The notes beneath the pieces are model-generated. The model saw only the letters and a list, made by a program, of their open reading frames with translations, ran no database searches and was not told where the DNA came from. Below, one piece after another: positions 1 through 64,000 of a DNA stretch of 64,000 nucleotides. The stretch is from positions 1,426,001 to 1,490,000 of the forward strand of contig NZ_CP159307.1 in NCBI RefSeq assembly GCF_040448695.1, given 5' to 3'. Position 1 is the first letter of the stretch. Each line of letters begins with the position of its first letter. Both the position numbers and the translations under genes were made by a program. The stretch is from Dehalogenimonas sp. 4OHTPN. Its GTDB lineage: Bacteria; Chloroflexota; Dehalococcoidia; Dehalococcoidales; Dehalococcoidaceae.

Positions 1-1596
1 AAAAAAGAGGGACAGGAACAGTGGCTGAAATTGATTTCAACCACTGTTCCTTTTGCATATATCCTACCGATATGCCCCGTGGCGGGAAAGGACATTAGAG
101 TCCTGTCCATAGAATGGCAACTCGAGATCCCACCATGACTCAGGATCTTTCTGTCCATACTCGAAAGTCTCAGCCATACTGAATAGAAAACCGTTAAAAA
201 GGGGAGTGGTAGCTATGGTACTTTTCACTACGTCGTGAATCATAGCGCCATGATTTACCGTAAAAGTGCATTCACCCCAGCATATGTTGCAACTGCTTCC
301 ACTTTCAGAAGCCCAGAGACTGCAACCAGGACCGTTCATGATAAAGGCCTTGGTCCCTTGCACGGTCCAAATCGCCGCTTTCCCATTAACAGTTGGACGT
401 TCCCAAGAAGGCTCTTTTTCGAAAGATATCACTTCAGCAGGGCAGTTATTTGCACATTTCTGGCAGGTATGGCAGAAGCGGAAAATACCTGCGTCTATTG
501 GTTTGTTTGGCGCCAGCGGCAGATCAGTTACAAAATCATATAAACGGCCAGGAGCACCATATTCAGGGGAAATTGTATAGAGTTGTTGGCGACTTGCCTC
601 CCCAAGTCCGTTCAATATCGCACCAGCCCCACCAGCGAAGAAATGGGTCGCGTCTTGATTGGGTGTTGCGTTACCAACTACTCCGATCTTCTGATAGCCT
701 ATCATGCGCAGAAAGTTTTGAGTACAAGCGTTGATATTGCCGACATTCATAAAAGTATTGCGATTCGCAAAACCGCCCCAAGCCGGGGAGCGGCGGAATA
801 ATTCATTCGACCCTTGGGTCGAAACACTCACTTCCCACATTTCTTTATTGGGGATGACTAGCTTTGTAGAAGTCTCATAACCTGTGTCAACATTCTCGTA
901 CACGATTGGACGAGCAACACTTTCGGGAGGCGGCCATTTGTCAATGTAGCTGTTGCTGTTAGCTCCGCCTTTCTCGTAGGAAAACACAGCCTTGTTTCTG
1001 ATTTCGCTTGTGAACTCACCATATCCTACTAAAGAGGCGCCATACACCCTCATTGCAGCCCTGAGCATCTTTGAAGCTTCCTCCGGTGTTCCGGTCCATT
1101 TGGGGACACCAAGTTGTTCAGGGGTTTTCGTCGGAGCCAAATTGAATTCACCAGCCCAACCGAAATCACCAGGCTTCCGTTGGATTGTATTCGTCGTCGT
1201 CGCGCCGGCGTACAATGCATCATCTCGCAAACGATAACCAGATTGGTTGGCATCTTGGCGAGCTTTTTGTAAGGGAGCTCCCACCGCATTGGCATTAACC
1301 ACTCGGTCTTTCCCATAGTATTGAGCCTTTGTGTAACCTGCTTGACCCTGAAGACGGCCGTCATGACGCTTCATCATGTCCCAGTCAATCTCGATCGTGG
1401 GATGATCAAACTCCCTCTCTTTGACATACCATGGCCGTTTCCAGCTTGCGTCAGAAGATCCAATTAACTCGTCCATATCATGGAATACTGGTGTAACCAA
1501 AGAAGCGCCACCGATGCCAGCACCTAAGAGCCCAATGGCTTTCATGAACTCTCTTCTACTTACAACGCTATGAAACCTGGACATTGTCTATTCCTC
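1..1596. repeat. 1.6 kb duplication, left copy
   Basis: This stretch matches 44018-45613 at a constant offset of 44017, and I saw no difference between them by eye. It contains a whole rdhA gene and its 3' flank. The match stops exactly at the end of the IS element at 1597; on the other side it may continue beyond the window. Identity at DNA level implies a recent duplication. Confidence 0.93.
64..1584 (-). CDS. rdhA: Reductive dehalogenase catalytic subunit RdhA (left copy)
   Basis: A 506-residue RdhA, the corrinoid and Fe-S enzyme that removes halogen from organohalides as terminal electron acceptors outside the membrane. It begins with a Tat signal (SRREFMK, then a Gly/Ala-rich hydrophobic stretch). 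Near the C-terminus are two ferredoxin-type cluster motifs, FCHTCQKCANNCP and a second ending GSSCNICWGEC. The protein is identical to that at 44081-45601. No rdhB follows. An IS element begins 12 bp before the start codon; it leaves a partial ribosome site (GAGGAA) but removes the native upstream region, so expression would have to come from the IS, whose transposase genes read toward this gene. The substrate cannot be read from sequence. Confidence 0.96.
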   Translation of the reverse strand: MSRFHSVVSRREFMKAIGLLGAGIGGASLVTPVFHDMDELIGSSDASWKRPWYVKEREFDHPTIEIDWDMMKRHDGRLQGQAGYTKAQYYGKDRVVNANAVGAPLQKARQDANQSGYRLRDDALYAGATTTNTIQRKPGDFGWAGEFNLAPTKTPEQLGVPKWTGTPEEASKMLRAAMRVYGASLVGYGEFTSEIRNKAVFSYEKGGANSNSYIDKWPPPESVARPIVYENVDTGYETSTKLVIPNKEMWEVSVSTQGSNELFRRSPAWGGFANRNTFMNVGNINACTQNFLRMIGYQKIGVVGNATPNQDATHFFAGGAGAILNGLGEASRQQLYTISPEYGAPGRLYDFVTDLPLAPNKPIDAGIFRFCHTCQKCANNCPAEVISFEKEPSWERPTVNGKAAIWTVQGTKAFIMNGPGCSLWASESGSSCNICWGECTFTVNHGAMIHDVVKSTIATTPLFNGFLFSMAETFEYGQKDPESWWDLELPFYGQDSNVLSRHGAYR

Positions 1597-1625
1597 TGAC
1601 CTGCCCCCAATGATGGTACCAGTTG

Positions 1626-2387
1626 TTAAGTAGTTTTGGCAGCCATAATAGCCTCAGGTGCCGGTGGCAGATAACCAAGTGAGCTGTGAGGCCGGACCTG
1701 ATTGTACTGCCTCCTCCAGTCGGCAATCAATACTTCAGCCTCAAAAAGCGTGGTGAAGATCTCCCGGTTCAGTAGTTCATCCCTGAGCTTGCCGTTGAAT
1801 GACTCGATGTAGCCGTTCTCCCAGGGTGACCCAGGCTCGATAAACAGCGTTTTGATGCCAATGTCTGCCAGCCATTTCCTGATCGATCTGGCGGTGAATT
1901 CCGGTCCGTTGTCCGACCTCAGGTGCTCGGGTATGCCCCTTAAGATGAACAGATTGAAGAGCTGGTCGATGACATCCTCTGACGTGATCCGTCTCTTGAC
2001 CAGGATGGCCAGGCATTCCCGGGTGTATTCATCGATGATATTGAGCATCCGAAAAGCCCGGCCGTCTGATGTCCTGGCACTGACAAAGTCATAGCTCCAG
2101 ACGTGATCCTTATGCTCCGGCCTGAGCCGGATGCACGAGCCGTCATTAAGCCATAGCCTGCCTCTTTTAGGTTGCTTCTGGGGCACCTTGAGTCCTTCCA
2201 TGCGCCAGATCCTCTCTACCCTCTTGTGGTTCACCCGCCAGCCTCTTTCACGGAGTAGTGCCGTGATCCGCCGGTAACCGTAGCGGCCAAACTTGGTGGC
2301 CAGTGCAGTGACATCGGCCACCAGGCGCTTTTCCTCATCGGGTGGCTCCTTATCACGGCGCTGGGTAGCCCTGGCCTGGCCGAGCAC
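1626..2387 (-). CDS. IS3-family transposase OrfB (integrase domain)
   Basis: A 253-residue DDE transposase part. It has an HTH_21-like N-terminus (YGYRRITALLRERGW) and an rve integrase core. The acidic residues appear in WSYDFV, RSDNGPEF and NGYIESFNGKLRDE, which is the full D, D, E set. The reading frame is open upstream to the orfA overlap, so the active product is probably an OrfAB fusion made by -1 frameshifting at 2468-2474. It is identical to the protein at 17582-18343. Confidence 0.95.
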   Translation of the reverse strand: MLGQARATQRRDKEPPDEEKRLVADVTALATKFGRYGYRRITALLRERGWRVNHKRVERIWRMEGLKVPQKQPKRGRLWLNDGSCIRLRPEHKDHVWSYDFVSARTSDGRAFRMLNIIDEYTRECLAILVKRRITSEDVIDQLFNLFILRGIPEHLRSDNGPEFTARSIRKWLADIGIKTLFIEPGSPWENGYIESFNGKLRDELLNREIFTTLFEAEVLIADWRRQYNQVRPHSSLGYLPPAPEAIMAAKTT

Positions 2388-2461
2388 CTGGCATGCCCGC
2401 CTCTGGGAGACCTTCAGCTTGTCCTGAATCTTGGTGATAACCTGACGTCTCTTGTGCGGGC

Positions 2462-2740
2462 TTAGAAGTTTCCCCGGGCGGCTTCTTTGAGGATGGCATT
2501 GTCCAGGGTGATGTCGGCTACCAGCTTCTTCAGTCTGGCGTTTTCCTGCTCCAATGCCTTGAGGCGTTTGGCCTGCTCGACTTTCATGCCGCCGTATTCC
2601 TGACGCCAGCGGTAGTAGGTGCAGTTGCTGACCCCGATCTTCTTAAGCACGACGGCCAGACTGGTGCCCTGGCTGATGAGGATCTCGGCCTCCCGGAGAT
2701 GGTTGATGATCTGCTCCGGAGTGAAGGACTTCCTCGGCAT
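2462..2740 (-). CDS. IS3-family transposase OrfA (helix-turn-helix)
   Basis: A 92-residue transposase N-terminal part from MPRKSFTPEQ, with an HTH (SLAVVLKKIGVSNCTYYRW) and a leucine-zipper-like tail (LKALEQENARLKKLV). I chose the start at 2740 because GGGGGAG lies just before it. The last codons contain G GGA AAC, a canonical -1 slippery heptamer that moves ribosomes into the orfB frame. Confidence 0.93.
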   Translation of the reverse strand: MPRKSFTPEQIINHLREAEILISQGTSLAVVLKKIGVSNCTYYRWRQEYGGMKVEQAKRLKALEQENARLKKLVADITLDNAILKEAARGNF

Positions 2741-2805
2741 ATTCTCCCCCTTTCTTTTGGTCCAGTATATTATCAAACTGGACTCGTTTTAGGGGGTCAG
2801 GTCAC

Positions 2806-3003
2806 GTTGGCTCGAAGTGGTCTAAAACACAGTTACGAGGTATTCAATGCATATTGCATGCGACTCATGGGCTTGTTGGGCCGCGAAGGCCATTTTTCGA
2901 AAAGGCTTTTGGACGAAATGTCGAGGAATTCTTATATATTATTGAGCAACCCGAGGAAGCAATATTCTATCGTGATTTGTTGATTCTTTCTCAATCTGGT
3001 TAA
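2806..3003 (+). pseudogene. 3' remnant of an unrecognised gene, cut by the IS
   Basis: An open frame emerges from the IS end and runs 65 codons to TAA at 3001. Its composition is protein-like (e.g. HATHGLVGPRRPFFEKAF, then EEFLYIIEQPEEAIFYRDLL), and no start codon with a ribosome site precedes it. I read it as the C-terminal end of a gene whose 5' part was lost at the IS. I do not recognise the family. Confidence 0.55.
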
Positions 3004-3023
3004 AGATGATAAAAGGGGGAAGC

Positions 3024-3542
3024 ATGCCATCATCCGGTCAGACGGTTCCTAAAACAATAAAATTAAAGGTGCTTTCTAGTTTCATTATCATGAATGTGGT
3101 TTGCATTCTTCCTCTTATGTCTTTGGTATTTAGTCAACATTTTTATGATTTCAGCTTAGGAGTGTTGATATTCTGTTACACAACAATAATTCTTATTTTT
3201 TACTCTTTCTTGTTGAACCCTGCACTAAAGAATTCTAGCGATTATGTATCTTTTGCAAATAATGTTTGGCGTCTTATTGTTGCATTCCTACTTTACTTTG
3301 CTGTGATTTTTTATGTTCAACAGTATCATTCTTCAATTGTAAATTGGGCATGGTGGATCCATATTATGGCCTCGGCTGTAAGCGTAGTTATCACCTACGT
3401 CGTTTGCAAAAAATACGTGTATGATCAAGCTGATGATACTATACGAAATATAAGTAATAAATTAGATACTAACCTTGATACCGAAACAGCTTCATCCTTC
3501 ACAGAGAATGCCATTAATACCCTAGAAAAGGTAAGGTTATAG
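3024..3542 (+). CDS. Predicted multi-pass membrane protein
   Basis: About 172 residues starting at MPSSGQTV. The start at 3024 is preferred over 3006 because AAAGGGGG lies at good spacing before it. Four hydrophobic segments can be seen (around residues 15-38, 44-64, 80-100 and 110-130), followed by a polar, probably cytosolic tail rich in Asp, Thr and Asn. It ends one base before the DGQHR gene, so the two form an operon. I do not recognise the family. AT-rich composition suggests acquisition. A membrane partner for the DGQHR protein is an inference from position only. Confidence 0.75.
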   Translation: MPSSGQTVPKTIKLKVLSSFIIMNVVCILPLMSLVFSQHFYDFSLGVLIFCYTTIILIFYSFLLNPALKNSSDYVSFANNVWRLIVAFLLYFAVIFYVQQYHSSIVNWAWWIHIMASAVSVVITYVVCKKYVYDQADDTIRNISNKLDTNLDTETASSFTENAINTLEKVRL

Positions 3543-3543
3543 C

Positions 3544-4887
3544 ATGTTTAGGGAAAATGGGAATCACTATAAGATACAACTAATACCTTTTAACCAAAAG
3601 GGTAATACCATTTATCTCGCCAAAATACCCGCCGATAAGTTTCTAGGCCTTTATATCGTTGAACCAGCGGAGTATAACTTTAATATTGAACAATCTAAAG
3701 TTAGATCATTAGGGCAAGATGAGTACATCAAAGAAAGGCTCTTATACCATCGCATTGATCCAAATAAGCGGGATTATCAAAGATTCGAGGATCCGGCACG
3801 AGTATCCAAAATTCAAAAATATCTCAATGATAACAGATACGCCCTGTTTCCGAACTCAGTTATCGTCGCATCAGAATTAATTAATGACTATCTCGAGAAT
3901 ACGCCATCCAATGAGAATGAAATCGATCAGATCATAAATACTTCAGGAAATATCCTGTCATTATTCTTGAGTTCGCCAGAAGGTGAGCATTTGTATATCC
4001 CTAAAACAAGCAAACCCTTTCTAGTAATAGATGGGCAACATAGGCTAGCTGGACTTCGAGAGTCTAATGTCTCTCAAAATTTCGATATTATTGTCGCCTT
4101 GCTCTTGGATTATCCTTGGCCTGCCGTCGCGAGTATTTTTTACACGATAAACTACACTCAGAAAGCCGTCAGTAAATCCGTCCTCTATGAATTGGCGGGA
4201 GAATTCAGCGACGACCTCGAAATCGGAACCGTCTGGCTACATCAAGTAGTACGGATACTTAATGAGGTTGAAAAATCCCCTTTCTACAAGAGGGTCAAGA
4301 TTCTCGGGAAATCCGATAGTGACACTCCCAATGCTTCAATTTCTCAAGCTTTCATCATCGATTATCTTGTGAGCACACTTGACCCTTGGAGACAAGGAGC
4401 TCTCTATCCACCAATATTTAGGTATTATTTCCAGAAGAGTAATGAGGCTAAGATTTCTATTGTCACCTTCTTGATGAGGTATTTCGAGGCCATCCGCCAA
4501 TTGTGCCCGGTAGCCTGGGACGATCCGTCAGCATCGATTATTAGTAAGACGGTGGGTGTTGGTGCCTTAATCAGAATAATGCATTTTCTATTTGTCAAAT
4601 TATTTATCGAAGAATACCAAAGTAATCCTACCTTTATGGAAACCTTAAACGCCGATAATTTGAAAGCTAAACTTGATGGCCTTCAATTGATTGATTTTTC
4701 TAGCATTGGAGAATTTGGAGGTTCAGCCAGTAGCGGAGGGCTGAATAAACTTGTGAAAGCATTAATCACTAAACTCCCGTATTTTGGTTCATCAGATTAC
4801 GATGATTTCATTTTCTCCTATCGAAATGTGACATTAAAGCAATATCGAGCTTGGTTTGATAGAAGTGTAAATAATAAAGATATGTAG
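3544..4887 (+). CDS. DGQHR-domain (DndB-like) protein
   Basis: A 447-residue protein with the signature FLVIDGQHRLAGLRES near residues 158-173. This defines the DGQHR/DndB superfamily, whose members include DndB of the DNA phosphorothioation system, and which resembles ParB-like nucleotide-binding folds. No dndACDE or dpt genes are in the window, so it is not part of a standard Dnd locus. It follows the membrane-protein gene by one base, and an EVE-domain gene lies 180 bp downstream. The AT-rich, accessory setting is compatible with a phage-defence role, which is inference. Confidence 0.8.
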   Translation: MFRENGNHYKIQLIPFNQKGNTIYLAKIPADKFLGLYIVEPAEYNFNIEQSKVRSLGQDEYIKERLLYHRIDPNKRDYQRFEDPARVSKIQKYLNDNRYALFPNSVIVASELINDYLENTPSNENEIDQIINTSGNILSLFLSSPEGEHLYIPKTSKPFLVIDGQHRLAGLRESNVSQNFDIIVALLLDYPWPAVASIFYTINYTQKAVSKSVLYELAGEFSDDLEIGTVWLHQVVRILNEVEKSPFYKRVKILGKSDSDTPNASISQAFIIDYLVSTLDPWRQGALYPPIFRYYFQKSNEAKISIVTFLMRYFEAIRQLCPVAWDDPSASIISKTVGVGALIRIMHFLFVKLFIEEYQSNPTFMETLNADNLKAKLDGLQLIDFSSIGEFGGSASSGGLNKLVKALITKLPYFGSSDYDDFIFSYRNVTLKQYRAWFDRSVNNKDM

Positions 4888-4907
4888 AATGACCTGCACC
4901 CAACAAG

Positions 4908-4945
4908 GAGTCCATTGTTTCAGGATGAAAAAGCCTTCTAGTTAG
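4908..4945 (+). repeat. Possible degenerate tmRNA-tail-like element
   Basis: The gap between the DGQHR and EVE genes contains TCCATTGTTTCAG, the left half of the repeat core found between several rdh cassettes, followed by unrelated sequence. I see nothing else in this gap. Confidence 0.35.
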
Positions 4946-5069
4946 AGGGGTTGAAGCTATAATACGCTTGTCGGATTGAGTCCAGGACCACTTAATACCT
5001 GGCTGCTATATTGGGGTTAGGTCAAAGGATTCTTGCGCAACTTGATTAAGGCAATGTAAGGAGAATAGC

Positions 5070-5564
5070 ATGGCACATTGGATCCTTCAGATGAACCCAA
5101 ACCACTTCTCATTAGACAAGGAATACCCTCTCCAGCTCGGGCATGATGATTGGTGGTGTTTATCACGATCCCATAAAATAGCAGTTGGGGACGAGGCTTT
5201 TATTTGGAGAGCTATTGATTATCGGGACAAGAAAACAGGAGCAAAACCCAGGGGGATCTATGCCAAAGCCCGCATCTTGTCAGCTCCTCCTCATTCAAGG
5301 GAAATGGCTCGGAGGATTGAGCAGGCAAAAAAGTTCGATCATTACCGTTGGTCAGATCTACATGAGCGAACGGTACAAGAATCCAAACCTCATGAAATAC
5401 TCATCTCATACACCGAACTTTGGGAGACAAATCCCCTTACGTGCGAAGAGATAAAAAGCGCAGGTCTTGGGGACCTCCATATAATTACTTATCCAAACCA
5501 AGAAATCTGCGGATTATCTGAGTTGGCAGCAGCGAAGATCCTCGATCTCCTTCAGAGAAAATGA
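5070..5564 (+). CDS. EVE-domain protein (PUA-like fold)
   Basis: A 164-residue protein with the EVE pattern: an N-terminal HWILQMNPNHF, a central VGDEAFIWRA and GIYAKARILS. EVE domains belong to the PUA/YTH-like fold, bind modified bases and are often found with restriction and other defence genes. A good ribosome site (AAGGAG) precedes the ATG at 5070. It sits downstream of the DGQHR pair in the same orientation with a 180 bp gap. Alone it would be a modified-base reader; a link with the DGQHR protein is inferred from proximity. Confidence 0.82.
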   Translation: MAHWILQMNPNHFSLDKEYPLQLGHDDWWCLSRSHKIAVGDEAFIWRAIDYRDKKTGAKPRGIYAKARILSAPPHSREMARRIEQAKKFDHYRWSDLHERTVQESKPHEILISYTELWETNPLTCEEIKSAGLGDLHIITYPNQEICGLSELAAAKILDLLQRK

Positions 5565-5634
5565 GGCTGATTTTCTTTGACTGACCTAGCCCCCGACCCG
5601 AATCCAGTTTTCACTGCAACGAACTAGGATCTAA

Positions 5635-5735
5635 CAACAACCGGGGGGCTTCACCAGCCCCTCGGTTGTCATATCCAGCCAGGCACAGATATCACCCATT
5701 GTTTCAGGCAGAGTCCGACTCTCGAGGAGGACAAC
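5635..5735 (+). repeat. Terminator-like hairpin plus tmRNA-tail-like core (unit 1)
   Basis: A hairpin built on GGGGGCTTCACCAGCCCCT is followed about 30 bases later by the core ATTGTTTCAGGCAGAGTCCG, then ACTCTCGAGGAGGAC at 5699-5735. The same two-part unit recurs through the island. The core resembles the T-arm region at the 3' end of tmRNA genes. Confidence 0.7.
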
Positions 5736-5804
5736 GCCTAAGAAAAAACCGAGCGACTACAGGCGCTCTCGGCTTGCCTGAAGCTAAGCCAGTTGAAAAT
5801 ATCT

Positions 5805-5842
5805 ATTGTTTCAGACAGAGTCCGACTCTACGAGGAGGACGA
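5805..5842 (+). repeat. tmRNA-tail-like core (unit 2)
   Basis: A second core copy lies 106 bp after the first (ATTGTTTCAGACAGAGTCCG, then ACTCTACGAGGAGGACGA). It lacks the upstream GGGGCTTCATCAGCCCC hairpin and runs directly into the long hairpin at 5842. Confidence 0.7.
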
Positions 5843-5880
5843 TACAAGAGCCAGGCAAAGGTTTTGCCTGGCTCTTGTAT
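5842..5880 (+). terminator. Perfect 18 bp hairpin
   Basis: The arms at 5842-5859 and 5863-5880 are exact inverted repeats of 18 bases with a 3-base loop (GGT). No T-run follows, so it may be a recombination- or stability-related hairpin instead of a strict intrinsic terminator. It occupies the place taken by other hairpins after the core in sister units. Confidence 0.6.
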
Positions 5881-6006
5881 TTGGAGGAGTTTGACGCTAC
5901 AAAACATCTAGCGGGATTGTTGTGTCTGCCAAAACTACTTTGATGACTGGCACCGTAATTCGAAGTAGATCAAAACGAGCACCTCAAACATAGTTCAAAA
6001 AAGGTA

Positions 6007-6040
6007 TTGACAATATAGGTTATTTCCTATAATATATAGG
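6007..6040 (+). promoter_or_regulatory. Promoter with overlapping operators for the XRE gene
   Basis: TTGACA at 6007 and TATAAT at 6028 (15 bp spacing) lie just before the XRE gene. TATAGG/CCTATA inverted repeats overlap both boxes: TATAGG at 6014-6019, CCTATA at 6026-6031 and TATAGG at 6035-6040. This arrangement is typical of autorepression by an HTH protein. Confidence 0.65.
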
Positions 6041-6059
6041 ACATAGATTATATTTTGTT

Positions 6060-6308
6060 ATGAATAATAATACTTCCCTTGAGCAGTCGATCGTAAAAAG
6101 ATTATCAGAGTACAGACGCTTAAGTGGCGTCACTCAGGAAGAATTAGCTGCTCGTATTGGCACAAAACAACCCGTTATATCCGAGTTCGAACGTATGATG
6201 AATTCACCCACATTGGGATTTATCGAAAGAGTAGCGAACGCACTTGGGGTTGAAATCAAAATCAGGATACAACCTGGCCACACTGATGACATATACGGAG
6301 GTTCCTAG
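6060..6308 (+). CDS. XRE-family HTH transcriptional regulator
   Basis: An 82-residue protein with a Cro/CI-type HTH at residues 14-67 (RLSGVTQEELAARIGTKQPV then SEFERMMNSPTLGFIERVAN). Size and composition resemble HigA/antitoxin-type regulators, but no toxin gene is adjacent. The palindromic operators in its promoter suggest autoregulation. The next gene, an RdhA without a Tat signal, begins 22 bp later in the same direction, so the two are probably co-transcribed. The start is fixed by the promoter position; no strong ribosome site is visible, and a leaderless or short-leader mRNA is possible. Confidence 0.85.
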   Translation: MNNNTSLEQSIVKRLSEYRRLSGVTQEELAARIGTKQPVISEFERMMNSPTLGFIERVANALGVEIKIRIQPGHTDDIYGGS

Positions 6309-6330
6309 TTTAGCTCGCTAAGGGGTCACT

Positions 6331-7713
6331 ATGGATAAATATCATTCTCCGATCAGTAACAAGGATCTCATGAAGAGCCTTTCTCTGTCCCAGAAAGGCC
6401 CAGAAGATGCTAACGAATTTCGCGACTTAGATGAGATGTTGAATGCTTCGGAGTTAAATAAACCATGGTTTGTTAAAGGAACTGACCTACCTACTGTAGA
6501 AATTGATTTGAAACTACACGACCCTTACCCTCGGTCAGCTAATGTATACGATATTAATGCGTTTTTCAGATATCTAGATAATCCCAAAATGGAAGCTGAG
6601 ATCATCAGCGCTAGTAAACTCCGTGAAAGAGACGGCATTTTACAAAAATTGCCAGGGAATTCTCTACGTGATATCTCTCTCGTTAAGACCCTAATCTCCG
6701 ATTATTATTACGACCTGCCTTCTCCAGTCGGAGGATTTCGTTCAATTCCTTCTCCAAAAGATTATGGTGTACCACGTTGGGAAGGCACACCGGAAGATAA
6801 TGCCAAGATGATCCGAACGGTGGCGAGAGCCACCGGCTGTTCTTACGTAGAATTTCTCGACCTAAGTGACACCAGATTAGGTCCTGTTACAAACTTATTT
6901 TATTCCGAAATGGCTGTAAAATTTGAGGACGGAATAGAAGACTATAAGCTTCAAGGACTGAACACAATCTGTTACCCCCGAAACTGTAGATATTTGATCG
7001 TACTTGTTCCACAAATGAAGAGTATTTATAAGAGATTCGGTAACTTCACGACACTGGCAACAGCCGGGCAAGACTCGACAGACAAGGTGCTACATTTAGC
7101 AAAAATGATGAATTTCTTGCATGGTATCGGATACCTTGGATTCGAAATAAGATCACCTCTACCTCCTTTGGAGATATTGACCGGTATCGGAGAATACAAC
7201 CGGACCCATGGACCACCTATCACACCGGCTTTTGGAAACGAATGTTTATCTGGAACGTTCAGCATTCTCACTGACTTACCTCTAGCGCCAAGCAAACCGA
7301 TCGATATGGGTATCTTGAAATACTGTGAAAATTGCCTGAAATGTGCGATCGCCTGCCCATCTGGTGCGATTGATAATGACAAATTACCTAGTTGGGAAAT
7401 CAACACTGGACCCTGGAATGCATCCAATGATCACAAAGGATATAAAAATAATTCTTTTAAATGCATGGAATTCATCGTCAATCATATTGCTACTGGATTC
7501 CGGCCAAGATTGATGGGGCATTGCATGAACTGCGTGTATTCTTGTCCATTTACAAAAGCCAAGATGCTTGATAGTCGCCTCCAAGCGTTGCCTAAAACCG
7601 TACCGTTGAGGATAGATAGAGAAAATACCCGGCGTTTTTGGGAAATTGACATGCCGGAATTCGGAATGATGTCGATTCTGAATCCACCGGAAATAGGTAA
7701 CCAAGCGCATTAG
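6331..7713 (+). CDS. rdhA: RdhA paralogue lacking a Tat signal peptide
   Basis: A 460-residue protein clearly homologous to RdhA through its length, including ELNKPWFVKGTDLPTVEIDL and the Fe-S motifs YCENCLKCAIACP and GHCMNCVYSCPF. The N-terminus aligns with normal RdhA starts, but SRRDFMKS has become SNKDLMKS and the hydrophobic signal region is replaced by a polar stretch (SLSQKGPEDANEFRDLDEM). It should therefore stay in the cytoplasm if made. The frame is intact and all eight cluster cysteines remain. It follows an XRE gene and has a ribosome site (AAGGGGT) before ATG 6331. No rdhB follows. It could be a decaying gene, or a cytosolic corrinoid/Fe-S protein with a changed role. Confidence 0.9.
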   Translation: MDKYHSPISNKDLMKSLSLSQKGPEDANEFRDLDEMLNASELNKPWFVKGTDLPTVEIDLKLHDPYPRSANVYDINAFFRYLDNPKMEAEIISASKLRERDGILQKLPGNSLRDISLVKTLISDYYYDLPSPVGGFRSIPSPKDYGVPRWEGTPEDNAKMIRTVARATGCSYVEFLDLSDTRLGPVTNLFYSEMAVKFEDGIEDYKLQGLNTICYPRNCRYLIVLVPQMKSIYKRFGNFTTLATAGQDSTDKVLHLAKMMNFLHGIGYLGFEIRSPLPPLEILTGIGEYNRTHGPPITPAFGNECLSGTFSILTDLPLAPSKPIDMGILKYCENCLKCAIACPSGAIDNDKLPSWEINTGPWNASNDHKGYKNNSFKCMEFIVNHIATGFRPRLMGHCMNCVYSCPFTKAKMLDSRLQALPKTVPLRIDRENTRRFWEIDMPEFGMMSILNPPEIGNQAH

Positions 7714-7784
7714 CATAGAGGAGGTGATTGAAGACATTTCATAATAGAAATTCGAATATAGATAACAACAATTTAAACAAAACG

Positions 7785-7814
7785 GACTGACGGCTCCTGG
7801 CAGAGCCGTCAGTC
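7785..7814 (+). terminator. Hairpin in the gap before the next rdhA
   Basis: A 12 bp perfect stem (GACTGACGGCTC and complement) with a 6-base loop and no T-run. It lies about 70 bp after the signal-less rdhA and 118 bp before the next rdhA, so it could end the first transcript or act as a leader attenuator for the second. Confidence 0.5.
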
Positions 7815-7931
7815 AAGGAAGGAAACGTACTGCGTCTTAAACAGTGTCTTGTCGCCTCCCTTTTTCATTCTATTAAAACAAGGATAAAAGAGTCAAGGTA
7901 TCAATAATAATCAAGAAAGAAAAGAGGTTAT

Positions 7932-9386
7932 ATGAAATCCCATTCCACGATGAGTCGCCGCGACTTTATGAAGTCTGTTGGTTTAGGTTCTGCAGCCATA
8001 GCTGGCATGAGCGCAAGTGCCCCCCTGTTTCATGATCTAGATGAAATGGCAGGAATAGGTGCTGCCGAAACTTTTAACTCCACTACATCCATGCAAAAAC
8101 GTCCTTGGTGGGTTAAAGAAGTTGATATTCCGACAGTAGAAATCGACTTGAAACTACGCACACCGTATGCCGGCCCTACCCCATCTGCTGGTACGTTATC
8201 TTCCATATATGTTTCTAAAGAGGAGAGTGCTGCCATCCTGGCTTCTCAAAAGAACAATGCTATTGAAGGAGCAAAAAACAACCGGCCAGGTTTTACATTG
8301 CGTGACCAAATTGGAGCTTGGGCTTCACTAGATAGAGGACAAACAGGATACTTAAAATATCCCCCCGAAGGTTTTCGAACAATAAAAGTCACCCATGAAA
8401 CCTTAGGAGTTCCAAAGTGGGAAGGTTCAGAAACAGAAAACGCGTTTATGATTCGAACTTTCTTGCGGCAATTTGGGGTAGGGGCTATTGGATATGCAAG
8501 GGTGGATGACGACAGCGTCGGACCACGTAAACCCCTTTTTAATACACACGTGAGATTGGAAAACAACGCAGATTATAAGTACGATTCTAATGGCGTTTTT
8601 GTCATGCCAGAAAAATGCAAATATGCCATTATCATGTATGACAGAAGTCCCCGAGATCCGAATAATTATCGTCGTACTGTGAATAGCCCTCAAGCCTTTG
8701 TATCAAACATGGAAAAATGTGAGTATGGTCATAAGCTTCAAAACTTCCTTTGGGGCTTAGGCTACCAATCTTATTGGTTTGAAGACGGTACAACTAGTAA
8801 GTTTACAGGGACCCCAACTAATGTTTGGGGCATTCTCTCAGGTATAGGAGAATATAACCGAATTCATAATGCTGTTTCACAGCCAGAAGGCGAGAGCGGC
8901 AATTTCGCGAGTATTCTCTTCACCGATTTACCGTTACCTACTACCAAACCTATAGACTTTGGTGCCTTGGAATTCTGTAAAACCTGCGGTATTTGTGCGG
9001 ACGTTTGCCCGGCCGGAGCAATTCCAACGGTGGAAGAATATAAAGAGCCAACTTGGAACCGAGCCACAGGACCTTGGAGCGCTTCAAATGACCACCGAGG
9101 CTACCCTAATAAATCTATTGAATGTGTAAAGTGGTATTTTTCTTACGCAATTACAGCCTACGCCCCTGCCTCTCGCCCTGTTGGAGTGTGTCGCCGATGT
9201 GCCAGCCATTGTGTCTTTAGCAAAGACCATAAGGCCTGGATTCATGAAGTGGTTAAGGGTGTAGTCTCCACTACCCCTGTAATGAACTCCTTCTTTACTA
9301 AAATGGATAGGCTATCCGGTTACAGTGACGTCATCTCAGATGAAGGCAGAGCAGAATATTGGCATCAGTATCTACCCGCTATCTAG
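7932..9386 (+). CDS. rdhA: Reductive dehalogenase catalytic subunit RdhA
   Basis: A 484-residue RdhA with a Tat signal (MSRRDFMKSVGLGSAA). Cluster motifs are FCKTCGICADVCP and GVCRRCASHC, with the additional cysteine in ECVKWYF. An rdhB-like gene follows after 17 bp, making this one of three complete rdhAB pairs in the window. The gene is AT-rich like its island neighbours. It is closest in motif style to the signal-less paralogue at 6331 (shared PTVEIDLKL and GPW(N/S)ASNDH(K/R)GY). A hairpin lies in the upstream gap. Confidence 0.96.
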   Translation: MKSHSTMSRRDFMKSVGLGSAAIAGMSASAPLFHDLDEMAGIGAAETFNSTTSMQKRPWWVKEVDIPTVEIDLKLRTPYAGPTPSAGTLSSIYVSKEESAAILASQKNNAIEGAKNNRPGFTLRDQIGAWASLDRGQTGYLKYPPEGFRTIKVTHETLGVPKWEGSETENAFMIRTFLRQFGVGAIGYARVDDDSVGPRKPLFNTHVRLENNADYKYDSNGVFVMPEKCKYAIIMYDRSPRDPNNYRRTVNSPQAFVSNMEKCEYGHKLQNFLWGLGYQSYWFEDGTTSKFTGTPTNVWGILSGIGEYNRIHNAVSQPEGESGNFASILFTDLPLPTTKPIDFGALEFCKTCGICADVCPAGAIPTVEEYKEPTWNRATGPWSASNDHRGYPNKSIECVKWYFSYAITAYAPASRPVGVCRRCASHCVFSKDHKAWIHEVVKGVVSTTPVMNSFFTKMDRLSGYSDVISDEGRAEYWHQYLPAI

Positions 9387-9403
9387 TATGAGGAGAAGAA
9401 GAA

Positions 9404-9622
9404 ATGAAATTAAATATTGACTTTAAATGGTATCAATGGCTTTCTGGAGTAGTTTCTCTTATTCTGGCATCTTTCTTGATTCATGAAATATTTGCTACCC
9501 TAGCGGAATCTCAACCTGGTACAGTCAAGATACTTTCTTTGCTTATTGGAATTCCATTGGTTATCTTCCTGTATCTGACCTTTGGTTTAAGGTCGGCACT
9601 AAAAAAATACAAATCTAACTAA
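9404..9622 (+). CDS. rdhB: RdhB-like membrane anchor
   Basis: A 72-residue protein with two hydrophobic helices (roughly residues 10-32 and 40-62) and a basic C-terminal tail. It lies 17 bp after an rdhA with a ribosome site (GAGGAG). This matches RdhB, the small integral membrane protein thought to hold RdhA on the outer face of the membrane, although many RdhB are nearer 90 residues with three helices. Identification rests on position and topology. Confidence 0.8.
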   Translation: MKLNIDFKWYQWLSGVVSLILASFLIHEIFATLAESQPGTVKILSLLIGIPLVIFLYLTFGLRSALKKYKSN

Positions 9623-9640
9623 CCTCCCAAAATTCATAAA

Positions 9641-9684
9641 CACCCGTGCAGACTTTTTTTGAAAAAGCTCACGGGTGTTTTTTG
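9641..9684 (+). terminator. Intrinsic terminator of the rdhAB pair
   Basis: An 8 bp stem (CACCCGTG/CACGGGTG) with an A/T-rich upper part is followed by a run of T. It lies 18 bp after the rdhB stop. Confidence 0.85.
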
Positions 9685-9769
9685 ATCAAATATGACTATA
9701 TTTAAGAGTAGGGAATTTGTACTTGGCATTTCATATCTTAATCAATTATGACTATTTTCCCAATAACAA

Positions 9770-9862
9770 CACCCGACTCGCTTCATCAGCCCCTCGGTAA
9801 TTCTCGCCGAGATACATTCCAGGATAAGTCGAGTTTCAAGCAGAGTCCGAGTCTCCCGACAA
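9770..9862 (+). repeat. Degraded hairpin plus tmRNA-tail-like core (unit 3)
   Basis: CTTCATCAGCCCCTCGGT is the right half of the usual hairpin; the left half no longer pairs fully. The core GTTTCAAGCAGAGTCCGAGT follows at 9833. Nothing else is visible in the 9685-9996 gap. Confidence 0.55.
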
Positions 9863-9996
9863 ACGATCCAGCTGAAAGCCACGAGCCACCGATGGTCCCT
9901 TGCGGCCTAGCCAAACGACTCCTATAATGAGCCGAACCAAAAGGACTTAGTTTTGGTAAATTCTAATTTGGCTTGTTTTTCCTGTGGATCCTACCA

Positions 9997-11502
9997 ATGA
10001 ATGACGATATATCTGAACTAGACTATCTGACCGAGAGATATCAAGCTATCTTCAATGAGGCCAGAGATGGAATCGTCCTTATTGAATCCGAAACTGGGCG
10101 TATCATAGATGCAAATCAAGAGTATCAGCGTCAAACTGGACGAAACCTAGATACATTAAAAACATTACATGTTTGGCAAACACGTGCTCCCGAAAAACAA
10201 GAGGAAGCAGCGACTTTCTTTACCAATTTGAAAATTCAAGGTATGACGTCACCTATTGAAACAGAGTTCCAACGACCTGATGGCACAATATGCCCTGTTG
10301 AGTTTATCGGACGCAAGATCCAAATTGGTAAATGCTTTTTTTATTTAAGTATCACGCGCGACATCACTGAGCGGCGTCAAATAGAAAACAGGCTCCGTGA
10401 ATCAGAAATCCTATATAAGGCCATTTTCGAGACCACCGGCACTGCGATGGCAATTGATGACGCCGCTCGAAAGTTGAAATTGGTTAATAACAGGTTTGCA
10501 ATTTTATCCGGTTACGAGAAAGAAGAACTCGAGGGTAAGCGTAGTTGGACTGAGTTTATCGACACAAAGTATATTCAATCGATGACGTCTCTTTCTGATC
10601 AACGAAAATCCCATCCAGAACACAAGGATCCACATACATACGAATTCGAATGGATCGATAAATTTGGACACAAACGTAATATCCTAATAAATTCTGACAC
10701 AATCGTCGGCACACAAATGACTGTGGCCTCCCTTCTCGATATTACAGATTACAAGCAAGCTGTGATCGAGACCGAGAAGGCAAAAAATGAGGCTAATGCG
10801 CTACGCGAGTCAGAGAGGTTAAAGACCGAACTATTATCAATGGTCTCTCATGAGCTGAGAACACCACTGACAGCCATCAAGGGTCTGGTAACATCGCTGC
10901 TTCGAAAGGATATTTCTTGGGATCGGGTTGAGGTCCGCGACTTCTTAGAAAATATCGACCATGAAACTGACCGGTTAGAACATCTAATAAGCGATCTTCT
11001 CGATATGACCCGGCTCGAAACCGGCAGTCTCACCTTGGAACCGGACTGGTTCCATCCTGGGGAGATAGTTGCCTCAATTGAAAAGGAGATCGAAAGTCTT
11101 TGCAGAGCCCATGTTCTTAAAAAGATAATCGAACCTGACCTACCCCTACTTTATGTTGATTGCACACGGATTGGGCAAGTGTTGGTCAACTTAATCGAAA
11201 ACGCTGCCCATTTCTCACCCGAAGGAACTGTAATCATTTTGGAAATCGCCGAAAACGAAGGAAATATCATTTTTAAGGTCACTGATTTTGGATGTGGTAT
11301 ACCAAATAATGCAAGATCGCAAATCTTTAATCGTTTTTACCGCTTAAAGTGTAATTCTAACTTTAGTAATCGTGGCACTGGACTTGGCTTAGCAATTTGC
11401 CGTGGCATCATCGAAGCCCATAATGGTAGCATAAACTTCATTTCAAAAGAGGGGCATGGTTCGACCTTTTTTTTCCAAATTCCCACAAAGATACAAAATT
11501 AA
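9997..11502 (+). CDS. Soluble PAS-PAS sensor histidine kinase
   Basis: A 501-residue kinase with no membrane segments: PAS 1 (residues ~12-125), PAS 2 (~135-252), a phosphoacceptor helix with His285 in MVSHELRTPLTA, and a HATPase domain with NLIENAAHF, DFGCGIP and GTGLGLA. Its start is placed at MNDDISEL, since the codons before it form a hydrophobic run without a ribosome site. It overlaps the following response regulator by one base, and an rdhA lies 150 bp beyond that. Cytosolic PAS kinases next to rdhA are typical of Dehalococcoidia, so it probably senses an organohalide or redox cue to control the rdhA at 12344. Confidence 0.93.
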   Translation: MNDDISELDYLTERYQAIFNEARDGIVLIESETGRIIDANQEYQRQTGRNLDTLKTLHVWQTRAPEKQEEAATFFTNLKIQGMTSPIETEFQRPDGTICPVEFIGRKIQIGKCFFYLSITRDITERRQIENRLRESEILYKAIFETTGTAMAIDDAARKLKLVNNRFAILSGYEKEELEGKRSWTEFIDTKYIQSMTSLSDQRKSHPEHKDPHTYEFEWIDKFGHKRNILINSDTIVGTQMTVASLLDITDYKQAVIETEKAKNEANALRESERLKTELLSMVSHELRTPLTAIKGLVTSLLRKDISWDRVEVRDFLENIDHETDRLEHLISDLLDMTRLETGSLTLEPDWFHPGEIVASIEKEIESLCRAHVLKKIIEPDLPLLYVDCTRIGQVLVNLIENAAHFSPEGTVIILEIAENEGNIIFKVTDFGCGIPNNARSQIFNRFYRLKCNSNFSNRGTGLGLAICRGIIEAHNGSINFISKEGHGSTFFFQIPTKIQN

Positions 11503-12194
11503 TGGGTAATAAGATACTAATAGTCGATGACGACCCCATAATTGTCAAGTTTTTACGCGCCAACCTCAAGGCTGAAGGCTTTGATGTTCTGACTGCCTCC
11601 GACGGATGTCAAGCGATAGAGTTGACCGAAAAGGATATGCCAGATTTAGTTATTTTGGACATAATGATGCCTAATATGGATGGTTACGAGGTTATTCGCA
11701 GCCTGCGTTCATGGACTCAAGTTCCTATTCTTGTGTTATCTGCCCGTGGCGGAATGAATGACAAAGTAACCTGTCTAAATCTTGGTGCTGATGACTACTT
11801 GACCAAACCGTTTAGTGTTGAGGAGTTAACCGCTCGCGTGCATGCTGTTCTTAGACGGTTCAAAGCATTTAATTTTTCATCAGCACTGCCAGTCTCAACC
11901 CCCCAATTTTTTTTGGATCCAAGTACTCGGCGAGTCCTCTTCGAAGGAAAGGAGATCCGGTTGACACCAACTGAATACCTTCTCCTAAGAGAACTACTTC
12001 TTAGCCCAGATAAAGTGCTGACCCAAGCAGTACTCCTTAGAAAAATCTGGGGCAGCGAATATATTAACGACCGCCAATATTTGCATGTGTTTATTGGTCG
12101 CCTCAGATCAAAAATTGAGAAAGATCCTGCTCACCCAAAGATCATCGAAACAGTCTCTGGTGTAGGCTACTTGTACCGTACGTCAGGTTCCTAG
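11502..12194 (+). CDS. OmpR-family response regulator
   Basis: A 230-residue regulator. The receiver domain has acidic residues DDDP at its N-terminus, phospho-acceptor Asp53 in LVILDIMMPNMDG, and Lys in DDYLTKPF. The C-terminal winged helix has the typical LTPTEYLLLRELL and VSGVGYLYR. It overlaps the kinase gene by one base. The rdhA at 12344 is the likely target, being 149 bp downstream on the same strand. Confidence 0.95.
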   Translation: MGNKILIVDDDPIIVKFLRANLKAEGFDVLTASDGCQAIELTEKDMPDLVILDIMMPNMDGYEVIRSLRSWTQVPILVLSARGGMNDKVTCLNLGADDYLTKPFSVEELTARVHAVLRRFKAFNFSSALPVSTPQFFLDPSTRRVLFEGKEIRLTPTEYLLLRELLLSPDKVLTQAVLLRKIWGSEYINDRQYLHVFIGRLRSKIEKDPAHPKIIETVSGVGYLYRTSGS

Positions 12195-12343
12195 CCTACT
12201 TGTAATTTTTTTTGTGTGAATATTTTAGCTAATATCGTTTAGCTTCCATTTAGTCCCTCCCTTTAATTTTTAGTTGTTTTTTAGCATTACGATGTTACAA
12301 TTCATTACATATAGGTTGAGTCTACCACCTAAAGGAGGAGCAT

Positions 12344-13798
12344 ATGCAAGGGTACCACTCAACATTCTCTCGTAGAGAGTTCATGAAAGGCCTCGGGATA
12401 ACCACCGCAGGGATCGGTGGTGCAGCTCTGATTGCACCGTCTTTCCACGACACCGATGAACTTCTGTCATCCGCAGCAACTCTAGAATATAAAGATCCAT
12501 GGTATGTAAAAGAAGCCGAAGAGCCAACAGTCGAAATCGACTGGAATACCATGCAACGGTTCCCAAAAGCAAAATACAACAATTTTGCCCAACATCTTTC
12601 GGCGGATGACGCCAAAGCAATTCAGGCTAAAACAAAAGCCGATACGATTAAACAAATGACAGATAACTCCAAACCGGGGTGGATGTTACGGGACAACGCA
12701 ATAAAACTACTTGGGTGGGCGGGCGTACGCTATCGAATGTCACTGGCCAATTCACTTAAAGAATGGGTCGAGGGCTGGAGTATTATCCCAACCCCTACAC
12801 TCCTAGGCGTTCCTCGATGGCAGGGCAGTCCCGAGGAGGGTTCTTTATTAGTCACACAAGCTCTCCGACTTGCTGGTGCTTCAAGTATTGGATTCGGTGA
12901 AATCACCCCAAGCACCACTGAAAAAATGATTTGGGGACAAATGCCACAGAATCCTTTTCCGGCCCTTGTTTTTGAAGGAAGTGGACCAAAACCTGTTTTC
13001 GACAGTGCCGCGAACAAGGTGGTAATTCCCAACAGCTCAAGATATGCTATTGTTCATACGATTAGGCAATCCTTAGATGCATCGGCTAGACCAGGTTACC
13101 TCTCAGACGGTGCTGCTGGCCAAGCATACGATAATTGCGACATCGCTCAGTGGCGCTTGCAATGTTTTCTCAGAGTCCTAGGATACTCATCCATCAGCCA
13201 GAATATCCAAGGTAATGGACCAATTGTCGGTTGGGGTGTAATAGCCGGCCTTGGTGAACAGGGGCGTCTGCAGCATTTGGTCACTCCGAGGTGGGGTCCA
13301 ATGATCCGCCAATCTACGATGAACATCGTCGATATTCCGGTAGCGCCGACCAAACCTGTAGATTTTGGTGCTCGGCGGTTCTGCTATACATGTAAAAAAT
13401 GCGCGGATCTCTGCCCGTCAGGCGCCATTCCCAATGTTACTGAACCTTCCTGGGAAATAACCGCCAAATACGATCTGGTCAAACCCGAGCTCTTCAATAA
13501 CCCAGGAATTAAGACATGGTACTTTAATCACTTCAAATGTAACACGACTTGGCAAGAAACGGACACGTATTGTGGTATATGTCAGGCTACTTGTGTCTTC
13601 AGTAAAGAAGACGCAGCGTCTATCCATGAGGTTGTAAAAGCAACTCTGGCTTCGACACATGTTTTTAACTCTTTCTTTATCGATATGGATAACATGTTTG
13701 GATACGGCTCTACACCAAGTGATCAAATTGAACAATGGTGGGAGAAGCCCATTCCGGTGAACGGCATTCGTTACGAGAATGACGTCTTCTACCGATAA
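12344..13798 (+). CDS. rdhA: Reductive dehalogenase catalytic subunit RdhA
   Basis: A 484-residue RdhA with Tat signal (FSRREFMKGLGITTAG) and cluster motifs FCYTCKKCADLCP and TYCGICQATC. A strong ribosome site (AAAGGAGGAG) precedes the ATG. No rdhB follows. It lies directly after a two-component pair, suggesting inducible expression. Its 3' end is followed by a hairpin and tmRNA-tail-like core, as with other island rdhA genes. Confidence 0.96.
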   Translation: MQGYHSTFSRREFMKGLGITTAGIGGAALIAPSFHDTDELLSSAATLEYKDPWYVKEAEEPTVEIDWNTMQRFPKAKYNNFAQHLSADDAKAIQAKTKADTIKQMTDNSKPGWMLRDNAIKLLGWAGVRYRMSLANSLKEWVEGWSIIPTPTLLGVPRWQGSPEEGSLLVTQALRLAGASSIGFGEITPSTTEKMIWGQMPQNPFPALVFEGSGPKPVFDSAANKVVIPNSSRYAIVHTIRQSLDASARPGYLSDGAAGQAYDNCDIAQWRLQCFLRVLGYSSISQNIQGNGPIVGWGVIAGLGEQGRLQHLVTPRWGPMIRQSTMNIVDIPVAPTKPVDFGARRFCYTCKKCADLCPSGAIPNVTEPSWEITAKYDLVKPELFNNPGIKTWYFNHFKCNTTWQETDTYCGICQATCVFSKEDAASIHEVVKATLASTHVFNSFFIDMDNMFGYGSTPSDQIEQWWEKPIPVNGIRYENDVFYR

Positions 13799-13827
13799 TT
13801 AGGCTTGGCAAACTGAGGGCAATAAAC

Positions 13828-13980
13828 AACCGAGGGGCTTCATCAGCCCCTCGGTCTCATTTTCACTCAGCCACCCACAGATATCACTGATTGTTTCAGA
13901 GAGAAACGGACTCTACGAGGAAGACGAAGCTGAAAAGATATTACTAATGACTGCGGACCTTCATCAGCTCCTCAGTCATT
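13828..13980 (+). repeat. Hairpin, tmRNA-tail-like core, second hairpin (unit 4)
   Basis: CCGAGGGGCTTCATCAGCCC... forms the terminator-like hairpin of the rdhA at 13828-13855. The core (ATTGTTTCAGAGAGAAACGG, ACTCTACGAGGAAGACGAA) spans 13889-13929. A second hairpin based on TGACTG...CAGTCA spans about 13947-13980. Confidence 0.7.
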
Positions 13981-14009
13981 ACCCCAAGACCCACTCTAAA
14001 ATATGCTAC

Positions 14010-14220
14010 CTATTTGGGGGGCCCAAACTTCTGCTCTAGTTCCTTGATTTTAGCCATGATTTTTTGTGAAAGTGGATTGGAGGGATCAATCAGAAATGCG
14101 CTCTGAACCTGTTCTTTGGCCATTTCGAATCAGGTCATTGTCTGATAGGCGGCAGCTAGATCGTTCAGGTTATGGGTGTTTAAAGGCGCCAGATCATTCG
14201 CCCTATTAAGATCTTTGATA
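14010..14220 (-). pseudogene. TPR-type protein remnant with an in-frame stop
   Basis: The minus strand reads NLNDLAAAYQTMT, a TGA at 14130-14132, then FEMAKEQVQSAFLIDPSNPL and a lysine-rich end, to TAG at 14010. This has the helix periodicity and PSNPLSQ-type turns of tetratricopeptide repeats. The upstream part is missing, so it is a fragment with a stop codon. Confidence 0.6.
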
Positions 14221-14270
14221 GTGGGTCAATTTGAAATTGTGTTGCCAAAGGGTGAGGGATTGTCGAATGG

Positions 14271-14921
14271 TCAGATGTTATAGTCCGTGAGATCGGCAAT
14301 CTGATCATAATTCGATTTTCGCACCCATGTACACCAAAGGTTCTTGCCCGGGATGCTTAGTCTGGTATTATATGGAAACGAGCCAAATGATTTGGCATCC
14401 CAAGACGTTACTTCTGTAAAACAATATGGGCATTTTTGTTGGACATATTCAAGGGCTGGTTTCAGGTCAGTATCGGTAGAGGCGATTACACCAACATCGT
14501 ACTTGCCATCAAGAGCTAACGCTACAAAATCAATCGCTAAAGCGACATCAACGCCTTTTTGACGGGCTTTTTCCATCGGCCAATTGGACGGATATTTCAA
14601 TGGGCGAGAGATGACTTTTACGTGCGCTTGTTGCCATACATTGATCTGCTTCAAACAAGCCCCGTAGGTTTTGGGCTCTTTATTAGGGTCAGGCAAACCA
14701 GTATAAAGTCTAACCTGTTCAACATGGCGCATACTTCCAGCAGGGGCGGAATCTCTAATGAATTGAGCATATTTCATGGGATCAATCTGGCCCATGTAAT
14801 GGGGATCGGTCTGATTAAAAAAGGAATGTCTTGCGCCTTGATACACATTGGCGTAGTCAATAAAGAGGATAAGTCTTTTGGAATAGTTGTTCGGCATGGC
14901 AATAAAAACAAACCTCGCCAA
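14271..14921 (-). CDS. NYN-domain (LabA/DUF88-like) predicted ribonuclease
   Basis: A 216-residue protein with the NYN/PIN-like signature: LILFIDYANVYQGAR near the N-terminus, KGVDVALAIDFVALAL in the middle and VGVIASTDTDLKPALEYVQ, which provide the conserved acidic residues. NYN domains are metal-dependent RNases found in RNA processing and sometimes in defence or toxin loci. A TTG start at 14921 has GAGGGG in front; the first ATG (14897) does not. It stands alone, with a broken TPR gene behind it. Confidence 0.85.
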   Translation of the reverse strand: MARFVFIAMPNNYSKRLILFIDYANVYQGARHSFFNQTDPHYMGQIDPMKYAQFIRDSAPAGSMRHVEQVRLYTGLPDPNKEPKTYGACLKQINVWQQAHVKVISRPLKYPSNWPMEKARQKGVDVALAIDFVALALDGKYDVGVIASTDTDLKPALEYVQQKCPYCFTEVTSWDAKSFGSFPYNTRLSIPGKNLWCTWVRKSNYDQIADLTDYNI

Positions 14922-15415
14922 TCTATCCCCTCTTCAGAGATAGATAGCGAGGAAGAGTACAAACATATTAACATGATGAACTTTTATATACAAAATCTAT
15001 TTGGGACGCAGCAACAGCGTTTATAACCAATTACACCGATATATACCATGCTCCATATCGCGCAGTTAATGGCAAACGATATTTTTACTCATTATCCTTG
15101 CTATCTTCATTTTTCGGTTATTCGTATAATATCCTCAATCGCTATGCCCTCTTAATAACACCCACAGCCATCACTGAAGTAACGACAATTGAACCTTTAG
15201 GCTATTCAACAGTTGGCCCTGGACCCCCTGGCCGTTGAGGTGCTTCAAGGCAGGGTCAGAGAAGGGCAAACTGTCAGAGTGGATGCTAGTAGCTGAGAAA
15301 TCCGTTTCCACTCCAGAGAAGCTGAATGAGAATTGGATATTTTCAAACGGATAAACACCAGCAGGCTTTTCCATCTCCTCGGCCATTCTAGCGGAAATCG
15401 ATTCTATAATAAGTC
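14922..15415. other. Gap without recognisable gene
   Basis: I see no convincing coding sequence here. CACCCACAG...ATCACTGAAG near 15160 may be a worn copy of the sequence that precedes the tmRNA-tail core elsewhere. Confidence 0.5.
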
Positions 15416-15500
15416 TTGTTTCAGATGGAGTTCGACTCTACGACCGAGGACGAACCTAAGTCGATACAGTCGAGTGGCAATCTATGCTGCCACTCGACTG
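15416..15500 (+). repeat. tmRNA-tail-like core plus 13 bp hairpin (unit 5)
   Basis: The core TTGTTTCAGATGGAGTTCGA, CTCTACGACCGAGGACGAACC is followed by a perfect 13 bp stem (15467-15479 with 15488-15500). The T-loop-like TTCGA is intact here. Confidence 0.7.
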
Positions 15501-15586
15501 ACTCAAGATAGACCTGCCATTGATATCAAGTTGTTTTACCAGATGCCCCTATGTTCAATTCATATGATACAATTTTGTTCGATCAG

Positions 15587-16156
15587 ATGGAGCCTGTTGT
15601 TTTCACTAATGCTAATCAGTGGCGGGCTTGGCTTACGGCTAACCACTACGTTGCCAAGGAAGTCTGGCTAATACATTTTAAGGTACGCAGTAAACAGTTA
15701 GGACTGCGCTATAAAGAAGCCCTGGACGAAGCTCTGTGTTTTGGTTGGATCGATAGTAAGGGGAAGAGTCTTGACACCGAAAGGTTTATCCTCAGATACA
15801 CACCACGAAAAGCAAGTAGTATCTGGTCATTAAAAAATAAGAACAGAGCCCTCGAATTGATCAGTTTAGGCAAAATGGCAGAAGCGGGCCTAAAGTCAGT
15901 CGAAGTAGCAAAAGCGAATGGGACATGGGACGGCGCATACACTGATCGGATAGCTGAATCCCTACCGGAGGAGTTCGCCTCCTTATTAAGCTTGAACAAA
16001 CACGCCTCTCAGAATTTCATTTGCTTTCCAACCAGCTCCCGGAATATGTATGTGCGATGGATCAGACAAGCTAAAACTGCGACAACAAGACAATCTAGGA
16101 TTAATACGGTTATCAAACGATCCGAAAAGAACCTTCAGCCTGGCGAAATAGAATGA
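15587..16156 (+). CDS. YdeI/OmdA-family protein
   Basis: About 189 residues with the hallmarks of the YdeI/OmpD-associated (bacteriocin-protection-like) family: WRAWLTANHYVAKEVWLIHF, YKEALDEALCFGWIDSKGKS and FTPRK-like RYTPRKASSIWSLKNK. The function of the family is poorly defined. I start it at MEPVVFTNAN; an upstream ATG at 15551 is also possible and neither has a strong ribosome site. It is an isolated cargo gene between two tmRNA-tail-like units. Confidence 0.85.
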   Translation: MEPVVFTNANQWRAWLTANHYVAKEVWLIHFKVRSKQLGLRYKEALDEALCFGWIDSKGKSLDTERFILRYTPRKASSIWSLKNKNRALELISLGKMAEAGLKSVEVAKANGTWDGAYTDRIAESLPEEFASLLSLNKHASQNFICFPTSSRNMYVRWIRQAKTATTRQSRINTVIKRSEKNLQPGEIE

Positions 16157-16215
16157 ATAGTCATACCAATATTTCACCATAAATGCATGACTTGGTGAAT
16201 GGGATTTGACATTAG

Positions 16216-16361
16216 GCGACCTTCATCAGCCCCTCGGTCTCTTTTTCGCCCAGCCACTCACAGATATCACTGATTGTTTCAGGTATAGTCCGGCTCTCCC
16301 CCGTCTCCACCAGAAGGGTATCCTTTTGGAGCACCTTGCATTGAGAGCAGGTGCTCCAATT
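16216..16361 (+). repeat. tmRNA 3'-tail-like sequence with CTCCACCA and terminator (unit 6)
   Basis: A half hairpin (CTTCATCAGCCCCTCGGTC) is followed by a core ending CTCTCCCCCGTCTCCACCA at 16312. This is the acceptor end expected of a tmRNA or tRNA-like molecule, though the T-loop is altered (GTCCGGC). An 11 bp stem (16326-16336/16349-16359) follows. Only this unit and that at 49619 carry the CTCCACCA end. I see no full tmRNA in front. Confidence 0.6.
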
Positions 16362-16490
16362 TACGTTTGATTTGCAAAACCTTTCTGGTTATTACTCGCT
16401 TTATACAATCTCAAATCCACCATTGTCTTTGAGAAAGTCGTATTGCCACCTTTTTGGTATAATGAAACCGTGAAAAGACAATCGCTTTTT

Positions 16491-16940
16491 ATGAGTGACA
16501 TATTTAAACTACATGGCAATGCTTCGATATCCATCGATGAAAGCGCCTCTTTAAAACAAGTTATCGGAGTTTATGCCGCAGACCCTGGGATCAGAGGTGT
16601 CTTCCTTATTGATTCTAAAAAAAGACTTTCCAGCATGGTATCAAGACACGCCATCCAGAAATGGGCCCAATACCAACTGTTCGGTAAATGGCACGATAGC
16701 CCTTGCTCGGAATTCACACACATCGTTGATAATGTACCAGCAAAACAAGTAGCACATGGCACTCCTGATAAGTTGAGTCTTAAACTTGGAGATGATTTAG
16801 AAACCGCTTTTGATAAAATGATGATGTTGAACGAAGATGTATTACCCGTAGTTGATGATGACGGGAATATCATCGGTGATCTAAGCTTGTCAGAGATTTT
16901 GGTGAAAGCCCTGGATGCTTCGGAAGAAACGCTCTGCTAA
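16491..16940 (+). CDS. CBS-domain-pair protein
   Basis: About 149 residues with two CBS motifs: one around ASLKQVIGVYAADPGIRGVFLI, the other LETAFDKMMMLNEDVLPVVD then IIGDLSLSEIL. CBS pairs bind adenine nucleotides and sense energy state. A TATAAT at 16458 lies just upstream; a GTG at 16470 is an alternative start that would be leaderless. The neighbouring truncated antiporter gene on the opposite strand suggests original chromosomal sequence. Confidence 0.8.
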   Translation: MSDIFKLHGNASISIDESASLKQVIGVYAADPGIRGVFLIDSKKRLSSMVSRHAIQKWAQYQLFGKWHDSPCSEFTHIVDNVPAKQVAHGTPDKLSLKLGDDLETAFDKMMMLNEDVLPVVDDDGNIIGDLSLSEILVKALDASEETLC

Positions 16941-16953
16941 ACGCCCAGGCAGA

Positions 16954-17164
16954 TTATGCCGGTTCGCCGTCTGGCTGTTCTCTAAGGCTACTTAACAGAT
17001 ATTGAATCTCAGTTGTTGTAATCCCGTATCGCCGTAAGGAATGCCGAATAATCTCCAAGCTAGCTTCATACTGAGGCTTCACGAGTTCGTTAACTCCGAT
17101 GTTTCTGAGTTTGTTGGCATCTGAGTCACGCTCAACTCTGGCAACGATATCCAATTTGGGATTC
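16954..17164 (-). pseudogene. C-terminal remnant of a CPA2/Kef-type antiporter
   Basis: The minus strand enters from the IS end and reads NPKLDIVARVERDSDANKLR, then GVNELVKPQYEASLEIIRHS, to TAA at 16954. This is the end of an RCK/TrkA-N domain as found at the C-terminus of KefB/RosB-like monovalent cation:proton antiporters. The membrane domain is missing, removed at the IS junction. Confidence 0.75.
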
Positions 17165-17228
17165 TGACCTGACCCCCTAAAACGAGTCCAGTTTGATAAT
17201 ATACTGGACCAAAAGAAAGGGGGAGAAT

Positions 17229-17507
17229 ATGCCGAGGAAGTCCTTCACTCCGGAGCAGATCATCAACCATCTCCGGGAGGCCGAGATCCTCATCAGCCAG
17301 GGCACCAGTCTGGCCGTCGTGCTTAAGAAGATCGGGGTCAGCAACTGCACCTACTACCGCTGGCGTCAGGAATACGGCGGCATGAAAGTCGAGCAGGCCA
17401 AACGCCTCAAGGCATTGGAGCAGGAAAACGCCAGACTGAAGAAGCTGGTAGCCGACATCACCCTGGACAATGCCATCCTCAAAGAAGCCGCCCGGGGAAA
17501 CTTCTAA
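17229..17507 (+). CDS. IS3-family transposase OrfA
   Basis: Identical to the 92-residue OrfA at 2462-2740 (HTH plus coiled-coil tail). The slippery heptamer GGGAAAC lies at 17495-17501, followed by TAA at 17505. A -1 shift here continues as CTT CTA AGC CCG into the open orfB frame. Confidence 0.93.
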   Translation: MPRKSFTPEQIINHLREAEILISQGTSLAVVLKKIGVSNCTYYRWRQEYGGMKVEQAKRLKALEQENARLKKLVADITLDNAILKEAARGNF

Positions 17508-17581
17508 GCCCGCACAAGAGACGTCAGGTTATCACCAAGATTCAGGACAAGCTGAAGGTCTCCCAGAGGCGGGCATGCCAG

Positions 17582-18343
17582 GTGCTCGGCCAGGCCAGGG
17601 CTACCCAGCGCCGTGATAAGGAGCCACCCGATGAGGAAAAGCGCCTGGTGGCCGATGTCACTGCACTGGCCACCAAGTTTGGCCGCTACGGTTACCGGCG
17701 GATCACGGCACTACTCCGTGAAAGAGGCTGGCGGGTGAACCACAAGAGGGTAGAGAGGATCTGGCGCATGGAAGGACTCAAGGTGCCCCAGAAGCAACCT
17801 AAAAGAGGCAGGCTATGGCTTAATGACGGCTCGTGCATCCGGCTCAGGCCGGAGCATAAGGATCACGTCTGGAGCTATGACTTTGTCAGTGCCAGGACAT
17901 CAGACGGCCGGGCTTTTCGGATGCTCAATATCATCGATGAATACACCCGGGAATGCCTGGCCATCCTGGTCAAGAGACGGATCACGTCAGAGGATGTCAT
18001 CGACCAGCTCTTCAATCTGTTCATCTTAAGGGGCATACCCGAGCACCTGAGGTCGGACAACGGACCGGAATTCACCGCCAGATCGATCAGGAAATGGCTG
18101 GCAGACATTGGCATCAAAACGCTGTTTATCGAGCCTGGGTCACCCTGGGAGAACGGCTACATCGAGTCATTCAACGGCAAGCTCAGGGATGAACTACTGA
18201 ACCGGGAGATCTTCACCACGCTTTTTGAGGCTGAAGTATTGATTGCCGACTGGAGGAGGCAGTACAATCAGGTCCGGCCTCACAGCTCACTTGGTTATCT
18301 GCCACCGGCACCTGAGGCTATTATGGCTGCCAAAACTACTTAA
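17582..18343 (+). CDS. IS3-family transposase OrfB
   Basis: Identical to the protein at 1626-2387, with the full DDE set of the rve integrase core. The frame is open from the orfA overlap (SPHKRRQVITKIQDKLKVSQ), so an OrfAB fusion by frameshift is the likely transposase; the listed start is the first internal GTG. Confidence 0.94.
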   Translation: MLGQARATQRRDKEPPDEEKRLVADVTALATKFGRYGYRRITALLRERGWRVNHKRVERIWRMEGLKVPQKQPKRGRLWLNDGSCIRLRPEHKDHVWSYDFVSARTSDGRAFRMLNIIDEYTRECLAILVKRRITSEDVIDQLFNLFILRGIPEHLRSDNGPEFTARSIRKWLADIGIKTLFIEPGSPWENGYIESFNGKLRDELLNREIFTTLFEAEVLIADWRRQYNQVRPHSSLGYLPPAPEAIMAAKTT

Positions 18344-18372
18344 CAACTGGTACCATCATTGGGGGCAGGTCA

Positions 18373-18993
18373 GTCAATCTGGCCCGGGAAGAGCCTTTGA
18401 TCAGCCTCAGCCGCAACGTCCAGAGCGGAGCCGTCAAACTTCGCAAGCGTATTGACCAGTTACTCGACCTGGCCAAAGGCGAAGTCGGCCTGTTAAAACT
18501 GAAATTCGCCCCGGTTGACCTTGGGAATCTCCTCAAAGAACTGGTATCTTTCATTTCGCCTTCAGCGGTGAAAAAGGGGTTGGCAATCCGGCTGGAATTG
18601 CCGCCGTCCTTGCCGCCCATCGAGGGTGACCGTGATTATCTCTATCGCGTTATTTTGAACCTGCTGGACAACGCGCTGAAATTCACCTCCAATGGCGGGC
18701 AGGTAGCAATTAAGGCCTTTGTATCGGGTAACGCGATCGAAGTTTGGGTGAGCGATACCGGCGTCGGCATTCCCAAGGAGAAACAGGAGCGCTTGTTTGT
18801 CCCGTATTCGCGCGTCGCGTCAGACGATGCCGAATTCGCCGGCCTTGGTTTAGGTCTGTCTTTATGTAAAAATATCATCGAACTTCACGGCGGCCGCATC
18901 TGGATTGAAAGCCAAAAAGACAAAGGTACGACCGTCCGGTTCACGCTACCGGTTGTTCACCCAAAACAGGCAGAAGGAGAAGCACGCTCGTGA
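18373..18993 (+). pseudogene. Sensor histidine kinase truncated by IS (HATPase part only)
   Basis: The frame opens directly out of the IS (VNLAREEPLISLSRNVQSG) and contains the second dimerisation helix and a complete HATPase domain (NLLDNALKFT, DTGVGIP, GLGLGLSLCK). The sensor part and the phosphoacceptor His are gone, so it cannot work as a normal kinase. A TTG at 18397 could start a fragment, without a clear ribosome site. Its last codons overlap the following regulator gene, so kinase and regulator were once a pair. Confidence 0.9.
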
Positions 18994-19673
18994 AAGTACT
19001 GGTTATTGAAGACGATCCGGATGTGGCAGAATTCATCACCCTGGCCCTCGGCATCGGCTGGCCGGGTGTTGAAATCGAACTCGCCGAATCCGGTGAAAAG
19101 GGCGTTGAGCTCGTCGGTAACACTAATCCCGATATTGTAACCGTCGATCTAGGGTTGCCCGGCATGAACGGCTTTGAGGCTATTAAGAACATACGTACAT
19201 TTTCCAGGGTCCCTATCATCGTCTTGACCGTCAGGGGAGAGGAGCGTGACATCGTCCGCGGCCTGGAACTCGGCGCTGATGAATACGTCGTCAAGCCGTT
19301 CGGCCAGATGGAGCTCATCGCCCGCATCCGGGCCTTGATGCGCCGCCAACAGGCGCCGCCTGATGACGCCCCAGTGGTCTGCGGCCGCTTGAGCCTTGAT
19401 TTCACCAAGCGTATCGCCAGAATCGGTGTTAAGGAAGCGATTCTAACCAGTACCGAAGCTATTATCCTCAAACATCTTATCAGTAAGGAAGGGGTTATTG
19501 TCCCTCATGCCGCGCTGGCTGAAAGGATCTGGGGCGCCAGCTATCCTGAAGCCGCCGATGCCATCAAAGTCCACATCAGGCACCTGAGAGAGAAGATTGA
19601 AGACAACCCGGGCAACCCGCGCATTATTCTGACCCGCTTCGGAGTCGGCTACTTTCTGGTAAAACCGGGCTAA
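18990..19673 (+). CDS. OmpR-family response regulator (orphaned from its kinase)
   Basis: A 227-residue regulator with an intact receiver (IEDDPD, Asp53 in IVTVDLGLPGMNG, Lys in DEYVVKPFG) and a winged-helix domain ending RFGVGYFLVKPG. The GTG start overlaps the kinase stop by 3 bases. Its partner kinase is truncated by the IS, so it is now either unphosphorylated or served by another kinase. It starts a group of three related regulators ahead of the rdhA/NrdJ-like cluster. Confidence 0.93.
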   Translation: MKVLVIEDDPDVAEFITLALGIGWPGVEIELAESGEKGVELVGNTNPDIVTVDLGLPGMNGFEAIKNIRTFSRVPIIVLTVRGEERDIVRGLELGADEYVVKPFGQMELIARIRALMRRQQAPPDDAPVVCGRLSLDFTKRIARIGVKEAILTSTEAIILKHLISKEGVIVPHAALAERIWGASYPEAADAIKVHIRHLREKIEDNPGNPRIILTRFGVGYFLVKPG

Positions 19674-19823
19674 CCAGCGCCACTTGTTATCCTTCTGGTA
19701 AATTGCCGGCGAATGTATTCGTTAAGCGCGTTGTCTGTTGTTAAGGTATCCTGTCTGTTTCGGTAAACAGACCGTCATTATAAATACGTACAATGGCGGA
19801 TTCCCCCGCCCTCGGTTGCCGGC

Positions 19824-19829
19824 TATAAT
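19824..19829 (+). promoter_or_regulatory. Probable -10 box before the atypical regulator
   Basis: TATAAT lies 32 bp before the ATG at 19862; the ribosome site GCAGGTG is just before the start. A small 8 bp hairpin (GTCTGTTT/AAACAGAC, 19753-19772) precedes it. No convincing -35 was found. Confidence 0.4.
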
Positions 19830-19861
19830 CCGGTTATAAGTAATAACCGGATGGCAGGTGA

Positions 19862-20545
19862 ATGAACCTCTTAACCGTCGCATCCAACCGAGAGGAAATC
19901 GAGTCCCTCACCGCCGTTTTTAAAATGCTGTGGCCTGGTACCGCCGTGCTGGGAGCTAACTGCAGCCAGGAAGCCCTGTCGCTGGTCGAGAAGCGCCGCC
20001 CGGACTTCCTCCTCCTGAATATGGCCCCGCCGTCCAGCGCCTGCCTTGATTTGATCCGCGATGTCCGGCTGTTCTCTTCCGTGCCGCTGGTGGTCGTCTC
20101 AAACGATCCCAACGAATCCACTATGGTCAGGTCGTTCGAACTCGGCGCGGATGATTATTTTCTGAAACCCTATAAGCCTTTGGAACTGGTGCTGCGCGTT
20201 AAGGCAATCGTCCGGCGGGCGACGGGGACCACCGAAGGCGAATCGATGGTCGTCGGTCTGCTCAGGCTGCACGCCCTGCTGCACCGGGTGTATGTCGGTG
20301 ATAAAGAAGTCTCCCTGACCCCGACCGAAAACAACATACTGCGCCACATGATGGAGAATGTCGGGCACATTGTCACCTATTCCTCCCTGGCGCAGCAGGT
20401 ATGGGGAGATGATTACCCCGACGCCTGCTCTACGCTCAAGGTCTATATCAAGCGACTGCGCCAGAAACTCGGCGATGATTCCCGCCGGCCTTCGATGATC
20501 CTTAACGAGACCGGTCTCGGATACCGGCTGGTCAAGCCGGTTTAG
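19862..20545 (+). CDS. Atypical response regulator without phospho-acceptor Asp
   Basis: A 227-residue OmpR-like protein. The winged-helix half is normal (LTPTENNILRHMM, NETGLGYRLVKPV). In the receiver half, position 53 is Asn (FLLLNMAPPSS instead of VDLGLPG) and the acidic pocket near the N-terminus is lost (VASNREE instead of IEDDPD). The Lys-Pro of DDYFLKPYKP remains. It probably binds DNA without phosphorylation or through protein partners. It is a diverged paralogue of the regulator at 18990 (shared MLWPGTAV/GIGWPGVE region and length). Confidence 0.9.
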   Translation: MNLLTVASNREEIESLTAVFKMLWPGTAVLGANCSQEALSLVEKRRPDFLLLNMAPPSSACLDLIRDVRLFSSVPLVVVSNDPNESTMVRSFELGADDYFLKPYKPLELVLRVKAIVRRATGTTEGESMVVGLLRLHALLHRVYVGDKEVSLTPTENNILRHMMENVGHIVTYSSLAQQVWGDDYPDACSTLKVYIKRLRQKLGDDSRRPSMILNETGLGYRLVKPV

Positions 20546-20565
20546 GCCTCCCTGCTGCCCTGTGA

Positions 20566-20593
20566 AAGAAGCGCTCCGACGAAGCGCTTCTTT
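20566..20593 (+). terminator. Intrinsic terminator
   Basis: AAGAAGCGCT pairs with AGCGCTTCTT around a short loop, followed by TGTTGT. It lies 20 bp after the atypical regulator. Confidence 0.75.
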
Positions 20594-20764
20594 GTTGTAA
20601 TCCCTTTCACATCAGGTCGAGAACTGAGGTCTACGCATTTTTAGGTCTGTAACTTTTCGTCACCGGTTTTCTGGAAACTGTAACTCGCCGACATCTGTGT
20701 GTATCACTAATTGTAACCTGCCTTCGGTCGGATAGTCACCGTCGTGAAATAAACTAGTAACGTC

Positions 20765-21145
20765 ATGAAGGTATGGGCGGCCACCAGAGACAGCCAGGTC
20801 ATTGACCTGTTGAACACCGCTCTCCGTATGCGCTGGCCGAATTCCGGAAGGCTCATCGTACCTGATGTCACGGATCAGGAAGCCCCCAGCCAGATCAAGG
20901 GTTGCGACTTGGCGATTGTTGATACCTGTCTCGATACCGTTGATGCCAATGAAATCATCCACCAGATCCGCCGTGACTCCGAGGTCCCGGTGCTGGCGCT
21001 CTCAAGCTCCAAAGGCGACCAGGGCATTACCGCCAGGGCGCTGGCTAACGGAGCGGACGATTACCTCTTCAAACCGGTTGAAATTATAGAACTCATTTTC
21101 CATATCGAATCGGTAGCGGGCATCAAGCATTCAGCCCGCGGCTAA
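20765..21145 (+). CDS. Stand-alone receiver-like protein
   Basis: A 126-residue single receiver domain without an output domain. Asp53 is kept (LAIVDTCLDTVDA), and so is the KP motif (DDYLFKPVE), but the N-terminal acidic pair is reduced to one Asp (ATRDSQ). It shares the RMRWPNSG region with the two regulators upstream, so it is a truncated family member. It could be a phosphate sink or an adaptor. It is the first gene of a closely spaced set leading to a small membrane protein and a DUF2795-like gene. Confidence 0.8.
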   Translation: MKVWAATRDSQVIDLLNTALRMRWPNSGRLIVPDVTDQEAPSQIKGCDLAIVDTCLDTVDANEIIHQIRRDSEVPVLALSSSKGDQGITARALANGADDYLFKPVEIIELIFHIESVAGIKHSARG

Positions 21146-21157
21146 AAGGAGGCGCCA

Positions 21158-21253
21158 ATGATAGTCGAAATGGTACTGGCTTGTTTCATGATCGGTGTTT
21201 CGATGGTGGCCGCTACCCGCATCCGCACCGAATCCACCCGCCGCGGCACCTAA
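21158..21253 (+). CDS. 31-residue predicted membrane peptide
   Basis: ATG at 21158 follows a strong AAAGGAGG ribosome site. The peptide has one hydrophobic helix (VEMVLACFMIGVSMVAA) and a basic, polar tail (TRIRTESTRRGT). It lies 12 bp after the receiver gene and 29 bp before the DUF2795-like gene. No family is recognised; the topology is that of small membrane-bound regulatory peptides. Confidence 0.6.
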   Translation: MIVEMVLACFMIGVSMVAATRIRTESTRRGT

Positions 21254-21282
21254 CAGAAATTTAGATTGCGAGGAATAAGACG

Positions 21283-21561
21283 ATGATGATTATGGAGAAG
21301 CCAGCTATCAAGGTTGAAACCCGCGGCGCCGAGGCATTGCTTGAGCCGCCGAAGATGAACTCGGTCACCCTGGAATACTACCTTCGTGGCCTTCATTACC
21401 CAGCCGTAAAAGGTGAAATTATCGCCCACGCCGAAGCCGGCGGTGCGCCGGACAACATCATGGATTTCTTTATCAACCGCCTGCCGTCGCGCCAATTTCG
21501 GTCGGCGGCTGACATCAGCTTCACCGTTTTCGTCAGTTCCTACATGTTCGGTCAGGACTAG
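21283..21561 (+). CDS. DUF2795-like small protein
   Basis: 92 residues with a DUF2795-type core: VTLEYYLRGLHYPAVKGEII, then HAEAGGAPDNIMDFFINRLP, and FRSAADISF. The function of the family is unknown; the fold is a small helical domain. A paralogue with the same layout (LDGISYPATKHDLVRHAHRN) is encoded just after the NrdJ-like gene at 25231. Both have a cluster-specific hydrophobic end (FTVFVSSYMF; FMAWSFLLV). Confidence 0.75.
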   Translation: MMIMEKPAIKVETRGAEALLEPPKMNSVTLEYYLRGLHYPAVKGEIIAHAEAGGAPDNIMDFFINRLPSRQFRSAADISFTVFVSSYMFGQD

Positions 21562-21567
21562 TCAGCT

Positions 21568-21711
21568 TTAACAACTTAATCGTCGTTCTCGGGCAAGCCT
21601 CACGGTGGGGGAAACCAGGGTGCCGGCTGTTGCGACCAGCCTGCTTAATATGCTGTGAAACCCCTCCCGTGGGCTCCCTGGGTGTAATCGGGGTTCACCG
21701 CGGGGCTTGCC
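21568..21711 (+). ncRNA. Structured 144 bp element, copy A (possible cis-regulatory RNA)
   Basis: An exact match to 23259-23402. The ends GGGCAAGCC and GGCTTGCC pair as a closing stem. Inside, GGCTG pairs with CAGCC, and GTGAAACCCC with GGGGTTCAC. CACGGTGGGGG can also pair with CCCCTCCCGTG, giving alternative folds. It lies 46 bp before the leader ORF of the rdhA at 21829. It lacks the B12-box of a standard cobalamin riboswitch. A riboswitch-like or other regulatory RNA is inferred from structure, duplication and position. Confidence 0.55.
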
Positions 21712-21757
21712 TAAATTAGAGCTTACCCAAATTCAGCTAGGAGGGAAAGAGACGGCA

Positions 21758-21832
21758 ATGACATCCGGGAAAGACCGGAGCAGCGCCTGGAATAACACTG
21801 TAGATCAAAGAAAAGAAGGGAGAACACAATGA
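21758..21832 (+). CDS. Leader ORF with SGKDR motif, coupled to rdhA
   Basis: A 24-codon ORF beginning MTSGKDR with its own ribosome site (AGGAGGG). Its TGA overlaps the rdhA ATG (ATGA), the usual form of translational coupling. Related short ORFs with ASGRDR or ASGRDW precede three other rdhA genes in the window, which argues that the peptide or its codons are selected. Confidence 0.6.
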   Translation: MTSGKDRSSAWNNTVDQRKEGRTQ

Positions 21833-23229
21833 ACAAGTTCCACACCACCGTATCCCGTCGCGACTTTATGAAAGGCCTCGGCCTGGCCGGTGCCGGCTTG
21901 GGCGGTGCCGCGGCTCTCGCTCCGGCTTTTCGCGACATGGATGAATTAACAGCTTCTTCGGCGCAGTTCAAACATCCATGGTACGTCAAGGAACGTGATT
22001 ATGACAATCCGACCGTGGAGATTGACTGGAACGTCTTCCAGCGCTGGGATCGCACCACCAAAGTCTTAGGCGCTAATTTGCCCCTGACCGCCACCAACTC
22101 CGCTCACGGCGCGCTACATCCTGAAATCAAGCAGTATATCGATCTGAAAGCCAACGGCCGCGACATCGAATACATGAAGGAAAAGTTCTCGACATATCAG
22201 GGACCGAGCCTGAGGGACTATTCGGTAGCTAACGCTTCCAGCGCCTCCGATAAATTACCTTCCCCGAACTTTGTCGGCGCCACCACCGGCGTCACCATTC
22301 CTACCCCGGAAAGCCGCGGCCTGGCCAAGTGGAACGGCACGCCGGAAGAGAACCTGCAGACCATCACCAATGCCTTCAAGTTCTTCGGTGCTACCCGCGT
22401 CCGCGTCATGGAAATTACCGACAAGTCCAAGAAGTTGTTCTACAAGAACTCCACCAGCGGCATGCCCTACAACTTCAAGGATGTCGAGGCTCCTGAAGAA
22501 ATCGCCAAAACCGAGTATGTGATCCCCAACAAGGCCAAATATCTTATCCTCTATTCCTGCCTTGAAGCTACAGATTATGTCCGCCAGGCGCCGGCGCCCA
22601 CCTACTCCGGCTACTGCCACGGCCATAAAGTCCAGGCCAACGTTCACTACTTCCTAGGCTCGATGGGTTTCATGCATATTGAAGCCGGCGGCTTCACCCC
22701 GGCCTCTGGCGTGGGTTCCTTCGCCGGCGCCACCGAGCACTCGCGCTCGGCGATGGTCGGCACCTCCTACAGCCACGGCAACCTCTTCCGCTGGATGGGA
22801 CGTGTCGTCACCGATATGCCCCTGGCCCCGACCCGGCCGATCTCAGCCGGCATCGAGCGCTTCTGCGTTGACTGTATGACCTGCGCCCACGGCTGCCCTT
22901 ATGAGTCCATGCCGCTGGGTGAAAAGCGCTGGGATCATGAGAACCCGGAAGAAGAGAAAGTCAAGAACTACCTGCCCGGCTACAAGGGCTGGCGCCTTTA
23001 CAACTTCCGCTGCCCGCGCTGCAAGTCCTGCCACGGCCAGTGCGTCTTCAACGGCGGCGATGAAGCCCTGATCCATTCCATCGTCAGGAATACCCAAGCC
23101 GTCACCCCGCTGTTCAACGGCTTCTTCGCAAATATGCATGACGTGTTCGGCTTCGGCACCCGCAACCCTGACGAGTGGTGGAAGCACGATGTCCCGACCT
23201 TCCAGTTCGACCCGACCTACCTTTACTAA
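21829..23229 (+). CDS. rdhA: Reductive dehalogenase catalytic subunit RdhA
   Basis: A 466-residue RdhA with Tat signal (VSRRDFMKGLGLAGAG) and cluster motifs FCVDCMTCAHGCP and FRCPRCKSCHGQC. It is closely related to the rdhA at 25651 (shared YESMPLG(E/D)KRWDHE and NYxPGYKGWRLYNF). A leader ORF overlaps its start, and copies of the 144 bp element lie on both sides. It has no rdhB. GC-rich codon use matches the surrounding cluster and not the AT-rich island genes, so this dehalogenase has probably been resident for long. Confidence 0.96.
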   Translation: MNKFHTTVSRRDFMKGLGLAGAGLGGAAALAPAFRDMDELTASSAQFKHPWYVKERDYDNPTVEIDWNVFQRWDRTTKVLGANLPLTATNSAHGALHPEIKQYIDLKANGRDIEYMKEKFSTYQGPSLRDYSVANASSASDKLPSPNFVGATTGVTIPTPESRGLAKWNGTPEENLQTITNAFKFFGATRVRVMEITDKSKKLFYKNSTSGMPYNFKDVEAPEEIAKTEYVIPNKAKYLILYSCLEATDYVRQAPAPTYSGYCHGHKVQANVHYFLGSMGFMHIEAGGFTPASGVGSFAGATEHSRSAMVGTSYSHGNLFRWMGRVVTDMPLAPTRPISAGIERFCVDCMTCAHGCPYESMPLGEKRWDHENPEEEKVKNYLPGYKGWRLYNFRCPRCKSCHGQCVFNGGDEALIHSIVRNTQAVTPLFNGFFANMHDVFGFGTRNPDEWWKHDVPTFQFDPTYLY

Positions 23230-23258
23230 CCTGCCTTAGCAACTTAATCGTCCCTGCC

Positions 23259-23402
23259 TTAACAACTTAATCGTCGTTCTCGGGCAAGCCTCACGGTGGG
23301 GGAAACCAGGGTGCCGGCTGTTGCGACCAGCCTGCTTAATATGCTGTGAAACCCCTCCCGTGGGCTCCCTGGGTGTAATCGGGGTTCACCGCGGGGCTTG
23401 CC
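23259..23402 (+). ncRNA. Structured 144 bp element, copy B
   Basis: Identical to 21568-21711. It ends 35 bp before the NrdJ-like start, inside what would be that gene's 5' leader. A short direct repeat (CAACTTAATCGTC) occurs twice at its left edge, at about 23240 and 23263, suggesting repeat-mediated duplication. Confidence 0.55.
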
Positions 23403-23437
23403 CACTTTTATAACACCTTTCCTTGATAGGAGAGAAA

Positions 23438-25234
23438 ATGGTCATCGATATAATCAAAGAAACCAAGCCGGCGCTCACTCCCAACGCCCTCAGGGTGTTG
23501 GAGAAGCGCTACCTCCGCCGCAACCGCCGGGGCGAGCTTATAGAGACGCCGGAAGAGATGTTCCGCCGCGTCGCTCAGGCCGTAGCCGCAGCTGAACTCA
23601 TCTACGACCCCCTGGCTGATACTGACATCATGGCCGGCGAGTTCTACCGGCTGATGACCTCGCTTGAATTCCTGCCCAACTCCCCCACCCTCCTTAACGC
23701 CGGCACCGCAGTGGGGCAATTATCATCCTGTTTCGTCTTGCCGGTGCCCGATTCCATCGAAGAGACCTTCGACGCGATGAAGTACACCGCCCTGATCCAC
23801 AAGAGTGGCGGCGGTATCGGCTTCGATGTCTCCAAAGTCAGGCCCAGAGGCGCCGCGGTGGGCGAGCACCTGGATGCCGCCGGCGGCCCGGTGGCTCTGA
23901 TCCACGTCATCGCCGGCGCGGCTGATTATATCCGCCAGGGCGGCGTGCGGCGCGGCTGCAACTCGGTGGTCATGAGCGTTTCCCATCCGGATATCCTCCA
24001 TTTTATTAAAGCCAAGTCAGATCCCAACGTCCTGACCAACTTCTACAACTCCGTCTCGGTCAGCGATGATTTCATGACCCGGGTGAGATCCGGGTCGGAT
24101 TATGCACTTATAGATCCCAACACCGGGGAAGAGACCGGACGGCTCAATGCCCGGTCGGTATTTGCCCGCATCGTCGACCAGGCCTGGCGCACCGGCGACC
24201 CTGGTCTCGTCTTCACCGACCGGGTCAACCGCGACAACCCCACCCCCACTCTCGGCCGGATGGAGACGGTCACCGGCTGCGGCGAGCAGGCATTACTGCC
24301 CTACGAGTCCTGCAACCTCGGCTCCATCAACTTGGCAAAGATGCTTAGGCAGACCGAAACTGGACTTGAAATCGATTATGAGAAGATCGCCCGAGTAGTG
24401 CCGTTAGCCGTCCGCTTCCTCGATAACGTCATCGACGTCAATAAGTTCCCGGTGGCCGTAATCGAAGCGGCGACCAAACGCACCCGGAAGATCGGCCTGG
24501 GGGTCATGGGCTTTGCCGACATGCTCATCCGCCTGGGGATCCCCTACAACTCCACCAAGGCCATCTCGGTCGCCGAAGAGGTCATGGAGTTTATCAACGA
24601 TAAGGCTCATGAAGCCTCCCTTGAATTGGCACTTGCCCGCGGTGCCTTCCCCGCCTGGAAGGGCAGCGTCTATGAGCAGCGCGGCTTACCCATGCGCAAC
24701 GCCTGCTGCACCACTATCGCCCCCACCGGCACGCTGTCCATCATTGCCGGGGTGTCCTCAGGGATAGAGCCGATCTTCGCCACCGTGTTTATTAGAAACA
24801 TCCTCGACGGCGAGAACCTCCTTGAGGTCAATCCGTACTTCGAGGAAGTCGCTCGAGAGCGGGGCTTCTTCACCCCAGCGCTTATCGAGCAGCTGGTCAC
24901 CTCCAACCACCTTCAAGACCGGAAAGATGTCCCGGAGGATGTCAGGAAGGTCTTCGTCACCGCCCACCGGGTGTCGCCGCAGTGGCACGTCCGAATCCAG
25001 GCCGCCTTCCAGAGACACACCGACAATGCTGTGAGTAAGACGGTCAATTTCCCCCACGCCGCCGCCCGAAGCGATATCGCTGGCGTCTTCATGATGGCCT
25101 ACGAGCAGGGCCTCAAGGGCATCACCGTTTACCGCGATGAAAGCCGGGAACTGCAGCCCCTGTGCACCAGCGAGACCGGATTGGAATTGGTGAAAGTATT
25201 ATTCCATGAATCCCATAAGGAGGAACGCATATGA
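23438..25234 (+). CDS. NrdJ-like (class II ribonucleotide reductase-like) protein 1
   Basis: A 598-residue relative of adenosylcobalamin-dependent ribonucleotide reductase, starting at MVIDIIKETK after AGGAGAG. The barrel core is recognisable: LPNSPTLLNAGT, HKSGGGIGFD, NFYNSVSVSDDFM, TRKIGLGVMGFADML and TIAPTGTLSIIAG. The thiyl-radical cysteine and glutamate are kept (Cys281 and Glu283 in TGCGEQ), as are the two reducing cysteines (Cys98 in SSCF and Cys292 in ESCNLG). The catalytic Asn of the family's NPCGE motif is Thr279 here. The end lacks the usual C-terminal CxxC shuttle. It overlaps the DUF2795-like gene and lies between rdhA genes. It may be a reductase variant or a different B12 radical enzyme. 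Confidence 0.85.
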   Translation: MVIDIIKETKPALTPNALRVLEKRYLRRNRRGELIETPEEMFRRVAQAVAAAELIYDPLADTDIMAGEFYRLMTSLEFLPNSPTLLNAGTAVGQLSSCFVLPVPDSIEETFDAMKYTALIHKSGGGIGFDVSKVRPRGAAVGEHLDAAGGPVALIHVIAGAADYIRQGGVRRGCNSVVMSVSHPDILHFIKAKSDPNVLTNFYNSVSVSDDFMTRVRSGSDYALIDPNTGEETGRLNARSVFARIVDQAWRTGDPGLVFTDRVNRDNPTPTLGRMETVTGCGEQALLPYESCNLGSINLAKMLRQTETGLEIDYEKIARVVPLAVRFLDNVIDVNKFPVAVIEAATKRTRKIGLGVMGFADMLIRLGIPYNSTKAISVAEEVMEFINDKAHEASLELALARGAFPAWKGSVYEQRGLPMRNACCTTIAPTGTLSIIAGVSSGIEPIFATVFIRNILDGENLLEVNPYFEEVARERGFFTPALIEQLVTSNHLQDRKDVPEDVRKVFVTAHRVSPQWHVRIQAAFQRHTDNAVSKTVNFPHAAARSDIAGVFMMAYEQGLKGITVYRDESRELQPLCTSETGLELVKVLFHESHKEERI

Positions 25235-25494
25235 CTATGATCCTGGATCGTGCCCAAACCAAAGAGATCACCGCGCCGCCCGGATTTCACCGCTGCCTGG
25301 ATATGTCCGTCGCTGACCTGGAAACCTGCCTTGACGGCATTTCCTATCCGGCCACCAAGCATGACCTGGTCAGGCATGCCCACCGCAACGGGGCCAAACC
25401 GGACATCCTGGCTTTCCTGCACCTGCTGCCGGAAAACAAATACCCCCAGTTCCATGACATCGCCTTCATGGCCTGGTCGTTTTTGCTGGTTTGA
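25231..25494 (+). CDS. DUF2795-like small protein, paralogue 2
   Basis: 87 residues overlapping the NrdJ-like stop by 4 bases (ATGA), with AAGGAGG before the start. The central LDGISYPATKHDLVRHAHRN, then GAKPDILAFLHLLPENKY matches the paralogue at 21283. The overlap suggests the protein is made in step with the NrdJ-like enzyme and may be a partner. Confidence 0.75.
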   Translation: MTMILDRAQTKEITAPPGFHRCLDMSVADLETCLDGISYPATKHDLVRHAHRNGAKPDILAFLHLLPENKYPQFHDIAFMAWSFLLV

Positions 25495-25505
25495 CGTCTG
25501 AAATT

Positions 25506-25528
25506 AGGCACGCCGATATGGCGTGCCT
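25506..25528 (+). terminator. Terminator-like hairpin
   Basis: AGGCACGCC pairs with GGCGTGCCT around GATAT, 11 bp after the DUF2795-like gene. It is followed by CTCTAATAA, a weak T-tract. Confidence 0.6.
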
Positions 25529-25584
25529 CTCTAATAACCGCCGAGGTTAAGCAACTGTTAATTATGTTAAGTCAGGGGGTACAA

Positions 25585-25614
25585 ATGAAAATGGCGTCCG
25601 GGAGAGACCGGTAA
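25585..25614 (+). CDS. Nine-residue leader ORF MKMASGRDR
   Basis: ATG follows AGGGGG; the ORF reads MKMASGRDR and stops at TAA, 36 bp before the rdhA start. It shares ASGRDR/W with the leaders at 27142 and 46032. Confidence 0.55.
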   Translation: MKMASGRDR

Positions 25615-25650
25615 GACCGGGTTCATCAAAAAGAAAAAGGGAGTAATGAA

Positions 25651-27066
25651 ATGTCCAAGTTCCATTCTACATTCAGCCGCCGCGAGTTCATGAAAGGGCT
25701 CGGCCTGGCGGGAGCCGGTTTGGGCGCCGCCGCAGCGGTCGCCCCTGCTTTCCATGACATCGATGAACTTACCGCAACCGCCAACCCGCAGCGCCATCCC
25801 TGGTATGTCAAAGAGCGCGAACTCGAGGATCCTACCGTCGAGATTGACTGGAATGTTTTTCAAAGGGTTGATCGTACCCGTAAGGTACTCGGTGTTACCT
25901 TTCCTGTGACTGCAACTAGAGCCACCGATGGCCCGTTGAATCCGAAGGTTGCCAAGACCATCCAGATGAAGGCAGACGGCCGAGATATTCAATACATGAA
26001 GGATCTTTACCCGTCTTATAAAGGACCCACAATTCGGGATTATGCCTTGACTGGCGCCACCGCTGCTTCAGGCGGCATCGGGCATCCGTTCACGCCTACA
26101 CCGAACTTCTTAGGCGTCACCACCTCGGTGACCATCCCGACTCCGGAAAGCCGCAACATGACCAAGTGGCAGGGCACGCCAGAAGAGAACTTCCTCACCC
26201 TGCAGAATGCCCTGAGAATGTACGGAGCCTCAGAAGTAGGAGTTGTCGAACTCACTGAAAAAACAAAAAAGCTCATTTATCTCAACAACACTTCGGGCAA
26301 ACCTTACAACTTCAAAGATATTGATATCGCTGAAGACACCAAGTCCGAGTTCGCCATTCCCAACAAAGCCAAATACGTCGTCACCTTCAGCACTTTGGAG
26401 GCTTCGCAGACACGCTGCGCCCCTGCCCCGAACTGGAACGGCTACGATCTTTATTATCGGGTGATTAACCTGGCGCACTACTTCATTGGCGCACTAGGCT
26501 ATCAACACCTGGAAATCGCCGGCGCCAGCGCCTCGGATTCGTTCGCCGTTTTTTCGGGTTTGGGCGAACACTCGCGATCCAGTATGGTTGCCACCCACTA
26601 TCGCTATGGCAACATGCAGCGCGGTATGCACCGCATGTTAACCGATATGCCGCTGGCTCCCACCAAACCCTTTGATGCCGGGATCGCCCGCTTCTGCGTC
26701 AACTGTGCTACCTGCGCCACAATGTGCCCTTATGAGTCAATGCCCCTTGGGGATAAACGGTGGGATCATGAGGACCCAGAAGAAGAGGCCTTAAAAAATT
26801 ACGTTCCGGGATATAAAGGCTGGAGATTGTACAACTTCAAGTGTCCGCGCTGCAAGAACTGCCATACTACCTGCCCTTACAACTCTTTTACTGATGCCTC
26901 GATCCACGACGTTATTCGAGCCACCGCGACTATTACTCCAGTGTTTAACGGCTTCTTCGCGGATATGCACGAAAGGTTCGGCTTTGGCACTCGGCATCCT
27001 GAGGAATTCTGGGACAACCCGGCAAATACCGGCGTTGTGGACGTAGAACTGCTGAAACACAGATAA
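25651..27066 (+). CDS. rdhA: Reductive dehalogenase catalytic subunit RdhA
   Basis: A 471-residue RdhA with Tat signal (FSRREFMKGLGLAGAG) and cluster motifs FCVNCATCATMCP and FKCPRCKNCHTTCP. It is a near relative of the rdhA at 21829, suggesting tandem duplication with the NrdJ-like gene between the copies. A nine-residue leader ORF precedes it. There is no rdhB; another rdhA follows 168 bp downstream. Confidence 0.96.
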   Translation: MSKFHSTFSRREFMKGLGLAGAGLGAAAAVAPAFHDIDELTATANPQRHPWYVKERELEDPTVEIDWNVFQRVDRTRKVLGVTFPVTATRATDGPLNPKVAKTIQMKADGRDIQYMKDLYPSYKGPTIRDYALTGATAASGGIGHPFTPTPNFLGVTTSVTIPTPESRNMTKWQGTPEENFLTLQNALRMYGASEVGVVELTEKTKKLIYLNNTSGKPYNFKDIDIAEDTKSEFAIPNKAKYVVTFSTLEASQTRCAPAPNWNGYDLYYRVINLAHYFIGALGYQHLEIAGASASDSFAVFSGLGEHSRSSMVATHYRYGNMQRGMHRMLTDMPLAPTKPFDAGIARFCVNCATCATMCPYESMPLGDKRWDHEDPEEEALKNYVPGYKGWRLYNFKCPRCKNCHTTCPYNSFTDASIHDVIRATATITPVFNGFFADMHERFGFGTRHPEEFWDNPANTGVVDVELLKHR

Positions 27067-27141
27067 CAACTGACTCCGCCCTGTCCCCTTGATTTCTGAG
27101 ATCACGCGGGGTGTTCTAAAAGAAAGATATTTGGAGGAAAA

Positions 27142-27213
27142 ATGAAAGTGGCGTCCGGGAGAGACTGGACGGCGCCGGGAAAGACCGGAAAGACAATCGG
27201 GACAGACCGATGA
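27142..27213 (+). CDS. Leader ORF MKVASGRDW...
   Basis: A 23-codon ORF with ribosome site GGAGG, ending in TGA 21 bp before the rdhA start. It begins MKVASGRDWTAPGK and repeats the GK(T)/DR theme (TGKTIGTDR) in its second half. Confidence 0.55.
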   Translation: MKVASGRDWTAPGKTGKTIGTDR

Positions 27214-27234
27214 ATATAAAGAAAGGGGATTCAT

Positions 27235-28761
27235 ATGTCTATCTTCCACAGCACGGTTTCCCGCCGGGAATTTATGAAAAGTCTCGGCTTGGCCGGTGCG
27301 GGCATCGGGGCTGCCAGCCTGGTAGCGCCCAACTTCCACGACGTGGATGAACTCATGTCCTCTACCAATGCCATCCAGAAACGTCCCTGGTTCGTCAAGG
27401 AACGCAATTTCTTGGATCCCACCGTCGAACATGACTGGAGCGCTATCAACCGCTACGACCGACGCTGGCAGTCGCAGACTACCCGCATCAAGTCCTACTT
27501 CACTGAGACCTGGAACCGCCGCGAAGCAGCCTCTGCCAAAGGCTCCGAAATTTCAGCAAAGAGGCAAGCGGAACAGGCTCCGGGCTACACTCTTCGCACC
27601 CGCATGCTCCATAGCGCCAACCTTCACAACTTTACTTGGTCCAAGACCTGGACTGGCCCGGTCAAATCCGGCTCCAACAGCTACACTGAATCCAAGACCC
27701 CGGAAGAGCTCGGCCTGCCCAAGTGGACCGGCACCCCGGAAGAAGCCTCCAAGATGATGAACGCCGCACTGCGTTACTACGGCTCGGTGCTGACCGGTTA
27801 TGCCGAGTTCGACCAAACCTGGAAGGACAAAGTCCTAGTCAAATACACCACCCGCGGCGCCACCAAGGAATGGAGCAGCAACAACGGTGCATTGCCGTCT
27901 GACACTGAGTCGCTGCGCTATGAATTCGAGAACGTCGACAAGGGCTACTATACCTCCGATGGATCCAAGTACGTCTTTCCTAACAAGCCTCTGTGGATCA
28001 TCACTACAGTGAGCCCAGTTGCTAGCCAGTTCCTCAAGACCCCCAACGCCGAAGCCGGCTACGGTTCTAGCTTCCCCGGTCCCAACGGCACCGGCGGCAC
28101 GCTGAGCTCGTTCGTCTACGGCGGCACCTTCCGCTTTCTACGATCTCTGGGTTACGAATGCTACTCCGACACTGGCCACCAGAGTTCACCGTTCAACGAG
28201 AACATGGCCAACCAGCTCACCGGCATCAACGAGCAGTCCCGGCAGCAGAACTACGGTCTGAACGCCGAATACGGCAACGCCACCTACCCCACCACCTTCC
28301 AGACCAACCTGCCGCTGGCGCCCACCCCGCCGGTTGATGCCGGTATGTGGAAGTTCTGCAAAACCTGCGGCTTCTGTGCCATCAACTGCCCGCCCGGCTG
28401 CATCGAGTCCCACAAGGATCCCACCTGGGAAATCCCGCCCTATGAAGGCAAGGAAGTTACCTTCCACAACAAGGGCATCAAGGCCTTCTGGAACAACTTC
28501 ATCCTCTGCCAGGAGTATCGCTCTGAGGCTTCCGGCTGCAGCCAGTGCTGGGGCTACTGCACCTTCTCCGTCGATCAGGCCGCCATGGTCCATGCCCTGG
28601 TCAAGCAGACCATCTCCGTCACCCCGCTGTTCAACAGCTTCTTTGCCACCATGGGCGAAGTCTTCGGCTACGGCAACCAGGACAGCCCGGAAGAGTGGTG
28701 GGATATGTCCCTGCCAATGATGGGCATCGATACCGTCAAGACCGCCTGGAAAGGCCGGTAG
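27235..28761 (+). CDS. rdhA: Reductive dehalogenase catalytic subunit RdhA
   Basis: A 508-residue RdhA with Tat signal (VSRREFMKSLGLAGAG) and cluster motifs FCKTCGFCAINCP and GCSQCWGYC. An rdhB follows after 26 bp and then a run of radical SAM genes. A leader ORF precedes it. GC-rich codon use indicates long residence. It resembles the duplicated rdhA at 64/44081 in overall plan (TPEELGLPKWTGTPEEASKM). Confidence 0.96.
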   Translation: MSIFHSTVSRREFMKSLGLAGAGIGAASLVAPNFHDVDELMSSTNAIQKRPWFVKERNFLDPTVEHDWSAINRYDRRWQSQTTRIKSYFTETWNRREAASAKGSEISAKRQAEQAPGYTLRTRMLHSANLHNFTWSKTWTGPVKSGSNSYTESKTPEELGLPKWTGTPEEASKMMNAALRYYGSVLTGYAEFDQTWKDKVLVKYTTRGATKEWSSNNGALPSDTESLRYEFENVDKGYYTSDGSKYVFPNKPLWIITTVSPVASQFLKTPNAEAGYGSSFPGPNGTGGTLSSFVYGGTFRFLRSLGYECYSDTGHQSSPFNENMANQLTGINEQSRQQNYGLNAEYGNATYPTTFQTNLPLAPTPPVDAGMWKFCKTCGFCAINCPPGCIESHKDPTWEIPPYEGKEVTFHNKGIKAFWNNFILCQEYRSEASGCSQCWGYCTFSVDQAAMVHALVKQTISVTPLFNSFFATMGEVFGYGNQDSPEEWWDMSLPMMGIDTVKTAWKGR

Positions 28762-28787
28762 GTCATAGAGAAAGGAGTAATGGCAAA

Positions 28788-29081
28788 ATGACTGTTTATC
28801 AGGGTCCGTTCTGGTTCCTTATTGCTGCCATAGCTATCGGCTTGCTGATAGCCCTTGGTATGTTCCTGAGTAAAAAGGGCAAGGTGACTAAGTGGTATGA
28901 CTGGGTCATCATCGGCGTTGCCCTGCTCATGGGTTTCTTCGCTGTCCAGAACTACTTCGGCTCCATCTCCGAGTTCGAGGAAGAAGCCGCCTCAATGTTC
29001 TTGGTTATCGTCGGCATCCCCGCACTCCTGTTGCTGGGTGTCGCCGCCGCCTTGATCATGCGCCGCAAGGCAACTGTCTAG
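28788..29081 (+). CDS. rdhB: RdhB-like membrane anchor
   Basis: 97 residues with three hydrophobic helices (about 8-28, 36-56 and 69-91) and a basic end (MRRKATV). It directly follows rdhA, with GAAAGGAG upstream. An earlier ATG at 28780 is followed at once by a stop (ATG GCA AAA TGA). Topology and place match RdhB. Confidence 0.88.
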   Translation: MTVYQGPFWFLIAAIAIGLLIALGMFLSKKGKVTKWYDWVIIGVALLMGFFAVQNYFGSISEFEEEAASMFLVIVGIPALLLLGVAAALIMRRKATV

Positions 29082-29088
29082 TTGTTCT

Positions 29089-29122
29089 ATCGAGAAGGAG
29101 GAGCGGTCTCCTCCTTCTCGAT
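29089..29122 (+). terminator. Perfect 14 bp hairpin between rdhB and the radical SAM genes
   Basis: 29089-29102 and 29109-29122 are exact inverted repeats with a 6-base loop. No T-run follows, so it may partly stop transcription or protect the upstream rdhAB mRNA, lowering expression of the downstream genes relative to the dehalogenase. Confidence 0.65.
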
Positions 29123-29159
29123 CCCGGTTCACGCAACAGTCGCGCATAGAGGGAATAAA

Positions 29160-30293
29160 ATGAAATATTACGCCACCGGCAAACAGATTGTTTACCCTCC
29201 GGACTACAAAACCAAGGTGATGTTCCTGCGCAAGAGCCAGGAGTGGATCGACCGTAAGATCGCCGAAGGCATCCTTGAATCGGCCTACAGCTTCACCGCG
29301 GGCGGCGGCTTTCTCGTCTTCAACGTCGAATCCCATGAGGAGCTCATCAAGCACCTGATCGACTTCCCGATGTACTGCCTCTCTGAGTTCAAAGTGGAGC
29401 CCATGGTCAGCTTCAACCAGAACGCTGAAATCATCATTAACGAATTCAAAAAGCTCGGCGTCTACCACGACGGCTGGGCTAAGACTCGTGTCTACCATGT
29501 GGCTTACACGCCGGAACTTAAAGAGATATGCCTCTTTTTCTGGGGCTGCAACATCGAATGCCGCGGTTGCTACTGCAAGCGCCGCATCTACAGCCCCATG
29601 CTCAAAGACTTCCTTGGCAAGCATGTCGAGGAACCGTCCGGCATTGAGCCGGCGCCGGAAAAATTCCTGACCATTGACGAACTACTGGCTATCCTCGACC
29701 AGTATGAATTCACCAATGTCGTCTTTGAAGGCCAAGAAGCCGCCATGGACCCCGAACTGCCCAACATCGCCCGGCTGCTGCACGAGCGTTACAAGAGCCA
29801 CAACCTGCTACTGACCAACGGCGTGGAACTTCCTGACCTGTCCCACATCGACCGGGTCGAGGTCGGCATCAAAGCGGTTACCGATGAACTCAATGTTGAT
29901 TACACCGGCGTCTCCAACAAACCGGTGCTGGACAACCTCCTGAAGCTGGTCCAGTCAGGCAAAAACACCTTCGTCGAATCGGTCTACATCCCTGACTATA
30001 TTGAGGTGGATGAGATCGAGCGCATCGCCCGGCATATCGCCGGCGTCAAAAAAGACATGCTGTTCGTCATCCTGCCTTACTTCAAAGCCGGCGACAACCC
30101 CTGGCGGCGGCCGACCACCGAGGAAATGGAAAAAGCCGCCGAAGCCGCCCGCAAGCACCTTAAAAATGTCTTCTTCTTCCGTGGCAATGAAGAACTCAAG
30201 TATGAAGTCTTTTCCGCCTTCCCGGAGGGTGCCGGCGGCGCCTCGTACGAACCCAACCTCAACGCCCTTTTGTCTTCCGTAGGCATGAAGTAA
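29160..30293 (+). CDS. Radical SAM enzyme with N-terminal muconolactone isomerase-like domain
   Basis: 377 residues from MKYYATGK, with AGAGGGA before the ATG. Residues ~1-105 resemble the muconolactone isomerase/dabb-like ferredoxin fold (EWIDRKIAEGILESAYSF, GGGFLVFNVESHEELIKHLI). The rest is a radical SAM domain with the cluster motif in WGCNIECRGCYC (Cx3Cx2C). It belongs with the proteins at 30472 and 37228, which share the YHxxYTPExK...WGCNxxCRGCxC and FEGQEAxxDP patterns. The fusion and the setting after rdhAB suggest a role in corrinoid or dehalogenase maturation; the reaction is unknown. Confidence 0.85.
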   Translation: MKYYATGKQIVYPPDYKTKVMFLRKSQEWIDRKIAEGILESAYSFTAGGGFLVFNVESHEELIKHLIDFPMYCLSEFKVEPMVSFNQNAEIIINEFKKLGVYHDGWAKTRVYHVAYTPELKEICLFFWGCNIECRGCYCKRRIYSPMLKDFLGKHVEEPSGIEPAPEKFLTIDELLAILDQYEFTNVVFEGQEAAMDPELPNIARLLHERYKSHNLLLTNGVELPDLSHIDRVEVGIKAVTDELNVDYTGVSNKPVLDNLLKLVQSGKNTFVESVYIPDYIEVDEIERIARHIAGVKKDMLFVILPYFKAGDNPWRRPTTEEMEKAAEAARKHLKNVFFFRGNEELKYEVFSAFPEGAGGASYEPNLNALLSSVGMK

Positions 30294-30307
30294 TGGGAGG
30301 GGACGTG

Positions 30308-30475
30308 ATGATGATTCTGCTCTGGATACTATGCATCGCCTCGATTATCGGCTCGGCATTATACCTGGTGCTGGAACGCCAGGTTGCCGTCTATAACCGC
30401 GCCGTGCCGCCCTGGCCTGATGCCTGCCCACCCATTGAACCCTACCTGGAAGGCAGTTTCGGACGCCGGTCATGA
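30308..30475 (+). CDS. 55-residue predicted membrane protein
   Basis: One strong hydrophobic helix (MMILLWILCIASIIGSALYL) and a polar tail. ATG 30308 has GGGAGGGG ahead. It overlaps the following radical SAM gene by 4 bases (ATGA). No family is recognised; position between two radical SAM genes suggests a tethering or partner role. Confidence 0.6.
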   Translation: MMILLWILCIASIIGSALYLVLERQVAVYNRAVPPWPDACPPIEPYLEGSFGRRS

Positions 30476-31341
30476 AGACCTGCATCTACCATATCACCTA
30501 TACGCCGGAGCAGAAGGATGTCTGCGTCCATTTCTGGGGCTGCAATTTCCAGTGCCGCGGCTGTTACTGCTCTACCCAAATCTACAGCCCAATGCTGGAC
30601 TTCGGCGCCATGCTCAAGCGCAAACCCGAAGTCCTTGCCCGCCCGCCGGAAAATTTCCTGACGCTGGCCGGAGTCGAGGCTATCCTGGATAAGCTCGATT
30701 TCCACTCGGTGGTTATCGAAGGCCAGGAAGCCGGCCTGGACCCGGCGTACCCGGCGTTTACCGAAATCCTGCACCGCCGCTACGGCGCCACGGTGACCTT
30801 GGTCACCAACGCCGCGATGCTGCCCGACCTCACCTTCACCGATACCGTTGAGGTCGGCCTTAAGGCGCTGGATGACCGGCTGCACCTGGACTACACTGGG
30901 GTTTCCAACCGCCCCGTTCTCGAGAACTTCGACCGCTTGATTGCCATGGGCAAAAAAATAGTCGTGGATACGGTGCTCATCCCGGGCTATATCGACGCCG
31001 CCGAGGCCGAGCGTGTCGCCGAATTCGTCGCCTCCCGTGATTCAACCATCCCTTTCATCCTCCTGCCCTACTTCCCGGTCGGTAACAACCCGTGGCGCCG
31101 GGCTTCCGCCGCAGAAATGGACGAGGCCGCTGGCTTGGTCAAGAAACATCTCCGCCGCGTTTTTCACTTCCGCGGCGATGAAGCCCTCAAATACCCTATC
31201 TTCAACGTCTTCCCGGCCGAGGCCTGCTCCGGCACCGACCCCGATTCAGCCAGATATCTGGCTGCCGCCGAGGGCTTAAATCGCCGTCCGGGCCGGATCT
31301 TGCATCAAATACTAGAACCCGAGGAGGTATCCGCTCAATGA
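30472..31341 (+). CDS. Radical SAM enzyme (second of a related trio)
   Basis: 289 residues with WGCNFQCRGCYC (Cx3Cx2C) near the N-terminus and VVIEGQEAGLDPAYPAFTEI further on. It lacks the N-terminal domain of the protein at 29160 but is otherwise its homologue (shared NNPWRR/DNPWRR, and KHLxxVFxFRGxEALKYPIF-like end). It overlaps both neighbours by 4 bases, so translation is coupled across three genes. Confidence 0.87.
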   Translation: MKTCIYHITYTPEQKDVCVHFWGCNFQCRGCYCSTQIYSPMLDFGAMLKRKPEVLARPPENFLTLAGVEAILDKLDFHSVVIEGQEAGLDPAYPAFTEILHRRYGATVTLVTNAAMLPDLTFTDTVEVGLKALDDRLHLDYTGVSNRPVLENFDRLIAMGKKIVVDTVLIPGYIDAAEAERVAEFVASRDSTIPFILLPYFPVGNNPWRRASAAEMDEAAGLVKKHLRRVFHFRGDEALKYPIFNVFPAEACSGTDPDSARYLAAAEGLNRRPGRILHQILEPEEVSAQ

Positions 31342-32825
31342 GAGTCCTGCTGGTGACATCACCCAATCCCAACTATTCCGCCTATTACGCCAAGGCTTAT
31401 ACCAACCTGCCCAAAGGCTTGCTCTACCTCGCTTCTTACCTTGAGCAATTGGGTCACGAGGTCAAGGTCTATGACGGCTTCGTTGACGAACGCAAGCCGG
31501 AAGATTTCCTGGATTTCAATCCGCAGCTAATCGGCTTTTCGGTCATCACCGGCCCCAACCTGGAAGGGGCGATTCTCCAGTCTAAGCAGTTTCGGGCTTT
31601 GTTCCCGGCGGTGCCAATCGTCTGGGGCAACGTCCATACCAGCGTCCTGCCGAAACAGACCCTGTCCGAGCCGTATATCGACTACGTCGTCATCGGCGCC
31701 GGCGAATACACTTTGGCCGAACTGATCGATTACCTGGAAAAGGGCGACCGGAAACTCAACGACATCAAAGGCCTCGGCTTCAAGATCGACGGCCAGATGG
31801 TCCTCAACGATCCCCGCCCGTTCATTAAGGATTTGGAAGCGCTACCGGACCCGGCTTGGCACCTGGTGCCGGTGAAGAAATACTCCATGATCGGCATCAA
31901 CACCTCCCGCGGCTGTGTCCACCGCTGCGCCTTCTGCTACAACAAGGCCTACAACAAGGGTTACATCGGCTACCTCTCCGCTGAACGGATCATCTCCCAG
32001 ATCGAATTCCTGCGCCAGCACTACGAGGCCAAATATATCCGCTTCGACGAGGACAACTTCACCTTCAACCGCAAGAGATTACGCGAGTTCTGCAACCTCC
32101 TCATCGAGCGTAAGATTAAGATCTCCTGGAACTGCGACTCCAGAGCCGACCTCTCAGATGCCGATGTCACTCTGATGGCCAAAGCCGGCTGCGTTGCCGT
32201 CGGCCTGGGGCTGGAGTCAGGCAGCCAGCGCGGCCTGGACTTCATGCAGAAGGATATTACCGTACCGGAGATGGAGCGGACTTTCTGGTCGCTGGTCAAG
32301 CACAAGATCCGCACCTCGGTCTACATCATCTACGGCTACCCCACCGAAACCGTTGAGGACTTCAACGCCACTCATGAAATGCTGAAACGGCTGGACAATC
32401 CTTACTACATGTACAACCGCTTCGTCCCCTTCCCCGGCAGCGCCCTCTACGATTACTGCGTGGCACAAGGCATGGTGACGCCGCCGGCCCGCCTCGACGA
32501 CTGGCCGGAATTCCTCATCGAGTATGCTAATAAAATCAACCTGAGCCACGTGCCCACCGAAATGATGACCGAGGCCGCGGCCAACTGGCGCGCCAACTAC
32601 GCCGCCCAGCGCATCAGGTTCACCCTGAAGCACAACCCCGAATATTTCCTGACCCTTTTCAAGAACCCACTCAAATTCCTGCGGGAGGTCGGGGAACTGA
32701 TCAAGTTCCACGGCCAGGTGAACAAGTTCTACAAAACCGTGCAGCGGACACTATCCGGCTTCTCATCGAGCAGTCAGGATTCCGGTCTGCCGCTCGGCAT
32801 CGCGCCCAAACCGAAGGTGATTTAA
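31338..32825 (+). CDS. B12-binding-domain radical SAM protein
   Basis: A 495-residue protein. Its N-terminal part has a Rossmann-type cobalamin-binding domain (LPKGLLYLASYLEQLGHEV, DFNPQLIGFSVITGPNLEGA). Radical SAM cysteines are in SRGCVHRCAFC, followed by RFDEDNFTFN and GLESGSQRGLDFM. This plan is that of BchE/class B methyltransferase-like enzymes, which often methylate or cyclise unactivated carbons. The last gene of the coupled rdhA-rdhB-radical SAM set. Substrate unknown. Confidence 0.9.
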   Translation: MRVLLVTSPNPNYSAYYAKAYTNLPKGLLYLASYLEQLGHEVKVYDGFVDERKPEDFLDFNPQLIGFSVITGPNLEGAILQSKQFRALFPAVPIVWGNVHTSVLPKQTLSEPYIDYVVIGAGEYTLAELIDYLEKGDRKLNDIKGLGFKIDGQMVLNDPRPFIKDLEALPDPAWHLVPVKKYSMIGINTSRGCVHRCAFCYNKAYNKGYIGYLSAERIISQIEFLRQHYEAKYIRFDEDNFTFNRKRLREFCNLLIERKIKISWNCDSRADLSDADVTLMAKAGCVAVGLGLESGSQRGLDFMQKDITVPEMERTFWSLVKHKIRTSVYIIYGYPTETVEDFNATHEMLKRLDNPYYMYNRFVPFPGSALYDYCVAQGMVTPPARLDDWPEFLIEYANKINLSHVPTEMMTEAAANWRANYAAQRIRFTLKHNPEYFLTLFKNPLKFLREVGELIKFHGQVNKFYKTVQRTLSGFSSSSQDSGLPLGIAPKPKVI

Positions 32826-32871
32826 TAAAATGCCATACCGTTGGCAACTGGAGATGATCGCTGAGAGAAAG

Positions 32872-32919
32872 AAATACGCATAAAGTCCAATGATGACTAA
32901 TCCTTTGGTACGATGACAT
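32872..32919 (+). promoter_or_regulatory. Conserved ~45 bp rdh upstream element (copy 1)
   Basis: AATACGCATAAAGTCCAATG, then ATGACTAATCCTTTGGTACGATGACA. It is nearly the same as at 45896, 47815 and 51316. It contains GTCCAA...TTGGTAC, an imperfect inverted repeat. It lies 55 bp before the rdhA start. Confidence 0.7.
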
Positions 32920-32974
32920 TTTGTTACATTCTTAGTAGGCTTAATCAACAAAATAATCTTAGTAGGAGGCCTAA

Positions 32975-34387
32975 GTGACCACTTTTCATTCCACAATGTC
33001 CAGGCGGCAATTCATGAAAGCTCTAGGCGTTACAGGTGCTGGCGTCGGTGCCGCCACTTTAATCGCCCCTGCTTTTAAAGACCTCGATGAAATGACATCC
33101 GAAGCGGCAACGAAGCTCCCGACTCACGGCTGGTTTGTTAAGGAACGGGAATTGGAAAATCCCACCAGCGAAATCGATTGGAATGTTTGGAAACCATATG
33201 ATGCCAAAACCAATCCCATGGCACCCGATACTGACATACGGAAACAGAATCTTGCTTCATATGACGCCAGGAATCTTGAAGGGTTGAAGAATAAGAGCCC
33301 TGGATTTAGCCTCAAAGATATCGCCCTCACTTCCGGTCTCCGGAACATGTATGGAACCGACTGCCCCTGGGATGGGGTCCCGGCCAATAACGTGCAGACA
33401 CCTGAAGCACGAGGTACCACTGTCTGGCAGGATACGCCTGAAAACAATCTGAAAACAGTGCGGTCAGCAATGCACCTGGCAGGTTGCAACCAGGTCGGGG
33501 CGATTGAACTAACCGATCGCCTCAAGCAAAGATTATTTGATGCTGGCACGACCGTTTTCGAAGATATTCCTAAGGGTTTTCTTGACAAGAACGTCTACCA
33601 CATCCCCAACTCCTGCAAATGGATGCTGGTCTTTTCTGCACAACAGAATTTCGTCCAGACAATCCATAGCCTGCATAAGGACGAGACTCAGCGGGGCGGT
33701 TATGGTTGGTCAAAACCGGCTTTAAACCCGCATGCACAGGGCTACGCTACTTCTGCACCTTTTTACTTCATCTCTTCGTACTTTATCAGGAACCTGGGTT
33801 ATCAGACTTATCGACCACCAGTGAGAGCCAACGTCGCCATGGGTGTCCTAGCAGGCATTGGAGAACAAGGTCGAGTAGGAAATATTGTCTCGCCCAACCG
33901 CGGGATGCTCATCCGAATGACCTACTGCTGGGTGACTGATCTGCCATTAGCTCCTACCAAACCGGTCGATTTCGGCATTGTGAAGTTTTGCCAAAACTGT
34001 ATGACTTGCGCTAAATCATGTCCGTCAGAGGCGGTTTCATTGGAAAAGGAACCATACTGGGAGACAGCCTGCACAACCAACAATCCTGGTGTGAAACATT
34101 GGTACCTCGACTGGCAGAAGTGCCGCGATTGGGGCAGCCCAGGACCATGCTGCAACTGTCAAGCCTGTTGCCCGTTCAATACACCCAGTGAATCGTTGAT
34201 TCACCAGGTCGTAAGGTACACTGCCGGTAAATTCGGACCTCTTGATAGTTTCTATTCCACCATGGAGAAGCAATTTGCCTACGCTGAGCCACGCAGCGAT
34301 AATGAACTGGCGAAGTGGTGGGACAGGGAACTTGATAGTTACAAGAGTGATACGATCCTGAATGCGGGAACCTACAAATGGTGGTAA
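32975..34387 (+). CDS. rdhA: Reductive dehalogenase catalytic subunit RdhA
   Basis: A 470-residue RdhA with GTG start after AGGAGG, Tat signal (MSRRQFMKALGVTGAG) and cluster motifs FCQNCMTCAKSCP and CCNCQACCP. It has no rdhB of its own; the rdhB on the opposite strand belongs to the convergent rdhA at 34745. The conserved upstream element marks it as controlled together with the rdhA genes at 46096 and 48043. Confidence 0.96.
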   Translation: MTTFHSTMSRRQFMKALGVTGAGVGAATLIAPAFKDLDEMTSEAATKLPTHGWFVKERELENPTSEIDWNVWKPYDAKTNPMAPDTDIRKQNLASYDARNLEGLKNKSPGFSLKDIALTSGLRNMYGTDCPWDGVPANNVQTPEARGTTVWQDTPENNLKTVRSAMHLAGCNQVGAIELTDRLKQRLFDAGTTVFEDIPKGFLDKNVYHIPNSCKWMLVFSAQQNFVQTIHSLHKDETQRGGYGWSKPALNPHAQGYATSAPFYFISSYFIRNLGYQTYRPPVRANVAMGVLAGIGEQGRVGNIVSPNRGMLIRMTYCWVTDLPLAPTKPVDFGIVKFCQNCMTCAKSCPSEAVSLEKEPYWETACTTNNPGVKHWYLDWQKCRDWGSPGPCCNCQACCPFNTPSESLIHQVVRYTAGKFGPLDSFYSTMEKQFAYAEPRSDNELAKWWDRELDSYKSDTILNAGTYKWW

Positions 34388-34411
34388 GGTACTAGTTTGC
34401 TCTGAAAATGA

Positions 34412-34440
34412 GACCGAGGGGCTTCATCAGCCCCTCGTCC
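34412..34440 (+). terminator. Intrinsic terminator of the GGGGCTTCATCAGCCCC type
   Basis: GACCGAGGGGCTTCATCAGC with its complement and TCCTTTTT after it. It lies between convergent genes. No tmRNA-tail core follows here, unlike the other copies. Confidence 0.85.
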
Positions 34441-34456
34441 TTTTTAGCGGTCTTGG

Positions 34457-34744
34457 TTAACTAGCAGCAGGTTTGGTCGGTAACAATCGCCAGGTCAGCC
34501 CGGCAAAAAGAAGCGCGAAGAACACGACGAAGGCGAAGCCAATCCATCCGCCGCGCTCGGCTCCCTCACCGATCTGTGAACCCAACCAGGCAAATGCGGT
34601 AACCCAGAGTAAGCCACTGGCGACAGCCATAAGCCAGTGCCACCATGCAAATGGCCTTCCGGTTGCCCTTGATACGTTAGCTAGCGAGTATAGAGCGATG
34701 CCCATCAAACCACCAGCCACGATAGAAAACAGGAATGTAATCAT
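34457..34744 (-). CDS. rdhB: RdhB membrane anchor
   Basis: 95 residues with three hydrophobic helices (about 2-23, 36-56 and 64-85). It begins one base after the stop of the rdhA at 34745-36316. Length, topology and coupling are those of a standard RdhB, which anchors RdhA to the outer face of the membrane. Confidence 0.93.
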   Translation of the reverse strand: MITFLFSIVAGGLMGIALYSLANVSRATGRPFAWWHWLMAVASGLLWVTAFAWLGSQIGEGAERGGWIGFAFVVFFALLFAGLTWRLLPTKPAAS

Positions 34745-36316
34745 TTATTTTACCCCCATCGGCGTTGGTGTAAATCCGGAGATAAAGTTCGCGGTCTTCA
34801 GGTATTCGGGCGGATCGAAAACGCCTTTGAACAGAGGCGGATTGAGGTCGTCGAGCATGTTCTTTGGATACATATTGCGTTCTGCCCAAAGAGCGACATT
34901 GGAAACCAAACCGGTAGAGTCTCGCGCAAGGATGTTGCGCATCATTCGATGTGACCATGTGTTTCGACGGGTCCATGGACATGCTGCTACACAAGCACGA
35001 CAACCGGTTGGCCCAGCGCCATAAGCCCAACCATCATTACAAACTGCAAAGTCCGTTGCATATCTCTTCATTCCATATTCAACTCTATCTGGTTCCGGCG
35101 AATAGGAGATCGCTTGGGTCGGACAATTTTCAGCACAGATCATACAACGTTTGCAGAAAGCATATAGATTGAAATCTATCGGCTTGTCTGTTGCCATCGG
35201 AAGAGAGGTGAAGACCACCGCAGGGCGGCAATTGCCTCCCACATCCGGAGACATACAGTTCGAGGTTCTACCAATGCTACCGTATCCAGCTAGCGCACCA
35301 TGTGGAGGTATAGTTAGATCATATCCACCGTTGGGTGAGTTCCATCGAGCTGGATACCCCAGGGCTTTCAGGTAACCCACGATTTGCTGGGCGATAGTTG
35401 ATACTATGTTGTAACCTTGGTTGGACTGGCCGTAGTTTGGATCAGCCATCATCGAATCCCATTCCATCGGAGCATTGACGAAGATGCCGTAGTTCCACCA
35501 CGGCTGAATCTTAATCTCCTCGCCAACTGCGAATCCACGCGTGGCCGATTGATGGTTATACCACACGAATTCTGGATGAACCGGTATGATCCCAACATAT
35601 TGAGCCCCGAAATGGTAGGCAGCCCATTTGATATTTTCGGCCGCCTTCTCAGGTGATTCGAAAACAGCTCGAGTTGTGCTGACACCCTGCCAGTCAAAAG
35701 TCTCTGGTTTCGTGGTTATGGAGGAAGGCGCAAGAGCCGAATCCCCGGAAACAATCTTGTTAGCAATATACCCCTCTTGAGCGTTAAAATTATCCCGCAT
35801 CTCGGTAGTCTTGAAGTAACGCTCTCGAAAACCGGGGAGCCAGTCATATATATATTTCTTGTCACGCTCGAGCATATCTGGATACATTTCGTAGTATTCA
35901 CGCCAGAATGGCGCAAGAGATTGGACTCCATTCGATGGCCAAGCGCTGTATGGGATAGCAAAATCGAATTTATTTACATCTGGGTCGTGGCGGTTCTTGA
36001 ATCTGGAGTTATAGATCCACCTCAGGTCAGGGCGATGAATCCCGTTAACAACCTGATTTGGTCGCATATAGGTCGTATTCTGCGCGGTGACTTTCCAGCT
36101 TGTCTCCGGTACTTCATCTACTTCGAAAGGTGTACGATCGAATACTTCGTATTCAAAGCCGCGCCGATTTTGATGCCCCGGAAAACTCAAGGGGCTCGTA
36201 CCATCTTGCATACCCCAGGCATACGCTACTCCCGCTGCGGCGGCAGTGCCGCCGACACCGAACATCACAGACTTCATAAAATCGCGTCGACTTATTGAGT
36301 TATGGAATTGAGCCAA
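34745..36316 (-). CDS. rdhA: Reductive dehalogenase catalytic subunit RdhA
   Basis: A 523-residue RdhA, the longest here, with Tat signal (ISRRDFMKSVMFGVGG) and cluster motifs FCKRCMICAENCP and TGCRACVAACPW. The start is TTG with AGGAG 8 bp before. It is paired with a full rdhB and preceded by fmdB on the same strand. It is divergent from the other rdhA genes in the window (e.g. WCRACVAACP-type second motif with Pro-Trp, and the FQ-like central region differs). Confidence 0.95.
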   Translation of the reverse strand: MAQFHNSISRRDFMKSVMFGVGGTAAAAGVAYAWGMQDGTSPLSFPGHQNRRGFEYEVFDRTPFEVDEVPETSWKVTAQNTTYMRPNQVVNGIHRPDLRWIYNSRFKNRHDPDVNKFDFAIPYSAWPSNGVQSLAPFWREYYEMYPDMLERDKKYIYDWLPGFRERYFKTTEMRDNFNAQEGYIANKIVSGDSALAPSSITTKPETFDWQGVSTTRAVFESPEKAAENIKWAAYHFGAQYVGIIPVHPEFVWYNHQSATRGFAVGEEIKIQPWWNYGIFVNAPMEWDSMMADPNYGQSNQGYNIVSTIAQQIVGYLKALGYPARWNSPNGGYDLTIPPHGALAGYGSIGRTSNCMSPDVGGNCRPAVVFTSLPMATDKPIDFNLYAFCKRCMICAENCPTQAISYSPEPDRVEYGMKRYATDFAVCNDGWAYGAGPTGCRACVAACPWTRRNTWSHRMMRNILARDSTGLVSNVALWAERNMYPKNMLDDLNPPLFKGVFDPPEYLKTANFISGFTPTPMGVK

Positions 36317-36409
36317 TGTATTGTTCTCCTTTCAGATCCCACAGAGATTCCATCGGACTGTATTTCAACACTTATTCTAAATCAGCACCTCCTTCAACCG
36401 AGGCGTTCC

Positions 36410-36808
36410 CTATGATTCTAGTGCTGCGCCCTCTCCACTTATCTGCCGGGACATTTCCAGTTCTCCCATATACCTCATAGGTGCGTCTGGTTCTTTACCA
36501 AATTTGCTCTGTACTTCCTTGGCAAACGCCTTTTCCGCCGCTCTTTCCTGTTTAACTTTATTCAACCAATTCGTAGGATCCAGCAGCGGGTCCTCATCCA
36601 TACGCTTATCGGTTTTATACCTGGCTTCTTCCTGCCGTTCCTGCATGTGCTGGTAATGGGTTGTGGCATGGCGGAACGAAAAACGGGACATTACCCTTTG
36701 ACCATCTAGACCGCATCGTTCACATGAGACGTTTGGCTGGCCAGTCAACGGGCTCAGGCGCTCAAATGTATGATTGCAGTTCGGGCAAAAGAATTCATAA
36801 ATAGGCAA
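36410..36808 (-). CDS. FmdB-family zinc-ribbon protein
   Basis: 132 residues. The N-terminus has the FmdB zinc ribbon (MPIYEFFCPNCNHTFE and CERCG), and the rest is a charged helical stretch. FmdB-like proteins are small putative regulators. It lies 93 bp before the rdhA start on the same strand behind a good promoter, so it may belong to the same transcript as this rdhAB pair. A separate promoter in the 93 bp gap is not excluded. Confidence 0.88.
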   Translation of the reverse strand: MPIYEFFCPNCNHTFERLSPLTGQPNVSCERCGLDGQRVMSRFSFRHATTHYQHMQERQEEARYKTDKRMDEDPLLDPTNWLNKVKQERAAEKAFAKEVQSKFGKEPDAPMRYMGELEMSRQISGEGAALES

Positions 36809-36848
36809 GGCACAACTCCCTCAATGATTGTTAATAATTGTTACCTAA

Positions 36849-36876
36849 ATTGTACCATGCGTTTATTGAAAGTCAA
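36849..36876 (-). promoter_or_regulatory. Sigma70-type promoter for fmdB-rdhA-rdhB
   Basis: On the minus strand, TTGACT (36871-36876) and TACAAT (36849-36854) are separated by 16 bp, about 40 bp before the fmdB start. Confidence 0.6.
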
Positions 36877-36982
36877 TACGTATAATGGCGTATTTATGGA
36901 CATACTGGGATTAATACATCTGATATAGTCTATTATGTCCCATTCTCATATTACTTGAAGGTTGCTTTCTGGTAATTGATGG

Positions 36983-37011
36983 TTGTATTTGTTAACCGCT
37001 TGTGCTAGTAT
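36983..37011 (+). promoter_or_regulatory. Probable promoter of the cobalamin operon
   Basis: TTGTAT at 36983 and TAGTAT at 37006 with 17 bp spacing, placed just ahead of the riboswitch. Match to consensus is moderate. Confidence 0.4.
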
Positions 37012-37033
37012 TCGAACCACTTAACAATTGAAT

Positions 37034-37160
37034 ACCGGGGCACAGTCCTTAAAAAGACCAAAAGGAGAGAAAGCCGGTCAGATTCCGGCGCAGTACCGCC
37101 TACTGTGTGTGGGGAATCCCACGAGCCAGCAAAGCGCCAGGCCCCGTTGCCTACCTCCAG
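37034..37160 (+). ncRNA. Cobalamin riboswitch
   Basis: The sequence shows the expected series: AAAGGAGAGAAAGCCGGT, ATTCCGGCGCAGTACCGCC, TACTGTG, then the B12-box region GAGCCAGCAAAGCGCCAGGC. It lies 68 bp before the radical SAM gene. This class senses adenosylcobalamin or related corrinoids and represses the following operon when they are abundant. Confidence 0.92.
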
Positions 37161-37227
37161 TGGATATTGGAAAGGGATAGCCTAATCATATTAATCGCTG
37201 TCCCTTCCTGATTGAGGGGAAGCGATT

Positions 37228-38016
37228 TTGCAGTACCTTATACCGAACCAAACAACCGTCTATCACATCGCCTACGCCCCTGCCATTGAGAAAGCCTACC
37301 TCTTTCATTGGGGCTGCAACCTCAAGTGCCGCGGCTGCCTATGCCACAAAGAAATCAACTGCATGGCTCTTGAGGAAAACCTCGACGTAGTCCTGCGCGA
37401 CCCAAGATTACCAAAGCCCAAAGACCCGTCGCAGTATCTTGACCTCGAAGAGCTCATGACCACGCTCAGGAAGGTCCCGGTCAAAGAGGCCCTTTTCGAA
37501 GGGCAAGAAGCCTCTATCGACCCGGCTTACGGCGCCATCACCGAGGCGCTGAAGGCTGAATTCGACTGCTACATCACGCTTAATACCAACGGCGTGAAAC
37601 TCCCTGACCTTTCCCATACCGACGAGGTGGTAATGAGCCTCAAGGCGGTGACACCGAAGCTTTATCGCGACTACACCTTGCATTCCAATGAGCGTGTCCT
37701 TCGCCACTTTGTCGAAGTGTTTCGCCTGGGGAAAAAACTTCGAGCAGAAAGCGTCTTTATCCCTGGACTTATTGACCTTGAAGAGACCGAAAAGATAGCC
37801 GCATTTATCGCTGCTGTTGATCCCAATATCCCTTACCGGATAGACGCCTATTTCGAATCTGGGGCTGACAACTCCTGGCGGCGGGCAACACCAGAAGAGA
37901 TGGCGAAGGCTAAGGCTGCAGCCAAAAAGCATCTTGTAAATGTCACCTGCACCCAGCAGACCGCAGCCAAACTCGAAAAGAAAGACCTGATGTATGAAGT
38001 CGTCAGGCTCTACTAA
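37228..38016 (+). CDS. Radical SAM enzyme at the head of the cobalamin operon
   Basis: 262 residues with TTG start and GAGGGGA 8 bp before it. The cluster motif is WGCNLKCRGCLC, with FEGQEASIDPAYGAITEAL and NSWRRATPEEMAKAKAAAKK matching the two radical SAM proteins at 29160 and 30472. It is the first gene after the riboswitch, followed by cbiZ after 10 bp. This places the family in corrinoid metabolism, though the reaction is unknown. Confidence 0.87.
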   Translation: MQYLIPNQTTVYHIAYAPAIEKAYLFHWGCNLKCRGCLCHKEINCMALEENLDVVLRDPRLPKPKDPSQYLDLEELMTTLRKVPVKEALFEGQEASIDPAYGAITEALKAEFDCYITLNTNGVKLPDLSHTDEVVMSLKAVTPKLYRDYTLHSNERVLRHFVEVFRLGKKLRAESVFIPGLIDLEETEKIAAFIAAVDPNIPYRIDAYFESGADNSWRRATPEEMAKAKAAAKKHLVNVTCTQQTAAKLEKKDLMYEVVRLY

Positions 38017-38026
38017 GAGGTCATAA

Positions 38027-38788
38027 ATGCCAGAGCGCTTAAAGCTAGAGCGGAAATCAATCTGTGATTGTCACGGAATAAGTATCGACGTCGTCTATCA
38101 CAACGCCGTCGGCGTACCCACCGACACCCTGGTCATCACTCTGCCAGAAAAGCGACCGATGCTGACCACTAGGCATGGTTACAAGGAGACCGACGTCATC
38201 TGCAACTGCCACGTACCGAAGGAACTCTGGGATTTTATGCATGATGAATCCCGCTGCTGGCAGGAGACTTACGGTCAGATCATGGCTGAAGTCCTGACTG
38301 AAGCTAATCGGTCGATCGAAGACATCGTGTTCTTGTCTACCGGCATCAGGCAGGAGCGAGTGGCCGTGGCCGAAGAAGTGTACGATGAGTTTTGGGTCAT
38401 GGCAGTGACTACCGCGGGTGTCAAGACCAATGCCATGCGGGTGGGCGTCGACAAAGCATCAGGCATTGAGCGCAACGGCAAGTTTGAGAAAATCGGCACC
38501 ATCAACAACATCATTCTCACCAACGCCATCCTCGAAGCTCCGGCGCTGGCCTCGTCATTCATCACCATTACCGAAGCCAAAAATATCGCCCTTCAGGAAC
38601 TCGACATCCGCAGCGCCTACGCCCCGTCGCTGCTGGCCACCGGTACAGGCACCGACCAGATAATCGTGGTATCGGGTCTCGACTACAAGTACACCTACGT
38701 CGGCGGTCACACCAAGCTGGGGGAGATGATGGCTCAGGCGGTTACAAAATCAACTATACAGGCGATACGGAACTCCAGGGGTTTCTGA
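38027..38788 (+). CDS. cbiZ: Adenosylcobinamide amidohydrolase CbiZ
   Basis: 253 residues with the CbiZ pattern (LTTRHGYKETDVICNCHVPK, VMAVTTAGVKTNAMRVG, ATGTGTDQIIVVSG). CbiZ removes the aminopropanol/nucleotide-loop side of imported corrinoids to give adenosylcobyric acid, so that the lower base can be rebuilt. This is key for Dehalococcoidia that cannot make corrinoids and depend on specific lower ligands. It ends 1 base before cbiB. Confidence 0.92.
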   Translation: MPERLKLERKSICDCHGISIDVVYHNAVGVPTDTLVITLPEKRPMLTTRHGYKETDVICNCHVPKELWDFMHDESRCWQETYGQIMAEVLTEANRSIEDIVFLSTGIRQERVAVAEEVYDEFWVMAVTTAGVKTNAMRVGVDKASGIERNGKFEKIGTINNIILTNAILEAPALASSFITITEAKNIALQELDIRSAYAPSLLATGTGTDQIIVVSGLDYKYTYVGGHTKLGEMMAQAVTKSTIQAIRNSRGF

Positions 38789-38789
38789 A

Positions 38790-39722
38790 GTGGACCTTAT
38801 CCTGATCCTGCTGCTGGCGCTGGCGATCGATCTCACCATCGGCGAGTACCCGGTGGCAGTCCACCCAACGGTCTGGGCCGGACGGCTGGCTGGGATGCTT
38901 ATTAAACCCGGATTGAGGCTGCGACGTAATCTCCAATTTGTCTACGGGACGATCTTGAGCCTCTCGCTTATCACCCTGTTCTCAGCCTCAGCCTGGCTTA
39001 TCCTCGACTTTTTGAAAGGAATCGATTACTGGCTTTTCATTATTGGTGGGGCAGTCATCCTGAAACCTGCCTTCTGCCTGTCCCAGCAGTGGCGGGTAGC
39101 TCAGATTACCCGGGCGGTGATTGAATCTAAAGCGCCGGTGCCTTCCGGAATGAAAAGCCTTTTCGAAACGGTAAGCTTTAATCAGTCTGTTACCCGGGGT
39201 GAGGTCACGTCAGCAAGTATTCGCTCCATCGCCGAGAACGCGTCGGATTTTGTGACTGGACCGCTTTTCTATTACCTGTTCCTGGGCGTTCCAGGGGCGG
39301 TCGCCTATCGTGTTCTAAACACCCTGGATAATATGATCGGTTACCGTGGCAAGTTCGAATATTTGGGCAAGTTTGCCGCGAGGCTTGATGACGCTGCCAG
39401 TTTCATCCCGGCCAGGATTACTGCCTTGTTGCTCATATCCTCCGCCGCTTTCAAACAGTGGGATGTCGCTAGAGCCTGGCGGACAATGATAACCGATCAC
39501 GGCCTGACGCCAGGACCCAATGGCGGCTGGCCGATGGCTGCGGCTGCTGGAGCTCTGGGGGTCAAATTATATAAAACCGGGCATTACGAGCTAGGTAGTT
39601 CATTCGTTGAGCCACCAATCGACAAGATCACCGAAGCTGTCAGCCTATACCGTTTAAGCATGTTCACTTGGATCGGCGTCTGTCTGATGGCGCTGGCAGT
39701 AGCTGCCGCATTGCGAGGATGA
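38790..39722 (+). CDS. cbiB: Cobinamide-phosphate synthase CbiB/CobD
   Basis: 310 residues, GTG start. A membrane protein with the family's N-terminal DLTIGEYPVAVHPTVWAGRL and later RGEVTSASIRSIAENASDFVTGP and NTLDNMIGYR. It attaches the aminopropanol linker to adenosylcobyric acid, the step after CbiZ in remodelling. It is directly coupled to both neighbours. Confidence 0.94.
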   Translation: MDLILILLLALAIDLTIGEYPVAVHPTVWAGRLAGMLIKPGLRLRRNLQFVYGTILSLSLITLFSASAWLILDFLKGIDYWLFIIGGAVILKPAFCLSQQWRVAQITRAVIESKAPVPSGMKSLFETVSFNQSVTRGEVTSASIRSIAENASDFVTGPLFYYLFLGVPGAVAYRVLNTLDNMIGYRGKFEYLGKFAARLDDAASFIPARITALLLISSAAFKQWDVARAWRTMITDHGLTPGPNGGWPMAAAAGALGVKLYKTGHYELGSSFVEPPIDKITEAVSLYRLSMFTWIGVCLMALAVAAALRG

Positions 39723-39723
39723 A

Positions 39724-40245
39724 ATGATAACTAAGGGCATGGTCCAGGTATTCACCGGCGAAGGCCGCGGCAAAACATCGGCCGCCCTTGGCACGGCAAT
39801 ACGTGCAGCCGGTTATGGGTTGAAAGTATTCGTTCTCTTCTTTATGAAGGGCATACATCCAGGGGGTGAATATTCCTCGTTCCAAACATTAGGTGTTGAT
39901 TTCAAAGTCTTCGGCCGGCCGGATTTCTACGGGCCGTCAGATATCAGGGATGAAGACCTGAAACTGGGCAGAGAAGCCTTGAAAGCTTCTGTCGACGCTA
40001 TAACTGGCGGCCGGTATGATCTGGTGGTGCTTGACGAAATCAATACGGCGGCTGCCTGGAACCTCATTGAAACGGCTGATGTCCTGAAATTAATCGATAG
40101 TAAACCGCCAGGCGTTGAACTGATCCTGACTGGCCGTTATGCCTCTCAGCTAATTATTGACAAGGCTGATTATGCCACCGAACTGGTGAGCACGAAGCAC
40201 CCCTTCGACCGTGGCGCGCCTGCGCGGGAAGGAATCGATTACTAG
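39724..40245 (+). CDS. cobO: Corrinoid adenosyltransferase (CobO/BtuR type)
   Basis: 173 residues with the P-loop GEGRGKTSAALGTAIRAAGY and YDLVVLDEINTAA, as in CobA/CobO/BtuR. It transfers the adenosyl group of ATP to cob(I)alamin or other corrinoids. Adenosylated forms are needed by CbiZ/CbiB and by the NrdJ-like protein of the same operon. The next gene overlaps by one base. Confidence 0.94.
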   Translation: MITKGMVQVFTGEGRGKTSAALGTAIRAAGYGLKVFVLFFMKGIHPGGEYSSFQTLGVDFKVFGRPDFYGPSDIRDEDLKLGREALKASVDAITGGRYDLVVLDEINTAAAWNLIETADVLKLIDSKPPGVELILTGRYASQLIIDKADYATELVSTKHPFDRGAPAREGIDY

Positions 40246-41015
40246 TGAAAGTCGCCTTTTTCCATATCGAGCCGAAACCAGGCCAGATCGAGGCCAACCG
40301 CCACTTGTATGAGCGGCTGATCTCAGCAAGTGCCGTACTGGGGACGCGCTGGATACTTACTCCCGAGCTCGGTATCTCAGGGTATTACTTCACCGATATC
40401 ATCGGCACCAACTGGATCAAACCCCAGCCTGATGAATGGATGAACAAAATCAAGCTCGAAAGCCGCAGGCTTGATCTAACCATCTTCTTATCTCACCCTG
40501 AGCGGGACAAGAAAACCGGCAAGTTCCACAACACTTTATTCGCGATCGATAAAGGCAGAATCGCTGGCCGTCACCGCAAGATAGAGGTCCATCCGGGCGC
40601 CGAAGAAGCCTGGTCCTCTCCCGGTGATAGCCTGAAACCCTTCGCTATCGACGGTGCAAGAATCGGGATGCTGATCTGTGCTGATACCTGGGACACTCAC
40701 CACGGACTTGAACTCCAAAAAAAGGCTGCTGAGCTACTGGTCGTCAGTGCTGCCTGGGGTCAGAAATACCCGCCGCTGGAAAACTGGAAAACCCTGTCGC
40801 TATCTACCGGACTACCGGTATGGGTCTGCAACAGAACAGGCCAGGAACGTAATGTCGACTGGACTCAGGCTGAAAGCATGGTCCTGGCGAAAGGCCAGCC
40901 GGTGCTCAGATACTCCGGCAAGCCGGCGTTGCTGGTCTTCGACTGGGATTTCGAAAGGATGTCGCCTGTATCAGCCGAGTTTACCGTCATACCCGTTGAT
41001 GGAAGGGAGATCTGA
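40245..41015 (+). CDS. Carbon-nitrogen hydrolase (nitrilase superfamily)
   Basis: 256 residues with the Glu-Lys-Cys triad of the nitrilase superfamily: Glu in LTPELGISGY, Lys in GRHRKIEVHPG and Cys in MLICADTWD. These enzymes hydrolyse amides or nitriles, or transfer acyl groups. Within a riboswitch-controlled corrinoid operon, an amide side chain of a corrinoid or a product of the NrdJ-like/radical SAM pair is a possible substrate; this is inference. GTG start overlaps cobO; ends 2 bases before the NrdJ-like gene. Confidence 0.88.
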   Translation: MKVAFFHIEPKPGQIEANRHLYERLISASAVLGTRWILTPELGISGYYFTDIIGTNWIKPQPDEWMNKIKLESRRLDLTIFLSHPERDKKTGKFHNTLFAIDKGRIAGRHRKIEVHPGAEEAWSSPGDSLKPFAIDGARIGMLICADTWDTHHGLELQKKAAELLVVSAAWGQKYPPLENWKTLSLSTGLPVWVCNRTGQERNVDWTQAESMVLAKGQPVLRYSGKPALLVFDWDFERMSPVSAEFTVIPVDGREI

Positions 41016-41017
41016 CC

Positions 41018-42796
41018 ATGGTCATCGATACCAGATCAATGCCCATCTATTTAGACAAACCGGCTCTAACACCCAATGCTAAACTGGTCTTGGAAAAGCG
41101 CTACCTGCGCCGGGATGAAAATGGTGAAATTATTGAAACACCAGACGAGATGTTTTGGCAGGTAGCCCGGGCAGCAGCTTCTGTCGAACAACACTACGAC
41201 CCTCAGGCAGATATTGAGACTGTTGCATCTGAATTCTACGAAATCATGGCGGGACTGCTCTTCCTGCCCAATTCGCCTGCCCTTTTAAACGCCGGTACCG
41301 GTCGAGGGCAAATGGCTGGCTCGATGGTGCTGCCGGTCGAAGACTCGCTGGATTCCATTTTCGATGCCGTAAAAAATGCCGCCATTATCCACCAGCGTGG
41401 TAGCGGGATCGGTTTCGACTTCTCGAGCATCCGACCCAGAGGTGACCGGGCAGGCAGTCGGCCTGATGCCGCCATCGGACCAGTAGCCTTGATCGAGGTA
41501 TTTTCCAGGGTGACCCAGAATATCCGCCAGGGCGGTATCCGCCGCGGCTGCAATGCCGTCTCGTTGGGCATCGACCACCCGGATATTATTGAATTCATCA
41601 GGGCCAAAGCTGACCAGTCATCCTTAAGCAACTTCTATACCTGCATTGCCATCACTGATGATTTCATGCAAAGAGTGAAGCAAGGATTGGATTATCCCTT
41701 GATCCATCCCCGTACCCAGAGCGTTAGCAGGTGGCTGAATGCTAGAGAGGTGTTCGACCAGATCGTCGACCAGGCCTGGCGTAATGGTGAGCCGGGCTTT
41801 ATCTTCCTCGACCGGATCAACCGTGACAACCCCACCCCACAACTAGGGACTCTTCATCATGTCAGCGGCTGTGGTGAACAGCCGCTACTACCCAACGAAT
41901 TTGCCCACCTCGGCTCCGTCAACCTTTCCCGAATCGTGAAATCTGATGGGGATCAAACATATATCGACTTCAAACTGCTGGCCAGTGTCGTCGGCACAGC
42001 GGTGAGGTTTCTGGATAATCTCATTGATTTAACAGGCTATCCGACGAATGAGAGCATGCTCGCTACCAAACGGACCCGGAAGATCGGCCTCGGGGTGATG
42101 GGCTTTGCCGATATGCTGTTCCAATTGGAGATCGCCTACAACTCCGAACAGGCGCTCGATATAGCAAGAGAGGTGATGAGCTTCATCCAGCGGCAGGCGC
42201 TTGATGCCTCTATCGAGCTTGGCCAGAAGCGGGGGCCATACCCGGCTTTCCATGGTGGCGGGAAACCAATCCGTAACGCCTCGCGTACTACCATTGCACC
42301 AACTGGCACCATATCGCTGATAGCTGGTTGCACTTCGAGCATCGAACCGGTTTTCGCTACTGTCTTTATCAGGAACGCTTTCAAAGGTGAACACCAGATG
42401 CTGGATATCAATCCCCATTTCGAAAAGGCGGCGCGCCAGGCTGGGGTCTTTACTTCAGACCTCATCGAGCGCCTTGTCAGGTGTAACCACCTGCAACAGC
42501 AACCGGATGTACCTGAGGAATTGAAACGCATCTTCGTCACGGCTCACCGGGTCAGCCCCGAGTGGCATATCAAAATGCAGGCGGCTTTCCAGGAGTTTAC
42601 TGATGCTGCCGTCTCTAAAACAGTCAACTTGCCTCATAATGCTGATAGAGAAGAACTTGGTATTATCTTCATGCAAGCATATGATATTGGGCTCAAGGGT
42701 ATTACAGCCTACCGTGACCAGAGCCGGTCATCTCAGCCCTTCTGCACTGGCGATATCGGCATTAGTCTGGTCCGGGAATATATGAATTGTAGGTAA
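41018..42796 (+). CDS. NrdJ-like protein 2, lacking reductive cysteines
   Basis: 592 residues, homologous along its length to the NrdJ-like protein at 23438 (ALTPNAKLVLEKRYLRRDEN, RGSGIGFDFSSIRPRG, RKIGLGVMGFADMLF, RTTIAPTGTISLIAG). The thiyl-radical Cys285 and Glu287 are kept (SGCGEQ). The catalytic Asn is Ser283. Both cysteines of the reducing pair are gone: SSCF is GSM(V) at Ser102, and ESCN is EFAH at Ala296. No C-terminal shuttle cysteines are seen. It therefore can hardly reduce ribonucleotides by the known mechanism but may still make a B12-dependent thiyl radical. Last gene of the riboswitch operon. Confidence 0.85.
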   Translation: MVIDTRSMPIYLDKPALTPNAKLVLEKRYLRRDENGEIIETPDEMFWQVARAAASVEQHYDPQADIETVASEFYEIMAGLLFLPNSPALLNAGTGRGQMAGSMVLPVEDSLDSIFDAVKNAAIIHQRGSGIGFDFSSIRPRGDRAGSRPDAAIGPVALIEVFSRVTQNIRQGGIRRGCNAVSLGIDHPDIIEFIRAKADQSSLSNFYTCIAITDDFMQRVKQGLDYPLIHPRTQSVSRWLNAREVFDQIVDQAWRNGEPGFIFLDRINRDNPTPQLGTLHHVSGCGEQPLLPNEFAHLGSVNLSRIVKSDGDQTYIDFKLLASVVGTAVRFLDNLIDLTGYPTNESMLATKRTRKIGLGVMGFADMLFQLEIAYNSEQALDIAREVMSFIQRQALDASIELGQKRGPYPAFHGGGKPIRNASRTTIAPTGTISLIAGCTSSIEPVFATVFIRNAFKGEHQMLDINPHFEKAARQAGVFTSDLIERLVRCNHLQQQPDVPEELKRIFVTAHRVSPEWHIKMQAAFQEFTDAAVSKTVNLPHNADREELGIIFMQAYDIGLKGITAYRDQSRSSQPFCTGDIGISLVREYMNCR

Positions 42797-42834
42797 ACGG
42801 GAGAGTTTATGCCCAACCCAAACGTTAGGAGCGA

Positions 42835-42902
42835 AGTTGATTGGTTTAAGTCTCAAAGATCAAAGCCGCGCTTTTAAGATACCTTGTGTTAACCAATCAA
42901 CT
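42835..42902 (+). repeat. 12 bp inverted repeat after the cobalamin operon
   Basis: AGTTGATTGGTT at 42835-42846 is exactly complementary to 42891-42902, with a 44-base spacer. It could form a weak transcript end or be a mobile-element scar. Confidence 0.5.
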
Positions 42903-42910
42903 AAGAGTCG

Positions 42911-42945
42911 CGTTCCAGAGAGAGTCCGACCCGACAAGGATGACT
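42911..42945 (+). repeat. Degenerate tmRNA-tail-like core
   Basis: CGTTCCAGAGAGAGTCCGAC, then CCGACAAGGATGAC resembles the island core (GTTTCAGAGAGAGTCCGACT, CTnCGAGGAGGAC). It marks the left edge of the next AT-rich block. Confidence 0.5.
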
Positions 42946-43756
42946 AAGGTTTTCTTCTTGAGTACTTTATGAAATCAGGTAATGCCATTAAAGCTCGAAA
43001 AAAGCGCTCAGGTCGCTCGGCTGAATAACATTTCCCCGTAATCCTACCCGGCTTCACGCTACACATTTCTAATGCCACTTTTTGTACCCGTTCTATAGGG
43101 GTAGCAAAAGCTTTCAACAGCACCGACATTAGTCCCATTTTGGAATCAGTTTCGGGACAGGTCTTTACATCCTTGTAGATGTCCGTCTCAACCATGCCTG
43201 GAAATAGGCAGTTTATTGATATCGGCTTATCCTTGTTCTCAGCAGCCAGGCTCTTCGTAAGACTTGTAATCGCAGCTTTACTCGCACCGTATGGGGATTG
43301 GAAAGGACTGGGATTCCCACGTCCCCCACGCCCACCTATGTTAATGATCGTTCCTCCCCCACTTGATATGAAGTATGGGATTAATAGCCTGCAGGCATAG
43401 AAAGAACCCATCAAGTTGGTATCAATGACTTCTCTTATCTCGTCGGTGGTCATAGACTGAAGAGTTCGATAGCCGCCAGATATCCCTGCATTATTTATCC
43501 ACACGTCGATTTTCCCGAAGGCTAATTTGCTACTCTCGAACAGCCCTAAAATTTCAGCCTCGTTTGTGACATCTGCTTGGAAAGCCCGAACGGAAAAGCC
43601 GCTTTGGTATAGCTCTTCGACCGTCTTCGAAAGAAGGGTGAAATCTCTTGAACATAGAACTACGTTAGCTCCGGCAGCCGCACAAGCTTCCGCAATTGCA
43701 CGTCCAATACCCCGGCTGGATCCGGTGACGACTACTGTTTTGTCTTTGAGTGTCAT
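42944..43756 (-). CDS. Short-chain dehydrogenase/reductase
   Basis: 270 residues from MTLKDKTVVVTG. NAD(P)-binding TGSSRGIGRA and NNAG motifs and the catalytic YGASK are present. The start at 43756 has AGAGGA upstream; an ORF extension upstream has no such site. It is cargo between two tmRNA-tail-like elements. Substrate is unknown. Confidence 0.9.
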   Translation of the reverse strand: MTLKDKTVVVTGSSRGIGRAIAEACAAAGANVVLCSRDFTLLSKTVEELYQSGFSVRAFQADVTNEAEILGLFESSKLAFGKIDVWINNAGISGGYRTLQSMTTDEIREVIDTNLMGSFYACRLLIPYFISSGGGTIINIGGRGGRGNPSPFQSPYGASKAAITSLTKSLAAENKDKPISINCLFPGMVETDIYKDVKTCPETDSKMGLMSVLLKAFATPIERVQKVALEMCSVKPGRITGKCYSAERPERFFRALMALPDFIKYSRRKP

Positions 43757-43842
43757 TATGATTGAGTCCTCTAATCTAGTGATATTCGGAGTTAACTCTA
43801 TCACAAGCTCTGTTTTTGTATAAGATCCCATGTCAGACCGAA

Positions 43843-43995
43843 ATGAACGAGGGGCTTTTTCAGCCCCTCGTTCATTTCCCGAGAGATCCATTCCAAGATA
43901 TCCATTGTTTCAGAGAGAGACGGACTCTTTGAGGAGGACGAACTGAGATGGCTTAATAACACCCGAGGGACTTTGAATGTCCCTCGGGTGTTTTC
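43843..43995 (+). repeat. Hairpin, tmRNA-tail-like core, second hairpin (unit 7)
   Basis: GAACGAGGGGCTTTTTCAGC and complement form hairpin 1. The core is CATTGTTTCAGAGAGAGACG, GACTCTTTGAGGAGGACGAAC at 43903-43943. Hairpin 2 (CACCCGAGGGAC with GTCCCTCGGGTG, followed by TTTTC) spans 43959-43995. Hairpins 1 and 2 may also serve as terminators. Confidence 0.7.
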
Positions 43996-44017
43996 GCCGG
44001 CTGAGACCAGGTGATTG

Positions 44018-45613
44018 AAAAAAGAGGGACAGGAACAGTGGCTGAAATTGATTTCAACCACTGTTCCTTTTGCATATATCCTACCGATATGCCCCGTGGC
44101 GGGAAAGGACATTAGAGTCCTGTCCATAGAATGGCAACTCGAGATCCCACCATGACTCAGGATCTTTCTGTCCATACTCGAAAGTCTCAGCCATACTGAA
44201 TAGAAAACCGTTAAAAAGGGGAGTGGTAGCTATGGTACTTTTCACTACGTCGTGAATCATAGCGCCATGATTTACCGTAAAAGTGCATTCACCCCAGCAT
44301 ATGTTGCAACTGCTTCCACTTTCAGAAGCCCAGAGACTGCAACCAGGACCGTTCATGATAAAGGCCTTGGTCCCTTGCACGGTCCAAATCGCCGCTTTCC
44401 CATTAACAGTTGGACGTTCCCAAGAAGGCTCTTTTTCGAAAGATATCACTTCAGCAGGGCAGTTATTTGCACATTTCTGGCAGGTATGGCAGAAGCGGAA
44501 AATACCTGCGTCTATTGGTTTGTTTGGCGCCAGCGGCAGATCAGTTACAAAATCATATAAACGGCCAGGAGCACCATATTCAGGGGAAATTGTATAGAGT
44601 TGTTGGCGACTTGCCTCCCCAAGTCCGTTCAATATCGCACCAGCCCCACCAGCGAAGAAATGGGTCGCGTCTTGATTGGGTGTTGCGTTACCAACTACTC
44701 CGATCTTCTGATAGCCTATCATGCGCAGAAAGTTTTGAGTACAAGCGTTGATATTGCCGACATTCATAAAAGTATTGCGATTCGCAAAACCGCCCCAAGC
44801 CGGGGAGCGGCGGAATAATTCATTCGACCCTTGGGTCGAAACACTCACTTCCCACATTTCTTTATTGGGGATGACTAGCTTTGTAGAAGTCTCATAACCT
44901 GTGTCAACATTCTCGTACACGATTGGACGAGCAACACTTTCGGGAGGCGGCCATTTGTCAATGTAGCTGTTGCTGTTAGCTCCGCCTTTCTCGTAGGAAA
45001 ACACAGCCTTGTTTCTGATTTCGCTTGTGAACTCACCATATCCTACTAAAGAGGCGCCATACACCCTCATTGCAGCCCTGAGCATCTTTGAAGCTTCCTC
45101 CGGTGTTCCGGTCCATTTGGGGACACCAAGTTGTTCAGGGGTTTTCGTCGGAGCCAAATTGAATTCACCAGCCCAACCGAAATCACCAGGCTTCCGTTGG
45201 ATTGTATTCGTCGTCGTCGCGCCGGCGTACAATGCATCATCTCGCAAACGATAACCAGATTGGTTGGCATCTTGGCGAGCTTTTTGTAAGGGAGCTCCCA
45301 CCGCATTGGCATTAACCACTCGGTCTTTCCCATAGTATTGAGCCTTTGTGTAACCTGCTTGACCCTGAAGACGGCCGTCATGACGCTTCATCATGTCCCA
45401 GTCAATCTCGATCGTGGGATGATCAAACTCCCTCTCTTTGACATACCATGGCCGTTTCCAGCTTGCGTCAGAAGATCCAATTAACTCGTCCATATCATGG
45501 AATACTGGTGTAACCAAAGAAGCGCCACCGATGCCAGCACCTAAGAGCCCAATGGCTTTCATGAACTCTCTTCTACTTACAACGCTATGAAACCTGGACA
45601 TTGTCTATTCCTC
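44018..45613. repeat. 1.6 kb duplication, right copy
   Basis: Matches 1-1596 at a constant offset, with no difference seen by eye. This copy keeps the full rdhA ribosome site (AAGGAGGAATAGACA) and an upstream region, so it is probably the parent copy. Confidence 0.93.
44081..45601 (-). CDS. rdhA: Reductive dehalogenase catalytic subunit RdhA (right copy)
   Basis: The same 506-residue protein as at 64-1584: Tat signal (VSRREFMKAIGLLGAG) and cluster motifs FCHTCQKCANNCP and GSSCNICWGEC. Here the ribosome site AAGGAGG is intact and a 494 bp gap separates it from the divergent rdhA at 46096. No rdhB is adjacent. Confidence 0.97.
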   Translation of the reverse strand: MSRFHSVVSRREFMKAIGLLGAGIGGASLVTPVFHDMDELIGSSDASWKRPWYVKEREFDHPTIEIDWDMMKRHDGRLQGQAGYTKAQYYGKDRVVNANAVGAPLQKARQDANQSGYRLRDDALYAGATTTNTIQRKPGDFGWAGEFNLAPTKTPEQLGVPKWTGTPEEASKMLRAAMRVYGASLVGYGEFTSEIRNKAVFSYEKGGANSNSYIDKWPPPESVARPIVYENVDTGYETSTKLVIPNKEMWEVSVSTQGSNELFRRSPAWGGFANRNTFMNVGNINACTQNFLRMIGYQKIGVVGNATPNQDATHFFAGGAGAILNGLGEASRQQLYTISPEYGAPGRLYDFVTDLPLAPNKPIDAGIFRFCHTCQKCANNCPAEVISFEKEPSWERPTVNGKAAIWTVQGTKAFIMNGPGCSLWASESGSSCNICWGECTFTVNHGAMIHDVVKSTIATTPLFNGFLFSMAETFEYGQKDPESWWDLELPFYGQDSNVLSRHGAYR

Positions 45614-45895
45614 CTTCTCGTTAGCTTTAGCTCGTGTTTCAATTTTCAGGAGAGTCTCGAATACGCATCCCTATTCCATCATCCTTTATCCGTTCGTTAG
45701 ATATTACTCCCAATACCTCAAAAATCAATGTACTTTAGTATTAGTCTCCATCGTCCTTTATACGGATTAATTTCTATTAATGTCTATTTAGCCTCAGCAA
45801 TTAATGATCCTTAAGCACAAGTAAGGGGACTATATACACATGCTAGAACGATTTTCCTCGCTTCAATCACCTAAAACAGCCGGTTTTAACCAGAA
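45614..45895. other. Gap between divergent rdhA genes
   Basis: An AT-rich region without coding sequence. It should hold the leftward rdhA promoter, but no boxes stand out. Confidence 0.4.
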
Positions 45896-45942
45896 AAATA
45901 CGTAAAAGGTCCAATGGTGACTAATCCTTTAGTCCGATGTAA
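45896..45942 (+). promoter_or_regulatory. Conserved ~45 bp rdh upstream element (copy 2)
   Basis: AAATACGTAAAAGGTCCAAT, then GGTGACTAATCCTTTAGTCCGATG. A -10-like GTATAA (about 45959) follows 16-17 bp after the position of the -35. It lies 90 bp before the leader ORF at 46032. Confidence 0.65.
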
Positions 45943-46031
45943 TGTATTTCTTTTCGTTGTATAAGTGTTGTGTTAATAAAGTTTTGCGTTAAATGTGGTT
46001 AACTCGTAATTCCAAGACCGGAGGAATTCAA

Positions 46032-46103
46032 ATGTTACTGGCATCCGGGAGAGACCGGAGAGCCGCGCGGATTTCTTGGGAAAAGGAGGATTTATATGTC
46101 TAA
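46032..46103 (+). CDS. Leader ORF MLLASGRDR..., overlapping rdhA
   Basis: A 23-codon ORF with ribosome site GGAGG. It reads MLLASGRDRRAAR and ends at TAA inside the rdhA start (8 bp overlap). Ribosomes translating it would cover the rdhA ribosome site (AAAGGAGG), so coupling or interference is likely. Confidence 0.6.
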   Translation: MLLASGRDRRAARISWEKEDLYV

Positions 46104-47601
46104 GTTCCACAGTGTAGTAAGTCGTAGGGATTTCATGAAGGGTCTAGGCATTACAAGCGCGGGCGTTGGTGGTGCGGCTTTAATGCCACCCACATTCAAT
46201 GATCTGGATGATATGGCATCGTCTAATGAGTCGGTTTCTGCGAAACGTGCATGGTGGGTGAAGCAAGTCGATGAGCCTACTGCAGAAATCGACTGGGATA
46301 TCATGAAAAGATATGATGCTCGCTTCACTACCCATTCTGATGCAGTATTAGCAAGGTATGTAGGTGCTGAGAAACTAGCAAGCATTGTCGCAGAAGGTGC
46401 TCAAGGACGACAGGAAGCAATTCTTGCAAATGATCCGGGTTATCAACTGCGTGATTGGGCTCTGTATGAATCAGCCGCAAGCGCCTATGCCACAATGAGT
46501 TGGGATGGAATAAAGAAAGTCAAAACACCAGAGCAACGCGGAGTGCCAAAGTGGACTGGAACTCCAGAAGAAAATACCAGAATCTTTCGTGCCGCCTTAG
46601 TTTTCCTTGGCGCAACTGATGTCGGTATTAATGAGTTGGATGAACATCATAAGAAATTGGTCTGTACTCACCCGCAGAGCGTCAGTGCTAGCTATCTTAC
46701 GAAGTGGCCCCCACCTGATACAGTCAATAAAAGAATAGTCTTCGAGGATATTCAAGAGGGCTACAAAACTGATGAAAAGTATGTGATACCTAGCAAACCG
46801 CTCTGGGCAGTTACTTTCACAATACCGATGTCCAAAGATGCGTGGCGCACCGCGCCGGGCCTAGTATCAGCGGCGGGTAATCAAAGCCGCTATCGCCTAC
46901 GCTCTCAGACCATTACCTGTATTCAAGAGTTCCTTCGAGCGATAGGCTACCAAGCCCTTGATGAAGCTTATCCAACTATTCCAGCCGGTGCTGGGGCGGT
47001 ATTAACTGGTCTTGCGGAATGTAGTCGAAATAGCGAGGTCCATATCAGCCCGGAGTACGGAAGCTGTCACGGGTATTTCGACTTGATAACCGACTTACCC
47101 TTGGTTCCTACTAAACCAGTCGATGCCGGAATATTCCGCTTCTGCCATGATTGTCAAAAATGTGTTCAAATCTGCCCAGCTGATTCACTTCCCTCCGAAA
47201 AAGAGCCATCCTGGCAACCTACCAAGTCCAGCATTAGTCCGGTTCACCCCCCGCTGGATCCGAACATGCCGGATCCGGAATTCCATAATCCCGGCAAAAA
47301 GATCTTCTGGAAGGACAACGTGACATGCAACCTTTTTGGTAAAGGCCAAATCGGTACTGGTTCTGGTTGCAAGATGTGCCAGGCTCATTGCACATTTAAT
47401 GTAAATGCAGGAGCAATAGTCCATCAGTTCGTCAAAGCAACTTTATCGACCACTTCAGTTTTCAACGGTCTATTTTGGCGGGCTGATAACACTTTTGGAT
47501 ACGGCCTCAAGCCTGAAGAAGACCGGGAAGATTGGTGGAACCAATCATTGCCAGCTTACGGGTTCAGCACTACGGTTGCTGCAAGAGATGGAGGCCACTA
47601 A
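46096..47601 (+). CDS. rdhA: Reductive dehalogenase catalytic subunit RdhA
   Basis: A 501-residue RdhA with Tat signal (VSRRDFMKGLGITSAG) and cluster motifs FCHDCQKCVQICP and GCKMCQAHC. A conserved upstream element and a leader ORF precede it; a hairpin and tmRNA-tail-like core follow. No rdhB. It is fairly close to the duplicated rdhA at 44081 (shared TKWPPPDTV/DKWPPPESV and TDLPLxPTKPxDAGIFRFCH). Confidence 0.96.
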   Translation: MSKFHSVVSRRDFMKGLGITSAGVGGAALMPPTFNDLDDMASSNESVSAKRAWWVKQVDEPTAEIDWDIMKRYDARFTTHSDAVLARYVGAEKLASIVAEGAQGRQEAILANDPGYQLRDWALYESAASAYATMSWDGIKKVKTPEQRGVPKWTGTPEENTRIFRAALVFLGATDVGINELDEHHKKLVCTHPQSVSASYLTKWPPPDTVNKRIVFEDIQEGYKTDEKYVIPSKPLWAVTFTIPMSKDAWRTAPGLVSAAGNQSRYRLRSQTITCIQEFLRAIGYQALDEAYPTIPAGAGAVLTGLAECSRNSEVHISPEYGSCHGYFDLITDLPLVPTKPVDAGIFRFCHDCQKCVQICPADSLPSEKEPSWQPTKSSISPVHPPLDPNMPDPEFHNPGKKIFWKDNVTCNLFGKGQIGTGSGCKMCQAHCTFNVNAGAIVHQFVKATLSTTSVFNGLFWRADNTFGYGLKPEEDREDWWNQSLPAYGFSTTVAARDGGH

Positions 47602-47640
47602 GATAAAACCATTCAACTAGGCTACTCATCAACCTAACAA

Positions 47641-47787
47641 CACCCGAGGGGCTTCATCAGCCCCTTGGGTGTCTTAAAGAGCCAATCACGTATGTCCACC
47701 ATTGTTTCAGAGAGAGTCCGACTCTCCGATGAGGACGAACCTGAAACGACTCTCTAGTACCTGAGGGGCTTCACCAGCCCCACAGGT
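47641..47787 (+). repeat. Hairpin, tmRNA-tail-like core, second hairpin (unit 8)
   Basis: CACCCGAGGGGCTTCATCAG and complement form hairpin 1. The core is ATTGTTTCAGAGAGAGTCCG, ACTCTCCGATGAGGACGAACC at 47701-47741. Hairpin 2 is ACCTGAGGGGCTTCACCAGC with its complement (47758-47787), followed by TTTTTC. Confidence 0.72.
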
Positions 47788-47814
47788 ACTTTTTCAATGG
47801 GCTGTTCTTTGGCA

Positions 47815-47862
47815 AAAATACGCATAAAGTCCAATGGTGACTAATCCTTTGGTACGATGACA
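47815..47862 (+). promoter_or_regulatory. Conserved ~45 bp rdh upstream element (copy 3)
   Basis: AAAATACGCATAAAGTCCAA, then TGGTGACTAATCCTTTGGTACG. ATGACA at its right edge and TATCAT 16 bp further on form a plausible promoter, so the element abuts and overlaps the -35 region. Confidence 0.7.
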
Positions 47863-47924
47863 AGGCTTAATTAAGGAGTATCATTTCCTCAAGAAAAGCA
47901 TTAATACGTTGAAGGCCTGAACAG

Positions 47925-48005
47925 CTCCTCCTTTGACGAAAGGAGCCGCATGGAAGAAGTGTGTAGGGCAGCGAGCCCAAGTTAAGGCTCGCTGCCCTTC
48001 GTGTT
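47925..48005 (+). terminator. Two leader hairpins before rdhA (possible attenuator)
   Basis: GCTCCT...AGGAGC forms a small hairpin near 47931-47946. A strong stem, AGGGCAGCGAGCC with GGCTCGCTGCCCT (47965-47998), follows and is succeeded by TCGTGTTTTC. Both lie between the promoter element and the rdhA start, where a terminator would limit rdhA expression. Confidence 0.6.
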
Positions 48006-48042
48006 TTCAGGGTCAAAAAATTTGAGGTATAGGAGGAATTAG

Positions 48043-49599
48043 ATGAAGGGATTCCACTCGACAGTATCTCGAAGAGATTTCATGAAGAGTCTCAGCTTAA
48101 TCGGGGCAGGCTTGGGAGCCGCTGCGGCAGTGTCCCCTGCTTTCCATGATCTTGATGAGGCCACTTCAAGCATTCCTGCGGTTCACCCTTGGCCTTGGTG
48201 GGTAAAAGAAACGGATTATGACGTCACTTCAGTTGAAATTGACTGGAGTAAGATTACTCGTTGGGACTCGCGTCACATACTCCAGTGCTCCTGGCAGGGA
48301 TCGAAGGAACTTGATGCCTGGGTGGATTTGCGGGATGGTGCAGGCACCGCGGCAAGACTCATTAAAGAACGGGATGATCGCAAACTTACAGGTCTCAAAT
48401 CAGGTGATCCGTGGTATGACATCCGAAATTACGCACTATCTGCCGGCCGGTGGAAGGCAACAGTCAGTAATGCGGACTATTTTCTTGGCACAAAAGTAAC
48501 CACTCCTGCAGAACGCGGCGTTCCAAATTGGACCGGTACACCTGAAGAAGCTTCGATGATGCTCAAGGTCGCGGCAACAATGTATGGCGCTTCCGACGTC
48601 GCAATAATCGAATTGGACTCCAATACAAGCAAAAACATGATCTTCAGCTACGAATTCCGCGATGGAAAGCCTTACGTTTTCGAAGATGTCGATCTAGCTT
48701 ATGAAACCGGCGAAGCCGATGTTAATGGTCGGCCAGCCAAAGACGGTAAGAGGGTTATCCCGAATAAAGCAAAATGGGTAATTCAGTATTCTTTCGATGA
48801 AAGTGAGGAGTGGTTAGGCAGGTTTGGGGAAGAAGGCGGGATGAGATACCAAACAGGTCAACATGCCCAACCTTGCATCCAACGATTCATCAAATCCCTA
48901 GGCTACCAGGCTATTGGTCCGATGAACTATACAAATAACATGTCCGAAAACATCGGCATGGCTATTTTGGGTGGATCCTCTGAGCTAGGGCGCAATAACC
49001 TTGCAATCTCCCCAAGGTTTGGAGCAGTTCAAGGACAATGCTCAAGTATTATCACTGACTTGCCCCTTGCACCAACTAAACCAATTGATGCTGGAATCCA
49101 TCGGTTCTGCTACACGTGCCTAAAATGTGCCGAAAATTGTCCTGGTGGCGCTTTAAGTCGAAATGGCGAAGGCCCTTCCGGAGCCCTAATTAAAGAACCA
49201 ACTTGGGAAGGTGTAGCACCATCTCATCGGTGGACAGGCAGAACAGCGTTTGAAGCAAAAACACCGAACGTCTTCCGACAACAGGCTGGCATCAACGAAA
49301 CAGCCTTTTACAAGCACTGGTGGTATTCGGTACCTGATTGCTACCCTGGAATCTATGATCAATGTGGCAGCTTTGGCTGCTGTGTCTCGTGTCCATTCTC
49401 CGGTGGTTCCAAGTCCGGTGTTCATATGCTGGTTAAAGCTGCTGCAAGCACAACCAGCCTACTTAATCCGTTGTTCAGGAGCCTTGACGATACATTCTAT
49501 GGAAAAGAGGGAAGGATTAGACGGACTCCGGAGCAACTAAACGCCTTCTGGGAAGGTAAAGTACCGCTGTATAGGTTTGGAACCGATTCTACTTTATAG
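48043..49599 (+). CDS. rdhA: Reductive dehalogenase catalytic subunit RdhA with irregular second Fe-S motif
   Basis: A 518-residue RdhA with Tat signal (VSRRDFMKSLSLIGAG) and a normal first cluster motif (FCYTCLKCAENCP). The second motif is CGSFGCCVSCP, instead of the usual CxxCxxxCP: the spacing is Cx4CCx2CP, so ligand geometry must differ or another cysteine substitutes. A strong ribosome site (AGGAGG) precedes the ATG. A possible attenuator lies in its leader. It is the last rdhA before the tmRNA tail at 49619. Confidence 0.94.
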   Translation: MKGFHSTVSRRDFMKSLSLIGAGLGAAAAVSPAFHDLDEATSSIPAVHPWPWWVKETDYDVTSVEIDWSKITRWDSRHILQCSWQGSKELDAWVDLRDGAGTAARLIKERDDRKLTGLKSGDPWYDIRNYALSAGRWKATVSNADYFLGTKVTTPAERGVPNWTGTPEEASMMLKVAATMYGASDVAIIELDSNTSKNMIFSYEFRDGKPYVFEDVDLAYETGEADVNGRPAKDGKRVIPNKAKWVIQYSFDESEEWLGRFGEEGGMRYQTGQHAQPCIQRFIKSLGYQAIGPMNYTNNMSENIGMAILGGSSELGRNNLAISPRFGAVQGQCSSIITDLPLAPTKPIDAGIHRFCYTCLKCAENCPGGALSRNGEGPSGALIKEPTWEGVAPSHRWTGRTAFEAKTPNVFRQQAGINETAFYKHWWYSVPDCYPGIYDQCGSFGCCVSCPFSGGSKSGVHMLVKAAASTTSLLNPLFRSLDDTFYGKEGRIRRTPEQLNAFWEGKVPLYRFGTDSTL

Positions 49600-49618
49600 C
49601 GCGAATTCGCTGTTCAAT

Positions 49619-49717
49619 GACCGAGGGGCTTCATCAGCCCCTCGGTCATTTCCCTAGTGACCCACTCCAGGACATCCATTGTTTCAGAGAGAGTTCGACT
49701 CTCCCCCGTCTCCACCA
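49619..49717 (+). repeat. tmRNA 3' tail-like sequence with CTCCACCA (unit 9)
   Basis: After a terminator-like hairpin (GACCGAGGGGCTTCATCAGC and complement, 49619-49647), the core reads GTTTCAGAGAGAGTTCGACT, CTCCCCCGTCTCCACCA and ends at 49717. A 4-5 bp T-stem with TTCGA loop and a CTCCACCA end match the usual tmRNA terminus. It is the best-preserved copy in the window. The 5' part of a tmRNA is not present here, so it is a tail fragment at an integration boundary. Confidence 0.7.
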
Positions 49718-49727
49718 GAAACACAGC

Positions 49728-49762
49728 CGAGCCCTTGGGGGATCCCAGGGGCTCGCTTTTTG
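49728..49762 (+). terminator. Intrinsic terminator after the tmRNA-like tail
   Basis: CGAGCCC pairs with GGGCTCG through a GC-rich stem, followed by CTTTTTG. It lies 11 bp after CCA, the place expected for the native ssrA terminator. Confidence 0.85.
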
Positions 49763-49832
49763 ATCACATGGATCTTATATTCCTCTTGACGCTGGACCGC
49801 ATAGAAGACGGGGTCCGAGCCAGCAAGGAATG

Positions 49833-50024
49833 CTATTTTAACTTCTTAACCGTCTTTTTTACCGTGCCCTGGACTTTGCCAGCGGTTTCTTGAACTTTCC
49901 CGACAACCTGATCAGCTTTTCCTTTGACTTCGAGAGATTTTTTACCGGTTACTTTGCCCGCAGTCTCCTCTACCTTCCCCTTCACCTGCTTGGCCTTTCC
50001 CTTAATTTCATTCTTTTCCATCAT
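49833..50024 (-). CDS. CsbD-family stress protein
   Basis: 63 residues, very Lys-rich, with repeats of the CsbD type (KGKAKQVKGKVEETAGKVTG, KGKADQVVGKVQETAGKVQG). Such proteins are small, stress-induced and of unknown mechanism. AGGAGG lies before the start. It is the first core-like gene right of the island. Confidence 0.93.
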   Translation of the reverse strand: MMEKNEIKGKAKQVKGKVEETAGKVTGKKSLEVKGKADQVVGKVQETAGKVQGTVKKTVKKLK

Positions 50025-50467
50025 TTTCCTCCTTACCCGTATACGTTCTTTATACTGCGGAATTAGACTTAAGGCAAGTGGATATTACCCGGACTCTAAT
50101 GCCGCAAACACCTTTCCTGACCTCCCAGGCTACTATTTCAAGTCAAAACCAGTGTGGTAATTTCTTAAAGGTTGCCTATCCTTAACGGTAATTACCGTTT
50201 CGACTATAAGTCTCATTATTTGTAATCGTGCTTTTCAAAGCTTACGATCATCCGGGTTTCGATACAAAGAAGACTGATACCATGCCTGCCGGCCTCAGCC
50301 AATTTGGAACTTACTATTTTCCATCGCGTCCATTTGCTATTCAATCCCATTGGGTGTATAGTGAAAATGGTTAAAGCCGCGGTTATTTCACTGATCTGAA
50401 TCGCTCTCCGATTCTCAACATTTGGGTGACCAGCTCTAACAAATAACGAAGAGAGGAGGTCATCCAA
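50025..50467. promoter_or_regulatory. Gap with 16 bp perfect palindrome
   Basis: No gene is visible. AACGGTAATTACCGTT at 50184-50199 is a perfect palindrome of the type bound by dimeric regulators. It could serve the zinc-ribbon gene or csbD. Confidence 0.45.
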
Positions 50468-50776
50468 ATGGCTTTTGAAGCAAAAACAATCTCTTGCTGC
50501 GATTGTGGTTCTAGTTTTATCTTTACCATTGAAGATCAGGAGTTCTTCCAGACTAAGGGTTTTTCCAACGTTCCCAAGCGTTGCCCTGCCTGTCGGTCAG
50601 CCCGTAAGACTGAACGCACCGGGGTTTCGAACTACACCAGCAGCTACAACACCCGCCAGATGTTTCCGGCGACGTGTTCCGATTGCGGCAAAGCTACACA
50701 GGTTCCTTTTGAACCCCGTAACGGTAAACCCGTTTATTGTAGCGACTGCTATCGAAAAGTAAGCGCGAACCGGTAA
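50468..50776 (+). CDS. Small zinc-ribbon protein
   Basis: 102 residues with three CxxC-type pairs: CCDCGSSFIF, CPACR and CSDCGK/CSDCY. The EDQEFF(x)TKGFSNVPKRCPAC pattern is that of a widespread family of uncharacterised zinc-ribbon proteins. AGGAGG precedes the start. Confidence 0.85.
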   Translation: MAFEAKTISCCDCGSSFIFTIEDQEFFQTKGFSNVPKRCPACRSARKTERTGVSNYTSSYNTRQMFPATCSDCGKATQVPFEPRNGKPVYCSDCYRKVSANR

Positions 50777-50869
50777 TCTAGTGCCGATAACCGTAGACAG
50801 GCTGGGTAATTCCCAGCCTGTCTACTTTCTACCCTGGCGTTCAAAACAGTCAGGAGACGCGGGAGAACC

Positions 50870-51184
50870 ATGAATATCTATGTAGGCAACCTCGCATTAT
50901 CTGTTACCGAGGCTGAATTGCGGGAGGAGTTCATTGCCTTCGGCACTGTCACTGCGGTGACCATGATGAATGATACTCATTTTGGCAGCGGCCAACCGCG
51001 GGCTTATTGTTATGTCGAAATGCCTTCGAAAAACGAAGCAGAGTTGGCTGTATCAGTCATGAACGGTAAAAGCCTGCAGGGCAGGATAATGAACGTAATT
51101 CAAGCCATGCCCATTTCACCTGAAGCGCATGATGGTCGAAGAACCCGGACTCAGGGCATAAGATCTCACCGCTTTATTCGCTGA
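50870..51184 (+). CDS. RRM-type RNA-binding protein
   Basis: 104 residues with an RNA recognition motif: RNP2 (IYVGNL) at the start and RNP1-like RAYCYVEM, followed by a basic tail (GRRTRTQGIRSHRFIR). Such small proteins in bacteria are RNA chaperone-like, often cold-linked. Confidence 0.93.
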   Translation: MNIYVGNLALSVTEAELREEFIAFGTVTAVTMMNDTHFGSGQPRAYCYVEMPSKNEAELAVSVMNGKSLQGRIMNVIQAMPISPEAHDGRRTRTQGIRSHRFIR

Positions 51185-51315
51185 TCTGATTAGTTGTACC
51201 CGCTGCGCCGCCGGCAAGCAGCCGGCACTCGAACGAACTTAACCTTTCCGGGTGCCGCGATTTTAACACAAGCAGACTCTCCCCTCCGGCGGTCGACCGG
51301 AGGCGGCTCGCAAGT

Positions 51316-51384
51316 AAATACGCATAAAGTACAATGCTGATTAAGCCTTTGGTACGTTGACGTGCCGCCGTTTCGTGATATAAT
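51316..51384 (+). promoter_or_regulatory. Conserved rdh-type element with promoter (copy 4), outside the rdh region
   Basis: AAATACGCATAAAGTACAAT, then GCTGATTAAGCCTTTGGTACG, directly followed by TTGACG (51357) and TATAAT (51379) with 16 bp spacing. This copy shows best that the element lies right against and over the -35 box. Confidence 0.75.
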
Positions 51385-51428
51385 TTTATGTAAGATAAAA
51401 ATTAAGCATTATCAACAAGGAGACACAA

Positions 51429-51623
51429 GTGGATCACGGTATCGTTGAAGAGGTAGTGGAACTGTTTGAGGAAGATTCAAGCAGTCACCTGGACGAGATT
51501 TTGAAGACGGTTAAGGCCGAGCATCACTGTTCCGAAACCGAAATAGACTCGATAAAAAAAGAAGCCGAAACCTTGCTGGCCTGTGAACTGTTGGAAACAG
51601 AACGCCACGTCGACGTCTGCTGA
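51429..51623 (+). CDS. Small acidic protein under an rdh-type promoter element
   Basis: 64 residues, GTG start with AAGGAG. Strongly acidic and helical (VEEVVELFEEDSSSHLDEIL) with cysteines at residues ~34, 52 and 64. I do not recognise the family. The conserved upstream element shared with three rdhA genes suggests it is expressed with them. Confidence 0.7.
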   Translation: MDHGIVEEVVELFEEDSSSHLDEILKTVKAEHHCSETEIDSIKKEAETLLACELLETERHVDVC

Positions 51624-51767
51624 ATAGTCTGGCTTTTAGCCCAATCCTTATCCCCAAGGATTCGCAAGAATCCAAAAAAGAACTTAACAGTCCTGTCGGT
51701 CGCTGAGCCCCGAGTGTTAACCGGGTTCTTTTCGATGCCTTGGTTTTCCCGGAGGTTTGCTGCTCTA

Positions 51768-51980
51768 TTAGGCTATAGACTTGAGCTTCTCAATTAACTC
51801 AGCCTTTCTGACGTCGTTCGCCAGTATCGGCTTCAAAGCTTTCCAGGTGGAAGGGCAATCCTTATAGGAAGTACCAAGGATTTCGTGTATGGTTTGGTCT
51901 ATTATTTTCTTGTTAGCAGGGCTGACGGTGATGTTGGCATCCTTGAAAACCGCCTGCAGGTGCCGAAAGTAGCATGACAC
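51768..51980 (-). CDS. Small conserved-looking protein of unknown function
   Basis: 70 residues starting MSCYFRHLQAVFKDANI with GAGGGAA before it. Helical and mixed charge, with YKDCPSTWKALKP in the middle. I recall similar small proteins in anaerobes but cannot name a family. It stands alone. Confidence 0.65.
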   Translation of the reverse strand: MSCYFRHLQAVFKDANITVSPANKKIIDQTIHEILGTSYKDCPSTWKALKPILANDVRKAELIEKLKSIA

Positions 51981-52166
51981 AGATTCCCTCCCGTATGCTC
52001 CGTTTCTGGTTGATTCTGACGCGCTGAGCCGCTTAAATTAACCCATTAGTCGAGCGTCGCCGCTTGATGACTGTCACCTAAACCAGTAGAATTCGCAGAT
52101 ATTTTTACAGATACGCCGCCGCAGAGGCAAGCCGCCTGCGGGTCGCTTTAATATCGTGGAGAACGA

Positions 52167-53111
52167 TTGAGAGCCTTCGTAAAAGGTTTTCTTCAAAACC
52201 GAAATTCCATTCTTTTCCTGGCAGTCGTTCTCGGCTTGATACTCTGGCCGGCCGCAGAATACACCAGATATCTGGTTGATTTCGCCATTATCCTGGCAAT
52301 CACTCTTTCGCTCAGCCGTATAGATTTCAAAGCCGTATTCAGAAGCTCCAACCCGCTTCTCCCTCTTGGCGGAACTTTCCTGGTGAGTTTCCTGGCGGCG
52401 GGATTTGTTTTTATAAGCTTGGCCAACCTTCTGCTTGATGATCCGAATATCATCTATGGCTTCGTCGTTGTAGCCGCCGCGCCCCCGGCCGTCGCCGTGA
52501 TACCGTTCAGCTACGTTCTGAAGGCCAATGTCAATCTTTCCATTCTGGGCACCCTCAGCGGTTATCTGTTAACGTTTGCGCTTATGCCGTTAGCCGCCAG
52601 TCTGTTTTTTCAAACGGACATTGAGCTCGGGGTGATGTTCCGGACCTTGTTCGTGTTGATTGCGGTTCCCTTTGTTCTATCTCGAATCGTCAGGTCTTCG
52701 GGGGTCGTTCCTCGAACAGAAAAACATTTCGGCACGATCATAAACTGGTGCTTCTTTCTGACTACCTTCAGTATTATCGGGTTAAATCATGATGTGATGT
52801 TTTCACGACCTGACTTTGTCATGGTAATCTTCAGCATTACTCTTATAGCGACTTTTGGGTACGGGACCCTGGTGAAAACAATCCTCAGCCGGACCAGGCT
52901 ATCCGCTTCACAGATAGCCAGCTATCAGTTGCTGGGTACGATGAAAAATTGGTCTGGCGCTGGAATAATTGCCCTTAACCTGTTCGGCCCTGCGGCTTCT
53001 TTGCCCAGCACTCTTGGCCTGATCAGCGGGATCCTCTACTATATTTGGATCAGTTGGAGTGGTGACAGGCGGATGCCTCCGACTGCGCCGCAAAATGGGC
53101 AGTCTACATAG
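52167..53111 (+). CDS. Bile acid:Na+ symporter-like permease (BART superfamily)
   Basis: 314 residues with about nine hydrophobic helices. The patterns DFAIILAITLSLSRIDF, VVVAAAPPAVAVIPFSYVL and LLGTMKNWSGAGIIALNLFG match the BASS/AEC-type superfamily of ion-coupled transporters. TTG start with GGAGAA before it. Substrate cannot be told. Confidence 0.78.
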   Translation: MRAFVKGFLQNRNSILFLAVVLGLILWPAAEYTRYLVDFAIILAITLSLSRIDFKAVFRSSNPLLPLGGTFLVSFLAAGFVFISLANLLLDDPNIIYGFVVVAAAPPAVAVIPFSYVLKANVNLSILGTLSGYLLTFALMPLAASLFFQTDIELGVMFRTLFVLIAVPFVLSRIVRSSGVVPRTEKHFGTIINWCFFLTTFSIIGLNHDVMFSRPDFVMVIFSITLIATFGYGTLVKTILSRTRLSASQIASYQLLGTMKNWSGAGIIALNLFGPAASLPSTLGLISGILYYIWISWSGDRRMPPTAPQNGQST

Positions 53112-53169
53112 TTTTGATCGAGCGGGCTGATGCGCCTCCGGGTCAGATTAATTGAAGGCTCAGGGTAAT

Positions 53170-54549
53170 TCATTCGTTCGCGAGTGACACACCCGGAACG
53201 GCCCCTAGTCCCGGAACTGGAATTGAAGGCGCCGTCGCGTTTTTAAAGTCTCCGTCAGGCCGGTTGTATTCCATCGCTCCCCGAGGGCAGCGGGAAAGGC
53301 ATTCACCGCATCGAGCGCATTCATTTTGAGCGATTACCGGCAGAGGTTTCCCTGGTATGATAGCTTTATAATCGCAGAAGGATTTAGTACAGGCGCCGCA
53401 GTTTTTACACTCTGGCGTGAAAGCGACTTGGCGCCTGGCTAGTTTTCCCACCACCGACAATACCGCTCCCATCGGGCACAGGAAACGGCACCACGGCGTA
53501 AAGATGAACACTGAACTTATGATGAGCAGCGCGAGCAGCGTGGTCGGTACCGGCGAGATTTGCGCGTTGAAGAGCGATTTAAAAGGATCAATCTCGGCAA
53601 AAGCGGTGGTCCCGGTATACCAAGCGGCAATTAATATGCCGCCGAGTACTGCAAAACGCAGTTCCCTTAACCTGATTCCTAATCCATCCGGCAACTTTAT
53701 CGCCAGATCCTTCCGAAAAAGAAATTGCTGTACCGCGCCCATCGGGCAGACCCACCCGCAGTACAGTCTGCCTAAAAACAGAGTGAGGACAATCGGAATA
53801 GCCAGCACAATGAATTGGGCTAGATACTGTTTTGGGTCTCCCAGATGCAAAACGAGGTTCTGCATCGCGCCGATGGAGCAGGGACACAACCCAAGAAAAA
53901 AACCCAGGTACACCATCGAAAAAGCCAGCGAAATATAACGCCAGCGGCGCTTCCTCATCAGTAAACCGGCGTAAGCGAAAGCCGCCAGTCCGAGATACGC
54001 CCAGATAAAAGGCTGGGCTAACGCTTTCTTAAATGCTTCACCCCATGATATTTCCGGTTCACTATTTGAATCCCCGGCGGTTTCGATAGTCGGCGCTGTT
54101 TCGATGCTTGGGGTGGCTGAGGATTGTTGGTTTTCCGGCGGTTCAACCGCCGCGGCGCCGATGCCGCCGATGTTTATGGTAATAGAGGCGTAGCCGCCTT
54201 CTTTGACACAATCCCGTATCACTTCCAGTTTCCCGGTCCCTATCGAGAGAAGCTGGACGCTGAGGGTGGCTTTATATGTATCCCGACCGGTTAACACCCA
54301 TTGGGTTTGATCGATCACCTTAATATTACTGGTGAGATTAAATTTAGTATCGGCGATGGGCACCGGACAGTTGCGATGAGTCAGCACCACCGTGACCTCG
54401 AGTTTGATAACATCTCCGACGCTCCCTGATGCTTTATCCGGCTTCAAGGTGATATCACAGGCGAAGATAGACGAAGAAACGATTAAAAACGCCGCCATGC
54501 CGGTCAGCAGACTGACAGAAAGCCTCTTCATACCTTTAACGAATGGCAT
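53170..54549 (-). CDS. Membrane polyferredoxin with extracytoplasmic N-terminal domain
   Basis: 459 residues: a signal peptide (MKRLSVSLLTGMAAFLIVSS), a ~130-residue exported beta-rich domain with three or so cysteines, about five membrane helices carrying CGWVCPMGAV and CRFLCPMGAV (NosR/NapH-type), and two [4Fe-4S] motifs at the end (CKNCGACTKSFC and CARCGECLSRCP). The plan is that of NapH/NosR/RdhC-like electron-transfer proteins, without an FMN domain. It could pass electrons across the membrane; a link to dehalogenation is only possible. A second start at 54531 is equally plausible. Confidence 0.85.
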   Translation of the reverse strand: MPFVKGMKRLSVSLLTGMAAFLIVSSSIFACDITLKPDKASGSVGDVIKLEVTVVLTHRNCPVPIADTKFNLTSNIKVIDQTQWVLTGRDTYKATLSVQLLSIGTGKLEVIRDCVKEGGYASITINIGGIGAAAVEPPENQQSSATPSIETAPTIETAGDSNSEPEISWGEAFKKALAQPFIWAYLGLAAFAYAGLLMRKRRWRYISLAFSMVYLGFFLGLCPCSIGAMQNLVLHLGDPKQYLAQFIVLAIPIVLTLFLGRLYCGWVCPMGAVQQFLFRKDLAIKLPDGLGIRLRELRFAVLGGILIAAWYTGTTAFAEIDPFKSLFNAQISPVPTTLLALLIISSVFIFTPWCRFLCPMGAVLSVVGKLARRQVAFTPECKNCGACTKSFCDYKAIIPGKPLPVIAQNECARCGECLSRCPRGAMEYNRPDGDFKNATAPSIPVPGLGAVPGVSLANE

Positions 54550-54691
54550 ATGTTCATTGTAATTGACGAATATATGGCGTCTATAGAGAAACTATGCGTT
54601 TTTTATGAAGATCGTAATTATTTGACCGGTAACCGGCTTATCAAGTCACCGTTGAAAAACAAGTCTGCGACAGGCGCAATTGGAAATCCAT

Positions 54692-54720
54692 TTGACACTG
54701 CGTCACCCCACTGTTAATAT
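54692..54720 (+). promoter_or_regulatory. Sigma70-type promoter of the Rrf2 gene
   Basis: TTGACA at 54692 and TAATAT at 54715, spaced 17 bp, 45 bp before the ATG. Confidence 0.75.
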
Positions 54721-54764
54721 GTCTATGTATATCTTTTTAGTCAACTTTTATCGGGAAACATAGT

Positions 54765-56542
<1,778 letters not shown>

Positions 56543-56591
56543 TGATCTCGCAGGGCACGGTATACCGTGTCCCTGCCAAAACGGCACGAAC

Positions 56592-57737
56592 ATGATTGAC
56601 ACGGCGAAAAATGAAATTGACCTTGCCCGTACCGAGTATCTCAACCTCGACCAGTTGGAACTCGAGTCAGGCGAGGTTTTGTCGCCGGTGACCCTGGCAT
56701 ACGAGACCTTCGGCAGGCTCAACGCCGCGATAACCAACGCCGTCCTCATCTGCCACGCCCTGACCGGCGACGCGCACGTGGCCAGCGCCGGCGCCGGCGG
56801 CAAGCCCGGCTGGTGGGACAACATGGTCGGACCCGGCAAAGCCTTCGACACGGATGAGTTTTTTATCATCTGCTCCAACGTCATCGGCGGCTGCCGTGGC
56901 TCGACCGGGCCATCTTCAATTGATTCGAAAACCGGGAAACCATATTGTCTGGACTTCCCGGTCATCACCATCGGTGACATGGTGGCCGCTCAGGCAAAAC
57001 TTGTCGAGCGCCTGGGCATCGAGAGACTGCTCGCCGTCGCCGGCGGCAGCATGGGCGGGATGCAATCCCTGGCCTGGGCGGTAAAATACCCGGAACGCGT
57101 CGGCTCTGTCATCGCCATCGCCACCACCGCCCGCCACTCGCCGCAGCAGATAGCCTTCAACGAGGTCGGCCGGCAGGCGGTGCTCGCCGACCCCAACTTC
57201 AATAACGGCCAGTACTACGGCGGCAAATCTCCGGAGCGCGGCCTGGCAACGGCGCGCATGGTCGGCCATATCACCTATATGAGCGACGAATCCATGGCTA
57301 AAAAGTTCGGCCGCCGCTTTCGGGAATCGGCCTCGGCGCAGAAATTCGCCGCTGATTTCGAGGTAGCGGGCTACCTGCAGTACAAGGGCGATAACTTCGT
57401 CAGGCGTTTCGACGCCAATTCCTATCTTTACATCACCCGCGCCATCGACCTGTTCGACCTGGGTGAGGGCAAAGAGCTGCAGGAAAAACTGGCCGCCGCC
57501 CGGCGCGCCCCCTTTCTGGTCATCGCTTTTAAGAGCGACTGGCTGTATCCCGCCGCCCAGTCGCGTGAGCTGGTAAAAGCCTGCAAACTAGCCGGCATCG
57601 ACGTCACCTACTGTGAGATTAACTCCAGCTACGGCCATGATGCCTTCCTGGTGGAGACCGACGAGGAGACCCACCTCGTCGGGCACTTCCTGCAAAAAGT
57701 ATCGCGGGAAGCCGCCGTGAAAGTTGAACCGCGATGA
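56592..57737 (+). CDS. metX: Homoserine O-acetyltransferase MetX
   Basis: 381 residues from MIDTAKNE, an alpha/beta hydrolase fold with LICHALTGDAHVA, the nucleophile Ser in AGGSMGGMQSLAW, and Asp/His near the end (YGHDAFLVETDEETHLVGHF). It activates homoserine for MetY. The next gene overlaps by 4 bases. Confidence 0.94.
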   Translation: MIDTAKNEIDLARTEYLNLDQLELESGEVLSPVTLAYETFGRLNAAITNAVLICHALTGDAHVASAGAGGKPGWWDNMVGPGKAFDTDEFFIICSNVIGGCRGSTGPSSIDSKTGKPYCLDFPVITIGDMVAAQAKLVERLGIERLLAVAGGSMGGMQSLAWAVKYPERVGSVIAIATTARHSPQQIAFNEVGRQAVLADPNFNNGQYYGGKSPERGLATARMVGHITYMSDESMAKKFGRRFRESASAQKFAADFEVAGYLQYKGDNFVRRFDANSYLYITRAIDLFDLGEGKELQEKLAAARRAPFLVIAFKSDWLYPAAQSRELVKACKLAGIDVTYCEINSSYGHDAFLVETDEETHLVGHFLQKVSREAAVKVEPR

Positions 57738-58330
57738 ACGCCATGAGGAAAGACCATGAGATCATCGCCGGGCTGGTCGAGCCGGGGTCGACCGTGCTCG
57801 ACCTGGGCTGCGGCGAGGGCGACCTTATGGCTTGCCTGGCCGAGCGCAAATCGGTTAAAGCCCGCGGCGTGGAGATCTCGGAACAGGCCATCTACCGCTG
57901 CGTCGGCCGCGGCCTATCGGTGTCTCACCAGGATATCGACGACGGCCTTTCGGAGTACGGCAACCGGTCTTTTGATTATGTCATCCTCAACCAATGCCTG
58001 CAGCAGGTCAAATCGCCGCAGAAAGTGCTGGCTGAAGCGGTACGGGTCGGCAAAAAAGCCATAGTCGGTGTGTCCAACTTCGCCCACATCTCGGCGCGCT
58101 GGCAGCTGGCCGCGGCCGGTCGGGCGCCGGTGACCCCGGCCCTGCCCTACCAGTGGTACGACACACCCAACCTGCACTTCCTGTCGCTGTCCGACTTTAT
58201 CAGGTATGGCCGGGATAATGGAATTTTGATCGAGAAAGCCGTCTATCTGAACGGCGGGTCGAGGGTCCGGCTCCTGCCCAATATGCTGGCCCAGACCGGC
58301 ATATTCCTAATATCTAAAATCGAGCATTAA
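57734..58330 (+). CDS. metW: Methionine biosynthesis protein MetW
   Basis: 198 residues, a SAM-dependent methyltransferase-like protein ([32 protein letters not shown]). MetW is often encoded next to MetX, here overlapping it by 4 bases, and supports its acetyltransferase role. Confidence 0.93.
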
Positions 58331-58358
58331 TAATCGAAAACGGATCGAGGAGACTGAT

Positions 58359-59357
58359 ATGAACGTAGAGCGCGTAACCTTTCGGAACAAGTCGTTCCCG
58401 GCCCTGACCCGCGGCATCGCCGGTGACATCACCGAGACCATCGGCAACACCCCGCTGGTGCGCTTGAACCGGGTGACTGAGGGCGCCGGCGCCGAAGTCG
58501 TGGCTAAACTCGAGTCCTTCAACCCCCTGCATTCGGTCAAGGACCGCATCGGTGTGGCTATGATCGCCGACGCCGAAGCCAAAGGCCTGCTCAAGCCCGG
58601 CGCAACCATCGTCGAACCCACCTCCGGCAACACCGGCATCGCCCTGGCCTTTACCGCCGCCGCCCGCGGTTATCATCTGATCCTGACTATGCCGGAGACA
58701 TTCTCCATGGAGCGGCGGCAACTCCTGGCCATCCTGGGCGCCGAAATAATCCTCACCCCGGGCGCCGAGGGGATGCCCGGCGCCATCCGGCGCGCCCAGG
58801 AACTGGCTGACACTTACGGCTATTTCATGCCCCAGCAGTTTCAAAACCCGGCCAATCCGGAGATTCACCGCCTGACCACCGCCGAGGAGATCTGGCGTGA
58901 TACAGAAGGTCGCGCTGATGCCCTGGTAGCTGGCGTCGGCACTGGAGGCACTGTCACCGGCGTCGCCGAAGCGCTTAAAAAGAAAAAACCATCATTCAAG
59001 GCCTTCGCCGTTGAACCGGCCGCCTCGCCGGTCCTCTCCGGCGGTAAGCCCGGTCCCCACAAGATCCAGGGCATTGGCGCCGGTTTCGTACCCCAGGTTT
59101 TGAAAACCGGCCTCATCGATGAGATAATTCAGGTATCCAATGAGAACGCCGGCATCATGGCCCGCCGCCTGGCGAAAGAAGAAGGCATTCTGGCCGGCAT
59201 TTCTTCCGGCGCCGCCGTCTGGGCTGCCGCCGAGGTGGCTAGGCGTCCGGAGATGAAAGGCAAACTCATCGTGGTAGTGCTGCCGGACACCGGCGAGCGT
59301 TACCTGTCGACCTGGCTGTTCCAGGAGGCGATTGCCGCCGCTCCAACGAATGTCTAG
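58359..59357 (+). CDS. cysK: Cysteine synthase
   Basis: 332 residues, fold-type II PLP enzyme. Lys in [11 protein letters not shown] binds [14 protein letters not shown] and [12 protein letters not shown] hold the phosphate and substrate. It makes cysteine from O-acetylserine and sulfide. It lies 11 bp before the cysteine desulfurase gene, which uses its product. Confidence 0.94.
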
Positions 59358-59367
59358 AGAGGCTTGT

Positions 59368-60540
59368 ATGGAACTCATATATCTCGATAACGCCGCCACC
59401 ACGCCGGTCGACCCAAGAGTCAAAGAAGCCATGTTGCCGTATCTCGAGGGTCAATTCGGCAACCCGTCGTCCGTCCACTCCGCCGGCCAGGCCGTGCGTC
59501 ACGCCGTGGAGGAGGCCCGCGGCAGCGTCGCCGCCCTCATCGGCGCCCGCGCCGATGAGATCTATTTCACCAGCGGCGGCACCGAGGCCGACAACTGGGC
59601 TTTGAAGGGTACCGCCTGGGCCAAGTCCGACAAGGGCAATCACATCATCACCACCTCTGTCGAGCACCATGCCGTCATCGAGGCCTGCCATTATCTCTCC
59701 AAACACGGCTTCGAGATCACGCTGCTGCCGGTGGACGGATATGGCATGGTCAATCCCGATGACGTCAGGAGAGCTATCACTCCCAAAACCATTCTTATAT
59801 CAGTGATGCACGCCAATAATGAAATCGGCACCATCCAGCCGGTGGCTGAAATCGGCAAAATTGCCCGCGAGCGCGGCGTCCTATTTCATATCGATGCCGT
59901 CCAGACGGTCGGCCACCTGCCGGTCAACGTCAACGACCTGAACGCCGACATGCTGTCGGCTTCCGGCCACAAGCTCTACGGGCCCAAGGGTACCGGAGCC
60001 CTCTACATCAGAAAGGGCACCAGGATTGACTCGCTGCTCTCCGGCGGCAGCCAGGAGCGGGGCAAGCGTCCCGGCACCGAGAATGTGCCCGGTATTGTCG
60101 GCTTCGGCAAAGCGGCGGATATCGCCAGAGTGGAAATGGCCGCTGAGACCGAGAGACTGTACTTGCTCCGCGACCGGCTGTCCTCTGAACTGCTGGCTCT
60201 CATACCCGACAGCCAATTGAACGGCCATCCTATCTTGCGCCTGCCCAACAACGTCAACATTTCCTTCAGCTACGTCGAGGGGGAATCTCTGGTCCTCAAT
60301 CTGGACTTCGATGGCATCTGCGCCTCCACCGGCTCGGCCTGCAGTTCGTCGTCTCTGGAACCGTCGCATGTCCTCCTGGCCTGCGGCAAGGTCGCCGAGG
60401 AGGCTCACGGTTCGCTGCGCTTCAGCCTGGGCAAGTTCACCCAGGATTCGGATATCGACGCCGTCACCGAAGCCCTGCCCCGTATCGTGAAAAAACTCAG
60501 AGCCATGTCGCCCCTGGCCCCCAGGGCGGCGGCTCGATAG
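59368..60540 (+). CDS. iscS: Cysteine desulfurase (NifS/IscS type)
   Basis: 390 residues from MELIYLDNAAT. PLP-binding Lys in SASGHKLYGPKG and the active Cys in GSACSSSSLEPSHVL are present. It takes sulfur from cysteine for Fe-S clusters, needed in quantity by RdhA. AGAGAGG precedes the start; a scaffold gene follows 9 bp later. Confidence 0.94.
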   Translation: MELIYLDNAATTPVDPRVKEAMLPYLEGQFGNPSSVHSAGQAVRHAVEEARGSVAALIGARADEIYFTSGGTEADNWALKGTAWAKSDKGNHIITTSVEHHAVIEACHYLSKHGFEITLLPVDGYGMVNPDDVRRAITPKTILISVMHANNEIGTIQPVAEIGKIARERGVLFHIDAVQTVGHLPVNVNDLNADMLSASGHKLYGPKGTGALYIRKGTRIDSLLSGGSQERGKRPGTENVPGIVGFGKAADIARVEMAAETERLYLLRDRLSSELLALIPDSQLNGHPILRLPNNVNISFSYVEGESLVLNLDFDGICASTGSACSSSSLEPSHVLLACGKVAEEAHGSLRFSLGKFTQDSDIDAVTEALPRIVKKLRAMSPLAPRAAAR

Positions 60541-60549
60541 GAGAAAGAG

Positions 60550-60981
60550 ATGACATCCACCGGACCCGCCGCCTACAGCCCTCTGGTTATCGACCACGTT
60601 AAAAATCCGCGCAATATCGGCGAAATGGACCATCCCGACGGCGTCGGCCGGGTGGGCAACCCTGTCTGCGGCGACGTCATGGAGCTTTACATCCGGGTCA
60701 AGGACAGGATTATCACCGACGCCTCTTTCAAGACCTTCGGCTGCGGCGCCGCTATCGCCACTTCTTCGATGGTTACGGAGATGGTTAAAGGCAAAACCGT
60801 TGATGAGGCGCTGGAGATCTCCAACAAGGCTGTCGCCGAAGCCCTGGGCGGCCTACCTCCGGTCAAGATGCACTGCTCGTTGTTGGCCGAGGAAGCCCTC
60901 AAAAAGGCTGTCGAAAACTACTACGAGCGCCGCGGTGAAAAGCCGCCGTTTGAGACGGCGGTGAAGGAGCATCACCACTAG
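60550..60981 (+). CDS. iscU: Fe-S cluster scaffold (IscU/NifU N-terminal type)
   Basis: 143 residues with the three scaffold cysteines (NPVCGDVMEL, TFGCGAAIATSSM, MHCSLLAEEAL) and the conserved Asp (CGDVM). It receives sulfur from the cysteine desulfurase just upstream. Confidence 0.94.
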   Translation: MTSTGPAAYSPLVIDHVKNPRNIGEMDHPDGVGRVGNPVCGDVMELYIRVKDRIITDASFKTFGCGAAIATSSMVTEMVKGKTVDEALEISNKAVAEALGGLPPVKMHCSLLAEEALKKAVENYYERRGEKPPFETAVKEHHH

Positions 60982-61017
60982 GCGCCGACAAACCGGAAAG
61001 GAGGCTGAAAAATCGGT

Positions 61018-61707
61018 ATGACCGGAATGACAGAACCGTACGTGACAACCCAAAACATCGAATCCAAAACCGTCGAATGGCTGGAGCGGATCGGTGCCTG
61101 CAACCGCCACGTCATGGAACTGAAGCCCGGGAACAGCGCCCTTTTGGTCATCGACATGCAGAATTTTTTTCTCGATCCGGCGTCTCCTTCCTTCACCTGC
61201 GGCGGGACTGCCATCCTCCCGGCGGTGAAACGCCTGGTGGCGGCCTTCCGCCGCGCCAGCCGCCCGGTCATTTTCACCCGCCACGTTCATCATCCCGCTA
61301 ATTTGGACTCAGGCATCATGCAGTGGTGGTGGGAAGGAATGTGCCTCGAAGGCAGTCCGGATAGTGAAATCCACCCGGAACTGGCCTCGCTGCCGAACGA
61401 AAAAGTGGTGCTGAAACACCGTTATTCAGCCTTTTACAACACCGATCTGGAAACTGTCCTGCGCTGCCTGAAAGTTGAGGATCTGGTAATCACCGGCGTC
61501 ATGACCAATATGTGCTGTGAATCCACCGCCAGGGATGCCTATTTCAGAGATTACCGGGTCTTTTTCCCGGCTGACGCCAATGGTTCGATCAACGAAGAGA
61601 TGCATCTGGCCAGCCTGATAAACCTGGCCTTCGGGTTCGCCTATGTCACCAACTCCGGATCGATCGTTTCACAGATCGATCCCGATCCCAGTCACGGGAA
61701 GAAGTAA
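61018..61707 (+). CDS. Isochorismatase-family cysteine hydrolase
   Basis: 229 residues with the Asp-Lys-Cys triad: Asp in LLVIDMQNFFLD, Lys in VVLKHRYSAF and Cys in VMTNMCCESTARDA. Family members hydrolyse amides such as nicotinamide, N-carbamoyl compounds or isochorismate. It lies 36 bp after the scaffold gene and may be the last gene of that transcript. Confidence 0.9.
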   Translation: MTGMTEPYVTTQNIESKTVEWLERIGACNRHVMELKPGNSALLVIDMQNFFLDPASPSFTCGGTAILPAVKRLVAAFRRASRPVIFTRHVHHPANLDSGIMQWWWEGMCLEGSPDSEIHPELASLPNEKVVLKHRYSAFYNTDLETVLRCLKVEDLVITGVMTNMCCESTARDAYFRDYRVFFPADANGSINEEMHLASLINLAFGFAYVTNSGSIVSQIDPDPSHGKK

Positions 61708-61804
61708 GGTTGACTGGCTGTCAGGGTCCGTTCCGATTTCACGGGCGCCGCGCTGGTGCCCATGATGTTTCCTGGATCTCGATAACAACAGTTATAATAT
61801 CCTG

Positions 61805-63106
61805 ATGGCATCCACTCCGCCGAAACTTGAAAAACGCATTGGTCTCAGCCAGGCGGTCTTAAGCGGTCTGGGCGTAACCGTTGGCGCTGGCATATATGTC
61901 CTGATCGGCGCGGGCGCTGGCAGTGCCGGCAACGCGGTTTGGCTTTCATTCGTCATCGCCGCCGTGATTTCCAGCTTCACCGCCCTGTCTTACGCCCGCC
62001 TCGCCCGCTTTAAGCCGGTCAATGCTCCGGAGTTTCATTATGTCAAGTTAGCCTTCAACCAACGGCTGGGTTTTTTAGCCGGCTGGCTGATTCTATGGTC
62101 CATGGTCGTCTCGGCGGCGGTGGTATCTCTGGGATTCGCGGGCTACCTTCAACAATTCATTGACCTCCCAGCCGCCGCCATCGCCGCGGCGCTGGTCGGC
62201 GTGTCCACCCTGATCATCCTGATCGGCACCCGGCAATCGATGGCGCTCATGGGTATCCTCACTGCGGTCACTGTGTTCGGACTGGTAGCGGTGATCGTGA
62301 TCGGGGTGCCTCACCTCGGCTCGGCGGACCTGCTGGAAGCGCCGCAAGGGCTGTCCGGGGTCTTCAGCGCCGCAGCGCTGGTCTTTTTTGCCTTCCTCGG
62401 ATTTGAAACCATGGCTAACCTGTCCGGTGAAATGAAAAATCCCGGCCGGGACCTGCCCAAAGCCATGCTTTTGGTGCTGGCGGTCAGCGCGGTTTTTTAT
62501 GTCCTCGTCGCCCTTGCCGCCGTCAACGTCCTGGGTTGGGAGGCCCTGAGTTCGTCCAGCGCGCCTATGACCGATGTTTTCAGGCTAGGGCTTGGTGCCT
62601 CTTCCGCCGGCGTTATCACCATCATCTCTATGGCTGCCACCGGCAGCACCGCCTTTTTCCTCCTGCTCTCGGCGTCGAGGGCGGTCTGGGAGATGTCTTG
62701 CTACGGCGTGCTGCCGCTGCCGTTTTGCACCATCGGTCAACGCCGGACCCCTTGGGTCGCCATTGCAGGGGTAGGTCTGTTTTCCGTCATATTCATACTC
62801 ATACGAAACATTGAGACTGTGGCTTTGTTTACCAATATAGCCGTCCTTCTGGCTTTTACAGGCATCAACGCCGCAGCTATCAGGCTGTCGAAAAGCCTGG
62901 GCAAGGCGGCTAATTCGAAACCGCGGGCCTGGGAGCGTATTGCCCCGGCGCTCGGGATCGCCGCCTGCCTGTGGCTGGCATGGAATACCGGGACCGCCGC
63001 CATGTTATTCGGTGGACTATTGGTTGCCGTCGGGTTGGTTTACTACCAGGCCTTTGTCGCCCGGACATCGAACAGCTGGCCGGATCGGGACGAATCACCG
63101 CTGTAA
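61805..63106 (+). CDS. APC-family amino acid permease
   Basis: 433 residues with about twelve membrane helices. The N-terminus has GVTVGAGIYVLIGAGAG, the typical first APC helix, and later VFFAFLGFETMANLSGEMKN, as in amino acid permeases. A TATAAT at 61793 lies only 6 bp before the ATG, so the mRNA is probably leaderless. Confidence 0.92.
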   Translation: MASTPPKLEKRIGLSQAVLSGLGVTVGAGIYVLIGAGAGSAGNAVWLSFVIAAVISSFTALSYARLARFKPVNAPEFHYVKLAFNQRLGFLAGWLILWSMVVSAAVVSLGFAGYLQQFIDLPAAAIAAALVGVSTLIILIGTRQSMALMGILTAVTVFGLVAVIVIGVPHLGSADLLEAPQGLSGVFSAAALVFFAFLGFETMANLSGEMKNPGRDLPKAMLLVLAVSAVFYVLVALAAVNVLGWEALSSSSAPMTDVFRLGLGASSAGVITIISMAATGSTAFFLLLSASRAVWEMSCYGVLPLPFCTIGQRRTPWVAIAGVGLFSVIFILIRNIETVALFTNIAVLLAFTGINAAAIRLSKSLGKAANSKPRAWERIAPALGIAACLWLAWNTGTAAMLFGGLLVAVGLVYYQAFVARTSNSWPDRDESPL

Positions 63107-63236
63107 CCCCGGTATCAGTCCCCCATTCTCGATTCTGCCTGATTAATTGCCTCGCGTCATTGAAATCGCTTACAATAGAAGTATCTCAGGAGCATCAGCG
63201 GCAACCTTTCCTGGAACGTTTTGAACGGGGGAACTA

Positions 63237-63449
63237 ATGGGGACAGCAATCGACTATCAAAAGGTGATGAGTGAAATCGTCTGGATCAATCTGCCGGGGC
63301 CGGTGGAACCTAGCCCGTCCATGTCCGGCGGCGAACTGCTTCACGGCTTTCTGGCTGGGTTGAATAACGCCCCTGATCCGGTGACCAGAGAGTTCATCAA
63401 CCATCTGTGCGTGACCTGGAACGTTCATTTCCGCGGGCCGCAGAAGTAA
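63237..63449 (+). CDS. Small hypothetical protein
   Basis: 70 residues from MGTAIDYQKVMSEIVWINLP, with GAACGGGGGA before it. No family is recognised. It seems soluble and is compact with mixed composition. Confidence 0.6.
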   Translation: MGTAIDYQKVMSEIVWINLPGPVEPSPSMSGGELLHGFLAGLNNAPDPVTREFINHLCVTWNVHFRGPQK

Positions 63450-63518
63450 TCAGCGGTTAATTTTACCCTGCTGGGTGTTTCGGCGCCGTTCCAACGGCGC
63501 GGGCGCCGGGTAAATCCG

Positions 63519-64000
63519 CTACTCAACCCCTGCCGGGCCGGTGTGCCTGTGCCTGAATTGAGTTTCGTACAGCCGCGCATATAATCCGCATCTGGCCATC
63601 AACTGGCCGTGGGTCCCCTGCTCGATAATGCGGCCGCGGTCAACTACCAGGATCAGATCCGCGGCCAGTATGGTCGACAGCCGGTGAGCGATAACGATGC
63701 TGGTCCTTCCTGCCATTACCCGTTTCAGCGCGTCCTGAATCAGAGCTTCCGATTCCGAATCTAGGGAACTGGTCGCCTCATCCAGCACCAGGATGCGGGG
63801 ATTTTTCAGGATCACCCTGGCCAGAGCTAACCGCTGCTTTTCACCGCCGGACAATCGGTAGCCGCGTTCTCCGACCACCGTATCGTAGCGCGCCGGCAAA
63901 CCCATGATGAAATCATGGATATTGGCCGCCCGCGCCGCCTCTTCTATCTGGATCTGGGTGGCATCAGGCCTGGCGTAAAGCAAGTTCACCTGAATGGTAT
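63519..64000 (-). CDS. ABC transporter, C-terminal part (cut by window edge)
   Basis: The frame is open to the right edge. About 160 residues are visible, with the signature [18 protein letters not shown], Walker [14 protein letters not shown] and the H-loop [10 protein letters not shown]. Similarity is to MsbA-like exporters with fused membrane and ATPase domains; the N-terminal part lies outside the window. Confidence 0.94.

Follow-up and report, generated by a model that had tools for sequence, protein, structure and literature searches.

Short NrdJ-like proteins encoded near B12 and dehalogenase genes in Dehalococcoidales point to an unrecognised radical enzyme family

Introduction

The gene at 41018-42796 of the window (the whole stretch of DNA analysed here, 64,000 nucleotides from Dehalogenimonas sp. 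4OHTPN) encodes an NrdJ-like protein that an earlier note, made from the sequence alone, described as having kept the thiyl-radical cysteine of class II ribonucleotide reductases (RNRs) and lost both reducing cysteines. It raises the question of whether such a protein is still a ribonucleotide reductase and, if it is not, what its radical would be used for. We know of no class I or class II RNR homologue that has been described with a different catalytic job, and our literature search found no description of the short NrdJ-like family treated below. A comparative genomics study of June 2026 reported an expansion of RNR genes in Dehalogenimonas strain NSZ-14, one of them drawn beside rdhA (PMC13390414); in the accessible part of that study the expanded genes are treated as ordinary RNRs for DNA replication, with residue changes unmentioned.

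Results

An intact NrdJ homologue with an altered active site

The open reading frame is intact, encodes 592 amino acids and is homologous to NrdJ from end to end, with profile matches to PF02867 (E = 1.7e-114) and PF00317. It scores 595.9 bits against NCBIfam NrdJ_Z (TIGR02504), above the cut-off of 399.95, so that automatic annotation will label it an RNR. The structurally known NrdJ of T. maritima (PDB 1xje/1xjk) aligns with it at an E value of about 1e-93 and places the following features.

41018..42796, + strand: gene of the short NrdJ-like protein, an RNR barrel without the catalytic Asn, the ancestral reducing Cys pair and the C-terminal redox domain
41321..41323, + strand: Ser102 codon, aligned to reducing Cys134 of T. 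maritima NrdJ
41549..41551, + strand: Cys178 codon, a gained loop-2 cysteine (T. maritima equivalent Ala210)
41642..41644, + strand: Cys209 codon, a gain restricted to the operon clade lacking Cys102; an invariant Ser in normal NrdJ
41864..41878, + strand: finger loop S-G-C-G-E, residues 283-287 (NPCGE in normal NrdJ)
41870-41872, + strand: radical Cys285 codon, aligned to the T. maritima radical Cys322
41903..41905, + strand: Ala296 codon, aligned to the second reducing Cys (Cys333 in T. maritima)

All the residues named in the earlier note fall where it had placed them: Cys285 is kept, and Ser102 and Ala296 stand at the positions of Cys134 and Cys333, both ancestral reducing cysteines being gone. 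The catalytic Asn320 of T. maritima NrdJ corresponds to Ser283, and the catalytic Glu of the finger loop is kept as Glu287 (T. maritima Glu324). The seven cysteines of the protein are at positions 178, 209, 285, 438, 489, 576 and 591, none of them near 102 or 296, so we rejected a shift of the reducing cysteines to sites adjoining the old ones, which the earlier note had named as a finding that would tell against it.

The C-terminal tail is 26 residues long and does not contain the Cys-rich domain of normal NrdJ. In loop 1, the site of the specificity effector, Arg148, Asp150 and Ile153 replace Thr180, Gly182 and Ser185, which are invariant in normal NrdJ, and the effector Asp is kept. An AlphaFold2 model made from 27 sequences (pLDDT 87.7, pTM 0.90) has T. 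maritima NrdJ as its best fold match (Z about 44, rmsd about 2.1 over about 549 residues); the matched entries include dTTP-, GDP- and AdoCbl-bound structures, a likeness of fold that alone is no proof of function.

A corrinoid operon with a radical SAM gene

The gene is the last of an operon whose members are separated by 0-10 nt and follow the order radical SAM, CbiZ, CbiB, CobO, CN_hydrolase, NrdJ-like.

37026..37155, + strand: divergent cobalamin riboswitch aptamer (RF00174, 24.2 bits, gathering threshold 31.5, E = 0.0044, full model 1-189)
37228..38016, + strand: radical SAM protein of family c2 (PF04055, E = 1.5e-10; CX3CX2C motif)
38027..38788, + strand: CbiZ, adenosylcobinamide amidohydrolase (PF01955, E = 2.4e-43)
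38790..39722, + strand: CbiB, adenosylcobinamide-phosphate synthase (TIGR00380, 206.5 bits, cut-off 165.9; PF03186)
39724..40245, + strand: CobO/BtuR, ATP:corrinoid adenosyltransferase (PF02572, E = 1.4e-53)
40245..41015, + strand: CN_hydrolase (nitrilase/amidase superfamily) protein, substrate unassigned (PF00795, E = 9.9e-18)

The operon had been read in the same way before, with a cobalamin riboswitch at its head. While the gene order stands, the riboswitch needs a qualification, its score being below the gathering threshold; yet a full-length RF00174 element stands at the same place before each of the four copies of this operon (4/4), the other three scoring 29.4-30.1 bits, also under 31.5.

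The model of the radical SAM protein is of moderate quality (pLDDT 74.6), and its best solved fold is the pyruvate formate-lyase (PFL) activating enzyme (Z 18.7), the next family being NifB (15.6). Searching the PDB by sequence gave no match to this protein up to E = 1, and its NCBIfam matches are mostly glycyl-radical activases, all far below their cut-offs. Genomes of Dehalococcoidales have as many as eight paralogues of this small radical SAM family, and three of them lie in the window (29082-30293, whose N terminus is extended by about 130 residues, 30472-31341 and 37228-38016). A B12-binding radical SAM protein resembling the BchE type is encoded at 31338-32825, and its relatives recur beside short NrdJ-like genes. 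The rdhA-rich part is bordered by an integrase-type transposase pair (17193-18343, IS3-like as judged by sequence), near which the GC content moves from about 44% to 55-59%.

A family of short paralogues in Dehalococcoidales

The genome (1,750,158 bases, one contig) holds eight PF02867 genes. A separate normal NrdJ, which the earlier note had proposed looking for, is among them (914 aa, 556017-558761), with all catalytic residues and a C-terminal tail of 13 cysteines; the other seven, with 589-605 aa, are short paralogues, and the sequence studied here is present twice among them in identical form. The two copies belong to an 11.2 kb duplication (window 34411-45613 and genome 1416402-1427596, the latter being L039 1402-12596), which takes in the whole operon and rdhA genes flanking it. 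They are identical from about 39.6 kb of the window onward and mostly 75-98% identical upstream, with one stretch at 68%, which suggests a recent gene conversion between them. The window contains another short paralogue.

23423..25234, + strand: second short NrdJ-like paralogue of the window, between rdhA genes, with a TGCGEQ finger loop, the loop-2 Cys and both ancestral reducing Cys

A small ORF of the DUF2795 type (25231-25494) follows this gene, and another such ORF is found at 21283-21561.

Genomes of the Dehalococcoidaceae (eight of the same genus and three of the sister genus, all with matches) carry from 1 to 11 short copies of about 595 aa and one normal NrdJ of about 910 aa each. Outside this family, short members were found in the same order (G118, G263, G312, G313, G229 and G350, and a fragment in G328). 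The earlier note had also suggested a search of Dehalococcoidia genomes for the altered finger loop, and this pattern was found in 13 of 294 genomes, all Dehalococcoidales, with zero control hits, for which reason a chance origin was rejected. The loop-2 pattern matched 13 of 301 Chloroflexota genomes, namely twelve Dehalococcoidales and one chance match that is not an RNR (G569); beyond Dehalococcoidales no further RNR gene was matched among these 301 genomes. Exact patterns may overlook divergent members, as the finger-loop pattern missed family f8, which was recovered by synteny alone. In the sampled genomes, the short NrdJ paralogue family is confined to Dehalococcoidales.

Two otherwise conserved short genes contain one in-frame stop each (TGA in L047 8859-10637 of G004, TAA in L048 8438-10255 of G001), the former being the sole short copy of its genome. 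A DPCGGQ subclade (L118 8242-9999, L121, L075, L076 and L077) lacks the catalytic Glu and the second reducing Cys and keeps the radical and loop-2 cysteines; it sits in a long corrinoid operon with several radical SAM genes, a CbiE-like methylase, CbiZ, CobO, CbiB and NifS. As this subclade is also without the Glu, one shared chemistry need not be assumed for all members.

A rebuilt active site

Residues were counted in 45 intact short members and 87 normal NrdJ, the latter comprising 7 from Dehalococcoidales and 80 from other bacteria and archaea that were drawn from a scan of genome contigs. The pattern C...NPCGE...C is invariant in normal NrdJ (79/80 outside controls, the remaining one being truncated, and the 7 from Dehalococcoidales), so the pattern of the protein studied here is far from chance. 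Similarly, NPCXE was reported in 3175 of 3347 class II sequences (PMC9669993).

The radical Cys is kept in all short members (45/45), and the catalytic Asn, present in 87/87 normal NrdJ, in none of them (0/45; Thr 26, Ser 13, Asp 5, Cys 1). The replacement of Asn by Ser283, pointed out in the earlier note, is therefore real, but the loss of Asn is a trait of the whole family and not peculiar to this protein. The catalytic Glu is found in 40/45, the first reducing Cys in 41/45 and the second in 33/45. Where T. maritima has Ala210, at the end of loop 2, every short member has Cys (45/45) and every normal NrdJ compared has Ala (86/86). The equivalents of the T. maritima phosphate contacts Ser91 and Arg207 (PMC4728125, Table 4) are kept in 45/45, together with those of loop-2 Gln203 and of Thr491-Gly492, and loop 1 is degenerate at positions that are invariant in normal NrdJ.

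The C-terminal redox domain is absent from all the tails measured (42/42), which are 23-39 aa long, against 187-204 aa with 12-14 Cys in the normal NrdJ of Dehalococcoidales; outside controls with tails of at least 60 residues have at least two Cys there (67/67). In the class II NrdJ of Stackebrandtia this domain carries electrons to the active site (PMC5704485). Some class II RNRs also lack C-terminal Cys (PMC9669993), so the loss of the tail alone does not exclude RNR activity.

Compared with the T. maritima type (PDB 1XJE/3O0O), the protein shares the whole fold with its PF02867 and PF00317 domains, the radical Cys, the Glu, the phosphate residues and the loop-2 Gln and Arg. It differs in the missing Asn, Cys pair and Cys-rich domain, in the degenerate loop 1, and in the new Cys178 (loop 2) and Cys209 (barrel).

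Stepwise loss under purifying selection

With the trait columns left out, a tree made by quick search (SH-aLRT being the only support) has the short family as a single clade (SH-aLRT 98) in which the loop-2 Cys was gained once, the Asn lost once and the Glu lost once. The first reducing Cys was also lost once, in the clade of the operon described above, and the second four times in separate clades. The earlier note had taken the pair to be lost together, and this is contradicted by a member of the same clade (G002, at 241711) in which only the first reducing Cys is lost. Cys209 occurs in all four members of this clade and in none of the others (4/4 vs 0/41), and its gain coincides with the loss of Cys102. 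A relocated dithiol of Cys178 and Cys209 in this clade is possible from the sequences; the coincidence is one tree event and may be due to chance.

The note's statement that the changes do not reflect decay holds. Between the gene and a relative in another genome, where the operon is conserved, protein identity is 69%, pS 0.80 and pN 0.21, and dN/dS in the Cys-losing clades (0.09-0.11) is close to that of other short pairs (0.04-0.10) and of normal NrdJ (0.098).

Neighbourhoods of short and normal genes

Within three genes of the short members (46 rows, two interrupted loci being counted twice), we found a c2 radical SAM gene in 19/46, rdhA or rdhB in 21/46 and a corrinoid gene in 25/46; at least one of the three was present in 44/46 rows, against 1/7 for normal NrdJ (an rdh gene in 1/7, radical SAM and corrinoid genes in 0/7). 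In family f8, the order rdhA, rdhB, radical SAM, NrdJ-like is seen in two genomes. In the Dehalococcoidales sample, rdhA is present in 13/14 genomes with a short member and in 12/87 without one, absence of short members being judged by pattern and synteny (Fisher p about 8e-9, which is only indicative as the genomes are related). The loop-2 Cys of every short member, Cys209, the missing C-terminal domain, and a family dozens strong that is linked to rdhA and to a radical SAM partner go beyond what the earlier note had described.

Among the other neighbours of short NrdJ-like genes is DUF71, for which a link to B12 salvage and five copies in Dehalococcoides have been described (PMC3541065). These surroundings resemble the DUF71-B12/CbiZ corrinoid-salvage clusters of that study in having CbiZ, CbiB, BtuF and DUF71 (PF01902) as neighbours, whereas the published clusters include no RNR-like member.

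Discussion

It is very unlikely that the protein is a working ribonucleotide reductase; a separate normal NrdJ is encoded in the same genome. The missing Asn and C-terminal relay speak against normal reduction, as does a dithiol that is either absent or moved, while the invariant radical Cys and the phosphate pocket favour a nucleotide or nucleotide-bearing ligand with a thiyl radical nearby, and the neighbouring genes point to cobamide salvage or dehalogenase maturation as the place of the reaction. We therefore give about an even chance to the view that this is a repurposed class II RNR performing thiyl-radical chemistry other than thioredoxin-fed net 2'-reduction, in the service of one of these two pathways.

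The protein keeps the ten-stranded barrel of class II RNR with its radical cysteine and its pocket for the nucleotide phosphate; it has lost the Asn holding the ribose 3'-OH, the domain for electron delivery and the ancestral reducing cysteines, and has gained the cysteine of loop 2. Its thiyl radical is most likely still made on Cys285, given the invariance of this residue and the fold, although Cys285 could be kept for some other reason. Dependence on adenosylcobalamin is likely, and the cofactor would probably be supplied by CobO, CbiB and CbiZ encoded next to it. The radical is predicted to act on a nucleotide or a nucleotide-bearing corrinoid intermediate, in a reaction that would not be net 2'-reduction fed by thioredoxin and would help to salvage cobamides or to mature reductive dehalogenases.

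The Ser at the first reducing position reminds us of the C225S-type mutants of E. coli class Ia NrdA, which release base and pyrophosphate instead of a deoxynucleotide in a suicidal reaction and have no known stable function. Unlike these laboratory mutants, the protein described here is natural and conserved and has further changes. Base and pyrophosphate are eliminated when a 3'-keto intermediate strays from the usual course of the reaction (PMC7321198), and release of both by this protein is a testable prediction rather than a claim.

Four other explanations were weighed, and are given in decreasing order of probability. The protein may be a non-catalytic binder of corrinoid or nucleotide, that is, a sensor, a carrier or a remover of the upper ligand that hands the corrinoid to reductive dehalogenases, with Cys285 aiding the Co-C split without turnover. 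The cobamide of reductive dehalogenases carries no adenosyl ligand, the genes are linked to rdhA and corrinoid genes, and some clades are without several catalytic residues, including the Glu and those of loop 1, all of which would suit a binder. We nevertheless consider it unlikely, because the radical Cys, the phosphate residues and the new active-site Cys are each kept in 45/45, which looks like a constraint on chemistry and not on binding alone.

An RNR that has been retained with relocated thiols, in which the ancestral pair would be replaced by Cys178 (with Cys209 in this clade) or by a reductant from outside, for instance formate or a small dithiol, would account for the presence of Cys178 in every short member and for the exact match between Cys102 loss and Cys209 gain. 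In addition, one active-site Cys and formate can suffice in class III reductases (PMC9669993). This seems quite unlikely to us, as the Asn contacting the ribose 3'-OH and the domain for electron delivery are gone, the genome has a full normal NrdJ, and dNTP supply would not explain as many as 11 copies per genome in the neighbourhood of rdhA and corrinoid genes.

The radical might instead come from the PFL-activase-like radical SAM partner, which is a serious candidate for this role. With such an activator acquired, a class II barrel would resemble class III RNR and the glycyl radical enzymes, which have a related barrel and activases of their own. Consistent with this, the radical SAM gene lies directly upstream of the NrdJ-like gene in several families, at a spacing of 0-4 nt, and is present in 11/11 genomes of the order sample with a GCGEQ-type protein, and both the fold of the model and the profile matches, weak as these are, lean toward activases. 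On the other hand, the protein is class II in sequence and without a glycyl radical domain, and inspection by eye of its C-terminal 26 residues and of the tails of other short members found no glycyl radical motif of the RVxGY type. Many members adjoining rdhA have no radical SAM copy beside them, and the cobalamin riboswitch, CobO and CbiB of the operon favour a corrinoid. Generation of the thiyl radical by the partner, and not by AdoCbl, thus appears improbable.

Functionless, decaying NrdJ duplicates, to which two interrupted loci in the genus might point (G001 666489-668222 and G004 1571889-1573625), were rejected as an explanation of the family and have very little probability left, since the gene is intact, 42 copies other than the two interrupted ones are intact, dN/dS is 0.04-0.11, and the family predates the genus and is kept in several families of the order with the same residues invariant throughout.

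Returning to the repurposed radical enzyme, we put forward more tentatively, as a possibility less probable than the reading of this single protein, that there is an order-wide RNR-fold family outside DNA precursor synthesis, which would carry out a new radical reaction to supply or load the cobamide of RdhA, with an activase-like radical SAM partner and an active site rebuilt around the radical and loop-2 cysteines. Judging from its conserved residues and its position near B12 and dehalogenase genes, the short family points to an unrecognised family of radical enzymes. RNR is usually viewed as a fold with one job, and dozens of natural members that keep the radical site and the nucleotide pocket while shedding the parts needed for reduction step by step would show how its radical chemistry gets redirected. 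In organohalide-respiring bacteria, genes for a "vitamin B12-dependent RNR" that are counted under DNA replication probably belong to cobamide or dehalogenase metabolism, an unresolved step for the heterologous production of reductive dehalogenases.
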